This document shows positions 1 to 64,000 of a stretch of 64,000 bases of DNA, piece after piece. The DNA is from Corylus avellana (lineage: Eukaryota; Streptophyta; Magnoliopsida; Fagales; Betulaceae), in NCBI RefSeq assembly GCF_901000735.1, contig NC_081543.1, forward strand, positions 13,279,369-13,343,368. Direction: 5' to 3'. Position numbers and translations under genes: made by a program. Under the pieces are notes generated by a model that worked only from the letters and a program-made list of their open reading frames with translations, was not told the origin of the DNA and did no database searches. Position 1 is the stretch's first letter. Every line of letters starts with the position of its first letter.

Positions 1-359
1 CTCGCGTGCTCTTCCATCTGACCTACGCCTTGAAGAGCAAGAAGAGAGAGGATCCTGTGAAAATATTCATAGAAGAGCAATTGCGAGTTACTGGGTTAGA
101 AAGAGCCGATATTAAAAAAACAGGAGTTTTAAAGGACGATTCACTTGAGCAATAAGGTGTTATATAAAAATGAAGTTGAGTCATTTTCTTTATTCTTCTT
201 TCCACCTCTTCTCGCCTTAACTCCAGAGTTGAGCAAGTCTATTTTTCGTTTCACTTATATAAAAAAGCTCATCTACACCTTAATAGACGGCCAGAGGCCA
301 TCGATGGCCTCTTCTCTTCTACCTCCCCTACCCCTCCCACTCCCCTTCGCCCTCCCCCC

Positions 360-367
360 TATATAAA
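360..367 (+). promoter_or_regulatory. TATA box, unit 1
   Basis: TATATAAA lies 46 bp after a C-rich, pyrimidine-rich tract and about 54 bp before the ATG at 414. The same arrangement (CT-rich tract, TATA, ACAGAGGATTCG-like leader, CACCATGG) is seen upstream of the intact orphan gene, so the promoter was duplicated together with the gene body. Confidence 0.7.
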
Positions 368-413
368 CAGAGGATTCGAGAACCCCTCTCTCCATTCCAT
401 TCACACAGTCACC

Positions 414-970
414 ATGGCTAACCACTCTTTGATAAAGTGTTGTCTTGTAATGCTTTGAGGGATAGAGTCATAAAACTAGTTTTCGGAGGCAAGAGTATTG
501 GGCTTTTGCTAGCTCCATTCCCGATTTTGACCACCCCCTCCTTTTAAATTAAGCGTTACCTTCAAAGGAGAGCGTATGATAAAGCCAAATTTGTGCTCCA
601 CCTACCAAATAAAATTGGGTGATGTCATCATTTAGATCCATCTAGGAATGGGGGCTAAGAGTTGGCTGCCACATAATTTCAAGCAGGTTGTAACCTCAGA
701 CAACCTGCCTGAAATTAAGTTGCAGCCGCTCTTAGCCCCAATATTAGATGGATCTAAATGATGATCACCCAGTTTCATCTACTGGCAGAGAGACAAATCA
801 CCCAAGATGAGATTAGTTCTAGAGAAATACGCCTCCTGCATGAAAATAAAATAAAGCCAGAAGATATAATTTCCTAAATGATAAAATCAGCTACATACAG
901 TAGTTTATATACACAGCTGATGCGTGTATATTTACAAGACGATCCCATATTATGTGAAATTTGTTAATTA
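414..970 (+). pseudogene. Orphan-gene copy with foldback, unit 1
   Basis: This starts at an ATG in CACCATGG context that aligns with the start of the intact 261-aa orphan protein (MANDW...). The frame breaks after a few codons, but nucleotide similarity to codons about 1-90 continues through the segment matching KAKFMLHL. There the parent sequence is replaced by an antisense copy of codons 105-130, followed by the sense copy. Downstream the sequence resembles codons 126-135 (LTQFHLLAE) and then diverges. The 69-codon ORF that is open in units 2-4 is interrupted here by TAA at about 876. It cannot make the parental protein; if transcribed it would give a hairpin RNA. Confidence 0.85.
617..770 (+). 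repeat. Foldback (inverted duplication), unit 1
   Basis: Left arm 617-691 and right arm 700-770 are reverse complements over about 72 bp with only scattered mismatches and small bulges; the loop is 8 nt (AACCTCAG). The right arm is sense and the left arm antisense to the segment encoding VDNLLEIKLQPAF...LNDDLT (residues 105-130) of the orphan protein. A transcript from the upstream TATA would fold into a long, nearly perfect stem suitable for Dicer-like processing. Processing is inferred. Confidence 0.9.
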
Positions 971-995
971 CAAAAGGTAACAAATATTGTTGGAG

Positions 996-1366
996 TTAAT
1001 GCATTCCCTTTGTAGTACAGGGTTCTTTGATACATGGCAGCTTCGAACTGTGTACAGCTTTATTTTCCTTTCTTGCATGACACTTGTTTTCCTTTTGAGC
1101 CTGACAGCTTGCTTGACATTCCTTTCTTGCATGATCTGATGATAATGAGGCTTGCCTTGTATGAAGGGAACCGGTACGTGATCTTGTAGTCATGGGCAGG
1201 ATTGGAGGATGGAGGAAAAGGTGATGGGGGAGTGAATGAATACTGAGGTGAGACAACACTAGGAGGTGTGGGGGTAACGTGGGTGTTAGAATGGGTCTTT
1301 TGGATTGAGGAAGGTGGGTGTGGGAGATTAGGAAGAGAACACCCGGTTTTGGAGTTGGAAAGCCTA
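996..1366 (-). mobile_element. Copia linker fragment, unit 1
   Basis: On the minus strand this encodes a Pro/Ser-rich stretch ending in MTTRSRTGSLHTR, a signature typical of the linker between integrase and reverse transcriptase in Ty1/copia polyproteins. The frame is disturbed. The same sequence recurs in units 2-4 and continues into a longer linker in unit 4 (to 6180). Confidence 0.75.
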
Positions 1367-1851
1367 TACCGGAACAACTTTAATTATAAATACAAAGTGT
1401 ATACCAGTGTTAAGGTAAGGCTGTACATTTGAAAATACTTCTGATTATCAAAGTTATTATTGCTCAAATCAAATGGCTGAAAAGGAAAAGGTTGGAGAAA
1501 AGCTGTCTCGCATGCTCTTCCATCTAACCAACGCCAAGAGCAAGAAGGGAGAGGATTCTGTGAAAATATTCCCAGAAGAGCAATTGCGAGTTACCGGCTT
1601 AAAAAGAGCTGATATTCAAAAAACAGCAGTTTAAAAGGACGATTCACATGAGCAATAAGGTGTTATATAAAAATGAAGTGGAGTCATTTTCTTTATTCTT
1701 CTTTCCACCTCTTCTCGCCTAAACTCCAGAGTTGTGCAAGTCTATTTTTCGTTTCACTTATATAAAAAAGCTCATCTACACCTTATCAGACGACCAGAGG
1801 CCATCGATGGCCTCTTCTCTTCTACCTCCCTCTCCCCCTCCCCCTCCCCTC

Positions 1852-1859
1852 TATATAAA
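1852..1859 (+). promoter_or_regulatory. TATA box, unit 2
   Basis: TATATAAA follows a CCCCCTCCCCTC tract and lies about 47 bp before the ATG at 1906, matching the spacing in the other units. Confidence 0.7.
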
Positions 1860-1905
1860 CAGAGGATTCGAGAACCCCTCTTTCCATTCCATTCACACAG
1901 TCACC

Positions 1906-2462
1906 ATGGCTAACCACTCTTTGATAAAGTGTTGTCTTGGAATGCTTTGAGGGATAGAGTCATAAAACTAGTTTTTGGAGGCAAGAGTATAGGGCTTTTG
2001 CTAGCTCCATTTCCGATTTTGACCATCCCCTCCTTTTAAATTGAGTGTTACCTTCAAAGGAGAGCATATGATAAAGCCAAATTTGTGCTCCACCTAGCAG
2101 ATAAAATTGGGTGATGTCATCATTTAGATCCATCTAGGAATGGGGGTTAAGAGCCGACTGCCACATAATTTCAAGTAGGTTGTAACCTCAAACAACCTGC
2201 CTGAAATTAAGTTGCAGCCGCTCTTAGCCCCAGTATCAGATGGATCTAAATGATGATCACCCAGTTTCATCTGCTGGCAGAGAGACAAATCACCCATGAT
2301 AAGATTAGTTCTAGAGAAATACGCCTCCTGCATGAAAATAAAATAAGGCCAGAAGATATATTTTTCTTGATGATAAAATTAGCTACATACAGTAGTTTAT
2401 ATACACAGCTAATGCGTGTATATTTACAAGACAATCTCATATTATGTGGGATTTGTTAATTA
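1906..2462 (+). pseudogene. Orphan-gene copy with foldback, unit 2
   Basis: Same structure as unit 1: ATG in CACCATGG, early frame break, similarity to codons 1-90 of the parent, the antisense/sense foldback, then a 69-codon ORF (2250-2459, starting MMITQFHLLAERQI) that is open here. The ORF begins inside the right arm and keeps the parental frame only for about ten residues (TQFHLLAE). Confidence 0.85.
2109..2262 (+). repeat. Foldback (inverted duplication), unit 2
   Basis: The arms pair over about 72 bp around an 8-nt loop (AACCTCAA). The left arm has private changes (AGTAGG for AGCAGG; GGGGTTAAGAGCCGA for GGGGCTAAGAGTTGG), so the arms are drifting independently while the fold is kept. Confidence 0.9.
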
Positions 2463-2489
2463 CAAAAGGTAACAAATATTCTTGGAGTT

Positions 2490-2862
2490 AATGCATTCCC
2501 TTTGTAGTGCAGGGTTCTTTGATACGTGGTTGCTTTGAACTGTGTACAACTTTATTTTCCTTTCTTGCATGACACTTGTTTTCCTTTTAAGCATGACAGC
2601 TTGCTTGACATTCTTTTCTTGCATGATCTGATGATAATGAAGCTTGCCTTGTATGAAGGGAACCGGTACGTGATCTTGTAGTCATGGGGCAGGATTGGAG
2701 GATGGAGGAAAAGGTGATGGGGGAGTGAATGGATACTGAGGTGAGACAACACTAGGAGGTGTGGGGGTAACGTAGGTGTTAGAATGGGTCTTTTGGATTG
2801 AGGAAGGTGGGTGTGGGAGATTAGGAAGAGAACACGTGGTTTTGGAGTTGGAAAGCCTATAC
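2490..2862 (-). mobile_element. Copia linker fragment, unit 2
   Basis: Minus-strand relic of the integrase-RT linker, nearly identical to that in unit 1, with frameshifts around the HPPILP / MTTRSRTG junction. Confidence 0.7.
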
Positions 2863-3359
2863 CGATACAACTTTAATTATAAATACAAAGTCTATACCAG
2901 TGTTAAGGTAAGGCTGTACATTTGAAAATACATCTGATTATCAAAGTTATTAATGCTCAAATCAAATGGCTGAAAATGAAAAGGTAGGAGAAAAGCTACC
3001 TCGCGTGCTCTTCCATCTGACCTACGCCTTGAAGAGCAAAAAGAGAGAGGATCTTGTGAAAATATTCCCAGAAAAGCAATTGCGAGTTACTAGCTTACAA
3101 AGAGCTGATATTCAAAAAACAGCAGTTTAGAAGGACGATTCACATGAGCAATAAGGGGTTATATAAAAATGAAGTGGAGTCATTTTCTTTATTCTTCTTT
3201 CCACCTCTTCTCGCCTTAACTCCAGAGTTGAGCAAGTCTATTTTTCGTTTCACTTATATAAAAAAGCTCTTCTACTCCTTATCAGACTGCCAGAAGCCAT
3301 CCATGGCCTCTTCTCTTCTACCTCCCGCTGCCCCTCCCCCTCCCCTTCCCCCTCCCCTC

Positions 3360-3367
3360 TATATAAA
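3360..3367 (+). promoter_or_regulatory. TATA box, unit 3
   Basis: TATATAAA after a CCCTCCCC-rich tract, 47 bp before the ATG at 3414. Confidence 0.7.
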
Positions 3368-3413
3368 CAGAGGATTCGAGAGCCTCTCTCTCCATTCCAT
3401 TCACACAGTCACC

Positions 3414-3968
3414 ATGGCTAACCACTCTTTGATAAAGTGTTGTCTTGTAATGATTTGAGGGATAGATTCATAAAACTTGTTTTCGGAGGCAAGAGTATAG
3501 GGCTTTTGCTAGCTCCATTCCCGATTTTGACCATCCCCTCCTTTTAAGTTGAGCGTTACCTTCAAAGGAGAACGTATGATAAAGCCAAATTTGTGCTCCA
3601 CCTAGCAGATAAAATTGGGTGAGGTCATCATTTAGATCCATCTAGGAATGGGGGCTAAGAGTTGGCTACAACTTAATTTCAAGCAAGTTGTAACCTGACA
3701 ACCTGCTTGAAATTAAGTTGCTGCCGCTCTTAGCCCCAGTATCAGATGGATCTAAATGATGATCACCCAGTTTCATCTACTGGCAGAGAGACAAATCACC
3801 CAGGATGAGATTAGTTCTAGAGAATTACGCCTCCTACATGAAAATAAAATAAGGCTAGAAGATATAATTTCCTTGATGATAAAATCAGCTACATATAGTA
3901 GTTTAAATACACAGCTGATGCGTGTATATTTACAAGACGATCCCATATTATGTGGGATTTGTTAATTA
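3414..3968 (+). pseudogene. Orphan-gene copy with foldback, unit 3
   Basis: As units 1 and 2. The 69-codon ORF is open at 3756-3965 and differs from unit 2 at a handful of residues (for example QDEISSREL against HDKISSREI). Confidence 0.85.
3617..3768 (+). repeat. Foldback (inverted duplication), unit 3
   Basis: About 70-bp arms with a very short loop (around TAACCTGA). Left arm contains ACAACTTAATTTCAAGCAAG; right arm contains CTTGAAATTAAGTTGCTGCC. The inner stem is the best paired of the four units. Confidence 0.9.
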
Positions 3969-3994
3969 CAAAAGGTAACAAATATTTTTGGAGT

Positions 3995-4366
3995 TAATGC
4001 TTTCCCTTTGTAGTGTAGGGTTCTTTGATATGTGGCAGCTTTGAATTGTGTACATCTTTATTTGCCTTTCTTGCATGACACTTGTTTTCCTTTTGAGCAT
4101 GACAGCTTCATTGACATTCCTTTCTTGCTTGATCTGATGATAATGAAGCTTGCCTTGTATGAAGGGAACCGGTACGTGATCTTGTAGTCATGGGGCAGGA
4201 TTGGAGGATGGAGGAAAAGGTGATGGGGGAGTGAATGGATACTGAGGTGAGACAACACTAGGAGGTGTGGGGGTAACGTGGGTGTTAGAATAGGTCTTTT
4301 GGATTGAGGGACGTGGGTGTGGGAGATTAGGAAGAGAACACAAGGTTTTGGAGTTGGAAAGCCTAT
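3995..4366 (-). mobile_element. Copia linker fragment, unit 3
   Basis: Minus-strand integrase-RT linker relic as in units 1 and 2. Confidence 0.7.
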
Positions 4367-4860
4367 ACCGGTACAACTTTAATTATAAATACAAAGTCTA
4401 TACCAGTGTTAAGGTAAGACTGTACATTTGAAAATACTTCTGATTATCAAAGTTATTAATGCTCAAATCAAATGGCTGAAAAGGAAAAGGTAGGAGAAAA
4501 GCTGCCTCGCGTGCTCTTCCATCTGACCTATGCCAAGAGCAAGAAGAGAGAGGATCCTGTGAAAATATTCCCATAAGAGCAATGGCGAGTTACTGGCTTA
4601 CAAAGAGCTGATATTCAAAAAACAGCAGTATTGAAGGACGACTCACATGAGCAATAAGGTGTTATATAAAAATGAAGTGGAGTCATTTTCTTTATTCTTT
4701 TTTCCACCTCTTCTCGCCTTAACTCCAGAGTTGAGCAAGTCTATTTTTCGTTTCACTTATATAAAAAAGCTCATCTACTCCTTATCAGATGGCCAAAGGC
4801 CATCGATGGCCTCCTCTCCTCTTCCTCAGCGCCCCTCCCCCTCCCCTTCCCCCTCCCCTC

Positions 4861-4868
4861 TATATAAA
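4861..4868 (+). promoter_or_regulatory. TATA box, unit 4
   Basis: TATATAAA after a CCCCTCCCCTTCCCC tract, 47 bp before the ATG at 4915. Confidence 0.7.
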
Positions 4869-4914
4869 CAGAGGATTCGAGAGCCCCTCTCTCCATTCCA
4901 TTCACACAGTCACC

Positions 4915-5471
4915 ATGGCTAACCACTCTTTGATAAAGTGTTGTCTTGTAATGATTTGAGGGATAGATTCATAAAACTTGTTTTCGGAGGCAAGAGTATA
5001 GGGCTTTTGCTAGCTCCATTCTCGATTTTGACCATCCCCTCCTTTTAAGTTGAGCGTTACCTTCAAAGGAGAGCGTATGATAAAGCCAAATTTGTGCTCC
5101 ACCTAGCAGATAAAATTGGGTGAGGTCATCATTTAGATCCATCTAGGAATGGGGTCTAAAAGTCGGCTGCAACTTAATTTGAAGCAGGTTGTAACCTCAG
5201 ATAACCTGCTTGAAATTAAGTTGCAGCCGCTCTTAGCCCCAGTATCAAATGGATCTAAATGATGATCACCCAGTTTCATCTACTGGCAGAGAGACAAATC
5301 ACTCAGGATGAGATTAGTTCTAGAGAATTACGCCTACTGCATGAAAATAAAATAAGGCTAGAAGATATAATTTCATTGATGATAAAATCAGCTACATACA
5401 GTAGTTTATATACACAGCTGATGTGTGTATATTTACAAGACAATCCCATATTATGTGGGATTTGTTAATTA
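4915..5471 (+). pseudogene. Orphan-gene copy with foldback, unit 4
   Basis: As the other units. The 69-codon ORF is open at 5259-5468 and ends in the same LCGIC as units 2 and 3. Confidence 0.85.
5118..5271 (+). repeat. Foldback (inverted duplication), unit 4
   Basis: About 72-bp arms, loop about 8 nt (AACCTCAG). The right arm carries CAAATGGATC where the others have AGATGGATC; the left has GGGTCTAAAAG for GGGGCTAAGAG. Confidence 0.9.
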
Positions 5472-5496
5472 CAAAAGGTAACAAATATTCTTGGAG

Positions 5497-6356
5497 TTAA
5501 TGCATTCCCTTTGTAGTGCAAGGTTCTTTGATACGTGGCAGCTTTGAATTGTGTACAACTTTATTTTCCTTTCTTGCATGACATTTGTTTTCCTTTTGAG
5601 CATGACAGCTTGCTTGACATTCCTTTCTTGCATGATCTGATGATAATGAAGCTTGCCTTGTATGAAGGGAACCGGTACGTGATCTTGTAGTCATGGGGCA
5701 GGATTGGAGAATGGAGGAAAAGGTGATGGGGGAGTGAATGGATACTGAGGTGAGACAGCACTAGGAGGTGTGGGTAACGTGGGCGTTAGAAGGGGTGGTT
5801 TGGATTGAGGGAGGTGGATGTGGGAGATTAGGAAGAGAACACGTGATTTGGGAGTTGGAAAGAGAGGCACACGTGGCTTGGGAAGGAGATGGTTGACATG
5901 GTAAATGTGTAGGAGTATGGGCTGTAGGTGAATGACATGCTAAATGGTTAGGAGTGTGGGCTGTTGTGGATGGTGTAGCAGAAAAATCAGCAAAGTGAGG
6001 GGACCCAGTGTCACGAAAATTCTCAAAAAGTTGCAGGGGAGTGGGGTTAGGTGCAGCAATATTAGGTGAAGGACATGAAATAGTTGTAGGAATGGAAAGA
6101 CTTACCGTAGGAGGGACCGGGTGATTAGATGATGCATTAATCTTGGATGGCAGTTGAAAATGAGCATGATCCTTTGCAGGNNNNNNNNNNNNNNNNNNNN
6201 NNNNNNNNNNNNNNNNNNNNNNNNNNNNNNNNNNNNNNNNNNNNNNNNNNNNNNNNNNNNNNNNNNNNNNNNNNNNNNNNCATAATCTGAAATTGTCGGA
6301 TCCATCGAACTGCATCACGTCGAACTTTGCAGAAGATGTACCAACCCTAGCCAGCA
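5497..6356 (-). mobile_element. Copia remnant: linker, gap, gag start
   Basis: Minus strand. 6283-6356 encodes the gag N-terminus (VGTSSAKFDVMQFDGSDNFR), identical in style to the gag of the element at 44585-47817. After the 100-N gap, 5761-6180 encodes the Pro/Ser/Thr-rich linker between integrase and RT, then the TTRSRTG motif near 5694. Gag and linker are normally about 2.5 kb apart, so either the gap hides most of gag-protease-integrase or the element is deleted. RT and RNase H are absent here, replaced by the tandem array. Confidence 0.8.
6181..6280. other. Assembly gap (100 N)
   Basis: Exactly 100 N, the usual arbitrary scaffold-gap length. It falls inside a Copia element, so true missing length is unknown. 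Confidence 0.98.
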
Positions 6357-6361
6357 TATAT

Positions 6362-6378
6362 TAGGCTCTAATACCAAT
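6362..6378 (-). other. Primer-binding site of the Copia remnant
   Basis: On the minus strand the bases following the LTR read TTGGTATTAGAGCC, close to the TGGTATCAGAGC site complementary to the 3' end of initiator Met-tRNA used by many plant Copia elements. Confidence 0.7.
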
Positions 6379-6704
6379 TGTTGTTACCATGCACAATAAT
6401 TGATGAACAATATAGAATCGAAAGGAGAGAGAGAGAGAGAGAGTCAAAACACAGATTTAACGTGGTTCGGCGCTTTGCCTACATCCACAAAGAGGTGGCT
6501 GTATTTTTACTCATAATGATTTACGGTTACATCATACATATATATAGAAAAACCTTAAACCCTACTTGTACGGACTTATTAAGAAAATTTCCAAAATACC
6601 CCGTATCGTACCTCTCGCTCCGTGAACGTCGCTATAGCGATGTTCACTCCGCTTTCGTCTACTTGGCCTTCCACTGGTATTAACATGAGCCACCAGTTCC
6701 AACA
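6379..6704 (-). mobile_element. Copia 5' LTR, 326 bp
   Basis: Bounded by TG...CA (plus strand TGTTGTTACC to GTTCCAACA) and homologous along its length to the LTRs at 38597-38891, 42880-43212, 44585-44900 and 47495-47817. It contains a (GA)n tract near 6424. It is followed by GCCAA, the same 5 bp that forms the target duplication of the complete element at 38597-43212. Confidence 0.88.
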
Positions 6705-6787
6705 GCCAAAGACACACATTACAATTGTGTAGTGTTAATATGGGGGATTAATAGGATGCTCTTTTTTGGAATTTATGATATGGAAAG

Positions 6788-6962
6788 GAATTGGCGACCA
6801 TGAACCCATTTGATTTGCCAGACAACGACGACTCTGAGGATCCATCATAGCTGATCACAGCCCAACAGCAGAAGGCAGCTGTAGCTCAGCCCATGAAGCT
6901 AAATCCAATGGCTCAAGTCAAGCAATCGCGGATCACTAAGCAGCATTAGACCAGACCACTGG
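6788..6962 (+). pseudogene. RGG/Stm1-type RNA-binding protein, exon 1 relic (copy 1)
   Basis: Similar to the N-terminus of plant RGG-box (HABP4/Stm1-like) proteins: MNPFDL, a DDD acidic run, then a Gln/Ala-rich stretch, ending at a splice donor (CTGG|GTAAGC). The initiator ATG preceding GCGACC is lost (ATT here, ATG in the 43297 copy) and CAG has become TAG at 6852. Only the first exon is present; no downstream RGG repeats follow. Confidence 0.7.
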
Positions 6963-7029
6963 GTAAGCTTCCCTTTAGATTTTTCCAACCTAATGAATGT
7001 ACTATATTTGCTCTCTTGCGTTGATATTA

Positions 7030-7260
7030 AATTATAAAATAGATGATATCCCACTCCTCCTCAGCGCCATATTCCGGTGACGGTGAGACGTTTAGATTGG
7101 AAACACCCTGAGACAGACAAAAATGAGAGTTAGAAAAATAGAAATCGTTTGATTAAAAGAAAAATAATAATACTCACAAGGGCTCAGTGTCTTCTGGCCT
7201 CGTGAACGCCGGCAATTAATAATGGCTTGCTGGACCTCCGTTGGAAGAGCACGCGATGCA
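7030..7260 (-). pseudogene. Orphan gene 3' end fragment (copy at 7 kb)
   Basis: Minus strand. It matches the end of the intact orphan gene: QAI(I)N joined directly to the last codons (a deletion also present at 43.7 and 48.3 kb), then GAGCCCTT|GTGAGT donor, a short intron ending in TTTGTCTGTCTCAG, and a last exon GGTGTTTCCAATCTAA. The conservation of donor and acceptor in this fragment supports a 3' intron in the parent gene. Confidence 0.7.
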
Positions 7261-7438
7261 ACTTTTCTCCTACCTTTTCTTTTCAGCCATTTGATTTGAA
7301 CATTTACTCATTACAGCTTTTTTACACCAGCTTTTTCACTTTTTTGACAGACACACTCCATCCCTTTTACTGTTTTACACGCCGATTAATGTTTATGCTT
7401 TTTTTTCTTTTTACTGAGCTCTTTTTTTTTTTTTTTTA
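7245..7438. other. Orphan-gene upstream flank plus poly-T joint
   Basis: 7245-7420 resembles the flank upstream of the orphan gene at 27050-27190 (CCATTTGATTTGAACATTTACTC and following), ending in GAGCTC and a run of about 17 T (7422-7438) where the LINE begins. The poly-T may be a minus-strand LINE poly-A tail or a recombination joint. Confidence 0.55.
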
Positions 7439-8895
7439 ATAATTCTCTTTCTATCTTCAATTCTTAGTTTCAGCTGCTATTATACGCTGTCAGGACAATC
7501 TTAATTCTGCCCGGCATAAAAAATCCACACCATTTGTGGTAGCAAACTTAGAAAGAGAATGTGCAGCCTGGTTTTCTTCCCTCTTAACAAAGCTCATTCT
7601 CTATTGAGTAAACAAATGGAGAGTCATCTTTATGTCTTCCACAACATGGCCCAGTCGACTCCAGTCAGCCTCTTTGCGGTTCGCAGCATCTATGATAATC
7701 TTAGCATCCCCTTCCAGGTGAACATGAGTGAACCCTAGGTCCCGACACAAGTCTATAGCCACTAAAGCTGTCATTGATTCAGCCGCTGTCGATGAAAGGT
7801 TCCCCCACGAGAGAAATACCTCACAGCTACCACCTGGCCATAGAAATCCCGTATCACCACGCCACCTCCCATGCGCCCCTCCTTGCTATTCAAAGAGGCA
7901 TCCTAGTTTGCCTTAAACTATCCCGGGCTTGGAGCCTCCCACTTTTGCATGCCATCTGTTGCATGTTCACTTCCCTTACATCCTGTGCTTCCATAAATTC
8001 TTGTAGCTTGTTTTAGTATAACATCCGGGTGGGAGAAAACTCCACCATGCAAAATATCATTGCGTCTCAGCCAAATCCGTCGTGCTAGCCCAGCAAATAA
8101 AGCAATCTCTTCTTGATTACATCTCCGGAACATCCCTTCTACTACCTCCAAGAAACTGGAGCCATCAAAAAAACTCTTTTGGAATTTTATAGGACCCATA
8201 CCTCAAACATCCAAAGCTGCCGGGCATTGCCATAAAATGTGGAAACCTGTTTCCTCCATGAAGCCGCAAATTGGACACTCTGGATCTTGAATTACCTTCC
8301 ATTTGAGCATATTTTCCCGGGTAGGAAGGATGTCATGACAAGGTCGCCAAAGAACAATTTTTTCAATGTTCAGAATTGCCAAACTCCACAGCTTTTTCCA
8401 AACTTCATTGACCCCCCTACTAGGGGAGCCCACACCTAATTCTTTTGCTACAGTTTCCAATTGCATATGGTAAGCACTCTTGACGGAAAAAATTCTGTTT
8501 GTAGTGCCTTTCCAAATCAATGTATTCTGCTGGTTCGTGCGGCTAATGGGATGGATTGGATCAATAGGAGCTCCTCCTTGGAAAAAATCTGCTCTAGTAA
8601 CTCGACATTCCAGCCCCTTCAAATCTTCATCAATTAATTCCCCCACAGTGGCATCCGAATTGAGGATAGTTGTCGGAGAAACCACTCGGAATGTAGACGG
8701 ATTAGGAATCCACCTATCCTTCCATATTCAAATAGTAGCTTCATTCCCAATACGCCATATGCCATAGTAGTCCTTCCTTCAACACTTCACAAGAGCTATG
8801 AATGCTCCTCCATGAAAATGAAGGCCTAGGACTCACCTTGGCATCTAAAATAGACCCATCTGGATAATATTTCCTTTTATAATCTTTGCAACTAG
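7439..8895 (-). mobile_element. LINE copy A, 3' part (zinc-finger and RNase H)
   Basis: Minus-strand L1-type plant retrotransposon. 8203-8685 encodes the zf-RVT region downstream of reverse transcriptase (KSAYHMQLE, KIVLWRPCHDILPTRENML, CPICGFMEETGFHILWQCP, giving the C-x2-C...H-x4-C finger). 7560-8200 is the region of the RNase H-like domain, broken by frameshifts; the intact version is in copy C at 55282-55770. The element is split from its RT half (17464-18150) by the CACTA insertion. Confidence 0.88.
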
Positions 8896-8898
8896 ACT
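8896..8898. other. CACTA target-site duplication, left (ACT)
   Basis: ACT directly precedes CACTAC and recurs at 17464-17466. The undisturbed LINE copies read CAACTAGACTCTCCAGTT (50014-50031; same at 56640), with a single ACT. Confidence 0.95.
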
Positions 8899-8927
8899 CA
8901 CTACAAAAAAAACACTTTAGGCCGGCG
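8899..8927 (+). repeat. CACTA left terminal inverted repeat
   Basis: Starts CACTACAAAAAAAACACTTT and ends GGCCGGCG. It matches 17435-17463 in reverse complement with one T/C difference at about position 18. Confidence 0.92.
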
Positions 8928-9520
8928 CCCAAAAAACGCCGTGGAAAGGGAAAAAAACGCCGGGAATTGCATTCCCGGCGTTAACACCAAACGCCGGTTT
9001 TAACAGTGTCGGCAAAGCTGTTTTCCGGCGCTTTGGGCGACCGCCGGTGAAGAGAATGGAAAAGCCGGCGTCTTCTAATCACGCCGGAGAAGGGTTCTGT
9101 GCCGGCGTGATCTGTCAACGCCGGCAGAGGAGGATGCCGGCGTTTTCTGTAAACGCCGGAGAAGAAAGTTCTGCCGGCGTCATCTGTTGACGCCGGCAGA
9201 GAAGGATGCGACGGCGTCCACTGTCCACGCCGGCAGAACTTCCTTCTCCGGCGTTTACAGTAGACGCCGGCGAATCCTCATCTGCCGGCGTCAACAGAGA
9301 ACGCCGGAGAAGGAGCTGTGCCGGCGTCAACAGTGGACGCCGTCACAACTTCATTCTCCGGCGTTATCTGTCGACGCCGGCAGATGAGGATTCGCCGGCG
9401 TCTACTGTAAACGCCGGAGAAGGAAGTTCTGCCGGCGTTTGCAAAAGATGCCTGTGCATCCTCCTCTGCCGGCGTCATCTGTGATTCCTCCTCTTCCTTC
9501 TCCGGCATTGTCTGCCAGAA
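8928..9520. repeat. CACTA left subterminal repeat array
   Basis: About 25 copies of ACGCCGG / CCGGCGT in both orientations, spaced roughly 15-30 bp, separated by variants of TTCTGTAA, GAGAAGGA and TCATCTGT. Such arrays are the transposase-binding and methylation-sensitive subterminal regions of CACTA elements. They create open frames on both strands that are not genes. Confidence 0.85.
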
Positions 9521-9529
9521 TTTTTCTGG

Positions 9530-10610
9530 GCATTTTGCATTTATTTAATTGCTATTTTTTTTTTTTTTTCATCTGTACTCTTTCTCACTAGCCTCACTAT
9601 TGCCTGCTTGATGAACAAAGACAAACCAACATAAAAATGAATGATAAAGCATAAAGTCGTTCTTTTATTAATGAGTAACTCTTTCATTTAAAAAAGTTAA
9701 TGAATACAATGCACTCTAGCTATTTAGCCAAAAATTCCAGGAAAACAACAAGCTTCTTGAACACTACTACAACTATACAGATTACAACCAGCAAAGTAAC
9801 AAACTACATCAGCCAAACCATCACACAGCAAACCAAGCAACCAACAGCATCTCAAACTGCAGCTTACTGTTCAAAAAAAACATCTGACTGCAAAAAAACC
9901 TTGCTATACACTTGTTGTCTCAGTAGCAGCAACCATCCAGCATGACCCAATAGTTTTACAGGTGAAGCGGGCTGAGGGTACTGTATTTCAGGAAATGGCA
10001 TCATTGAGGCCTGAGTTGTTGGCAGTGGAATTGAGCTAGATTTGCCTTTGACCAACTTGCAGAGCCTGTATGTTTTGGGATAAATTGACAATTCAAATTT
10101 GACATGAAGGTAACCACATAAATTATTAAACAAAGGGCTTCAGGCAAGAGATTGGTTATGATCTCAAAGCATTTCACCACTAACCAGATAAATATAAAAA
10201 CATGAGAGCACTTAAATTACTCCAAAGTTGGTCAGCTTTCAAAATCTGATTTGGGCATTGATTTCTAGAATATAAGGTCAAAATAAATATTAACATAAAG
10301 AGGAAAAGAGTAATAAGGCTTACAGCATTTTCATTCAAATTGATAACCACAGCTTTCTTTAGACTGCTGTGAAGAAAATGCTCCCCACTATCACTGCAAC
10401 ACACCATGAGTCAGCTCATAATAAACCATGTACATTGAATGACATATAAGCTTTACAAATAATTTGTTCATCTAGATGCTACCACAAGAAAGAAAGAAAA
10501 GGAAAGATGCTGCTAATTCCTTATCTCTTTTGTCAGCTCATTACCTGATCAATTTCAACATGCATCAAACACTAGATAATTAATAAAGATACTGAGAAAG
10601 GAATTCTTCA

Positions 10611-10646
<36 letters not shown>

Positions 10647-10850
10647 AATGCTGCAGATAATTAATGATATCATCATATCAGTAGTTTCAAAAAGAAGAGA
10701 GGAAAAAGGAATGAAGCCAAAGGCAAAGCCCAAGTGCACCTTGATAATGAAGCCATTAGTATATCGTGTGGGTGGGAGAGGAGCATGTACAGGCGGATCT
10801 GAGCTTAAAGCTATACAAAACCTTGCAAATATATATATATATAAGCAGGG
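9530..10850. other. CACTA interior with unassigned exon-like pieces
   Basis: On the minus strand, 10324-10393 is bounded by TGCAG and GTAAGC and encodes SGEHFLHSSLKKAVVINLNE; a further piece starts at 10065 after ACATACAG and encodes a Pro/Ser-rich stretch (PLPTTQASMMPFPEIQYPQP). The two could be exons of a captured gene whose family I do not recognise. A (TA)n microsatellite lies at 10613-10642. No full gene is visible. Confidence 0.4.
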
Positions 10851-11510
10851 AATCACAAAGTTGATCAAGTAGGGAAAAAGAGTAAAAGACTTTAGTTAGG
10901 CCCCCTACAAACCAAGATCCATGGACAAAGACAAACAAACTTGCATCACAAGTGCATTTTAGAGTACCTCCATGCATAGATGGAGTTAGAACACAACTAA
11001 AGAACAAAAAGGCAAACCCTGGAACCAAATTTTTATGATCAAAGATAAATAAATAAATAAAATGGTTTGGATCTATATATAATACAATTTAGTGGGTATT
11101 TAAAGGGAGGCAAAACTATATATGAATTTAAGGAAATATCCGAGAAGATATATATATATATCCTGAACAGATTAGATCCAAGCAGGGAAGCACAAAGTTG
11201 ATCTAGTAGGGAAAAAGAGTAAAAGACTTTAGTTAGGCCCACTACAAACCAAGATCCATGGACAAAGACAAACAAACTTGCATCACAAGTGCATTTTAGA
11301 GTACCTCCATACTTGTAGTACATATATTACATGCATAGATGGAGTTAGAAAGCAACTAAAGAACAAAAAGGCAAACCCTGCAACCAAATTTTTATGATCA
11401 AAGATAAATAAATAAATAAAATGGTTTGGATCTGTATATAATACAACTTACTGGATATTTAAAGGGAGGCAAATCTATATATGAATTTAAGGAAATATCC
11501 GAGAAGATAT
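10846..11510. repeat. Tandem duplication inside the CACTA
   Basis: 10846-11151 and about 11181-11510 are near-identical direct copies (both contain GGGAAAAAGAGTAAAAGAC and TCAAAGATAAATAAATAAAT), differing by small indels and (TA)n length. No coding content is evident. Confidence 0.85.
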
Positions 11511-11629
11511 CAGGAAAATAAAAGGAAATTACTTGAAACTAACAAATTCTTTAGCAATATTTTCCTTCTCGAGTGAGGGAGAGATAAGAAGAGAGATCCA
11601 TGTGGGGGGTTGCTTACAAAAATTTAACT

Positions 11630-11713
11630 TCACTTGATGATGGCATAGACAGCATAAATAATCACAGGAATGTAGCCGAAAAGGGTCAGCAACAAACAGA
11701 TCCAAAACTCCAC
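11630..11713 (-). pseudogene. Captured RCI2/PMP3 last exon
   Basis: After an acceptor (TCATCAG|GTGGAG) the minus strand encodes VEFWICLLLTLFGYIPVIIY and then AVYAIIK and a TGA stop. This is the second transmembrane half of RCI2/PMP3 small plasma-membrane proteins (family consensus LLTLFGYIPGIIYAVY). The first exon, with the other membrane segment, is missing, so this is a gene fragment carried by the CACTA. The G-to-V change in the conserved YIPG is a departure from the family. Confidence 0.85.
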
Positions 11714-11793
11714 CTGATGAATCACCCCCCAAATAATTTATTTTATTTTATTTATTTATTTATTTATTTTTTATGAATAAGCAACTTTATAGA

Positions 11794-12007
11794 TCAAAAC
11801 AAGAACCAATTACACATCAACACCAAAAACAAACCTGGAATAGCTAGAGAAAACCAGACTAACTTCCACCACTCTCTTTTCCCTAAGAGCCTCCCAAATA
11901 TCATAACTAACATATACTCCATTCCTAGAAGCAGTCCATATGGGATTATCAAAAGATACCAAACTGATTGCAGCAAGTCGAGTTTGAATATCCATCAAAG
12001 ACATCAA
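11794..12007 (-). pseudogene. LINE zf-RVT fragment inside the CACTA
   Basis: Across two frames the minus strand gives GVYVSYDIWEALREK and WWKLVWFSLAIP, matching the plant LINE zf-RVT segment (S-x-WEALR...WWKLVWF..AIPKH). One frameshift near 11930 separates them. Unlike the LINE copies around the CACTA, so it is from another LINE family. Confidence 0.65.
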
Positions 12008-12303
12008 AGAGAAATTACAAAGGAAAAAAAAAACATATTAGAGAGAAATTACCAAATCAATGAAGGTTTTTTTTTAAGAGAATCAGATTTTGCTCCCAAC
12101 GTCAAGGTTCTTTTTCCATCTCCAAGCAACAAATTTCGTTAACAGCTGAACTATTAGTTGAATTAGTTAAAAACAATAAATAAATAAAAGACCTATCATG
12201 ACAGCTAAGAAAAAAATAATAATCTTTTTGTCCCGTATCCCATATTTTCCCGGTAACCAAACATATCTTGAAGGAAAAAACCAGTAGATCAAAGCAAACT
12301 TAC

Positions 12304-12372
12304 CGGTTCCACCATCTCCGACAATCACAGACTTGATCCTCGTGTAATCAACAATATGTTGGTTCGGCAACC
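12304..12372 (-). pseudogene. Captured Ran GTPase exon 2 fragment
   Basis: Between an acceptor (TTGTAG|GG) and a donor (ACCG|GTAAGT) the minus strand encodes LPNQHIVDYTRIKSVIVGDG and then GTG. Plant Ran begins [26 protein letters not shown] with introns at these points, so exon borders are preserved. Only the P-loop exon is here; changes such as QQ to QH and PSF to TRI suggest decay. It is a second host gene caught by the CACTA. Confidence 0.85.
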
Positions 12373-12422
12373 CTACAATACAAAACCAATAAATCAGAAT
12401 AAAAAAAAAAGACTGGAATAAT

Positions 12423-12740
12423 TCATAAAAAATAAAAAATAAAAGAAAGGAAAGGAAAGAATGGATGGAAGAAAATAGGCTCTATTTGTCGGCATTCGGC
12501 AGCTGAAGGATCAAAACCCCCCACTTTTTCCAGATTTTTTCCAGCTGCAAGGTTCCCACTTTTTCCTATGCAACAAGGGTAGAGATTTCGCAGAGAGAGA
12601 GAGAGAGAGCGGAAGAGGGAACTGCTGCTGTGAATGAAGGAGATGAGAGGGTGGATTTGCGAAAATTGGGGGGATTTTGAGATGGGCGGGTGAATTAAAT
12701 TTTCACCCATTTTGGCGGCAAGCGTCAAAAATTTGGGTAA
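12423..12740 (-). other. Possible captured 5' leader upstream of the Ran exon
   Basis: On the minus strand this has a CT-microsatellite (12594-12612) and a higher GC content than its surroundings, as in a plant 5' UTR, and sits just upstream of the Ran exon in the same orientation. I cannot find the expected ATG-GC exon 1, so the assignment is tentative. Confidence 0.35.
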
Positions 12741-14690
12741 ATGTCTATTTTAACCTTTGTTATTATAAAAATATCCTTATATTTCAAGGGTAATTGAATA
12801 ATATGTGCAATTTAATAACATCACAATAATCATTAAATATTAATATTAAATAATAAAATCCATATATTTCAAGGGTAATTGAATAAATATGTGCAATTTA
12901 ATAACATCACAATAATAATTAAATATGAATATTAAATAATAAAAGTGAATAATATTAATGCTTAATCATATAATTATTAGATCATGTTATATAAAATCGA
13001 AGATTGTACGAATTGTTAGAGATCATATGATAATACTTAGATCATATAATCACATACTTAGGAATTATGATCATTATGACTTTAATATTGATCATATGGT
13101 CTTAGATCTTGGACAACATGATCTAATGATTCATATGTAATTAATGATAATACTAAGATGTAATGATTATATTCATATCATATAGTAATTATATAAATCA
13201 TATAACATATGGTGTTATGAGATTCATATGATCGTACTTAAAAATTTGGATAACTATGAGTCATAATGATCATACTTATCATAGATAATCTTATAAGTCA
13301 TATGATATATGATATATGATATTATGAAGCATTAAAAATTTGAAATATTATTTTAAATTCCACTAAACACATTCCATTGAAAATTACATTACCCAAATTA
13401 TCCCTAATTGAAAAACCCAATACAATATCTAGTTATAAAACAAAAACCAAAACCATAATATATATTGAAATGATAGATGAAATGATAGATAGATGAAGCT
13501 GTTCAGTTCTTTTCGCAATGTTTTCTCACAACGCTGGGATATATATATTTTATTTAAAAAAATATCATGCTAATAATACTAATTAAAAGAGAAAACTTAA
13601 TTAAAAGACGGAAAAAAAAACACGTTGTTTGATCATTAAAAGACTACTTTGTATATATTAATTACTTTCATGACTAAAGTTAAATAGAAAGTTAGTTAAG
13701 AGTGTCAAATAATATTGTTTGATGAATTTTTAATATAATTATATTAGTAATTTCTTTTCTTTTTTGTGCGGACATGTCGAAAAAAAATTATTATATTAGT
13801 TAATTTAGTTATATATATATATATATATATATTTAATGAGACAGTCAAATTTCAATATAATCTATTATTTTTAAAAATTAGAAGATGAGATTTTGATATG
13901 ATCATCTTTTTTTTTTTTTTTGTTGAAACGATCGGACACTTCAATTTTGATCTAATCATCTAAATTATTTATTTTAAAAGATCATACGTCAAGTTTCATA
14001 CGATCTTAGACTCTCATATAATGATTATATAAATCATATAACACAACCACCAACAAAATTTATTTCCTTAAACGTAAAACTTCAGATTGTAAGAGGTTAA
14101 TTTTCATATATATGATAATATGAGGCATTAAAATTTTGAAATTTATGTTAATTTATATCAAAATATCGCATTAATTAATGACCTAGACATAAAACTATTC
14201 ATGCATATTGAATTAACCAAAATAAATTCAAATTTAATGTATTTTTTTTATTTTAAATATTATTTGATAGGAATTATAAGGAATCTTGACAAATTAATGT
14301 AAATATGAGAAGTTAATAAACAAAAATTTCTTTCTTTCAAATAAAATTTGAATTTTTAATTCAAGATTGATACAAAATTTTCCTTAACTATCCTTAAATG
14401 TGCATAATAATTGATCAACGTTTAAATAACCTTTTTTTGGAAGTGAACGTTTAAATAACCTAAACATAAAGTTATATTATTTGAATTTCATTAAACACTA
14501 AGTCAATAGTAATTAATGCTAAAAATTAAAAATGGTGCGTTTTGGTATTGGCTAATTAAGAATTTGTATTTAAATCACCTAAATTCTCGTGAAAACGCAC
14601 TCAACGGTTCAATTTTGTTTTGATTAAATGTGAGTCGTTGATGCCAATGCGTGATGGGATATGCACAAACTCAATAAGACAAAAAGATAA
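12740..14690. other. AT-rich CACTA interior, no genes
   Basis: Contains a direct repeat of about 75 bp (12777-12850 and 12853-12930, CATATATTTCAAGGGTAATT), many ATCATATGAT-type motifs at 13000-13340, (TA)n at 13810-13831, and at 13755-13790 a remnant GTGCGGACATGTCGAAAAAA matching the 3' end of the SINEs at 51 and 58 kb. No supportable gene. Confidence 0.6.
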
Positions 14691-16010
14691 AAATGCCCTA
14701 TGTATTTTTCAATAAGACAAAAATACCCCTATAAATTCAAAAAAATAAAAAAAAAAATAAATAAATTTTTAATTTTTTTTTTAAAACGAAAATTTTAATT
14801 TAAAAAGAAAGATTTTTTTAAAATTTTTTTTTTTTTAAACGAATATTTAAAAAAAAAACGATTTTTTTTTTTTTTTTTTTTTTTTTGTAAAAACCAATTT
14901 TTTTTAAACGATTTTTTCTTTAAACAGAAATTTTTATTTAAAAGAAACGAAAATTGTTAATTTTTTTTTAAAACAGAAATTTTTATTTTAAAATGTTATA
15001 AAAAAAAATATTTTTCATAACAAAAAAAATAAAGAAATTTTTTAATTTTTTTCTCATACAATGGATTTTTCTTAATTTTAAATTTTCCACCCTTTGGGTT
15101 TATTTATTTATTGGGAAAAGTCCACATAACCCCCTCAAACTACCATTCAATTGACAATGTCCTCCTCAAACTTTCAATTGTGACAATGTCCCCCTCAAAC
15201 TACCAAAAACCATGTTCCCCCCAATGACGAAATTACCCAGAGTAAAATATAAACAAAAATACTAAAACTTCTAGAAAAAACCTAAAACTAACAAAAAAAA
15301 ATTATCCAAACTTGGCCAATTTTTTCTTTCTTAAAATCAATTTTATAAGAAAAAAATTAAAAAAATTTCGATTTTTTATTTTTTATAGAAATTGAAAATT
15401 TTCGTTTTATTTTATTTTATTTTTGTTTTATAATTTTATTTAAATAAAAATTTACGTTTAAAAAAATAAAATTTTTCGCTTAATAAAATGAATTTTTTTG
15501 TTTTTTAAAACTAAATAAAAAAAAGTTTTTTAAAAAAATAAAAATTTCCGTTTAAAAAAAAAAAATTGTTTTATTTTTAAATTAAAATTTTTCGTTTTTT
15601 TCTTTTAAATCAATTTTTTTTTTTTTTAATTTATAGGGATATTTTTGTCTTATTGAGAAATTTATAGGGGCATTTTTGTCATATTGCTAGCCTTGGGGGG
15701 ACATTGACAATGTTTTGGTAGTTTGGAGGGGATATTGTTGCAATTGAAAATTTGGGAGGGACATTGTCAATTGGTTGGTAGTTTGAGGGGGGTATGTGGA
15801 CTTTACCCTTATTTATTTTAGTTTTAGGTTTTTTTCTAGAAGTTTTAGTATTTTTTGTTTTTATTTTACTAAGGGTAGTTTTGTCATTGGGAAAAACGTT
15901 GACAATTTTTGATAGTTTGAGGAGGAAATTGTCACAATTAAAAGTTTAAGGGGACATTGTCAATTAGGTGGTAGTTTGAGGGGGGTATATAGACTTTCCC
16001 CTTTATTTTT
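14690..16010. repeat. Nested inverted repeats, TIR-type element(s)
   Basis: 15113-15290 (GGGAAAAGTCCACATAACCC ... ACCTAAAAC) is reverse-complementary to 15820-16000. A second right-arm-like copy lies at 15690-15805. Outside the left arm, AAGACAAAAATACCCCTATA (14710-14740) pairs with TATAGGGG...TTTTTGTC near 15640-15690. The core is poly-A/poly-T rich. This looks like one or two non-autonomous TIR or foldback elements nested in the CACTA. No ORF. Confidence 0.65.
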
Positions 16011-16526
16011 TGAATTCTTTTTTATTTTCTCTTAGTGAGAATTAATATTATGTTAAATTGTTAATGACAACAATAGGAATTTACAAATATAATATGTTAG
16101 TCATATAATTAATTAAATCGTATATGATATTACTGAAGAAGATCAGAGCAAGATATTGATTTGATTTAGAAGTACCGTGATTTGCAGAGATTTTCGAATA
16201 TTTAGATCGTTTAGTTGAACTTAATTTTTCGGACGTTGATTTGTATAGATAAATATTAGTTGAACCCACTATCTTTTATTTTTTAACCTTTTGAATTCTT
16301 CTTTTCTTTTTTCTTAATTGAGAATTAATATTATATTATATTGTTAATTACATGCAGCTGTAGGATTGTAGGAACTTACAAATATAATAGATTAGTCATA
16401 TAATTATTTAAATCATATATGATAATTGAGCGAAATTTAAGGAGAAAATCACGACCTTTAATTAATTTACGAAATTGAAATGCACTTGTGCAATATATTC
16501 TTCTCACAGCATTTTCCCATAACGTT

Positions 16527-16565
<39 letters not shown>

Positions 16566-17240
16566 AAAATAAATAAATAAATAAAAAGACCATGTTTAAG
16601 CCTTTTCATAGTGGACAAGGCTTAGGTGCGTTCAAAACGATTGTGTTTTGGTCAATAAAAAAATAATTTTTATATTAAATATTAAAATAATTAATAATTA
16701 AAAAATAAAAATATTAAAAAACTAAAACTATTAAAAAATTAAAACAAAGAAAAGGAAATTGAGGGAGAGGGCGAGAAAGAGAGAGAGATGGGAGAGTCAG
16801 ACACAGTTTTTAATATTTTTATTTAAGCATTATTGATTATTTTAATAATTAATGTAAAAAGTTATTTCTTTTATAAACGATTGTTTAAGCCCTGCCCTTT
16901 CATAGTCTGCGGAATTACAAAAAATAAAAATAAAACAATAACAGTGCTTGCCAGCTGTTAAGCATTATACCAATAATGCTTGCCACTTGATTTCATCCAC
17001 CATGCAATTAGCTCCACGTGTCCATACCTGATTTCACTCTTCCTTCCTTGAAACCAGCAGACTTCCTCTTCCTTAATTCCTTTCTCTTTTCACAAACCAG
17101 ACGAAGGTTCCTTTCTCTTTTCGCAAACCAGACGTCGATCTCCTCCTTCTTCCTTTCTTCTCGCCCTAGTTCCATCTCTTAGCTAGTTAGGCTTAACATC
17201 CTCAGATTAAACCCTACCAAAGAAACGCCTTACCCCAAAA
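16010..17240. other. AT-rich CACTA interior, no genes
   Basis: Two diverged direct copies of about 60 bp (16078-16135 and 16376-16432, ATTAGTCATATAATTA) and a (TA)n tract at 16530-16560. 17000-17220 is pyrimidine-rich with CTTCCTTTC runs, resembling a leader. No gene is supported. Confidence 0.55.
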
Positions 17241-17434
17241 TGGACGGCGCCATCGTTTTTTGGGCAAATGCGGACCCAGTGACGGCGTTTCATCTAAAAA
17301 CGCCGCCATTGCTGACCCATTAGACGACGTTTCATCTAAAAACGCCGCCATTGATGGCCCATTACCGGCGGCAGCACAAAACGCCGGCATATGCTGTTTT
17401 AGACGGCGTTTTTATAAAACGCCGGAATTGGAAA
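17240..17434. repeat. CACTA right subterminal repeats
   Basis: Repeats of GACGGCGTTTCATCTAAAAA and AACGCCGCCATTG, sharing the GCCGGCG/ACGCCG core with the left array but fewer and differently spaced. Confidence 0.85.
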
Positions 17435-17463
17435 CGCCGGCCTAAGGTGTTTTTTTTGTAGTG
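17435..17463 (-). repeat. CACTA right terminal inverted repeat
   Basis: Plus strand ends GGTGTTTTTTTTGTAGTG, the inverted copy of the left end, followed by ACT at 17464-17466. Confidence 0.92.
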
Positions 17464-18150
17464 ACTCTCCAGTTCTTTCCATAATCGTCAGCTTTGTTTC
17501 GCCAATAGGGCCTTATTAAAAAAGGTGAGATCTCGAAAACCCATCCCACCCGAAGCTTTGGCCATACCCATCTTTCCCCAACTCATCCAATTAGTATGGG
17601 TTTCATTATCTTGATGATCCCACCAAAATTTTCGCATTTGGGAATTGATATTCAAACAAAGGCCTTTTGGCAATAGAAAAATGCTCATATAGTAGGACAG
17701 AATAGCCTGAATTACTGCCTTAAGTAGTGTTGTGCGTGACTTTCCCACCAAAGCCGAGAGACCCAAATAAGTGTCATAACGTTGGGTAGCCGGTATCCCT
17801 GCCATTGCCAAAATTGCTTCCTTCTCCACCCTTGTCGAATTTTTGCTAAAAAACAAGGAGGTCTTATTATTATTTAGTCGCTAGCCTCACGCTTTTTCAT
17901 TGAGCTACAAAATATTATTCAATCTTTCCCACTGTGAGATGCTAGCCCTGCAAAATAACAGATTGTCGTCCGCAAAGAATATGTGACTTATCCAAGGGCC
18001 CCTTCTAGAAGTGGGTACCCCCATCAAAGCTCCCAACCCATTAGCATTGGTTATCATGGAACTCAAAGACTCAACACATAAGAGGGACATATATAGGGAA
18101 ATAGGATCTCCCTATCTAATACCCCTCTCCAGAATAATTTTCCATACGTA
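17464..18150 (-). mobile_element. LINE copy A, RT part
   Basis: Minus strand. 17905-18090 encodes RT motifs (GVPTSRRGPWISHIFFADDN) with FADD in place of YADD; 17488-17856 encodes the following region (TYLGLSALVGKS, FLLPKGLCLNINSQMRKFWW, GGMGFRDL). The piece is continuous with 7439-8895 once the CACTA is removed. Right junction CCATACGTAATAG is the 5'-truncation point, shared with copies B and C. Confidence 0.9.
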
Positions 18151-19056
18151 ATAGTATTAGTTGCTTAGTTATTGTTCATAGCAGTAGTTTATTAGTAACT
18201 GTATCTAACTGTCGCAGAGGTTTAATTAATTAAGGTGGTATTTATGGTGGTCGGTTCGGTCTACATGATCAGTGCAAGAATCAAATATTAATTAAGCTCA
18301 AATATCCTTACAGAGAATCAATGGCATTAATCCAGCTGTCCGTGATTTATGTAATTTGCCTGTTATAGTTAGTTAATTAATTAATATGGGTTGGTTGATT
18401 CTCATTAATATTTATAATCTTTGATTGACTGAAATTGATATTTAGATTCTCATATATAATTGATACCTGCAATTGCAGTTGCATGTCAAATTAATTTTAC
18501 AACAATCTTTCCTTAACGTACGGCTTTTTCCCAACGCCCTTTATTTTGGATTCATCTTTCCTTTCTAAACACAATATGCATGCCTTAATAATATCAGTTT
18601 TAATTAATAAAATCAGATTTAATAAAATTTCTTATGATTTACTTACAAAAGAAAAACTAGTTATCTTCCCCCTCCTCCTAGTTATCTTATTTGTATTCTA
18701 GTGCGCTTCAATTTCATAATACTTCTATTTAATTGATACGAAGAAAAATAACATCAAAATAATTGCATACCATTGATAAATAATTAAACACTAGAAGCAA
18801 TTAATTAGACATACAATACTAGTGTGGAATAAAGAAATTATTTATGTTAATTTTTTGATAAATTACATTAAAATATAATATAATTTTATATTGATTAATT
18901 GTAAGGCTGCCCTTACATTAACGAGATCCTAGCTCCGCCACTGCCAATGGGTCCAATTCCACAATTCCTACGAGAGTTATTGAGGACATGACAGGGCTTG
19001 ACTTTGATCACACTATAGGACTTGAAATTAATTAAAGCCAAATTATATTATACAGC
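18150..19056. other. Copy of the F-box gene upstream flank
   Basis: 18200-19040 matches 30665-31510 and 60440-61320 (GGTTTAATTAATTAAGGTGG and onward), but the F-box gene is absent and the block abuts the LINE on its left. At about 19056 it changes abruptly to HAL3-intron sequence (also found at 34980). Confidence 0.75.
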
Positions 19057-19477
19057 TATAGTAATATTGATTTTACACACACACACAAACAAGTACGTAT
19101 AATATTGAAGTAGTAGAGAATGTGAGCTTGAATATGTCTTAACTTAATATTATGAAATAATTGTAAAATAAAAATGTAGTATGTACTCTAAATAGTAAAT
19201 ACGACACTCATGTCCCACTACTAATTGGCCATTGTGCAAATTAACATAATAAAATATGTAATAAAAAAAATAATAAAGTAGATAGCATTAGTGTTTTACT
19301 GAAGACAAAACAAAAAAATGGCGCCAAATGTGTCGATGTCATGGGAGATGTTTTTGGTCGACCAAAATCTAAAGAGTTCTATGATGGGCCCCATCTCAGA
19401 TGTACTCATGCCTCTCTCGTCTTGTTTATATATTGCTCATCACCTCGCCCCTTCACGCCTCCTCTCTCTTTTCTCCA

Positions 19478-19525
<48 letters not shown>

Positions 19526-19725
19526 GTTGCTTTGTCTTGGATTCATATAGCCCATTTTGTCTTCCTTCTTTTTTATTTCTGAATATATATAGGGCCTTTT
19601 GTCTTTTGGTTTCAGACAAAGTACCCTACAAAAAAAAAAAGAAACTGATCAAGGGGTAAGGGTAAGTTGTCCTGGGAGGGGGATAGATTGACTATTGTTA
19701 GCCCTAGAAAGGGACACGTGGCGGA
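19056..19725. promoter_or_regulatory. Promoter and leader of the LBD-type exon
   Basis: From about 19131 the sequence is absent from the paralogous HAL3 intron at 35045. It contains TTTATATATT (19426), then a (CT)n microsatellite (19482-19521) typical of a plant 5' UTR, and an ACACGTGGC G-box-like site at 19709-19717 just before the ATG. Confidence 0.5.
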
Positions 19726-20478
19726 ATGAAGGAGAGTGGCAGGAAACAAGGTGCTCCTTCACCATGCGCAGCATGCAAGCTTCTGAGGAGGAGATGTGCT
19801 GAGGACTGTGTTTTTGCTCCTTATTTTCCAGCTGATGAACCCCAGAAGTTTGCTAACGTGCACAAGGTCTTTGGTGCCAGCAATGTCAACAAAATGTTAC
19901 AGGTTCGCTTTCTTCTTATCTTTCAAATAAATCAATAAATAACGATTTTTTTTTTTTGCCTTAAATCATTCCTTTTACAGCAAAAGACCAACTCTAGAGT
20001 AAGACTAATTCTTAATTATTTGGATGAGATCCTGTGATATCTATGGGCTTTTTTCTACTTCCTTTGCAAGGCTGTTTCTGTATTTTGTTGTCACGTAATT
20101 TGAAATAATCCTGAGTTCAATCTTATCATTTTAACCTGAATATGTCTTAAGGTTTGTGCTATGTTCTAATTGTAGATCGGCGGGGGATTGTGCGACAACT
20201 TACTGACATGCATTGTGCGAGCATGGGATTACAGCAAGCCTTTCTTTGTTGCACCTGCCATGAACACGTTGATGTGGAACAATCCTTTCACGGAACGACA
20301 TATCATGTCGATTGACGAGCTTGGCATTTCTCTCATTCCACCTGTCACGAAGAGGCTGGCTTGTGGGGATTATGGCAATGGTGCAATGGCTGAACCTTCT
20401 CTAATATACTCAACTGTAAGGCTTTTCTTAGAGTCAAAGATTCAACAAGATGGCGGTAATACTGAGCAACTTTTCTAA
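19726..20478 (+). CDS. Chimeric gene: LOB-domain exon joined to HAL3/PPCDC last exon
   Basis: Exon 1 (19726-19902, 59 codons) encodes an LBD N-terminus: the C-block [20 protein letters not shown] (C-x2-C-x6-C-x3-C), then [18 protein letters not shown], where LBD genes normally have a phase-0 intron (CAG|GTTCGC). Exon 2 (20176-20478) is the last exon of phosphopantothenoylcysteine decarboxylase, with PAMNTLMW and the catalytic-Cys motif [13 protein letters not shown], and it also starts in phase 0 (TTGTAG|ATC). Splicing would give an in-frame 159-aa fusion. It lacks the second half of the LOB domain and the FMN/His part of PPCDC. The exon 2 frame is intact while the native HAL3 copy is broken. 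Whether it is spliced or translated is inferred; both halves could be relics. Confidence 0.6.
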
Positions 20479-20479
20479 C

Positions 20480-20860
20480 AAAAGTTGGCATTTGTAGAGG
20501 AGATGGAAGAGTTAGTTAACACGTTATGTATAACATGCTAGGTTTGTTGTAGTCCTTTGATCTTGTTGTATCAGGTGCATTGTGTTTTTACTTGTGCTTG
20601 GTGGTCTGTCTATCTGGTGACAGTGAAGCTCTTACAACCTCTATTCGATTAAGGGTGAAGATTAAGCACGCTGACAAAATTATTATTATTATTATTTTTT
20701 TATTAAAAAATTAAAAAAAAAAAATTGTTGCTTGGCGTTCAGAGCACGCGCGTGTTCTGAATCACGGCTCTTCCATTAAATAAGATGGTAAATCAAGATT
20801 TGATGTTGTTGTATTTAATGGTGTAGATGATGCTACATCATTTTAACCGTATTAATGGCT
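20480..20860. other. HAL3 3' flank, no gene
   Basis: Matches 35525-35720 (ATGTATAACATGCTAG, GTGCATTGTGTTTTTACTTG) as the 3' UTR and downstream flank of the HAL3 exon. Ends in AT-rich DNA. Confidence 0.65.
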
Positions 20861-20861
20861 A

Positions 20862-21532
20862 ACCGCTTAACCGCTATAACCGTCTAGCGGTTAGCGGTTA
20901 TTGGGTTTACTAACTATAACCACTAACTGCCTTTTTATGTAATATATTTTTATGATTATAATTAAAAATATATTTATACATATAACATAATCACTTGATT
21001 ATTAAATCATAATTTTTTTGAAAAATAATTAAATCACAATTTGAGTATTAATATATTATCACTATAATTTATATGATTATATCATATAATCACTTGATCA
21101 TTAAATCACAATTTTTTTTTAAATAATTAAATCACAATTTGAGTATTAATATATTATCACTATAATTTAGATGATTATATCACATGATCAATTGATCATT
21201 AAATCATTTGATTATATAATAAAAATTATCATATATAATATGACATAACTTATAAGTATACCAATTCATACTAGTACAACAATTAAATATCTAGAGACTT
21301 ATTTTTAATGTATGTTATAAACTTATAAGTCTATATTTTTTATTTTTCAATATTGGTTCTTTTTATAGCAATTGGGCCTAAGAATACACTAAAAAAAAAA
21401 AAGCCCAAAAAGGCCTAAAGAAAGCCCAAAAAGCCAAAAAAAAAACCCAATTTTAAAAAAGCGGTTAGCGAGCGGTTATCTATTTTACTAACCGCTAAGT
21501 GGTTAGCGGTTATTAGCCTTGACACCCCTAAT
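20862..21532. mobile_element. TIR-type element with GCGGTTAGCGGTTA subterminal motifs
   Basis: Left side has GGCTAACCGCTTAACCGCT; right side has the inverse AGCGGTTATTAGCC and ends TTGACACCCCTAA. Inside is an AT-rich core with a 110-bp direct duplication (21000-21100 and 21108-21195, AATTAAATCACAATTTGAGT). The terminus suggests a hAT-like non-autonomous element; target duplication not resolved. Confidence 0.5.
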
Positions 21533-21689
21533 CCTACCTTTATCCCATTACACTGATGTGACAATATTTATTGGCTCTTAGATTAATATCACATTAGCCC
21601 AAGGAGAAGGTGTGATGGGGGTTTGGTTTTTAGCATTTCTTGAAAAAAAAAAATAAATAAATGATAAGTGAACGCTTTCTTAATATTTA

Positions 21690-21885
21690 ACCTTGTGAAT
21701 TATTCTTTTACTTGACAATATTTGGACAATTTTTAACCATTCATAAATTTAACTAAAGTTCACTACATTACATATTTTCACTTTTTTAAATGTATTAACA
21801 ATCTCATATGTAATAGTATTAGTTGCTTAGTAATTTTTCATAGCGGTAGTTTATTAGTAACTGCATCTACCTCGAATTAAAAAAA
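21690..21885. other. Flank shared at three sites; LINE empty site
   Basis: TTTGGACAATTTTTAACCAT and following is shared with 36470-36640 and 54660-54772. Here ATATGTAATAG runs straight into TATTAGTTGCTTAG, i.e. the site into which the LINE inserted at 54773 is unoccupied. Confidence 0.8.
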
Positions 21886-22002
21886 AAAATCTATAAATCC
21901 ACGTCTCAGTGAGTAATCAACGCTCGCAACTATGGTAATGATACAAACCATATTTAAAACATCACATGCAACAATTCATCGTCTTTGAAATAAGATAGAA
22001 AA

Positions 22003-22200
22003 TGTTGTTACCGTACACAATAATTAATGAACAATATAGAATCGAAAAAAAAAGAGAGAGTCGAAACGCATATTTAATGTAGTTCAACAATGTGCCTACG
22101 TCCACAGAGAGGGGGTTGTATTTTGCTTTTAATAAACCCTAAACCCTACTTGTACGGACTTATTAAAGAAATCTCCAAAATATCCCGTATTGTACCTCAG
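22003..22200 (-). mobile_element. Partial Copia LTR
   Basis: Starts TGTTGTTACCGTACACAATA and matches the local Copia LTR family for about 200 bp (GTAGTTCAACAATGTGCCTA) before breaking near TGTACCTC. No internal Copia sequence adjoins. Confidence 0.8.
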
Positions 22201-22284
22201 AGGCATTGCCCCCGCACACCCACCCCCCCATAACCTAATCATTCCCCGCCCCGCGAAATCTTTAAGCTAAAGTAGGCCATTAAA

Positions 22285-22987
22285 AAATAACCTGAAACCG
22301 AACCGACCGAAACCGGAAACCGGGAAACCGGGGACCGGTTCCGGTTCCGGTTCCCAAAAAAAAAAAAACCGGGGACCCCGGTTCCGGTCCCGGTTTTTGG
22401 CACCCGGTAAAAACCGGGAAAACCGGAACCGGGTCTTATTTTATTAAATAATATTTATATATTATTATATTGTATATATATATTAATATTTTATAATTCT
22501 TTTAGTCTTTTACACAACGTTTAGGACCTTAAGCAATTAGGTTTCTCACTTTTCCGGTTTTGAAGGTTTTAAAATGATTTTTAGGGTATTTTAAAAAATT
22601 TGAATTTTTATTTCTAAGGCTCATATAGGCAAAAACATTGACTTTTTAGGATTTTTAGGCTTTTTTAGGTTTATTTTTTAATTATTTGGAACAATCACAA
22701 TAAAGCCTCTTTAATTTAGACAAAAAGATTAATAGTTTTTTTTTTTAAATGAGTTAACTTATGAAAAAAATAATGGGCTTATTTTAGGCCCAATACCTAA
22801 AATAAGCCCCAAACACTAATTTTTTTTCAAAAACCGGTTACCGGACCGGGTAAAACCGGAACCGGCCGGGAATCGGGACCCCGGTTAACCGGGGTCCCGG
22901 TTCCGTTTCAAAATCGAATCGGGTGTTCTCAGTTCCGCCCGTTTTGGCCAAAAACCGGGAAACCGGACCGGGTTGACACCCCTAAGC
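22285..22987. mobile_element. TIR-type element with dense CCGG/ACCGG motifs
   Basis: Two GC-rich ends (22285-22437 and 22830-22985) full of AACCGGGAAACCGG-type motifs in both orientations surround an AT-rich core. The right end reads GGGTTGACACCCCTAA, the same terminus as the element at 20862-21532. No coding capacity. Confidence 0.5.
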
Positions 22988-22989
22988 TA

Positions 22990-24138
22990 AAGAAATTGTT
23001 TGAGCTACACGATTCAATCAAATCTTTAGTCAAAATAGTTAGCAGGATGTAAAGCTTTTTTTGGTATTTTTTTTTGGCTATTTTAGCTAGCCTAATTTGA
23101 ATGGTGGCTTAGTTAAAATGGTTAGCTAGATATGAAACTTTTTTTGACATTTTTTGTTACTGGATCTGCCAAAATAACCTGATTATTTTAGCCAGTCCGT
23201 TGTGAGTGGGGGCTGAAGAAATTGTTTGTGCCCCTCTTTTATTTTGATTATTATTATTATTTTTTTTTTTAATTTTGTTTTTGGCGAATCTGTGCTAATT
23301 GCCCATGACAAGTTGGGTTTTTGCTATTGGGTTTCCCTTATGCACATACACCCAACAATTACGTTTCTTCTTGACTTGTTCAGATTTTAAAATCATAAGA
23401 ATTTTTTTTTTTTGGGAAGCAAATCATAAGAAATTTTGATGCAATTAATATAAAAATGGTTTCATTTAAGAGTAGTACGTGAAATTATATGTAATTTAAT
23501 TTCTACCGGAGGACTGCTGCATGACTTCATCCACTTAATAGAAGTCATCAGCCCATGAAGGTAAGCTTCCCTTTGGATTTTTCAGACCTAATATTGAATC
23601 TACAATATCTGCACTCCTGGCCTTGATATTCAATTTTATTAATTAAAACTGATATTATTAAGGCATGCATATTGTGTTTAGAAAGGAAAGATGAATCCAA
23701 AATAAAAGGAGTTAGGAAAAAGGCCGTACGTTAAGGAAAGATTGTTGTAAAATTAATTTGACATGCAATTGCAATTGCAGGTATCAAATATCAATAATAG
23801 GAAAGGGTCTAAATATCAATTTCAGTCATATTAATGAGAAGCGAACCAACCCATATTAATTAACTAAGTACTATAACAGGAAAATTAATTAATTACATCA
23901 ATGGAGAGAGAATCACGGACAGCTGGATTAATGCCATTGATTCTCTGCAAGGATATTTGAGCTTAATTAATTAATATTTGATTCTTGCACTGATTATATA
24001 TATATATATCTATAAGAAAGAAATCATGTCGACCAAACCGATTGACCACCATAATTATACCACCTTAATTAATTAATTAATTAAACCTCTGCGACAGCCA
24101 TATATAGCATGCAAAAATACCAAAAGACTTGAAGATCG
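22990..24138. other. Mosaic flank, no gene
   Basis: 23551-23640 is a copy of the RGG-gene splice donor and intron start (CCCATGAAGGTAAGCTTCCC). 23640-24110 is an inverted copy of the F-box upstream flank (compare 30660-31130), leading into the broken F-box gene. 22990-23500 shows nothing I can identify. Confidence 0.6.
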
Positions 24139-24420
24139 ATGACGACGACTCCTGATCTCCCGCAAGAGCTCATAACCCAGATAGGTACTTTCCATACTAC
24201 CCATCAAGCCTCTAGCTTGTTCGGTTTCGGTTTCAGTGTGTTTCCATGCAAGTCATGGTTCGCCCTAATAATCAACGACTCATATTTCATCAATTTGCAT
24301 CTCGATCAGTCGCTCCAAACAACGCATCCTCATTTTAGCGAGCTCTCTCAGCCACTCAGATTACCTCATTATTGTAAACTTTTCCAACGAGGGCTGTGAA
24401 GATCAAACACCCACTACACC
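24139..24420 (+). pseudogene. Broken F-box gene (copy 3)
   Basis: Starts MTTTPDLPQELITQI and then matches the two intact F-box genes in alternating frames (KSWFALIINDSYFINLHL), with deletions around the SILPIKPLVRFQC segment and after the residues matching LASSEPL. It ends where the parent's codon 90 would be. The 5' flank is in inverse orientation to the intact copies. Confidence 0.85.
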
Positions 24421-25370
24421 ACTCAGAAATCAGCGATATTTGCAATTACACATGCCTTAATTTCAAACAGAAGAGAACCCACCCATGACAAATATAAAGG
24501 ACGCGAACCACTTGAACAAAAGAAGCAAACTTACTGGAGCAGAGACTTTCACGTTCACTGAAAGAAGCCAACTCAACAAAGAGCAAAAACGAACACCAGG
24601 AAATCCGGCCTCTTTTGTCTCAGACAATCAAATCTGATTAGAAGAAAAGGGAAAGCGTTAGATCCTCACGTCACGTAAAATAATGGGAAGAGAATAGACT
24701 ATAACCGAGCATGCACATTCACATCCTATTACTAGCTCGTTAATCCTCAACCAAACCCCAATGGCTCATGAGATCGATGTAGATCGAAGAGCTCCTCATT
24801 CGCTTCATTTTGTACGATCCTAGCTAGCCAAAAAAATTCCATGTTAGATGTACGTAATTCAATACACACTTAAAAAATATCAGATGAATAATATTAATTA
24901 TAAGTAACTCAAAACTCAGACTTCTGTCTGATCTCTGAAGCCCAATATATATATATATATATATATCTCACCTTCTTCACCAGTTCTGAACATTTCGGGC
25001 GGCTTGCTTGGTGCAAATGATCAAATGGTAGATCATGCATGTGATATCCTACACCAGCTATATATATAAACACAATTCATTTCACACCCTTATTAATTAC
25101 AGCAACACCCTTATCCTTTTCCAAAGAAAAAAAAGCACTCCTAATAGTTTCATACATTAGGGAAAAGAAAATAATAAATAATAAATAAAAGCAAACATAA
25201 TATATATATATATAACATAGAGATCAAACATGAATAAAACATCATCCAAATTAAAATACATATACTAAACATCACAACCACATCAGCTAAATCCCAATCA
25301 TACCAAGTCTTTAGTTTAGTTGTCATTACAATTTACAAATTCATATAATTAATAATAAAATTATAAGTAG
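24420..25370. other. Intergenic, no gene seen
   Basis: AT-rich with (TA)n at 24946-24966 and 25200-25214. I find no protein similarity, RNA gene or clear transposon end. Confidence 0.6.
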
Positions 25371-25407
25371 ATGGATGATATCCCCCTCCTCAGTCCTCAG
25401 CGCCATT

Positions 25408-25423
25408 TTAGTTTGGAAACAAC
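25408..25423 (-). CDS. Probable last exon of the orphan gene
   Basis: After TTGTCTCAG the minus strand reads GTTGTTTCCAAACTAA. If the donor at 25607-25612 (GTAAGT) is used, codons join as GAG CCC GT|G TTG TTT CCA AAC TAA, replacing the read-through stop by four extra residues (LFPN). The same acceptor and ending occur in the fragments at 7.1, 43.6 and 48.2 kb. Between lies a second donor/acceptor pair (25530-25500) from a local duplication of the intron. Confidence 0.5.
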
Positions 25424-25608
25424 CTGAGACAAGCAAAAAGGAGATTTAGAAAAAGAAAAAAAACGTTTGATTAAAAGAAAAAAAAAAAAAAAAAACATAA
25501 TACTAACAATAGCTCCGCGTCTTCTGAGACAAACACCCTGAGACAAACAAAAAGGAGAGTTAGAAAAATAAAAATCGTTTGATTAAAAGAAAAAAAAAAT
25601 AATAATAC

Positions 25609-26394
25609 TTACACGGGCTCAGCGTCTCCTTGTCTCGTGAACGCCAGCTTCAACTTCTTGGACTCCCGACGGTACCAGATTCGAAGGATGCTGTCGATAT
25701 CAAATTCGGGAGCAACCCCGCGGTTTGCAAGGTAGTTGGTAATGTTTATGAAAACTTTACAGTATTCAAGGGGGCTAATACCCGTGACGCCTTGGCCTTT
25801 CTCAAAGCGAATATCAGCGCCATAACTTACCATTTCAACCGGAGGGAAAACTTGAACAGATATAAACGAGCCATCATTAATTGCTTGCTGGAGCTCCTCT
25901 GTACAGATGTTATAGAAGGGCCTTACATCCATCTGAGGTAGGCAGATTTCCTTGTTAATAATAACAGCCGGGGTGATTTGTGTTTCTGCCAGCAGATGAA
26001 ACTGGGTCAGGTCATCATTGAGATCCATCACGGCCTGAGGGCTGAAAGCCGGCTGCAGCTTTATTTCAAGCAAGTTGTCAACCCACCTGTAATATGCGTC
26101 AATCCTACGATGAGGATTGAAATCCACATTTCCAGGGAGGTGCAGCATAAATTTGGCTTTACCAGGTTTCAGGGAATAGACCAACAGGAGATCATCATGA
26201 GGCGCTCCTCTGAAAAGAACCCTCGTGTTGAAATTCAGTGTGAAAGAAGGAGGCCGGGGATGGTTGAAAATTTCATTGGGAATGGAGCTAGCAAATTGCA
26301 CGTAGTGTTGCCTCCAAGAAGTAGTTATGCGTCGAACCCTCAAATCTCGATCAGACAACATTTTATCAAAGAGGGCTGACCAATCGTTAGCCAT
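25609..26394 (-). CDS. Intact orphan protein, 261 aa; apparent source of the foldbacks
   Basis: Single long frame starting MANDWSALFDKML. I chose the ATG at 26394 because it lies about 75 bp after a TATA box and matches the conserved ATG of the tandem units; a longer upstream frame has no ATG. I do not recognise the family. It is a soluble-looking, mixed charged protein with no signal peptide or membrane segment. Notable stretches are HPRPPSF (45-51), KPGKAKFMLHLPGN (76-89), WVDNLLEIKLQPAFSPQ (104-120) and QVFPPVEMVSYGADIRF (181-197). Residues 105-130 are encoded by the segment inverted-duplicated in five foldbacks. An intron may follow codon 260 (GAGCCCGT|GTAAGT), adding LFPN. Neighbours are F-box genes and transposons, which give no functional clue. 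Confidence 0.75.
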   Translation of the reverse strand: MANDWSALFDKMLSDRDLRVRRITTSWRQHYVQFASSIPNEIFNHPRPPSFTLNFNTRVLFRGAPHDDLLLVYSLKPGKAKFMLHLPGNVDFNPHRRIDAYYRWVDNLLEIKLQPAFSPQAVMDLNDDLTQFHLLAETQITPAVIINKEICLPQMDVRPFYNICTEELQQAINDGSFISVQVFPPVEMVSYGADIRFEKGQGVTGISPLEYCKVFINITNYLANRGVAPEFDIDSILRIWYRRESKKLKLAFTRQGDAEPV

Positions 26395-26467
26395 ATATGG
26401 TGACTCTGTGAAATGTGAATGGAATGGAATGGAGAGAGGGGTACTTCCCAATCCCGAATCCTGTGTT

Positions 26468-26476
26468 TATTATATA
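26468..26476 (-). promoter_or_regulatory. TATA box of the orphan gene
   Basis: Minus strand CTATATAATAAACACAGGAT, followed by CTCTCTCCATTCCATTC and the ATG. Homologous, motif by motif, to the promoters of the four tandem units (TATATAAACAGAGGATTCG). Confidence 0.7.
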
Positions 26477-26579
26477 GAGGGAGATCGGAGAGGCAGCTGG
26501 AGGTAGAACAGGCCATCGATGGCCTCTTGCCGTGTGAAGAAGAGCTTTTTTCCATATTTGTAATGGAAAATAGACTTGC

Positions 26580-26770
26580 TGCCTCCACTGGAAAACTGAG
26601 AAGGGGTCGAAAGAAGAAGAAAGAAAATGACTCCACTGCCTCAATTAAAACCTCTCTCGATCTCTTTCTTGCTTGCTCTCTCGATCGCGTGCTCATATTA
26701 ATTTCCATCTATATATATATATATATATCTGAAGGAAAAGGAAGGGATATTCTTACTTGCGCATTTAAGC
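26580..26770 (-). promoter_or_regulatory. Orphan-gene upstream region copied into the 52-kb foldback
   Basis: Contains CAATTAAAACCTCTCTCGAT and AATGACTCCACTGCCTC (plus strand), both found, in opposite orientations, in the arms of the foldback at 52430-52781. A (TA)n tract lies at 26710-26729. Confidence 0.6.
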
Positions 26771-29500
26771 CATGATCAGTACAAATCTAGGCGAATCAAA
26801 AGCAGGCACATCTGTGTTATGAGTTATTTAATAATAAAAAACACTGTCTAAAAAATCTTTAAAAATTGTTTTGCAAAAAGTAAACCTGATTTCCTCCTTT
26901 GTAAACTGATGACCGACTGCTCTGAGGCTGAAGATATGCAGATCGAGGCTGAAAGAAGAAGAAAGGAAAAGGAACCCGTGTTAATTTAATGTCTCACGTG
27001 GGTAGATGTTGCCTTTACTCACCTCAATAAGGGAGCCAGCTTGTCTCAACCTTTACTTTCCAGCCGTTTGATTTGAACATTTACTCGTTACAGCTTTTTT
27101 ACACCAGCTTTTTGACTGACACACTCCATCTCTTCTACACGCCATCAATGTTTCTGCTATTTTCTTTTTACCGAGCTCTCCTTTTAAAAAAAAAAATTGA
27201 AAAAGTAAGAGAATAATCATTTTACAAATTTTATATCTATTTTTTAATTTAATTTTTGTTAAACAAACTCTAAAAAGTACAGAATATTTAGTTTTATATG
27301 GTTATTTAGTCATTTCTCTTTTGTCTCGATTTCTCTTCTTTTTTTCTTTTTTTTTTTAAAAAAAAACTTTAATTTTTAAAAAGATTTCTAGGAGTGCTCA
27401 AGTAGATCAAAATCCTATGACTTAAACAAAATTTTTGATTGGCATTAAAACCCTTAATTGATAGAAATTTCCATTGAAAATAATAATAATAATTATTTTT
27501 TATTTATTCAGCAAATTGAATTTTGAACCCTTTCCATTCAGTAAAGCCGTGTATATATATATATATATATATATTAAATAAATGTTAGTAGTATATTCTA
27601 TTATTTTAATTTGACCATTGTCAAAATAAATTTCTGATTTTGCCATTGGACACGAGATAAACCCAACATTAGACATTTATTTTTAATTTGTTTAAACATA
27701 TATTTTCTTAATGAATTAGTGTATTTAATAACATGATAATTTTTTATTCGAACTGGATTTTAATTTTCAATTTCCTACATAAATATCCGTACTTGGGCTT
27801 TGGCTTAGGTCTAGCTCCAACTCCAACTTCAACTTCAACTTCAACTTCTTGGGATTGTGACATATCAGAAGATAAAGGGACACTTGTCTCAATCTCAATC
27901 GGTTCAATTTCACAATTCATACTAGAGTTATTGAGGACATGAGAGGGCTTGACTTTGACCACATTATAGGACTTAAAATTAATTAAAGCCAAATTATAAT
28001 ATTATACACCCAAAAAAAAAAAAAAAAAAATTGATTCGTCTCTATATATCAATTGGTTACTTACTTGTCATACAAAAGTAATCAATGAGAGCATCTGAAA
28101 AGGCAAAGTTCAGCAACCGGTGCCTTTATATATCAATCCGTGAAAAAATGTTCCTTCCAACAACCACAGGTCCACAACCAAGTGAATTATAGAGTAGAAA
28201 TTAGAACTTGCCAGCATTGCAAAACAATCTCTTAATTAATTAAATAGGTTTATTTAGTGGTTGAACCATTTTGCTTTACTTCAACCAAAACCGAAAGAAG
28301 TAATTATGATTATTCCAGACTTGGATCCTTTCTATTTCATTTGAAATAGAAAGAACAAGTTAATTGTTTTTAGGAGGTAATTTCGTTATTTTTGTGGCTC
28401 CCTATTTTTTATTTGGACAAAAATAACCTCTTAAAACAACTGAATGAATCTCTTCTCCAATATTTCGAAATAAATAAGGCTTAAAAAATCGATAACAATA
28501 AATAAGGGAATCAAATCATAATCAAATATTCAACCCTAATTATGAGATTCTAAAATATTTTATTTTTGAAAATATTTTTACAATTAAGAACAACAAAAAC
28601 ATTTTTGGTTTTTTATTTAATTTTAAGAAATTAAAATCACTAGACTATGAAAGTGATTTATTTTGGTTTTTTTATTTTATTCCTAAAACATGTGTCATTT
28701 CTTATATATATAGATACGGGTTTTACATTTGATTTGATTTATAAGTGTGTATTGAATTACATCTGACATGGAGTAATTTTGGCTAGCTAGGATCATACAT
28801 AATGAAGCCAATGAGGAGCTCTTCTACATCGATCTCATTCGTTTGGTTCTAGACATGATCATCAAAGAGAGATATATATAATTGTCAATATCGTTTGTTA
28901 ATTGTTTTCTTTTATCGCATAAACATGTTTATTATTAATTATATATCTGCCCCTTACCAATTAAGATTAATATTTTGATTCCGGTGATATTTCAAGATTT
29001 TTATTTCTCTGAGCTTATGAGAGTGTTCCTCCAATTGATCAAGCTCCCAAGAACCATAATCTTTTTCTCTTTTTTTTTTTTTTTTAAAGAGAGAGAGAGA
29101 GAGGAGCTAGAGGGCAAAATGCATCCACCGATTATGCTTAACCTAATGCATAATTTACATTTTTTTTTTCTAATCAGCATAATTTAATTTACATGTTTGA
29201 CTTGCACAACGCTCTAGCTTAATCGACTTGTGGCAGGATTTTTTTCCTAGTTTCTGTCCCTCATCACATACTCAAAGACTAGCTTGCAGGATAATATTTG
29301 TTGTTTCGCAGATTAAAATCATAATAATCATGAGATCGAAGATGATTTTCAACATGCACATAAAAATAACATAATATACCTGCCTAGGCCTAGCTAGGCC
29401 CCCTTATTGAACATGCATGTTCTTGAAGATAAATCAAACGCATGATTAGGCCATCATGCCGGCACAAATATAACCCCCACCTTAGCCCCCCCCCCCAAAA
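26770..29500. other. Intergenic block, duplicated at 52.9-54.4 and 58.2-59.3 kb
   Basis: 26880-28440 is nearly identical to 52865-54430; 28470-29500 to 58190-59280 and in part to 51440-52310. It holds a CTTCAACTTCAACTTCAACT minisatellite (27822-27850), (TA)n at 27552-27574 and the SINE empty site at 28453-28467. No gene is supported; the open frame at 27744-27992 is a repeat-driven shadow. Confidence 0.7.
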
Positions 29501-29508
29501 TATCATCC

Positions 29509-30579
29509 TTATTCCTTGTCATTGTCAGCATCGAGAAGGAGGAGGCTTCCCACACAAAAGTAAGGCAAAATGAGATCAACGGGTATATTTTCAATCTCAA
29601 CAATCCTGCGTGTCTTCTTTTTGATGTCATACCAATAGAGTTCCATTAAGTGACTCTCAATTAGTTCTCCGGTAAAAACCTCTTCGCCGTCACGTGAGAA
29701 CACTAAAGGTGGGTAGTTGGTAAAAGCTCGCTCCATCGCATAAAGCAAAGTCCAACTACTTACTATCCCATACTCCTTCATCACCCAAACTTCACAGAGA
29801 TCCTGAAAAACTGCACAAAGCCATCCTCCCAAGTCCACCAAAAAGACACGCAAATTGATTGAAGAATTAACAGGAAATTCATGCACTCGGAATTTTTCAG
29901 TGCTGAGATCAAATGCAACATGGACCTTTTTTAAGTCCGCCACAAGAGTAACCATCCAATGGAAAGCACCGTTGGAGAAAATGGCCCGGTAAGTGTAGCA
30001 GAAATGTGACAATTCCACAATAGGCCATTCTTCTTCCACCATTCTCCAAGAGTGTTCTCTTAGACTGTATACCTCAAGACTATATTTTCTTCTTCCATCC
30101 CGTCGATAGAACTCCACTAACCTTAAAACCTTGTAGTCGTCGTTGACTCTGTCGTGTCCAAATGCGAAATGGTCATGACTCAACTCTTCTCTGGGCTTAG
30201 AGGGTAATTTTTTGTATTTTCTAATTAATGGGTTCCATATCACAGTCTCATCGTTGTAGTTGTTGATGCAAACCAGGCCATTGCAAGAGTCTACAATACG
30301 GTTGCTTTCTGAGTGGTGTAGTGGGTGTTGGATCTTCACAGCCTCGCCGAACCGATCCTCGTTGGACAAGTTTACAATGAGGAAATCGAGTGGCTCAGAG
30401 CTCGCTAAAATGAGGATGCGTTCTTTGGAGCGACTGAGATGCAAATTGATGAAATGTGAGTCGTTGATTATTAGGGCGAACCATGACTTGGAAACACACT
30501 GAAACCGAACAAGAGGCTTGATGGGTAGTATGGAAAGTATCTGGGTTATGAGCTCTTGCGGGAGATGAGTCGTCTTCAT
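29509..30579 (-). CDS. F-box protein with F-box-associated domain, copy 1
   Basis: Intact 356-aa, intron-free frame, the usual length for this family. Residues 5-45 form the F-box (LPQELITQILSILPIKPLVR, then FQCVSKSWFALI), which binds SKP1/ASK in SCF ubiquitin ligases. Residues about 95-340 form an FBA-type domain (DSCNGLVCI, WNPLIRKYKKLP, FGHDRVNDDYKVLR, WRMVEEEWP, FSNGAFHW, WVMKEYGI), which binds substrates. It resembles the CPR1/CPR30 group, but no substrate can be inferred. The TATA and leader lie in the flank at 30580-30760. Copy 2 at 59287-60357 differs at only three residues that I see (F/Y in EPLDFLI, S/T in KLPSKP, Y/C in CYTYRA). Confidence 0.93.
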   Translation of the reverse strand: MKTTHLPQELITQILSILPIKPLVRFQCVSKSWFALIINDSHFINLHLSRSKERILILASSEPLDFLIVNLSNEDRFGEAVKIQHPLHHSESNRIVDSCNGLVCINNYNDETVIWNPLIRKYKKLPSKPREELSHDHFAFGHDRVNDDYKVLRLVEFYRRDGRRKYSLEVYSLREHSWRMVEEEWPIVELSHFCYTYRAIFSNGAFHWMVTLVADLKKVHVAFDLSTEKFRVHEFPVNSSINLRVFLVDLGGWLCAVFQDLCEVWVMKEYGIVSSWTLLYAMERAFTNYPPLVFSRDGEEVFTGELIESHLMELYWYDIKKKTRRIVEIENIPVDLILPYFCVGSLLLLDADNDKE

Positions 30580-30598
30580 CGATCTTGAAGTCTTTTGG

Positions 30599-30614
30599 TA
30601 GAGTCTAGACTCTA
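30599..30614. repeat. Perfect 16-bp palindrome in the F-box leader
   Basis: TAGAGTCTAGACTCTA lies 20 bp upstream of the start codon and is also present in copy 2 (about 60377-60392). It could be a dimeric protein site or chance. Confidence 0.5.
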
Positions 30615-30619
30615 GAGAG

Positions 30620-31651
30620 AGATTTGAAGTGATGAAGGTAGTCGGTTAGTTTTGCATGCTATGGCTGTCGCAGAGGTTTAATTAATTAAGGTGGTATTTA
30701 TGGTGGTCGGTTCGGTCTACATTATTTCTTTCTATATATATATATATATAATCAGTGCAAGAATCAAATATTAATTAAGCTCAAATATCCTTACAGAGAA
30801 TCAATGGCATTAATCCAGCTGTCCGTGATTTATGTAATTTTCCTGTTATAGTTAGTTAATTAATTAATATGGGTTGGTTGATTCTCATTAATATTTGTAA
30901 TCTTTGAAATTGATATTTAGATCCTTATATATAATTGATACCTGCAATTGCAGTTGCATGTCAAATTAATTTTACAACAATCTTTCCTTAATGTACGGCC
31001 TTTTTCCCAACGCCCTTTATTTTGGATTCATCTTTCCTTTCTAAACACAATATGCATGCCTTAATAATATCAGTTTTAATTAATAAAATCAGTTTTAATA
31101 AAATTTCTTATGATTTACCTACAAAAGAAAAAAGTAGTTATCTTTCCCCTCCTCCTAGTTATCTTATTTGTATTCTAGTGCGCTTTAATTTCATAATACT
31201 TCTATTTGATACGAAGAAAAATAACATCAAAATAATTGCATACCAATGATAAATAATTAAATACGACTAGAAGCAATTAATTAGACATGCAATACTAGTG
31301 TGGAATAAAGAAATTATTTATGTTAATTTTTTGATAAATTATATTAAAATATAATATAATTTTATATTGATTAATTGTTAGCCCGCCCCTACATTAACGA
31401 GATCCTATCTCCTCCACTGCCAATGGGTCCAATTCCACAATTGATACGAGAGTTATGGAGGACATGAGAGGGCGTGACTTTGATCACACTATAGGACTTG
31501 AAATTAATTAAAGCCAAATTATATTATACACCCAAAAAAGAAGTTGATTTGTTAGTGAAATTTCTCTTTTCTTTATATATCAATTGGTTACTTTTTTTTA
31601 TCATATACTTGTCATACATCTGAAAAAGCAAAGTTGAGGAGCAACTGGTGC

Positions 31652-31691
<40 letters not shown>

Positions 31692-31850
31692 ATCGGTGAA
31701 AAAATGTTCCTTCCAACAACCACGACCAAGTGAATTTCAAAGTAGAAATTAGAGCTTGCCAGCATTGCAAAACAATCTCTTAATTAAACAGGTTTATTTA
31801 GAATCATTTTGCTTTAATTCAACCAAATCCTTAACCACTAAAACCAAAAA
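30620..31850. other. F-box upstream flank, no gene
   Basis: Same sequence at 60400-61650, with differing (TA)n length at 30733-30750 and 31656-31690. Part is also copied at 18200-19040 and, inverted, at 23640-24110. AATTAATTAATT-rich; no gene is supported. Confidence 0.7.
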
Positions 31851-31856
31851 AACCAA

Positions 31857-32580
31857 TTATCCCAGACTTGACCTTGTCACCTCATATGCCAAGAAGCATG
31901 CAGCATTTGCAGGAACACTTCGGGCCATGGCAGGTCCAAAGCCCCTGTACAACCCTTTTACTCCCTCCGAAGCCAGGATCTTTCTAAAGGCATCAATGGA
32001 GCCAGAGAACTTAGGATTTTTGTAATCATCTCCCTGAATTACACTTTTGATCACATCAGTTGGATAGACTGAAAGCCAGAAGGAATCTCCGGCCATGCCT
32101 CCAGCCACAATCAAAGAGCCTCTTCCTAATCCAAAAGTGTCTTGGCCACCTGCTAGGTACTGCTTCAGAGCTTCATAGACACCAAACATTGCAGCATTTC
32201 CGGGAACCTCACGTGCCATAGTGGGAAACAACCCCTTGAAGAGACCCCTTACACCCCCTTCTGATCTGAGAACATGCCTAGCTACATCCATTGGTCCACC
32301 ATACTTCATGGCCACACCAGCCGCACCGGAATCTGCCAATGCACTCTGGGCTTGCAACCTGTTCTTTATAGCAAATCAAAAGAAGTTAACGGGTAAGTTC
32401 GAATTTTAGGAGAGTTTCCCATCTCAGGATTCAGAAATCAGATCACACACTACAAGGACAGAGAAAGTAACCACTAAAGTACTGACCTGCACTTGATCAA
32501 TTCAGTGGGGCAAGCTAAAATGGAAACGGCAACTCCAGCCCCTGTCCCCCCACAGACCAAGAGTGAGCCTTTAAAGTCAG
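31857..32580 (-). pseudogene. 5'-truncated BOU-like mitochondrial carrier, copy 1
   Basis: Two exons on the minus strand: 32487-about 32580 (GTGAGVAVSILACPTELIKC) and 31857-32358 (LQAQSALADSG ... to the C-terminal ARSVPANAACFLAYEVTRSS), joined at AG|GTCAGT and AACAG|G. They match plant A BOUT DE SOUFFLE, a mitochondrial carrier of the carnitine/acylcarnitine type used in photorespiratory metabolism. Signatures CPTELIKCR and YPTDVIKSV are present; the first repeat with its PFDTIK-type signature is missing, replaced upstream by unrelated DNA. About 195 of the usual ~300 residues remain, so it is a probable pseudogene, although the exon 2 frame is open. Confidence 0.85.
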
Positions 32581-32589
32581 CCTCCTTTT

Positions 32590-33029
32590 ATGCCAAATCC
32601 ATTGGGAGGTCCACAATGATCCACGGTGGTCCACTAATAAGGCCCATGTTCAACAGAGTCCAACCTGATCCGGATCGGCCCAATGACAAATATGTAAATG
32701 GATTCAAGATTGATACAAAAATTTCTCGTGAATTTGGGTTTGGGTGTAGAAATAAAGCCCTCATTGGACACATACCCTGCTACAAAGAGTTTCTTTTGTG
32801 CCTTGAAGAACGTAGTAGCAGAGGAACTGGGCGTGGATCGGAGCGGGAAGAAGCTTCTGGTCGCAGATCGGTGGCTCTGGCCTGGGCGTGCGACGGGATT
32901 GGTAGGACCTGCCGCCGCTGCACCAAGGATTCTGGGGCTGGGCGCGGATCGGATAGGGTAGAGCTTCTGGGGGGCGGATTGGTGGCCTCTGACCAAACGA
33001 GCACCACTGGGCACAGAAAACGTGTGGGC

Positions 33030-33064
<35 letters not shown>

Positions 33065-33596
33065 CAAGTGCATTCCAAAAAGATTCTTTAAAGATTTAGA
33101 GTATTTTGGGCTTATACATCCATATAGCTTTGCACCCATGGCTCTGCATGGAGCAACCATTCTTCAATTTCCTATATTCTGGTTGGAGCGGCTTTCAGCA
33201 AAATCAGAGATTCTAAAACCTTCAGTTTTTCCTTGCTGTTTATTTCTGTTGTGAAAAAAAAATGCTTATTCTCCAGTGAGCAATGAAATGGGAGGTCAGT
33301 TGTTGCCTGCATGCATTATTGTTGCAGTTTTTACAAATTTTGTTCTTCTTTATGTTCAATTGATCTGTGCGTGGGTGGTAGAAAATTTTAGTTATTTGAG
33401 TTTGAATTTTAGCTCTAAATCTTTAAAGAATATTTTTGGAATGTGTTTCTTGGTAGCTACTTTTGCAACTTGTACTTGAAAAATATTATCAATTCTAGTT
33501 GAAGTTTTGTTACAAGTTGATCTGCTTGTGGGCATATATGTTGAGATACAATGTGAATCTCGGATAAGAACATTGTTGGCATCTCTTGAATAGGTT
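32590..33596. other. HAL3 upstream region and leader
   Basis: Shared with 62391-63397 and, from 32999, with 63797-64000. It has a (CT)n tract at 33033-33061 and TTTTGAATAG-type acceptor sequence just before the HAL3 ATG, suggesting a 5'-UTR intron. GC-rich open frames on both strands at 32590-33030 lack any similarity I recognise and are treated as spurious. Confidence 0.5.
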
Positions 33597-35524
33597 ATGG
33601 CATACTCAGAACCTGTAGGTGAAGAAGGGGAGCCAATGCAAGTCAATACTGCTCCTAGGAAGCCACGGATTCTACTTGCTGCAAGTGGAAGTGTAGCAGC
33701 CATAAAGTTTGGACATCTCTGCAGTTGTTTTGCAGAATGGGCAGAAGTAAGAGCAGTTGCCACACAGGCATCTATACATTTCATAGATAGGGCGTCACTT
33801 CCTAGGGATGTAGTTCTTTATACTGATGAGGATGAATGGTCTAGTTGGAAGAAAATTGGCGATAGCGTGCTTCACATTGAGCTGCGACGATGGACTGATA
33901 TTATGGTTACTGCCCCATTGTCAGCCAACACACTTGGCAAGGTAATGTCTTTTAGCAATTTCAGAAACATTGTCCCTTTTATTTTGAACTTCTACTAACT
34001 GGCCACAAGATGATACAGGTGAGTGCATGTTACTGAACGGTGCTCATTACTCAAACTATTAATTCCTGCACATTTCGGAATTTTTAGTCCCCCCACTCCC
34101 CTAATTTTGGTTTTAAAAGCAATGAGTTAAAGGAAAAGAGAATGCATGAAAGTGGTTTCATTTCTTAGTTGAAACACTTCATAAATTCAAGGGAACCGCA
34201 CGGAATAACTATAACAGTGTCTTGCTCGGCAGTGCAAGTAGGCCAAGTTCTTCAGTTTGGGGCCTTAAAGAAATCTCATTGAAAACTAATTATTTCATTG
34301 TTTTCTGATTGTTTAATATCAAAATGCATGGATATCTCACAAAAGAAGTTTTAGAAAAATGAAGTAATGGCATGTCTTGAGAGTCTGAAATTTGTGTTGA
34401 ATAAGATTATTAAATGATATTATTTGCTATAGGATACAGGGTACGGTTTCATTACCTTGTGCTTGCTTCCATTCTTTCTGGGAGCACTTTTGTTTGTTGG
34501 GTAATTAGCAGTTCACTAAAGTAAAATCCTTACTATTTTGGTTGTATAGGATCTCTTTTTAGCGTTGCGAACTACTAGGTTACCTTGACGTGTTAGACCT
34601 TCTTTTTCTTGTAGGCATGCAAAGGTACTAGTGTTCGATAATGCTCCTCTGCCTGTCATATTGAATGGCAGTGATTAATAACTCTGTTGTGAATATTTGG
34701 ACTAGTTACTTTCCACTTTCATAATTTCGTCCAAATTGCATGCCTGTAGTCTCATTAAGTCATTATAAAGTCTCATGCTGCTATATCCTCTCAGTTGAAT
34801 ATAGCAACCTAGTGAATTTATGGTGATTCAAGTTACATGGCTATATAAAGTGAGAATGGCTATCATAGGTCTCAAATTCTTTTTCCAGCAATGAATCATG
34901 TGATGAATTTATGCAGGGGTGTTTTTTTAAGGGGAAAAAAAAAAAAAAAAAAAACAGGGACTTGTGAACAGCTATAGTAATATTGATTTTACACACACAC
35001 ACAACCAAGTACATATAATATTGAAGTAGTAGAGAATGTGAGCTTGAGGGACATCCCTTGTCTCAAAGATGAGATCCTGTGATATCTATGGGCTTTTCTC
35101 TACTTCCTTTGCATGGCTGTTTCTGTATTTTGTTGTCATGTAATTTCAAATAATCCTGAGTTCAATCTTATCATTTTAACCTGAATACGTTTTAAGATTT
35201 GTGCTATGTTCTTATTGTAGATCGCCGGGGGTTTGTGCAACAACTTACTGACATGCATTGTGCGAGCATGGGATTACAGCTAGCCTTTTTTTGTTGCACG
35301 TGCCATGAACACGTTGATGTGGAACAATCCTTTCACGGAACGACATCTCATGTCGATTGACGAGCTTGGCATTTCTCTCATTCCACCTGTCACGAAGAGG
35401 CTGGCTTGAGGGGATTATGGCAATGGTGCAATGGCCTGAACCTTCTCTAATATACTCAACAGTAAGGCTTTTCTTAGAGTCTAAGATTCAACAAGCTGGC
35501 AGCAATACTGAGCAACTTATCTAA
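33597..35524 (+). pseudogene. HAL3: HAL3/PPCDC gene with broken last exon, copy 1
   Basis: Exon 1 (33597-33941, 115 codons) is intact: MAYSEPVGEEGEPMQ, RKPRILLAASGSVAAIKF (flavoprotein fold), YTDEDEWSSW, VLHIELRRWTDI with the catalytic His, APLSANTLGK, then AAG|GTAATG. Exon 2 (35221-35524) follows TTGTAG but has TAG at 35281 (Lys of DYSKP), TGA at 35407, which removes the catalytic Cys of ACGDYG, and a +1 C in the GNGAMAE segment. The enzyme decarboxylates phosphopantothenoylcysteine in coenzyme A synthesis. This copy cannot make it. An intact version of exon 2 is at 20176-20478. Confidence 0.88.
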
Positions 35525-35559
35525 CAAAAGTTGGCATTTGTAGAGGAGATGAAGAGTTA

Positions 35560-37226
35560 GTTGACATGGTATGTATAACATGCTAGATTTGTTGTAGTCA
35601 TTTGATCTTGTTGTATCAGGTGCATTGTGTTTTTACTTGTGCTTGGTCTGTATATCCGGTGACGGTAAAGCTCTTACAACCTCTGCCCCATTAAAGCAAA
35701 TGGTAAATCAAGATTTAATGTTGTTGCATCTAATGGTGTAAATGATTCTAAGGATTTGAATGGTGTGTCTAACATATTTGTCACTTATTAAATACAACAA
35801 CATCAAATCTTGACAATAAGATGGCTTCTCTCCGTTTCAAATCTAAATCTATTTCTCTCATGGCAGAAAGTTCATAGGTGTTGTTGATATGGACCTTTAT
35901 AAGAGGAGAGTTGTATGCAACGGTTGTGTTAGATAATTTCTTTTTGTCATTTTCAGTATTGTTCTTCCTAAACCTAACTAGTAGCCTTGTGGTGTTGCTG
36001 TCATTGCAATAAAATGTTTTATCAATGGTTTGAGCCTTGTCTCCTGTTTGCTCATGGCTGTCTTCCTGAAAGTGCAAACAAAATCATTTAAGCTAGCCTG
36101 TGAATGCCTCAAATTTGCACTATTATATGGGAAAAATAGAAGTGAAAAAAAGGTTTTATGAAGTAATATTCGCACTTGAAAAAAAATTAGTTATTGATCA
36201 GCACTTGTTAAAATAAATGTTATGTTGATTCAATGAAAAGTTGTATGGGAGAGGAGATATAGGGTATTATACTAGAAACTTCACTCATATCCCATTACGA
36301 TATGAGTGAAGTTCTTTGTTAAAAACATATTAAGGGCTAAAGGGTACTATCACATTAACCCAAGGAGCAGTGGTTTGGTTTTTAGCATTTCTCCCAAAAA
36401 AAAAAAAAAAAAAAAGATGACAAAGTGAACACTTTTTTAATATTAGCCATGTGAACTAATCTGTTACTTGACAATATTTGGACAATTTTTAACCATTCAT
36501 AAATTTAACTAAAGTTCATTACATTACATATTTTCATTTTTTAAAGTATTAACAATCACATACGGACAAACATAATTGTATTAGTTGCTCAGTAATTGTT
36601 CATAGTGGTAGTTAATTAGTAACTGCATCTACCTCGAGATTTTTTTTTTCTCAAATTCTAGCGCCTGAACTCTTTTATGGTAAGGTTTGTGCAATTAGAA
36701 AGAAATGTTTAATAGGTAAAAAAAAAAAAAAAACTATCGTCTTAGTGAGTAGTCAACCCTCATAAATACGGTTATGATATGAACCACCTTTTAATTCAAG
36801 TCCAATTCATTGTCTTTGAAATAAGGCCAGAAATTATGTTGATACAATTACGTAATCATATATATAAATAAGAGATGATTTTTTTTTTTTTTTTTTTTTT
36901 GAGCTAAAGGGTAGGCCAGAGAGATCAATTGTGGCTATCCTATCTGGGCGTGACCATAGTCAATGGCAGAGCCAATAATTGATTTTAGTAGGGGCGACAT
37001 TAAAATAATAAAATAATATTTTATTTTTTATAACATAAAAAAAAATGATAAATACAATTTAAAATAAAAATATTTCATAACATAATATAAAAAATTTATT
37101 CTTCATGAAGCTTATATGGCTATCATTTATTTGATACTTTTTCTTTTTTTTTTTGTCAACTGAAATTCACTGTCTTCCAAAAATCAATCTAAAAAAATAT
37201 ATTGTTGGAAATAGTACTAAGAAATT

Positions 37227-37259
<33 letters not shown>

Positions 37260-38590
37260 CTAATTATACTAAGAAATTTGTTGATTGATATGTTAGTTGA
37301 CTAGTATATTCTTACAAAACATGAAAAGTCTAGAGACTTAATAACTTATGAGCTTGTTTGAAATTACATAGAAAAATAGAACTGTCTCTAAAATTTTGTT
37401 AAAAAAAATTTCCATTGAAAAACTTTAAGGGTTGCATTTGGATCCCCTCCAGTCCGTTTGGACCGGAGGCGATCCGTCCTTGTTATTTAGGGCATAATTG
37501 TCTCCAAAATTTTGGTACTATGCCTTAAGTGTTTTTTTTTTTTCTTTTTACTATTACCAATGTTTGGTAATAAAATGAACCAAAAAAAAAAAAAAGCATT
37601 TAGAAGCAAAAATGGATTAAAAAAAAAAAAGGAAGACATGTAGTTATTTTTTTATTTCATTATAGCAAAATAAATGGTTAATGTGATTTTTATTTTCAAA
37701 ATAATAATAATAATTGCATAACAAACTTTGGTAGGTGTTCGGGTGCATGGAGAAACAAAACATTAAGACAATGCTCTATCTGAGTTTACTTATATAATTG
37801 ACAAAAACCCAATAAAAAATAGCTAAAAAAAAAAAAAAAAAGTAATTGAAGCCTGTTTTACTTGCCCCACGTAGAGAATCTAGAGACTACAAATTTCTTT
37901 TCTTTCTCAAGCCATAAGCCACCTCACCTATATCTCTTATCAATCAACACCTCAGCATGTAATTAATGCTTCCACCAACTCAACTTTAGCACTTTTTCAA
38001 TTCTTGGTCCTCTAGATTTTTCTCTGCGCCTCCATACAAACACAAACCAGAAGAGTGAAGAAAATAAGATTTTACTCTGCAGCCTGCGCCTTCATGCTGA
38101 ACAAACAAAAACCAGGGGCGAACCAAGAAAGAGGGGGGGGGGGGGCTTGAGCAAAAAAATTTAAAAACAACCTTATAATTTTTTTTTTTCAAAATTTTTG
38201 CCCTGTGTAGATCTGCCACTGACCATAGTAGCACCTATCTGCTGTAAGCCTGTAAACGAGAAGATGCTTTGCAACATGCTTAATAAGTCACTTATGCACA
38301 TGCCTTTCTTCTTGACTTGTTCAAATTTTAAAATCAAAAGAAATTTTGATGCAATAGAAAATGGTTTCATTTAAGAGTAGTATGTGAAATTATATATAAT
38401 TTTATACTAGAGGACCGATGAGTTACTTCATCCGCTTAATAGAAGTTTCTTTCTCCATGTGTTTCTTGTGCAAAAGAAGATGAATATCTTATAGTTGCTA
38501 GTTTTAGAGAGGGCTTTAGTTGAATTCTACGAGAATTTAATATACGAATTAATTAGTCTGTCTTATTGAGGTGTTAATATGAAGATTGAT
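35560..38590. other. Intergenic, no genes
   Basis: 35570-35750 is HAL3 3' flank. 36470-36640 is the shared flank with the LINE empty site. A perfect 15-bp hairpin (AACTTCACTCATATC, loop 7) is at 36277-36313, and a short near-palindrome GGATCCCCTCCAGTCC...GGACCGGAGG at 37441-37476. Long poly-T or poly-A tracts occur at 36878, 37227 and 37565. No gene is supported. Confidence 0.6.
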
Positions 38591-38591
38591 G

Positions 38592-38596
38592 GCCAA
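38592..38596. other. Copia target-site duplication, left (GCCAA)
   Basis: GCCAA precedes the LTR here and follows it at 43213-43217. Confidence 0.88.
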
Positions 38597-38891
38597 TGTT
38601 GTTACTGTGCACAATAATTGATGAACAATATATAGAATCAAAAGGAGAGAGAGTCGACACACAGATTTACGTAGTTCAGCAATTTGCCTATGTCCACAGA
38701 GAGGCGGCTGTATTTTTACTCTTAATGATTCAGGGTTATGTCATACATATATATAGAAAAAAACCCTAAACCCTACTTGTACGGACTTATTAAGGAAATT
38801 TTCAAAATTCCCTGTACCGTACCTCCTGCTCCGTGAGCTCCCCGTCTACTTGGCCTTCCATTGGTATTAATATGAGCCATTAGTTCCAACA
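38597..38891 (-). mobile_element. Copia 3' LTR, 295 bp
   Basis: TG...CA bounded. It lacks about 30 bp present in the 5' LTR around CGTGAACGTCGCTATCGCGA. On the minus strand it is preceded by the polypurine tract CCAAGGTGGAGA (38892-38903). Confidence 0.92.
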
Positions 38892-38991
38892 ATCTCCACC
38901 TTGGCAAGTATTCATCTTTTCGAAGATAATCATTTGGATTCAACTAGAACGTAATTGGTTTGGGGATGCCGCCGCCTCTCTCTTCTCCTCT

Positions 38992-39400
38992 CTAGCACCT
39001 GGAGACATTTGTCAAGTCGAAGCAATGCTTGAACTTATTTGCAGTAATAGGCTTCGTCAACATGTTCGTTGCATTCTCAGAAGTGTGGATCTTCTCAAGT
39101 AACAGTTCACCTGTAGCAGCCAATTCCCTAATCTTGTGAAACCTCACATCAATGTGCTTAGTTCTCGCATGATACACCTGGTTCTTTGCCAAGTAAATGG
39201 CACTCTAGCTGTCACATTGCAATGAGACTCCACATTGCTGAATACCTAGCTCCTTGCCTAACCCTGTGAGCCAATAAGCTTCCTTCGCAGCTTCAGCCGC
39301 CGCCATGTACTCTGCCTCAGTCGTGGACATCGCAACCGCTGACTGGATCATAGACTTCCAACATATGGGTCCTCCTGTAAGAGTGAACACATCGCCCGTG
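38992..39400 (-). pseudogene. Copia RNase H
   Basis: Encodes SAVAMSTTEAEYMAAAEAAK (active-site Glu), LQCDS (active-site Asp), then KHIDVRFHKIREL and the conserved end NMLTKPI. A stop (Q to *) near 39206 splits it. Confidence 0.88.
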
Positions 39401-39539
39401 GTCGATCTCTTGGCATCTAAGTCCCTGCATAATCTGCATCCATATATCCCACAACTGACAAATCACTCTTCTGTCTGATAAAGGTGATGCCGCAATCTAT
39501 AGTACCTTTTAAGTATCTAAAAATCCATTTAATTGCATC

Positions 39540-40600
39540 TCAATGCTGTCTCCCCAGATTTGCCATGTACTTGCTCACCACACTCACTGCATGAGCCAAA
39601 TTTGGCCTATTACATACCATAGCATACATCAGACACCCCACTGCACTAGCATATGGGACCTTAGACATATCTTCAGTTTCTTCAACTGTCTTTGGACACT
39701 GTGAGGTAGACAAACGGAAATGATTCGCCAAAGGTGTACTCACTGGTTTCGTATTCTCCATGCTAAACCTCTCCAACACCTTCTTCACATAGCCGGCCTG
39801 AGATAGCAACAATTTCTTCGCATCCCTGTCCTTGTGAATCTCCATCCCAAGAATCTTCTTGCCTGCACCCAAATCTTTCATGTCAAATTCTCTACTCAAC
39901 AAAACCTTCAGTTTGTTGACCTCCACTATACTCTTAGCTGCAATAAGCATATCTTCCATGTACAATAACAGAAAAACAAATGAGCCATCATCAAGGCTTC
40001 TCACATAAACAAAATAGTCATACTCACATCTCTTGTAGCAAATTTAGTAATGTAGGAGTCAAACCGCTTATACCACTGCCTTTGAAACTGCTTCAGCCCA
40101 TAAAGTGACTTCTTCAATTTACAGACCAAGTGCTCATGTTCAGGTTGACTGAACCCCTCTGGCTGTTACGGGTAAATTTGCTCCTCCAAATCACCATCGA
40201 GAAAAGCTGTCTTCACATCCATCTGCTCCAATTCCATGTCATAATGAGCTACCAACGCCAATACTGCTCTGATGGAAGTATGTTTGACCACTGGGAAAAA
40301 TATTTCCTCGTAATCAACCCCTTTCTGTTGTGCATAACCCTTTGCTACTAGGTGAGCCTTGAACTTTTCTCCCTCTTTTTCTGATACTGCTTCCTTTTTC
40401 TTGAATACTCGTTTACACCCTATCGCCCTCTTCCTCTCTGGAAGCTCCACCAAATCCCATGTCTGGTTCTTATGCAGGGACTCTATTTCCTCTGCCATAG
40501 CACCCACCCATCTGTTATTCTCTTGGCTATTGACAACCTCTTGAAAAGTAGTAGGATCTCTGCTGCTGATGACACGAGCATAGAAAGCCATGTCTTCATA
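39540..40600 (-). pseudogene. Copia reverse transcriptase
   Basis: 40166-40591 encodes NRWVGAMAEEIESLHKNQTW, AHLVAKGYAQQKGVDY and VKTAFLDGDLEEQIYP; 39540-40004 encodes the catalytic box as YMEDM in place of YVDDM, then KKILGMEI and the thumb. Frameshifted between 40010 and 40160. Confidence 0.9.
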
Positions 40601-40786
40601 ACCGTACCTGACTGGTGGTCTGATAGTGCATCTAGGTCTATCTGTGGCTATAATGTAATGCTACTCAATTCTTGAAGTAGAGGCCTCTGTACCTCGAGAA
40701 GTGTTCTCCTGCACAGGAGTCTTTAACTCCACCTGCACCACCTACTTATCTCTGTTAATGCTTTATGGCCCCTGCTACTTTTCATC

Positions 40787-41700
40787 TTAAGTACTCTTCA
40801 ACATGAAATTTTCATCAAATACCACGTCTCTACTGATCATCGCCTTGTTTGCCTTCGGATCCCAAAACATGTAACCCTTGACCCCTTTCCCGTATCCAAG
40901 AAAGAAAAATTGTCTAGACTTTGGATCAAGCTTCGATTTTTCTTCACTAGGTATGTGCATATAAGCTGGACAACCAAATACTCGCAATCCAGAGTAATCT
41001 ACCTCATTACCTGTCCACACCTCCTCTGCAACTTTTCCATCTAGTGTTGCCCTCGATGACCTGTTGATCAAGTAGCATGCCATACTCACTGCATCTGCCC
41101 AAAAAATCTTTGTAAGTCCAGCATTCAGCCTGAGACAGCGTGCTCTCTATGCAATAGACTTGTTCATCCTTTTCGCTACACCATTTTGTTGTGGTGTCTT
41201 GCGTACTGTAAAATGTCTCTTTATACCATGCTGCTCACAGAAATCTTTGAACATGTTGTTTGTGTACTTAGTGTCATTATCTGTTCTGAGGCACTTAACC
41301 TTCTTTCTAGTTTGGTTCTCGACTTCAACTTTCCACAACTTGAACTTGGCATACGTTTTTGATTTGGGCCGCATGAAGTACACCTAAAACTTTCTGGATA
41401 GATCATCAATAAAGATTACGAAGTACATATGTCCTCCCCATGACGCTGTCTTCACAGGTCCCTAAACATCATAATGAACATAGAACTTACAGAAATCAAG
41501 TTTGCACGTTTTGACATCCTTCAACAGATTTTTCTTATGAAGCTCCAGCATGCCCCGCTCACCCATATGACCCAACCGCATATGCCACAAAACAGTACAA
41601 TCAAACTTAGACTCTATAAAGGCGATTCTACCTATAACTGTACTTCCCAACAGTTTATAGATATTCTTTAAATTTTTTGCCTCTTCATCACTCCCATCGC
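40787..41700 (-). pseudogene. Copia integrase
   Basis: 41462-41650 carries the HHCC-type pre-integrase region (LWHMRLGHMGERGMLELHKK); 41147-41409 the core (CLRTDNDTKYTNNMFKDFC, TPQQNGVAKRMNKSI), where the catalytic Glu of NGVAER is Lys; 40787-41089 the C-terminal part (VFGCPAYMHIPSEEKSKLDP). Stops separate the pieces. Confidence 0.9.
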
Positions 41701-41721
41701 ACCCTTAGTCACCTTTATTAC

Positions 41722-42855
41722 TCAACCTTCAGACTTATAACCATAATCGTTTGAGTCTAAGGTGCCTAATGAAATCAAATTCTTTTCCACATCTGGTACA
41801 TGTCTAACATCACATAACGTTCTAACCACACCATCAAACATTTTAATTCTAATATTATCTATGCCAGTAATTTTGCAATGTGCACCATTACCCATAGTGA
41901 CTATACCAGAATTAAGTGACCTGTAGGTGTCAAACCAATCTCTGTTGGACATCACGTGAAACGAACATGCTGAGTCTAAAATCCAAGAATCCATAGGATA
42001 CTCTGAATTAGATGCAACAGAAAGCATATCACCATTAGCACCGTCTAAATTGTTTTCCACTACGTTCGCAGATTTTGAGGTGCCTTCTTTCTCATCGTCC
42101 TTGTTCTTCTTCCAGTTCGGACAGTCCCACTTTATGTGCCCTTTCTTTCCGCATTTACAACAGATGATGTCCTTCCTCCTCCTAGACTTTGACTTAGAAT
42201 TCTTGCCTTTCGAATCACCCATGCTACTTCTTCTTCTACGCTCATAATTACCCTTTACAACTAGCCCTTCCTCTTGAGAGTTATCATCAATGTTTTTTTT
42301 TCTTTGATGAAACACCAACAGGGCTCCTGTAACGTCCTTTAACTCCAAGAGCTCTTTTCCCGATGTTAGGCTTGTAACCAGATTCTCATACGTAGGAGAA
42401 GTTGGGAGTGAATTCAACAGCATCAACGCCTTGTCTTCGTCTTCGAACTTCACATCAACCATCTTCAAATCTCCGATTATCTAATTGAACACGTTGATGT
42501 ATTGGATCATATTCGAGCCCTCCACCATCTTCAAGCCGTACAACCACTGCTTTAGATAGAGCTTGTTCGTCAATGACTTTGACATATACCGACTTTTCAG
42601 TTTCAACCAAACTACCGCCGGAGATTCTTTGTCCATGACGTGATACATCACGTCTTCTCCCAGACAAAGCCAAATAGTAGCCACCGCTTTAGCCTTAAAT
42701 TCCTTCCAATCTATGTCCGCCATCCTTTCTAGTTTCATCCCGTATAACGCCTTTACCATCCCTTGTTGTACCAACAAATCCTTGATACATTTTTGCAATA
42801 ATCTAAAATTACTGGATCAATCGAACTTCGCAAAAGATGTAACAACCCCAGCCAT
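41722..42855 (-). pseudogene. Copia gag, zinc knuckle and protease
   Basis: The gag start (ATG at 42855) hits TGA within about 13 codons after a small deletion. Further on are LNSLPTSPTYENLVTSLTSG (UBN2-type gag), the knuckle CCKCGKKGHIKWDC (C-x2-C-x4-H-x4-C) and the protease site WILDSACSFHVM. 41722-42468 is an open block. Confidence 0.9.
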
Positions 42856-42865
42856 TGTAGATTAG

Positions 42866-42879
42866 GCTTTGATATCAAT
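42866..42879 (-). other. Primer-binding site of the complete Copia
   Basis: Minus strand TTGATATCAAAGCC directly after the LTR, a decayed version of the initiator Met-tRNA site TGGTATCAGAGC. Confidence 0.75.
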
Positions 42880-43212
42880 TGTTGTTACCGTGCACAATAA
42901 TTGATGAACAATATATATAATAAAAAAGATAAGGATTAAGAGAGACAGAGTCGACACAGAGATTTATGTGGTTCGGCAATTTGCCTACGTCCACAGAGAG
43001 GCAGTTGTATTTTTACTCTTAATGATTCAGGGTTACATCATACATATATATAGAAAAAAAACCCTAAACCCTACTTGTATGGACTTATTAAGAAAATTTC
43101 CAAATACCCCGTACCGTACCACTCGCTCCGTGAACGTCGCTATCGCGACATTCACTTCGCTCCCGTCTACTTGGCCTTCCACTGGTATTAATATGAGCCA
43201 CCAGTTCGAACA
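42880..43212 (-). mobile_element. Copia 5' LTR, 333 bp
   Basis: TGTTGTTACC...TTCGAACA on the plus strand, followed by the GCCAA duplication. Confidence 0.92.
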
Positions 43213-43296
43213 GCCAAAGACACACATTTCAATTGTCTAGTGTTATGGGCAATTAATACGATGCTTTTTTTTTGGAATTTATGATCTGGAAAGGAA

Positions 43297-43465
43297 ATGG
43301 CGACCATGAACCCATTTGATTTGCCGGACGATGACTCTAAGGATCCGTCACAGCTGATCATAGCCCAGCAGCAGAAGGCAGTCGTAGCTCAGCCCATGAA
43401 GCCGAATTCGATGGCCCAAGCCAAGCGGTCGCGAATCATTGAGCAGCATCAGACCAAGCCACTGG
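43297..43465 (+). pseudogene. RGG/Stm1-type protein exon 1 (copy 2, open)
   Basis: MATMNPFDLPDDDSKDPSQL followed by a Gln/Ala-rich stretch to TKPLG and donor CTGG|GTAAGC. This is the only one of three copies with an intact ATG and frame. Plant RGG-box nuclear RNA-binding proteins start this way (MAT.NPFDLL.DD..DPSQL). No later exons follow, only orphan-gene sequence, so it is an exon fragment rather than a gene. Confidence 0.75.
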
Positions 43466-43544
43466 GTAAGCTTCCTTTTGGATTTTTTAGACCTAATGAA
43501 TGTACAATATCTGCTTTCTTGCCTTGATATTAAATTATAAAATA

Positions 43545-44580
43545 GATGATATCCCACCCCTCCTCAGCGCCATATTTCGATGACGGTGAGACGTTTAGAT
43601 TGGAAACACCCTGAGACAGACAAAAAGGAGAGTTAGAAAAATAAAAATCGTTTGATTAAAAGAAAAAAAAAATAATACTCACAAGGGCTCAGCGTCTTCT
43701 AGCCTCGTGAACGACGGCCATTAATAATGGCTTGCTAGACCTCCTCTAGACAGATGTCATAGAAGCGCTTCACATCCAATTGCGGGAGGCATAATTCTCA
43801 GGAATTAATCTCATCCTAGGTGATTTGTCCCTTTGCCAACAGATAAACTAGTGAGGTCATCATTTCGATCCATCTGATGATACTGGGAGCTAAGAGCTGG
43901 CTGCAGCTTAATTTCAAGCAGGTTGTCAACCTACCAGCTGTCAAGTTGTAGCTGGTTTTTAGCCCCCAGTCCCAGATGGATCTAAATGATGATTTCACCC
44001 CGTTTCATCCGCTAGGTGGAGCACAAATTTAGCTTTATCAGACGCTCTCCTTTGAAAATAACGCTCAGTTTAAAAGTAGAGGATGATCAAAATCGGGAAT
44101 GGAGCTAGCAAAAGCCCTATACTCTTGCCTCCAAAAACTAGTTTTATGACTCTATCCCTCAAATCATTACAAGACAACACTTTATCAAAGAGTGGTGAGC
44201 CATGGTGACTGTATGGATGGAATGGAGAGAAGGGTTCCTGAATCCTCTGTTTATATATAGGGGAGGGGGAGGGGGAGGGGCAGCTATAGGTAGAAGAGAA
44301 GAAGCCATCGATGGCCTTTGGCCATCTGATAAAGAGTAGATGAGCTTTTTTCCATAAGTGAAACGAAAAATAGACTTGCTCAACTCTGGAGTTAAGGCAA
44401 GAAGAGGTGGAAAGAAGAAGAAAGAAAATGACTTCACTTCATTTTTATATAACAACTTATTGCTCACATGAATCGTCCTTCAAAACTGTTGTTTTTTGAA
44501 TATCAGTTTTTTGTAAACCAGTAACTCGGACTTGCTCTTCTGGGAATATTTTGAATCCTCTCTCTTCTTGCTCTTCAAGG
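43545..44580 (-). pseudogene. Orphan-gene pseudogene with foldback (43.5 kb copy)
   Basis: Minus strand. From right to left: leader matching the tandem units (44440-44580), TATA (CTATATATAA at 44251-44260), ATG at about 44206, codons 1-90 in broken frame, the foldback, then sequence similar to codons 147-172 (LCLPQLDVKRFYDICLEE), a deletion to the final codons, the GTGAGT intron and the last exon. It is cut upstream by the Copia at 44585. Unlike the tandem units it retains 3' coding similarity to the parent, so it may be an earlier form. Confidence 0.8.
43852..43999 (-). repeat. Foldback of the 43.5 kb copy
   Basis: GGTCATCATTTCGATCCATC...CTAAGAGCTGGCTGCAGCTT pairs with AAGTTGTAGCTGG...CCCCCAGTCCCAGATGGATC and TAAATGATGA. 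The stem is about 60 bp and the loop longer (about 35 nt) because the inner part of one arm is deleted. Confidence 0.82.
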
Positions 44581-44584
44581 CATA

Positions 44585-44900
44585 TGTTGTTACTATGCAC
44601 AATAATTGATGAACAATATAGAATCGAAAAGAGAGAGAGTCGAAACACATATTTAACGTGGTTTAACAATTTGCCTACGTCCACAGAGAGGCAGTTGTAT
44701 TTTAACTTTTAATGATTTAGGGTTACATCATACATATATATAGAAAAATTATAAACACTACTTGTATGGACTTATTAAGAAAATATCCAAAATACCCGGT
44801 ACCGTACCTCCCGCTCCGTGAATGTCGCTATCGTGACATTCACTTCGCTCCCGCCTACTTGGCCTTCCACTAGTATTAATATGAGCAACCAATTCCAACA
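44585..44900 (-). mobile_element. LTR (left) of the deleted Copia
   Basis: TGTTGTTACT...TTCCAACA, followed by ATCTCCACCTT (polypurine tract on the minus strand). Confidence 0.9.
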
Positions 44901-47494
44901 ATCTCCACCTTAGCGAGTATTCACCTCTTCGAAGATAATCATTTGGATTCGCCTAGAACTGATAGGTTTGGGGATGCCGCCACCTCTCTCTTCTCCTCTA
45001 TAGCACCTGGAAACATTCGTCAAGTCCAAGCAATGCTTGAACTTATCTGTAGTAACAGGCTTCATCAACATGTTCGCTGCATTCTCAGAAGTGTGGATCT
45101 TCCCAAGTAATAGTTCACCTATAGCAACCAATTCCCTGATCTTGTGAAACCTCACATCAATGTGCTTAGTTTTCGCATGATACACCTAGTTCTTTGCCAA
45201 GTAAATGGCACTCTGGCTGTCACAATACAATGAAACTCCACCTTGCTGAATACTTAGCTCCTTGACTAACCCTGTGAGCCACAAAGCTTCCTTTGCAGCT
45301 TCAGCCGTTGCCATGTACTCTGCCTCAGTCGTGGACATCACAACTGTGGACTAGATCATGGACTTCCAACATATGGGTCCTCCTGCAATAGTGAACACAT
45401 AGCCTGTGGTCGATCTTCTGCCATCCAAGTCCCCTGCATAATCTGCATCCACATATTCCACAACTAACAAATCACTCTTCTGTCTGACAAAAGTGATGCA
45501 ATAATCTATAGTACCTTTCAAGTATCTGAAAATCTATTTAACTACATCCCAATGCTGTCTCCTCTGATTTGCCATGTACTTGCTCAACACACTCACTGCA
45601 TGAGCCAAATCTAGGCTGGTACATATTATTGCATACATCAGACACCCAAGAAAATCTTTGTAAGCCCAGCATTCAGCCTGAGACATTGTGCTTTCTCTGC
45701 AATAGACCTATTCATCGCCACACCATTTTGCTGTGGTGTCTTCCGTACTATGAAATGTCTCTTTATACTATGCTACTTACAAAAATCTCTGAACATGTTG
45801 TTTGTGTACTCAGTGCCATTTATTTGTTTTAAGGCACTTAACCTTCTTTCCAATTTGGTTCTCCATTTCAGCTTTCCTCAACTTGAACCTGGCAAACGTT
45901 TCTGATTTGTGCCACATGAAGTACTCCCAAACCTTTTTGACGAAATCATTAATAAAGATTACGAAATACATATGTCCATTGCATGACGCTGTCTGCACAG
46001 GTCCCCAAACATCAGAATGAACATAGTCCAAAATTCACTGTCTTGTGTGTGGCTGCCTTTAATTATACCTGATTCTGTTTCCCAAGAACACAGAACTTAT
46101 AGAAATCAAGTTTGCACGTTTTGACACCCTTTAACAAATTTCTCTTATAAAGCTCCAACATGCCCTGCTCACCCATATGACCCAACCGTATATCCCATAA
46201 AACAGGACAATCAGATTCAAACTCTACAGAGACGATTTCACCTACAACTATAGTTCCTAATAGTTTATAGATATTCTTTGAATTTTTCTGCGCCTTCATC
46301 ACTACCATTGCACCATTAGTCACCATCATTACTCCACCTTCAGACTTATAATCATAACCGTTTGAGTCTAAGGTCCCTAATGAAATCAGATTCTTTTTCA
46401 CATCCAGTATCTGTCTAACATCACATAATGTTCTAACCACACCATCAAACATTTTAATTCTTTATCAGTAATTTTGCAATGTGCACCATTACCCATAGTA
46501 ACAATACCAGAATTAAGTGACATGTAGGTATTAAACCAATCTCTGTAGAACGTCACGTGAAACGAACATGCTGAGTCAAGAATCCAAGAATCCACAGGAT
46601 GCTCTGAATTAGATGCAACAGAAAGCATATCACCATCAACATCATCTGAATTGTCTTCCACTACGTTCGCAGATTTTGAGGAGCCTTCTTTCTCGCGTCC
46701 TTATTCTTCTTCCAATCTGGACAGTTCCGCTTCATATGCCATTTCTTTCCGCACTTATAACAGTTGATGTCCTTCCTTCTCCTGGATTTTGATCGAGAAT
46801 TCTTGCCTTTCGAATCACCACTGTTACTGCTTCTTCCACGCTCATAGTTACCCTTTACAACTAGCCCTTCCCTTTGAGAGTTATCATCAATGTTTTTCTT
46901 CCTTTGATGATACGCCAACAAGGCTCCTGTAACGTCCTCTAACTCTGATGACTTTTTTCCCTATGTTAGGGGGGTAAACAAATTCTCATACGTAGGAGAA
47001 GTTGGGAGTGAATTCAACAGCATCAACGACTTGTCTTCGTCTCAGAACTTCACATCAACCTTCTTCAGATCTCCGATTATCTGATTGAACACGTTGATGT
47101 GTTGGGTCAAATCCGAGCCCTCCGCCATCTTCAAGCCGTACAACCGCTGCTTTAGATAGAGCTTGTTCGTCAATGACTTTGACATATACCGACTTTCCAG
47201 TTTCAACTAAACTGTCACTGGAGATTCTTCATCCATAACGTGATACATCACATCATCTCCCAAACAAAGACAAATAGTTCCCACCGCTTTAGCCTCAAGT
47301 TCCTTCCAATTTATGTCCGCCATCCCTTCTGGTTTTGTCCCATATAATGCCTTCACCATCCCTTGTTGCACCAACAAATCCTTGATACGTCTCTGCCATA
47401 ATCTGAAATTGTCGGATCCATCGAACTTCATCACGTCGAACTTTGCAGAAGATGTACCAACCCCAGCCATCATATATTAGGCTCTAATACCAAT

Positions 47495-47817
47495 TGTTGT
47501 TATCATGCACAATAATTGATGAACAATATAGAATCGAAAAGGAGAGAGAGAGAGAGTCAAAACACAGATTTAACGTGGTTCGGCGCTTTGCCTACATCCA
47601 CAAAGAGGCAGTTGTATTTTTACTCTTAATGATTTAGGGTTACATCATACATATATATAGAAAAACCTTAAACCCTACTTGTACGGACTTATTAAGAAAA
47701 TCCCCAAAATACCCCGTATCGTACCTCTCGCTCCGTGAACGTCGCTATAGCGATGTTCGCTCCGCTTTCGTCTACTTGGCCTTCCACTGGTATTAACATG
47801 AGCCACCAGTTCCAACA
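47495..47817 (-). mobile_element. LTR (right) of the deleted Copia
   Basis: TGTTGTTATC...TTCCAACA; adjacent PBS TTGGTATTAGAGCC (minus strand, 47481-47494). Closest to the LTR at 6379-6704, including the TATAGCGATGTTC variant. Confidence 0.9.
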
Positions 47818-47901
47818 GCCAAAGACACACATTACAATTGTATAGTGTTAATATGGGGGATTAATAGGATGCTCTTTTTTGGAATTTATGATATGGAAAG
47901 G

Positions 47902-48075
47902 AATTGGCGACCATGAACCCATTTGATTTGCCAGACAACGACGACTCTGAGGATCCTTCACAGCTGATCATAGCCCAACTGCAGAAGGCAGCTGTAGCTC
48001 AACCAATGAAGCTAAATCCAATGGCTCAAGTCAAGCGATCGCGGATCACTAAGCAGCATTAGACCAGACCACTGG
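47902..48075 (+). pseudogene. RGG/Stm1-type protein exon 1 relic (copy 3)
   Basis: Same as the 6.8-kb copy, including loss of the first ATG (GGAATTGGCGACC). The early TAG is absent but a later TAG (KQH*, 48059) breaks the frame just before donor CTGG|GTAAGC. Confidence 0.7.
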
Positions 48076-48154
48076 GTAAGCTTCCCTTTATATTTTTCCC
48101 ACCTAATGAATGTACTATATTTGCTCTCTTGCCTTGATATTAAATTATAAAATA

Positions 48155-48365
48155 GATGATATCCCACTCCTCCTCAGCGCCATATTCCGGTGACGGTGAG
48201 ACGTTTAGATTGGAAACACCCTGAGACAGACAAAAAGGAGAGTTAGAAAAATAGAAATCGTTTGATTAAAAGAAAAATAATAATACTCACAAGGGCTCAG
48301 TGTCTTCTGGCCTCGTGAACGCCGGCAATTAATAATGGCTTGCTGGACCTCCTTTGCAAGAGCAC
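48155..48365 (-). pseudogene. Orphan gene 3' end fragment (copy at 48 kb)
   Basis: Nearly identical to 7030-7260, with the same internal deletion, GTGAGT donor and last exon. Confidence 0.7.
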
Positions 48366-48550
48366 GCGAGGCAACTTTTCTCCTACCTTTTCTTTTCAGC
48401 CATTTGATTTGAACATTTACTCATTACAGCTTTTTTACACCTGCTTTTTCACTTTTTTGACAGACACACTCCATCCCTTTTACTGTTTTACACACCAATT
48501 AATGTTTTTGCTTTTTTTCTTTTTACTGAGCTCTTTTTTTTTTTTTTTTA

Positions 48551-50695
48551 ATAATTCTCTTTCTACTTTCAATTCTTAGTTTCAGCTGCTATTATACGCT
48601 GTCAGGACAATCTTAGTTCTGCCCGGCATAAAAAATCCACACCATTTGTGGTAGCAAACTTAGAAAGAGAATGTGCAGCCTGGTTTTCTTCCTTCTTAAC
48701 AAAGCTCATTCTCTATTGAGTAAACAAATGGATTTCCATCTTTATGTCTTCCACAACATGGCCCAGTCGACTCCAGTCAGCCTCTTTGTGGTTCGCTGCA
48801 TCTATGATAATCTTGGCATCCCCTTCCAGGTGAACATGAGTGAACCCCAGGTCCCGGCACAAGTCTATAGCCACCAAAGTTGTCATTGATTCAGCCGCTG
48901 TCGATGAAAGGTTCCCCCACGAGAGAAATACCTCGCAGCTACCACCTGGCCACAGAAATCCCGTATCACCACGCCACCTCCCATGCGCCCCTCCTTGCTA
49001 TTCAAAGAGGCATCCCAGTTTGCCTTAAACCATCCCGGGCTTGGAGCGTCCCACTTTTGCATGCCATCTGTTGCATGTTCACTTCCCTTACGTCCTGTGC
49101 TTCCATAAATTCTACCAGAGCCCTTGTAGCTTGTTTTAGTATAACATCCGGGTGGGAGAAAACTCCACCATGCAAAATATCATTGCGTCTCAGCCAAATC
49201 CGTCGTGCTAGCCCAGCAAATAAAGCAATCTCTTCTTGATTACATCTCCGGAACATCCCTTCTACTACCTCCAAGAAACTGGAGCCATCAAAAAAACTCT
49301 TTTGGAATTTTATAGGACCCATACCTCAAACATCCAAAGCTGCCGGGCATTGCCATAAAATGTGGAAACCTGTTTCCTCCATGAAGCCGCAAATTGGACA
49401 CTCTGGATCTTGAATTACCTTCCATTTGAGCATATTTTCCCGGGTAGGAAGGATGTCATGACAAGGTCGCCAAAGAACAATTTTTTCAATGTTCAGAATT
49501 GCCAAACTCCACAGCTTTTTCCAAACTTCATTGACCCCCCTACTAGGGGAGCCCACACCTAATTCTTTTGCTACAGTTTCCAATTGCATATGGTAAGCAC
49601 TCTTGACGGAAAAAATTCTGTTTGTAGTGCCTTTCCAAATCAATGTATCCTGCTGGTTGGTGCGGCTAATGGGATGGATTGGATCAATAGGAGCTCCTCC
49701 TTGGAAAAAATCTGCTCTAGTAACTCGACATTCCACCCCCTTCAAATCTTCATCAATCAATTCCCCCACAGTGGCATCCGAATTGAGGATAGTTGTCAGA
49801 GAAACCACTCGAAATGTAGACGGATTAGGAATCCACCTATCCTTCCATATTCGAATAGTAGCTTCATTCCCAATACGCCATGCGCCTTAGTAGTCCTTCC
49901 TTCAACACTTCACAAGAGCTATGAATGCTCCTCCATGCAAATGAAGGCCTAGGACTCACCTTGGCATCTAAAATAGACCCATCTGGATAATATTTCACTT
50001 TCATAATCTTTGCAACTAGACTCTCCAGTTCTTTCCATAATCGTCAGCTTTGTTTCGCCAATAGGGCCTTATTAAAAAAGGTGAGATCTCAAAAACCCAT
50101 CCCACCCGAAGCTTTGGCCATACCCATCTTTCCCCAACTCATCCAATTAGTATGGGTTTCATTATCTTGATGATCCCACCAAAATTTTCGCATTTGGGAA
50201 TTGATATTCAAACAAAGGCCTTTTGGCAATAGAAAAATGCTCATATAGTAGGACAGAATAGCCTGAATTACTGCCTTAAGTAGTGTTGTGCGTGACTTTC
50301 CCACCAAAGCCGAGAGACCCAAATAAGTGTCATAACGTTGGGTAGCCGATATCCCTGCCATTGCCAAAATTGCTTCCTTCTCCACCCTTGTCGAATTTTT
50401 GCTAAAAAAATAGGGAGGTCTTATTATTATTTAGTCGCTAGCCTCACGCTTTTTCATTGAGCTACAAAATATTATTCAATCTTTCCCACTGTGAGATGCT
50501 AGCCCTGCAAAATAACAGATTGTCGTCCGCAAAGAATATGTGACTTATCCAGGGGCCCCTTCTAGAAGTGGGTACCCCCATCAAAGCTCCCAACCCATTA
50601 GCATTGGTTATCATGGAACTCAAAGACTCAACACATAAGAGGGACATATATAGGGAAATAGGATCTCCCTATCTAATACCCCTCTCCAGAATAAT
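48551..50695 (-). mobile_element. LINE copy B, uninterrupted
   Basis: Minus strand. RT (50462-50647, IFFADDNLLF), connection (50089-50385), zf-RVT (49326-49808, CPICGFMEETGFHILWQCP) and the RNase H region (49002-49322 and leftwards, framed with stops). It is nearly identical to copy A but lacks the CACTA; the empty target reads ACTAGACTCTCC at 50015-50026. Confidence 0.9.
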
Positions 50696-50699
50696 TTTC

Positions 50700-51319
50700 C
50701 ATACATAATAGTATTAGTTGCTTAGTTATTGTTCATAGCGGTAGTTTATTAGTAACTGTATCTACCTCGAGATTTTTTTTTTTTTTTTGCTTAAATTTTA
50801 GCGCACTAACTCTTTTATGGTAAGGTTTGCGCATGTTAAAAAAATATTAAAAAAAAAAAAGATGTTTTATAGGTAAAAACACATAAGAAAACTATAAATC
50901 CACATCTTAGTGAGAATCAACCCTCATAAATACGGTAAAATCAACATATTCACAACATACAACCTAATTAAGTTGTCTTGTCATGTTCTAATAGACTAAA
51001 CTGGAAAAATACAACCTAATTAAGATGATCCAGAAAAGGTACCCAAACCTCAGGGCCGGCCTAACCCTTAGGCAGGTTTGGCCGCTGCATAGGGTTCCCA
51101 ATTTAATAACGCCCCCAATTAAAAAATAAAATAAAAAATTTTTAAGCCATTACTACGGTCCATATTCTTTAATTAAGGCTCCAATTAATGAATTCTAATA
51201 AAATAATTATCATAAAAAAAAAAAAACAAATTAAATACATATTACTATCAATATATATGTTAAGGCCATATATAAAAAAAAAAAAATGCATTAATATCAT
51301 TTGCTTCTTCAACATTCCG
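50700..51319. other. Flank of LINE copy B, no gene
   Basis: 50700-50770 is the shared TATTAGTTGCTTAG flank. 50940-51300 matches 57640-58045 (CAACCTAATTAAGTTGTCTT, CTCAGGGCCGGCC), a repeat I cannot name. Confidence 0.6.
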
Positions 51320-51427
51320 TTCCCAAGGGGTAACTCAATTGGTTGTAGACCACGCCTCATAAAGTGGAGGTCACTAGTTCGAATCCCTCCTCCCCCTTCT
51401 CTTGTGTGGACATGTCAAAAAAGAAAG
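51320..51427 (+). mobile_element. tRNA-derived SINE, copy 1
   Basis: It starts with a tRNA-like head: A box TAACTCAATTGGTTG, B box AGTTCGAATCCC, then a short pyrimidine-rich body and GTGTGGACATGTCAAAAAAG tail. Flanked by about 15-bp imperfect duplications (TTCTTCAACATTCCG / ATTCACCAACATTCCG). Confidence 0.75.
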
Positions 51428-52314
51428 ATTCACCAACATTCCGAAATAAATAATGCTTAAAAAATTGATAACAATAAATAAGAGAATCCTATAATAATCA
51501 AATATTCAACCCTACTTATGAGGTTCTAAAATATTTGTACAATTACGAACAACGAAAACATTTTTGGTTTTTTATTTAATTTTAAGAAATTAAAATCACT
51601 AGACTTTGAAAGTGATTTATTATGGTTTTTTTTTTTTTTTAATTTTATTCCTAAAACATGTGTCATTCTTTTATATATATACGGTTTTACATTTGATTTG
51701 ATTTATAAGTGTGTATTGAATTACATCTGACATGGAGTAATTTTGTCTAGCTAGGGTCATATAATGAAGCCAATGAGGAGCTCTTCTACATCGATCTCAT
51801 TCGTTTGGTTGAGGAGTCACGAGGATGTCAATGTGCTCAACTTTGATTCGATCTAGACATGATCATCAAAGAGATATATATATATATATATAGGAATAAT
51901 TGTCAATATCGTTTGTTAATTGTTTTCTTTTATCACATAAACATGTTTATTATTATTTATATATCTGCCCCTTACCAATTAAGATTAATATTTTTATTCC
52001 CGTGATATTTCAAGATTTTTATTTCTCTGAGCTTATGAGAGTGTTCCTCCAATCGATCAAGCTCCCAAGAGCCATTATCTTTTTGTCTTTTTTTTAAAGA
52101 GAGAGCGAGAGAGAGGAGCTTGCAGGATAGTATTTGTTGTTTCGCAGATTAAAATCATAATAATCATGAGATCGAAGATGATTTTCAACATGCACATAAA
52201 AATAACATAATATAGCTGCCTAGGCCTAGCTAGGCTCCCTTATTGAACATGCATGTTCTTAAAGATAAATCAAACGCATGATTAGGCCATAATGCCAGCA
52301 CAAATATACCCCCC
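51428..52314. other. Third copy of the 28.5-29.5 kb intergenic block
   Basis: Aligns with 28455-29480, with a deletion near 52110 (the segment carrying CTAGAGGGCAAAATGCATCC is missing). It stops at the gap just before the position where the F-box gene would begin. Confidence 0.75.
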
Positions 52315-52414
52315 NNNNNNNNNNNNNNNNNNNNNNNNNNNNNNNNNNNNNNNNNNNNNNNNNNNNNNNNNNNNNNNNNNNNNNNNNNNNNNNNNNNNNN
52401 NNNNNNNNNNNNNN
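52315..52414. other. Assembly gap (100 N)
   Basis: Exactly 100 N, between the F-box 3' flank and the large foldback. Confidence 0.98.
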
Positions 52415-52429
52415 TGCTGCCTCCACTGG

Positions 52430-52781
52430 AAAAATGACTCCACTGCCTTAATTGAAACCTCTCTCGACCTTTTTCTTGCTTGCGGTCTTCAAGGCATAAT
52501 ATGTAAGATGAAAATTAATATGAGCATGCGATCGAGAAACTTTGATATCATGTCTGATTTTCTCACATCTTATATTTCCTCCACCATCGTTACAACGTCA
52601 GCCAGGCGACAACTATATACTATATGGTTGGTGCCTGACAAACGTTACGATGAAGATGGAGAAAATATAAGATGTGAAAAAATTAGACATGTTAATTTTC
52701 ATCTGACATATTATGTCTTAAAGACCGAAGAGAAAGCAACAGATCGAGAGAGGTTTCAATTGAGGCAGCGGAGGCATTTTC
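52430..52781. repeat. Large foldback containing orphan-gene upstream sequence
   Basis: Left arm 52430-about 52610 and right arm about 52630-52781 are reverse complements over about 150 bp: AATTGAAACCTCTCTCGA (left) with TCGAGAGAGGTTTCAATT (right), AGATGAAAATTAATATG with CATGTTAATTTTCATCT, and CTCACATCTTATATTT with AAATATAAGATGTGA. The centre is TATATACTATATGG. The left arm has an extra ~28 nt (52523-52551), part of which is inverted orphan upstream sequence. The outer parts of both arms derive from 26590-26700; the inner parts are not found in the parent. 52781-52815 continues as inverted upstream sequence (TTCTTCTTTCGACCCCTTCT). The adjacent gap means an assembly error must be excluded. Confidence 0.8.
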
Positions 52782-52812
52782 TTTCTTCTTCTTTCGACCC
52801 CTTCTCAGTTTT

Positions 52813-52847
<35 letters not shown>

Positions 52848-52859
52848 GAAGGAAAAGGC

Positions 52860-54440
52860 TTTTGACCTGATTTCCTCCTTTGTAAACTGATGACCGACTG
52901 CTCTGAGGCTGAAGATATGCAGATCGAGGCTGAAAGAAGAAGAAAGGAAAAGGAACCCGTGTTAATTTAATGTCTCACGTGGGTAGATGTTGCCTTTACT
53001 CACCTCAATAAGGGAGCCAGCTTGTCTCAACCTTTACTTTCCAGCCGTTTGATTTGAACATTTACTCGTTACAGCTTTTTTACACCAGCTTTTTGACTGA
53101 CACACTCCATCTCTTCTACACGCCATCAATGTTTCTGCTATTTTCTTTTTACCGAGCTCTCCTTTTAAAAAAAAAAATTGAAAAAGTAAGAGAATAATCA
53201 TTTTACAAATTTTATATCTATTTTTTAATTTAATTTTTGTTAAACAAACTCTAAAAAGTACAGAATATTTAGTTTTATATGGTTATTTAGTCATTTCTCT
53301 TTTGTCTCGATTTCTCTTCTTTTTTTCTTTTTTTTTTTAAAAAAAAACTTTAATTTTTAAAAAGATTTCTAGGAGTGCTCAAGTAGATCAAAATCCTATG
53401 ACTTAAACAAAATTTTTGATTGGCATTAAAACCCTTAATTGATAGAAATTTCCATTGAAAATAATAATAATTATTATTTTTTATTTATTCAGCAAATTGA
53501 ATTTTGAACCCTTTCCATTCAGTAAAGCCGTGTATATATATATATATATATTAAATAAATGTTAGTAGTATATTCTATTATTTTAATTTGACCATTGTCA
53601 AAATAAATTTCTGATTTTGCCATTGGACACGAGATAAACCCAACATTAGACATTTATTTTTAATTTGTTTAAACATATATTTTCTTAATGAATTAGTGTA
53701 TTTAATAACATGATAATTTTTTATGCGAACTGGATTTTAATTTTCAATTTCCTACATAAATATCCGTACTTGGGCTTTGGCTTAGGTCTAGCTCCAACTC
53801 CAACTTCAACTTCAACTTCTTGGGATTGTGACATATCAGAAGATAAAGGGACACTTGTCTCAATCTCAATCGGTTCAATTTCACAATTCATACAAGAGTT
53901 ATTGAGGACATGAGAGGGCTTGACTTTGACCACATTATAGGACTTAAAATTAATTAAAACCAAATTATAATATTATACACCCAAAAAAAAAAAAAAAAAA
54001 AAGTTGATTCGTCTCTATATATCAATTGGTTACTTTTATTATATACTTGTCATACAAAAGTAATCAAAGAGAGCATCTGAAAAGGCCAAGTTTAGCAACC
54101 GGTGCCTTTATATATCGATCCGTGAAAAAATGTTCCTTCCAACAATCACAACCAAGTGAATTACAGAGTAGAAATTAGAGCTTGCCAGCATTGCAAAACA
54201 ATATCTTAATTAATTAAACAGGTTTATTCAGTGGTTGAACCATTTTGCTTTACTTCAACCAAAACCGAAAGAAATAATTATGATTATTATGAACTTGGAT
54301 CCTATCCATTTCATTTGAAATAGAGAGAACAAGTTAATTGTTTTTAACAGGTAATTTTGTTATTTTTGTGGCTTCCTATTTTTTATTTGGACGAAAATAA
54401 CCTCTTAAAACAACTGAATGAATCTCCTTCATTTCAAATG
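52860..54440. other. Copy of intergenic block 26.88-28.44 kb
   Basis: Nearly identical to the first copy apart from a shorter (TA)n at 53533 and one fewer pair of ACTTCA repeats at 53806. No gene. Confidence 0.8.
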
Positions 54441-54469
54441 AAATAGAGAGGATCCTTCTCTGGCGATCG

Positions 54470-54636
54470 CAGACTTGACTTTCTCACCTCATATGCCAAG
54501 AAGTATGCAGCATTTGCAGGAACACTTGGGGCCATGGCATGGCCTTTTACTCCCTCCGAAGCCAGGATCTTTCTAAAGGCATCAATGGAGCCACAGAACT
54601 TGGGATTTTTGTAATCATCTACCTGAATTACACTTT
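54470..54636 (-). pseudogene. BOU-like carrier 3' fragment, copy 3
   Basis: Matches the C-terminal coding end of the carrier pseudogenes (YKNPKF, SGSIDAFRKILASEG in part, AYEV), with a ~20-bp deletion after GCCATGGCA. It ends in AATTACACTTT, where unrelated flank begins. Confidence 0.8.
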
Positions 54637-54760
54637 CTTAATATTTAACCATGTGAATTAATTTGTTACTTGGCAATATTTGGACAATTTTTAACCATTC
54701 ATAAATTTAACTAAAGTTCATTACATTACATATTTTCATTTTTTAATGAATTAACAATCA

Positions 54761-54772
54761 CATACGTAATAG
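54761..54772. other. LINE target-site duplication, left
   Basis: CATACGTAATAG, repeated at 57407-57418. Confidence 0.85.
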
Positions 54773-57406
54773 TTTTTTTTTTTTTTTTTTTTCCTGAGAA
54801 AAAGATGATATTTTATTAGAATCACTATGCGAGAGCTAATTGCTCTAACAAAATGGTCTCGCAAATACAATCTGGAGATTCACTCCATACAAAATTTCTG
54901 CAGGAAGAATTTTAGAAAATTATTATTTTAATTATACATGTGTGTTTTAGTTTTCCTTTTTCAGTAAGGATTGAATTTTTCCTTTCCTATTAGGATTTGT
55001 TTTCCTTTTCCAATTAGGTTTGCTTTTCCTTTTCCTTGTTAATTTAGGAGGTGCCTAGCTTATATAAAGACATCTAGTCTTTGTTGTTTTTCAATTTAGT
55101 TTATACTATCAATTAAATTTAAGTCTTTTAGAATTATTTCTCTGTTTGCTTATTTGGGCACTTAGGGATTTTCCCTTCCCTATTTGTTATTTTTTCTCTT
55201 CCTAAGTTCCATTTTCTATCTTCAATTCTTAGTTTCTGTTGCTATTATACGCTGTCAGGACAATCTTAGTTCTGTCCGGTGTCAAAAATCCACACCATTT
55301 ATGGCAGCAAACTTAAAAAGAGAATGTGCAGCCTGGTTTCCTTCCCTCGTAACAAAGCTCATTCTCCATTGAGTAAACAAATGGAGTTCCATCTTTATGT
55401 CTTTCACAACATGGCCCAGTCGACTCCAGTCAGCCTCTTCGCGGTTCACAGCATCTATGATAATCTTGGCATCCCCTTCCAGGTGAACATGAGTGAACCC
55501 CACGTCCTGGCACAAGTCTGTAACCACCAAAGCCGCCATTGATTCAGCCGCTATCGGTGAAAAGGTTCCCCCACGAGAGAAACACCTCGCTGCTACCACT
55601 TGGCCATAGAAATCTCGTATCACCACGCCACCTCCCATGCGCCCCTCCTTGCTATTCAAAGAGGCATCCCAGTTTGCCTTAAACCATCTCGGGCTTGGTG
55701 CCTCCGACTTTTGCATGCCATCTGTTACGCTGCTTTGCATGTTCACTTCCCTGACGTCCTGTGCTTCCATAAATTCTGCCGAAGCCCTTGTAGCTTGTTT
55801 TAGTATAACGTTCGTGTGGGAGAAAACTCCTCATGCAAAATATCATTGCGTCTCAGCCAAATCCGTCGTGCTAGCCCAGCGAATAAAGCAATCTCTTCTT
55901 GATTACATCTCCGAAACATCCTTTCTACTACCTCCAAGAAACTGGAGCCATAAAAAAAACTCTTTTGGAATTTTATAGGACCCATACCCCAAACATCCGA
56001 AGCTGCCGGGCATTGCCATAAAATGTGGAAACCCGTTTCCACCATGAAGCCGCAAATTGGACACTCCGAATCTTGAATTACCTTCCGTTTGAGCAGATTT
56101 TCCCAGGTAGGAAGGATGTCATGACAAGCTCGTTAAAGAAAATTTTTTTCAACGTTCGGTATTGCCAAACCCTACAGCTTTTTCCAAACTTCATTGACCC
56201 ACTACTAGGGAGCCCACACCTGATTTTTGTGCTACAGTTTCCAATTGTATATGGTAAGCACTCTTGACGGAAAAAATTTTGTTTGTACTGCCTCTCCAAA
56301 TCAATGTATCCTGCTGGTTGGTGCGGCTAATGGTATGGATTGGATCAACTGAACCTCCTCCTTGGAAAAAATCTGCTCTAGTAACTGGACATTCCACCCC
56401 TTCAAATCTTCATCAATTAATTCTCCCATAGTGGCATCTGAATTGAGGATAGTTTTCGGAGAATCCACCTATCCTTCCATATTCGAATAGTAGCTCCATT
56501 CCCAATACGCCATAGTAGTTCTTCCTTCAACACTTCAGAAGAGCTATGAATGTTCCTCCATGCAAATGAAGGCCTAGCACCCACCTTGGGATCTAAAATA
56601 GACCCATCCGGATAATATTTCGCTTTCATAATCTTTGCAACTAGACTCTCCAGTTCCTTCCATAATCGCCAGCTTTGTTTCGCCAATAGGGCCTTATTAA
56701 AAAATGTGAGATCCCAAAAACCCATCCCACCCGAAGCTTTGGTCATACCCATCTTTCCCCAACTCATCCAATTAGTATGGGTCTCATTATCTTGTTGACC
56801 CCACCAAAATTTTCGCATTTGGGAATTGATATCCGAACAAAGGCCTTTTGGCAATAGAAAAATGCTCATACAGTTGGACGAAATAACCTAAATTACCGCC
56901 TTGAGTAGGACTTATCGGCTTGAGATAAAAATTTCAGCTTCCAATCTTGCAATCTTTTCCACACCCGGTCTAAGATGCCCTTGAAAGCTGCTTTGCATGA
57001 CTTTCCCACCAAAGCCGGGAGACCCAAATAAGTTTCATAACGTTGGGTAGCCGGTATCCCTGCCATTGCCAAAATTGCTTCCTTCTCCACCACTGTCGTA
57101 TTTTTGCTAAAAAAACAGGGAGGTCTTATTATCATTTAGTCGCTGGCCCGACGCTTTTTCATAGAGCTGCAAAATATTTTTCAATCTTTCCCACTGTGAG
57201 ATGCTACCCCTGCAAAATAACAGATTGTCGTCCACAAAGAGTATGTGACTTATCCGAGGGCCCCTTCTAGAAGTGGGTACTTCCGTCAAAGTTCCCAACG
57301 CATTAGCATTGGTTATCATGGAACTCAGAGACTTAACACATAAGAGGAACATGTATGGGGATATAGGATCTCCCTATATCTAATACCCCTCTCCAGAATA
57401 ATTTTC
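54773..57406 (-). mobile_element. LINE copy C, 5'-truncated, with poly-A and TSD
   Basis: Minus-strand L1-type element: it starts on the left with a 20-nt poly-T (its poly-A tail), includes 3' UTR, an open RNase H domain, zf-RVT, and RT, and is truncated within RT at 57406. A 12-bp CATACGTAATAG duplication flanks it. RT motif FVDDNLLF is at about 57270; zf-RVT pieces at 55800-56397 have frameshifts. Sequence at about 54945-55200 looks like an inserted piece of an LTR (CTTATATAAAGACATC), low confidence. Confidence 0.88.
55282..55770 (-). CDS. LINE RNase H-like domain, open frame
   Basis: 162 codons open. WFKANWDASLNSKEGRMGGG has the first Asp, IAAESMAALVV the Glu, HLEGDAKIIIDAVN the second Asp, and REGNQAAHSLFKFA the C-terminal His/Asn region of the RVT_3-type RNase H carried by plant L1 elements. 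It would process the RNA-DNA hybrid during target-primed reverse transcription. It is the best preserved of the three copies; upstream frames are broken, so the element is not active. Confidence 0.85.
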   Translation of the reverse strand: MEAQDVREVNMQSSVTDGMQKSEAPSPRWFKANWDASLNSKEGRMGGGVVIRDFYGQVVAARCFSRGGTFSPIAAESMAALVVTDLCQDVGFTHVHLEGDAKIIIDAVNREEADWSRLGHVVKDIKMELHLFTQWRMSFVTREGNQAAHSLFKFAAINGVDF

Positions 57407-57418
57407 CATACGTAATAG
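57407..57418. other. LINE target-site duplication, right
   Basis: CATACGTAATAG followed by TATTAGTTGCTTAG, the flank also seen at the empty site near 21815. Confidence 0.85.
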
Positions 57419-58064
57419 TATTAGTTGCTTAGTTATTGTTCATAGCGGTAGTTTATTGGTAACTACATCTACCTTGAGTTTTTTTTTTTTTTGCTCAAAT
57501 TTTAGCGCCTTAACTCTTTTATGGTAAGGTTTGCACATGTAAAAAAAAAAAAAAAAAAGATGTTTTATAGGTAAAAACACACAAAAAAAATTGTAAATCT
57601 ACATCTTAGTGAGAATCAACCCTCGTAAATATGGTAAAATCAACATATTCACAACATACAACCTAATTAAGTTGTCTTGTCATGTTCTAATATATAGACT
57701 AAACTAGAAAAATACAACCTAATTAAGATGATCCAAAAAGGTACCCAAACCTCAGGGCCGGCCCAACCCTTAGGTAGGTTTGGCCGTCGCCTAGGGTTCC
57801 CAATAAAAAAAAAAAAAAAATCAATAAAAAAATTTGAAGCCATTACTATGGTCCATATTCTTTAATTAAGGCCCCTAATCATGTTAAATAAATAATTTTA
57901 AAAAGGCCCACAATTTAATAAGGCCCCAATTAATGAATCCTAATAAAATAATTTTCAAAAAAAAAAAAAAAAAAATTAAATACATATTTACCGTCAATAT
58001 ATATGCTTTAATTAAGGCCATTTAAAAAAAATGTATTAATATTATTTGATTCTCCAACATTCCG
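57419..58064. other. Flank of LINE copy C, no gene
   Basis: Parallels 50710-51319. Poly-A tracts at 57541, 57807 and 57959. Confidence 0.6.
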
Positions 58065-58170
58065 TCCCCAAGGGGTAGCTCAATCTTGTGGACACATGCT
58101 TCATAAAGCAGATATCACTAGTTCGAATCTCTCCTCCCTATCCTTTGTGTGGGCATGTAAAAAAAAAAAA
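58065..58170 (+). mobile_element. tRNA-derived SINE, copy 2
   Basis: A box GGGGTAGCTCAAT, B box AGTTCGAATC, tail GTGTGGGCATGTAAAAAA. Flanked by perfect 16-bp duplications ATTCTCCAACATTCCG at 58049-58064 and 58171-58186. The paralogous site at 28453-28467 is empty. Confidence 0.85.
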
Positions 58171-58186
58171 ATTCTCCAACATTCCG

Positions 58187-59286
58187 AAATAAATAAGGCT
58201 TAAAAAATCAATAACAATAAATAAAGGGAATCAAATCATAATCAAATATTCAACCCTAATTATGAGATTCTAAAATATTTTATTTTTGAAAATATTTTTA
58301 CAATTACAAACAACGAAAACATTTTTGGTTTTTTATTTAATTTTAAGAAATTAAAATCACTAGACTATGAAAGTGATTTATTTTGGTTTTTTTTTTTTTT
58401 TTTTATTCCTAAAACATGTGTCATTTCTTATATATATACGGATTTTACATTTGATTTGATTTATAAGTGTGTATTGAATTACATCTGACATGGAGTAATT
58501 TTGGCTAGCTAGGATCATACATAATGAAGCAATGAGGAGCTCTTCTACATCGATCTCATTCGTTTGGTTGAGGATTAATGAGGATGTCAATGTGCTCAAC
58601 TTTGATTCTAGACATGATCATCAAAGATGTATATATATATATATATATAGGAAATATATAATTGTCAATATCGTTTGTTAATTGTTTTCCTTTATCACAT
58701 AAACATGTTTATTATTAATTATATATCTGCCCCTTACCAATTAAGATTAATATTTTGATTCCAGTGATATTTCAAGATTTTTATTTCTCTGAGCTTATGA
58801 GAGTTCCTCCAATTGATCAAGCTCCCAAGAACCATTATCTTTTTTTTTTTTTTTTTTTTTTTTAAAGAGAGAGAGAGAGAGGAGCTAGAGGGCAAAATGC
58901 ATCCACCGATTATGCTTAACCTAATGCATAATTTACATTTTTTTTTTCTAATCAGCATAATTTAATTTACATGTTTGACTTGCACAACGCTCTAGCTTAA
59001 TCGACTTGTGGCAGGATTTTTTTCCTAGTTTCTGTCCCTCATCACATACTCAAAGACTAGCTTGCAGGATAATATTTGTTGTTTCGCAGATTAAAATCAT
59101 AATAATCATGAGATCGAAGATGATTTTCAACATGCACATAAAAATAACATAATATACCTGCCTAGGCCTAGCTAGGCCCCCTTATTGAACATGCATGTTC
59201 TTGAAGATAAATCAAACGCATGATTAGGCCATCATGCCGGCACAAATATAACCCCCACCTTAGCCCCCCCCCCCAAAATATCATCC
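58187..59286. other. Copy of intergenic block 28.47-29.51 kb
   Basis: Nearly identical to the first copy, with longer poly-T at 58839-58863 and different (TA)n lengths. No gene. Confidence 0.8.
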
Positions 59287-60357
59287 TTATTCCTTGTCAT
59301 TGTCAGCATCGAGAAGGAGGAGGCTTCCCACACAAAAGTAAGGCAAAATGAGATCAACGGGTATATTTTCAATCTCAACAATCCTGCGTGTCTTCTTTTT
59401 GATGTCATACCAATAGAGTTCCATTAAGTGACTCTCAATTAGTTCTCCGGTAAAAACCTCTTCGCCGTCACGTGAGAACACTAAAGGTGGGTAGTTGGTA
59501 AAAGCTCGCTCCATCGCATAAAGCAAAGTCCAACTACTTACTATCCCATACTCCTTCATCACCCAAACTTCACAGAGATCCTGAAAAACTGCACAAAGCC
59601 ATCCTCCCAAGTCCACCAAAAAGACACGCAAATTGATTGAAGAATTAACAGGAAATTCATGCACTCGGAATTTTTCAGTGCTGAGATCAAATGCAACATG
59701 GACCTTTTTTAAGTCCGCCACAAGAGTAACCATCCAATGGAAAGCACCGTTGGAGAAAATGGCCCGGCAAGTGTAGCAGAAATGTGACAATTCCACAATA
59801 GGCCATTCTTCTTCCACCATTCTCCAAGAGTGTTCTCTTAGACTGTATACCTCAAGACTATATTTTCTTCTTCCATCCCGTCGATAGAACTCCACTAACC
59901 TTAAAACCTTGTAGTCGTCGTTGACTCTGTCGTGTCCAAATGCGAAATGGTCATGACTCAACTCTTCTCTGGGCTTAGTGGGTAATTTTTTGTATTTTCT
60001 AATTAATGGGTTCCATATCACAGTCTCATCGTTGTAGTTGTTGATGCAAACCAGGCCATTGCAAGAGTCTACAATACGGTTGCTTTCTGAGTGGTGTAGT
60101 GGGTGTTGGATCTTCACAGCCTCGCCGAACCGATCCTCGTTGGACAAGTTTACAATGAGGTAATCGAGTGGCTCAGAGCTCGCTAAAATGAGGATGCGTT
60201 CTTTGGAGCGACTGAGATGCAAATTGATGAAATGTGAGTCGTTGATTATTAGGGCGAACCATGACTTGGAAACACACTGAAACCGAACAAGAGGCTTGAT
60301 GGGTAGTATGGAAAGTATCTGGGTTATGAGCTCTTGCGGGAGATGAGTCGTCTTCAT
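59287..60357 (-). CDS. F-box protein with F-box-associated domain, copy 2
   Basis: Intact 356-aa frame, the recent duplicate of 29509-30579 at an offset of 29778 bp. F-box at residues 5-45 and FBA-type domain at about 95-340 as in copy 1. I see three residue differences: EPLDYLI, KLPTKP and CYTCRA here. Both copies keep the same leader, palindrome and flanks, so they should be expressed alike if both are real loci. Confidence 0.92.
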   Translation of the reverse strand: MKTTHLPQELITQILSILPIKPLVRFQCVSKSWFALIINDSHFINLHLSRSKERILILASSEPLDYLIVNLSNEDRFGEAVKIQHPLHHSESNRIVDSCNGLVCINNYNDETVIWNPLIRKYKKLPTKPREELSHDHFAFGHDRVNDDYKVLRLVEFYRRDGRRKYSLEVYSLREHSWRMVEEEWPIVELSHFCYTCRAIFSNGAFHWMVTLVADLKKVHVAFDLSTEKFRVHEFPVNSSINLRVFLVDLGGWLCAVFQDLCEVWVMKEYGIVSSWTLLYAMERAFTNYPPLVFSRDGEEVFTGELIESHLMELYWYDIKKKTRRIVEIENIPVDLILPYFCVGSLLLLDADNDKE

Positions 60358-60509
60358 CGATCTTGAAGTCTTTTGGTAGAGTCTAGACTCTAGAGAGAGA
60401 TTTGAAGTGATGAAGGTAGTCGGTTAGTTTTGCATGCTATGGCTGTCGCAGAGGTTTAATTAATTAAGGTGGTATTTATGGTGGTCGGTTCGGTCATCAT
60501 TATTTCTTT

Positions 60510-60553
<44 letters not shown>

Positions 60554-61452
60554 CAGTGCAAGAATCAAATATTAATTAAGCTCAAATATCCTTACAGAGA
60601 ATCAATGGCATTAATCCAGCTGTCCGTGATTTATGTAATTTTCCTGTTATAGTTAGTTAATTAATTAATATGGGTTGGTTGATTCTCATTAATATTTGTA
60701 ATCTTTGAAATTGATATTTAGATCCTTATATATAATTGATACCTGCAATTGCAGTTGCATGTCAAATTAATTTTACAACAATCTTTCCTTAATGTACGGC
60801 CTTTTTCCCAACGCCCTTTATTTTGGATTCATCTTTCCTTTCTAAACACAATATGCATGCCTTAATAATATCAGTTTTAATTAATAAAATCAGTTTTAAT
60901 AAAATTTCTTATGATTTACCTACAAAAGAAAAAAGTAGTTATCTTTCCCCTCCTCCTAGTTATCTTATTTGTATTCTAGTGCGCTTTAATTTCATAATAC
61001 TTCTATTTGATACGAAGAAAAATAACATCAAAATAATTGCATACCAATGATAAATAATTAAATACGACTAGAAGCAATTAATTAGACATGCAATACTAGT
61101 GTGGAATAAAGAAATTATTTATGTTAATTTTTTGATAAATTATATTAAAATATAATATAATTTTATATTGATTAATTGTTAGCCCGCCCCTACATTAACG
61201 AGATCCTATCTCCTCCACTGCCAATGGGTCCAATTCCACAATTGATACGAGAGTTATGGAGGACATGAGAGGGCGTGACTTTGATCACACTATAGGACTT
61301 GAAATTAATTAAAGCCAAATTATATTATACACCCAAAAAAGAAGTTGATTTGTTAGTGAAATTTCTCTTTTCTTTATATATCAATTGGTTACTTTTTTTT
61401 ATCATATACTTGTCATACATCTGAAAAAGCAAAGTTGAGGAGCAACTGGTGC

Positions 61453-61492
<40 letters not shown>

Positions 61493-61650
61493 ATCGGTGA
61501 AAAAATGTTCCTTCCAACAACCACGACCAAGTGAATTTCAAAGTAGAAATTAGAGCTTGCCAGCATTGCAAAACAATCTCTTAATTAAACAGGTTTATTC
61601 AGAATCATTTTGCTTTAATTCAACCAAATCCTTAACCACTAAAACCAAAA
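60358..61650. other. F-box upstream flank, copy 2
   Basis: Matches 30580-31850. The (TA)n at 60512-60552 is much longer than its counterpart at 30733-30750. No gene. Confidence 0.75.
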
Positions 61651-61657
61651 AAACCAA

Positions 61658-62381
61658 TTATCCCAGACTTGACCTTGTCACCTCATATGCCAAGAAGCAT
61701 GCAGCATTTGCAGGAACACTTCGGGCCATGGCAGGTCCAAAGCCCCTGTACAACCCTTTTACTCCCTCCGAAGCCAGGATCTTTCTAAAGGCATCAATGG
61801 AGCCAGAGAACTTAGGATTTTTGTAATCATCTCCCTGAATTACACTTTTGATCACATCAGTTGGATAGACTGAAAGCCAGAAGGAATCTCCGGCCATGCC
61901 TCCAGCCACAATCAAAGAGCCTCTTCCTAATCCAGAAGTGTCTTGGCCACCTGCTAGGTACTGCTTCAGAGCTTCATAGACACCAAACATTGCAGCATTT
62001 CCGAGAACCTCACTTGCCATAGTGGGAAACAACCCCTTGAAGAGACCCCTTACACCCCCTTCTGTTCTGAGAACATGACTGGCTACATCCATTGGTCCAC
62101 CATACTTCACGGCCACACCAGACGCACCGGAATCTGCCAATGCACTCTGGGCTTGCAACCTGTTCTTTATAGTAAATCAAAAGAAGTTAACGGGTAAGTT
62201 CGAATTTTAGGAGAGTTTCCCATCTCAGGATTCAGAAATCAGATCACACACTACAAGGACAGAGAAAGTAACCACTAAAGTACTGACCTGCACTTGATCA
62301 ATTCAGTGGGGCAAGCTAAAATGGAAACGGCAACTCCAGCCCCTGTCCCCCCACAGACCAAGAGTGAGCCTTTAAAGTCAG
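61658..62381 (-). pseudogene. 5'-truncated BOU-like mitochondrial carrier, copy 2
   Basis: Same structure as copy 1: exon remnant 62288-62381 (ACPTELIKC) and exon 2 61658-62159. Additional changes from the family consensus (MAREVPGN to MASEVLGN, DVARHVLRSE to DVASHVLRTE) suggest relaxed constraint. The first carrier repeat is absent. Confidence 0.85.
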
Positions 62382-62390
62382 CCTCCTTTT

Positions 62391-62830
62391 ATGCCAAATC
62401 CATTGGGAGGTCCACAATGATCCACCGTGGTCCACTAATAAGGCCCATGTTCAACAGAGTCCAACCTGATCCGGATCGGCCCAATGACAAATATGTAAAT
62501 GGATTCAAGATTGATACAAAAATTTCTCGTGAATTTGGGTTTGGGTGTAGAAATAAAGCCCTCATTGGACACATACCCTGCTACAAAGAGTTTCTTTTGT
62601 GCCTTGAAGAACGTAGTAGCAGAGGAACTGGGCGTGGATCGGAGCGGGAAGAAGCTTCTGGTCGCAGATCGGTGGCTCTGGCCTGGGCGTGCGACGGGAT
62701 TGGTAGGACCTGCCGCCGCTGCACCAAGGATTCTGGGGCTGGGCGCGGATCGGATAGGGTAGAGCTTCTGGGGGGCGGATTGGTGGCCTCTGACCAAACG
62801 AGCACCACTGGGCACAGAAAACGTGTGGGC

Positions 62831-62865
<35 letters not shown>

Positions 62866-63397
62866 CAAGTGCATTCCAAAAAGATTCTTTAAAGATTTAG
62901 AGTATTTTGGGCTTATACATCCATATAGCTTTGCACCCATGGCTCTGCATGGAGCAACCATTCTTCAATTTCCTATATTCTGGTTGGAGCGGCTTTCAGC
63001 AAAATCAGAGATTCTAAAACCTTCAGTTTTTCCTTGCTGTTTATTTCTGTTGTGAAAAAAAAATGCTTATTCTCCAGTGAGCAATGAAATGGGAGGTCAG
63101 TTGTTGCCTGCATGCATTATTGTTGCAGTTTTTACAAATTTTGTTCTTCTTTATGTTCAATTGATCTGTGCGTGGGTGGTAGAAAATTTTAGTTATTTGA
63201 GTTTGAATTTTAGCTCTAAATCTTTAAAGAATATTTTTGGAATGTGTTTCTTGGTAGCTACTTTTGCAACTTGTACTTGAAAAATATTATCAATTCTAGT
63301 TGAAGTTTTGTTACAAGTTGATCTGCTTGTGGGCATATATGTTGAGATACAATGTGAATCTCGGATAAGAACATTGTTGGCATCTCTTGAATAGGTT
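62391..63397. other. HAL3 upstream region, copy 2
   Basis: Nearly identical to 32590-33596, with (CT)n at 62834-62862. Confidence 0.6.
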
Positions 63398-63520
63398 ATG
63401 GCATACTCAGAACCTGTAGGTGAAGAAGGGGAGCCAATGCAAGTCAATACTGCTCCTAGGAAGCCACGGATTCTACTTGCTGCAAGTGGAAGTGTAGCAG
63501 CCATAAAGTTTGGACATCTC
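63398..63520 (+). pseudogene. HAL3: HAL3/PPCDC exon 1, copy 2, cut by gap
   Basis: MAYSEPVGEEGEPMQ to AASGSVAAIKFGHL, identical to copy 1 as far as it goes, then interrupted by the N run. What follows the gap is repeat DNA and another HAL3 leader, so the rest of the exon is missing or misplaced. Confidence 0.8.
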
Positions 63521-63620
63521 NNNNNNNNNNNNNNNNNNNNNNNNNNNNNNNNNNNNNNNNNNNNNNNNNNNNNNNNNNNNNNNNNNNNNNNNNNNNNNNN
63601 NNNNNNNNNNNNNNNNNNNN
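63521..63620. other. Assembly gap (100 N)
   Basis: Exactly 100 N inside HAL3 exon 1. Confidence 0.98.
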
Positions 63621-63797
63621 TGCCAAATGCATGTACATATACATCCCAAAATTTATCGAGCTTGAGCTCGAGCTCGAACGGGGTTCCAACCCTATCGAGC
63701 CGAGCTCGAGCAACATTTCTAGGCTCGTGTCGAGCTCGAGCCTGGCCTCAAAGTAAACGAGCCGAGCCCGGACAAGCTCGGCTCGTTTACACCCCTA
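63621..63797. mobile_element. End of a GAGCTCGAG-rich TIR-type element
   Basis: Dense CGAGCTCGAGC / GAGCCGAGCTCG motifs on both strands, ending CGTTTACACCCCTAG exactly where HAL3 leader sequence resumes. The terminus resembles the ACACCCCTA ends of the elements at 21.5 and 22.98 kb. Confidence 0.5.
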
Positions 63798-64000
63798 GAG
63801 CACCGCTGGGCACAGAAAACGCGTGGGCTGATCTCTCTCTCTCTCTCTTTTCAAGTGCATTCCAAAAAGATTCTTTAAAGATTTAGAGTATTTTGGGCTT
63901 ATAGCTTTGCACACATGGCTCAGCATGGAGCAACCATTCTTCAATTTCCTATATTCTGGTTGGAGGGGCTTTCAGCAAAATCAGAGATTCTAAAACCTTC
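63798..64000 (+). repeat. HAL3 leader region, copy 3 (runs off the window)
   Basis: GAGCACCGCTGGGCACAGAA and following matches 32999-33220 and 62800-63020, with a shorter (CT)n (63833-63848) and a small deletion (CATCCATA after GGGCTTATA). The HAL3 coding start would lie beyond the window. Confidence 0.85.

Follow-up and report, generated by a model that had tools for sequence, protein, structure and literature searches.

We analyzed a window of 64,000 nt of Corylus avellana DNA (NC_081543.1, positions 13,279,369-13,343,368 of the forward strand, assembly GCF_901000735.1). The array of repeated units at its left end is best explained as a young family of hairpin genes that would trace back to a single inverted duplication of an uncharacterised gene nearby. 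Judged from the DNA sequence, we give this reading, under which the array is a candidate proto-MIRNA or hpRNA cluster, a probability of roughly 0.55.

The first-pass annotation described four tandem units of about 1.5 kb, and this is borne out. Positions 1-5862 hold four direct copies (Table 1) with start-to-start distances of 1492, 1508 and 1501 nt and pairwise K2P distances of 0.052-0.069. Units 1-3 are each closed by a duplication junction, at which GTTGGAAAG meets CCTATACC, and to the left of the window the assembly shows no more than fragments of units and a run of N. As assembled, the tandem array consists of four full units. The family as a whole, however, has six members: a fifth (u5) lies elsewhere in the window, followed by the 3' end of the parent gene (43604-43713), and a sixth (u6) is located 6.7 kb outside the window. 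All six units and two parent-like genes, geneA and geneB, are found inside about 75 kb. A deletion derivative of the parent gene occurs in two copies, and the window holds many more local block duplications and gene-deletion derivatives.

Table 1. Positions of the units, hairpins, promoter elements and parent-gene sequences in the window.
Feature	Position	Strand	Remarks
Unit 1 (u1)	1..1503	+	first few bases fall outside the window
Unit 2 (u2)	1504..2999	+	
Unit 3 (u3)	3000..4502	+	
Unit 4 (u4)	4503..5862	+	lacks the duplication junction; sequence continues instead
Unit 5 (u5)	43781-44575	-	fifth copy, ~85% identical; hairpin within ~43815-44030
Hairpin u1	617..770	+	-94.5 kcal/mol, z -15.7
Hairpin u2	2109..2262	+	-83.9 kcal/mol, z -12.5
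Hairpin u3	3617..3768	+	-91.0 kcal/mol, z -15.1
Hairpin u4	5118..5271	+	-87.6 kcal/mol, z -13.0
TATA box (TATATAA), unit 1	360..366	+	
TATA boxes, units 2-4	start 1852, 3360, 4861	+	
TATA box, unit 5	44257	-	
14-codon ORF at parent's start codon, unit 1	414..458	+	MANHSLIKCCLVML; small variants in other units
geneA, open 261-codon ORF	25609..26394	-	uncharacterised; TATATAA at 26476
geneA promoter, 5' UTR and first ~40 codons	26275..26637	-	homologous to unit heads, 66-69% identity
Parent-gene deletion derivative	7026..7304	-	upstream region close to 3' end, body missing
Second copy of deletion derivative	48139-48417		

The minimum free energies, proposed earlier as a check, confirm a strong fold in units 1-4: they lie between -83.9 and -94.5 kcal/mol, and none of 200 shuffles of each hairpin was equally stable. 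The minus strands of these four hairpins fold almost equally well (-81.6 to -92.4 kcal/mol). The strongest stem of the six is that of u6 (-119 kcal/mol), while in u5 the inner stem has eroded and the arms differ by 35%. Plant MIRNA genes are recognized by a foldback in which a 21-nt duplex can form with no more than five mismatches and three asymmetric bases, and by precise miRNA/miRNA* excision seen in small-RNA libraries; stem constraint or covariation is supporting evidence for MIRNA status and is not strictly required. All five hairpins of the window allow a duplex within these limits, each with 23-56 registers of five or fewer mismatches; u6 lies outside this count. A scan of the window against Rfam gave no family at its gathering score, and exact 16-18-nt strings from the arms were absent from the main texts of the literature searched.

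Both arms are opposite-strand copies of a geneA segment, in agreement with the earlier claim that the units derive from a protein-coding gene. Codons ~106-140 of geneA are represented in antisense by the 5' arm and in sense by the 3' arm. The arms are about 105 nt long and share 74-80% identity with geneA on opposite strands, so that the similarity extends beyond a 21-nt site; they also align to the coding sequence of geneB. The stem of ~72 bp described at first corresponds to the well-paired part (~72 nt), but the homologous arms are longer. From these alignments, an origin of the hairpins by inverted duplication of a coding segment is well supported; such a model for the origin of hairpin loci was reportedly put forward by Allen et al. 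A MITE or other transposon hairpin, inserted once and duplicated together with its host unit, could also present a long inverted repeat with a short loop near retrotransposon sequence, as is seen here. We rejected this explanation on the ground that both arms come from a gene, aligning to the coding sequences of geneA and geneB. Furthermore, the hairpin DNA has at least 15 matches in the 370-Mb genome, and the matches listed all fall within C3:13.28-13.354 Mb. We consider a transposon origin extremely improbable.

The unit heads match the promoter and 5' UTR of geneA, which agrees with the proposal that the promoter was copied together with the coding segment. That a TATA promoter was kept while the protein frame was lost also stands: in all five window units a TATA box (TATATAA in units 1-4) precedes by 54 nt an ATG whose frame ends after 14 codons, and the parent frame is dead. 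The TATA box of u6 is degenerate and reads TACATAAA. It could be argued that the units work through the 14-codon peptide, or as 5' UTR or promoter decoys, and that the hairpin is incidental. The short frame is present in 5/5 window units and contains the longest run that is invariant in u1-u5 (27 nt, 421-447); by a rough estimate, however, a run of this length is not improbable at such divergence. Moreover, u6 is without this frame, its ATG opening 47 codons of which the first 23 match the parent. A role for the peptide or a decoy is very unlikely.

Phylogenetic trees were used to follow the history of the copies. In the arm tree the left arms (6/6) and right arms (6/6) are split on a 98/97 branch, which fits a single inversion preceding the copying. 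The unit heads form one 100/100 group in the order u6, u5, u1-u4. Together, these trees fit one inverted duplication from which u6, then u5 and then the tandem four would have been derived, and they indicate that units 1-4 inherited both the stem and the loss of the frame from one ancestor. The first-pass annotation had stressed that the stem survives in four units although the frames do not; this is observed, but as a single ancestral event it does not provide independent evidence for each unit. At the junction in the gene copy about 17 codons are lost. Snap-back seeding at a small palindrome in the hairpin centre is no more than suggestive, as is a short overlap at the left junction.

Selection on the stem is not supported by covariation, by the variability of arms and flanks or by invariant runs. 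Among the six hairpins both sides changed in 2 of 70 pairs, compared with 1.4 in shuffles, which is no excess, and the RNAalifold covariation term was +3.28 for these six paralogues of one species. In units 1-4, variable sites amount to 13/74 in the 5' arm and 6/68 in the 3' arm, with 14/174 in the dead coding head and 64/414 in the upstream region; hence the arms vary about as the flanks do, and the stem as a whole shows no constraint. The 5' inner arm is variable at 10 of 37 sites, and 5.7% of all 37-nt windows are equally variable. A 19-nt stretch, TCATCATTTAGATCCATCT (625-643), does not vary in u1-u5 and was considered as a mature miRNA; it was discarded since longer runs occur elsewhere (27, 26 and 20 nt) and u6 differs. 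The survival of the stem can be attributed to its youth, given the lack of a covariation excess and arms as variable as the flanks. Neutral arm divergence without covariation had been named beforehand as refuting a small-RNA locus; this pattern is seen, but among paralogues rather than related genomes.

These data are also compatible with a neutral relic, i.e. a pseudogene with a chance inverted duplication that was copied by unequal recombination of a repeat-rich stretch and whose hairpin persists through youth alone. The missing covariation excess, the resemblance of arm divergence to that of the flanks, the eroded stem of u5 and the many local block duplications and deletion derivatives in the window all favour it. 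On the other hand, 5/5 window units retain the TATA box with unchanged spacing, although the surrounding 70 nt are no less variable than the remainder, and the u6 stem is still very strong. We regard such a relic as a serious possibility, at a little under even odds. In plants a strong transcribed hairpin gets diced whether it is selected or not; the relic and the hairpin-gene family therefore differ mainly with respect to transcription and benefit.

Many near-perfect antisense 21-mers to geneA and geneB are found in u6 only. Of its 206 sense-strand 21-mers, 24 reach a score of ≤2 against geneA and 35 against geneB, the best with zero mismatches. The corresponding counts are 1/169 for u3 and 1/171 for u4 against geneA, and 3/171 for u2 against geneB; in u1 and u5 no sense 21-mer scores ≤2 against either gene. 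Twenty base-shuffled u3 hairpins, sampled at every fourth 21-mer, gave no geneA site with a score of ≤4. A long stem and complementarity to a gene are present, most strongly in u6; in an hpRNA/siRNA locus such a stem would give siRNAs complementary to a gene. By sequence match u6 would be the most capable putative silencer of geneA and geneB, while the tandem four appear to have drifted and may be weaker, aimed at unseen paralogues or decaying.

The value of the target is not supported, since dN/dS between geneA and geneB is ~0.8 over 212 codons, indicating little constraint. Likewise, coding constraint on geneA is unsupported, since third positions showed no consistent excess when it was compared by codon position with nine unit segments. 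A Pfam search with geneA yielded no family at E≤0.1, and its best matches among PDB sequences were weak (E≥0.24); its structure, predicted with no alignment, had a mean pLDDT of 35 and was discarded. The first-pass annotation had seen a young small-RNA locus aimed at an orphan gene family. This view is supported in part. Gene origin, inverted duplication with a copied promoter, low divergence between units and a parent-like gene nearby speak for it; the missing covariation excess and arms as variable as their flanks do not.

For the hairpin-gene family we propose the following scheme. As the sequence shows, a promoter-bearing gene copy lost ~17 codons, and a coding segment of ~105 nt became an antisense-then-sense pair. 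The unit was then copied locally, giving first u6 and then u5, and lastly four-fold in tandem. RNA polymerase II would presumably transcribe the units from the inherited TATA promoter, and the transcript would fold into a long stem that starts ~250 nt downstream of the TATA box. A Dicer-like enzyme might cut this stem, and the 5' arm, being antisense to the parent, could yield small RNAs that target mRNAs or chromatin of the parent family.

Parts of this arrangement have precedents in the cited passages. In MIR163 and other Arabidopsis MIRNAs (16 gene-similar loci) the two arms of the foldback derive from a protein-coding gene in opposite orientations, and in MIR163 computational evidence indicates that the gene promoter was copied too (PMC1790633), as with the promoter and foldback here. 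Nearly all non-conserved families are stated there to be single genes (PMC1790633). MIR1444 of the Salicaceae obtained its foldback by inverted duplication from its own target family, polyphenol oxidase; it has one or two copies, was expanded by genome duplication and its miRNA is known (PMC5223194). SULF of snapdragon and YUP of monkeyflower, small-RNA loci each confined to certain taxa, arose when coding genes were duplicated incompletely or in inverted orientation, an origin like that proposed here; both are linked genetically to flower colour, and YUP silences a gene other than its source (PMC12371187). MIR163 and its kin make sequenced small RNAs. The Corylus avellana array, described here from its DNA, differs from them and from MIR1444 in combining local tandem copying of four units with two strays beside parent-like genes. 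The Populus ARR17 repeats likewise consist of incomplete gene copies that are inverted, and 24-nt siRNAs cover the inverted pair (PMC9636151); they are sex-linked, their target is known, and the passages concerned do not describe them as tandem promoter-bearing units.

In layout, the array resembles the hp-tHMG cluster of Drosophila simulans, with 13 tandem hpRNAs in ~27 kb and three paralogues outside the inverted repeats (PMC10317233), and hp-CG4068, in that tandem gene-derived hairpins lie beside parent paralogues. The resemblance is one of layout only; the Drosophila loci belong to the animal Dicer-2 pathway and their siRNAs were measured. It is conceivable, though rather unlikely, that the hazel locus is a plant counterpart of these conflict clusters, in which a fast-changing, perhaps taxon-restricted family is accompanied, within the ~75 kb, by its own promoter-bearing hairpin suppressors, derived from it and multiplied in tandem; these would represent different ages, with u6 fresh, u5 in erosion and u1-u4 amplified. 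If so, the birth, spread and decay of gene-derived silencers would be legible at one locus. As a rule, the route by which a gene gives birth to its own small-RNA silencer is deduced from isolated loci. In this stretch, parent-like genes, a flipped copy, a promoter taken over from the gene and six copies that differ stepwise in age adjoin, so that the order of the steps can be dated, and the locus makes it directly testable whether hairpins are retained by selection or merely await decay.

Window positions 1-5862 are filled by four direct copies of a unit of about 1.5 kb (u1-u4), with pairwise K2P distances of 0.052-0.069; the tandem array described in the first-pass annotation is thus present. 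Units 1, 2 and 3 share a common end, at which GTTGGAAAG is joined to CCTATACC. Unit 4 has no such join and continues into further sequence; one more copy of the join directly precedes unit 1, beyond the left edge of the window. Such a shared join would be the expected trace of unequal recombination from a single founder junction. Left of the array (about -1829 to -1352) lies an inverted partial unit head, followed by a run of N and a unit tail fused to unit 1; another unit could be concealed in this assembly gap. The unit tail (1191-1362 and equivalents) also extends past unit 4 to about 6357, into a minus-strand ORF (5761-6357), next to which stand an LTR-like copy and a motif resembling a primer-binding site. 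By eye this extension looks like antisense retrotransposon sequence; a Pfam search of 5761-6177 returned nothing.

In each of the four units an ATG with only 14 open codons follows a TATATAA box at a distance of 54 nt, in agreement with the earlier view that the promoter was kept and the frame lost. The hairpin starts about 200 nt downstream of this ATG. Its plus strand folds at -83.9 to -94.5 kcal/mol, and 0 of 200 shuffles were as stable in any of the four, so that the fold-energy check proposed in the annotation came out positive. The minus strand folds almost equally well, a necessary property of an inverted repeat, and the fold is therefore uninformative on the transcribed strand; the TATA box suggests which strand this is. 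The 14-codon ORF (MANHSLIKCCLVML in unit 1, 414-458) has equivalents in units 2-5 and is kept in all five units of the window; the longest invariant run among them (421-447) sits inside it. The sixth copy (u6) has a different, longer frame at this place.

The unit matches geneA, an uncharacterised parent-like gene, in three ways. The head resembles, in sense, the promoter, 5' UTR and first ~40 codons (66-69% identity, at least 363 geneA bases); codons ~77-86 are matched by another short stretch, and the rest of the head aligns poorly. Around codons 104-140, a geneA segment (103-110 nt) matches the 5' arm in antisense (74-80% identity in u1-u4) and, in sense, the 3' arm (75-77%, a figure that also takes in sequence after the arm). 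Codons ~87-103 are absent at the junction. Because the arms match this segment on opposite strands, the hairpin is an inverted duplication of coding sequence, as expected from the proposed descent from a protein-coding gene; the same match rules out a MITE. We put the probability of an origin by inverted duplication together with the promoter at about 97%. At the left junction the antisense and sense copies overlap across a short similar stretch, and the parent-like genes have a small palindrome at the hairpin centre (GTTG-A-CAAC in geneA, GGTTG-G-CAACC in geneB, the second such gene). By analogy with fold-back priming as described at double-strand breaks (PMC10622511), such priming may have taken place there and would yield an antisense-sense product.

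With 221 bases of unit 1 as query, a search of the 12-contig, 370-Mb assembly to which the window belongs gave at least 15 matches, counts being lower bounds, and all those listed lie within C3:13.28-13.354 Mb. The 15 matches represent u1-u4, a fifth copy (u5), u6, geneA and geneB; all but geneA were matched on both strands. GeneB and geneA share 84.6% identity across 214 residues, and after residue 214 the frame of geneB diverges. Short pieces of the upstream region in the flanks reach -18.9 kb and +76.5 kb; neither tblastn (E<=0.01) nor blastn (E<=1e-4) found a match in the next 100 kb on either side.

Unit copies and parent-like genes, in window numbering
Feature	Position	Strand	Remark
geneA	25609-26394	minus	261-codon ORF
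u5	43781-44575	minus	unit 1 genome search match
third parent-like copy, broken	70019-70263	plus	seen in flanks (20 kb left, 30 kb right)
u6	about 70709-71358, past right window edge	minus	unit 1 genome search match
geneB	73648 onward	plus	second parent-like gene

On either side of u5 stands an LTR-like copy (44595-44900 and 42904-43212), and the two are related; this raises the question of whether an element carried u5. Repeated blocks (6281-8899 and 47397-50023, 97% identical; 41476-43745 and 46086-48353, 87%) sit in a stretch that contains Copia-type sequence (Pfam RVT_2 at 40166-40591, Retrotran_gag_2 and Pol_BBD at 41722-42462). Another block of ~4.85 kb is duplicated with 99.0% identity (28871-33719 and 58651-63520); it holds an F-box gene, by eye a carrier-like ORF, and the start of a flavoprotein gene (Pfam F-box, Flavoprotein), which is presumably HAL3-like. 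At 8899-9500, CACTACAAAAAAAACACTTT is followed by degenerate tandem CGCCGGC-rich repeats, which we take to resemble a CACTA-type transposon end.

In the arm tree all six antisense arms fall on one side and all six sense arms, with geneA and geneB, on the other (support 98/97), several inner forks being weak. The unit-head tree separates the six units from the two genes (100/100); u6 branches first and u5 next, then u1-u4, with u3 paired with u4. These trees fit a single inverted duplication that would have been copied later. Arm-to-arm divergence, gaps excluded, is 15% in u6, 20-22% in u1-u4 and 35% in u5. The first 23 residues of u6 are still in the parent's frame; the fold energy of the u6 hairpin is -119 kcal/mol.

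Relative to the parent gene, the 5' arm runs antisense. Around each hairpin, every 21-mer of the predicted promoter-strand transcript was compared with geneA and geneB and given a mismatch score weighted by position. Of the 206 21-mers of u6, 24 scored <=2 against geneA and 35 against geneB, the best with 0 mismatches. Such scores were also reached by one each in u3 (1/169) and u4 (1/171) against geneA, at AGGTCATCATTTAGATCCATC with a single mismatch at position 12; by 3/171 in u2 against geneB; and by none in u1 or u5 against either gene. Every fourth 21-mer of 20 base shuffles of u3 gave no score <=4 in geneA. This excess indicates capacity, not design, because gene-descended arms must outmatch shuffles. 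On these predictions u6, rather than the four-unit array, is the strongest candidate silencer; it lies ~2.3 kb from geneB, though its TATA box is degenerate (TACATAAA). Between geneA and geneB (NG86, 212 codons) dN is 0.073 and dS 0.094; the pair shows little mutual constraint.

Stem selection left no sign in covariation or in arm-versus-flank variability among the paralogues. RNAalifold gave the six-hairpin alignment an unfavourable covariation term (+3.28), with both-side changes in 2 of 70 pairs; a dedicated count found 2 pairs against a shuffled mean of 1.4, with 92.8% paired cells against 92.7% in shuffles. Variable sites among u1-u4 numbered 13/74 in the 5' arm, 6/68 in the 3' arm, 14/174 in the dead coding head and 64/414 upstream. 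A MIRNA requires only a 21-nt duplex. Weak selection on the stem may still act, because of this and because six paralogues give little power. Survival of the stem despite loss of the frame, offered earlier as evidence, is a weak argument, since both states were inherited from a single recent ancestor. It is unlikely that the hairpin units are selectively maintained today.

In their layout the units follow the inverted-duplication model, and by origin they are of a kind already known. MIR163 is their nearest plant precedent, because the promoter of its gene of origin was, on the computational evidence in PMC1790633, copied too; the same source lists 16 Arabidopsis loci with gene-similar arms, nine of them predicted to target other genes. 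Further cases are described for MIR1444 (PMC5223194), SULF and YUP (PMC12371187) and Populus ARR17 fragments (PMC9636151). Tandem gene-derived hairpin clusters with parent paralogues inside are described in Drosophila simulans (PMC10317233), and tandem stem-loops within one precursor in rice (PMC2607281). Among the matches listed from the open-access literature, with subscription journals mostly outside, there was no plant tandem array with a gene-derived promoter and hairpin in each unit. As a MIRNA gene the units are an unproven candidate, because the stem comparisons showed no constraint and small-RNA activity is only predicted. Judged from sequence, the balance tips slightly towards the units being a source of small RNAs that would act on the parent family.
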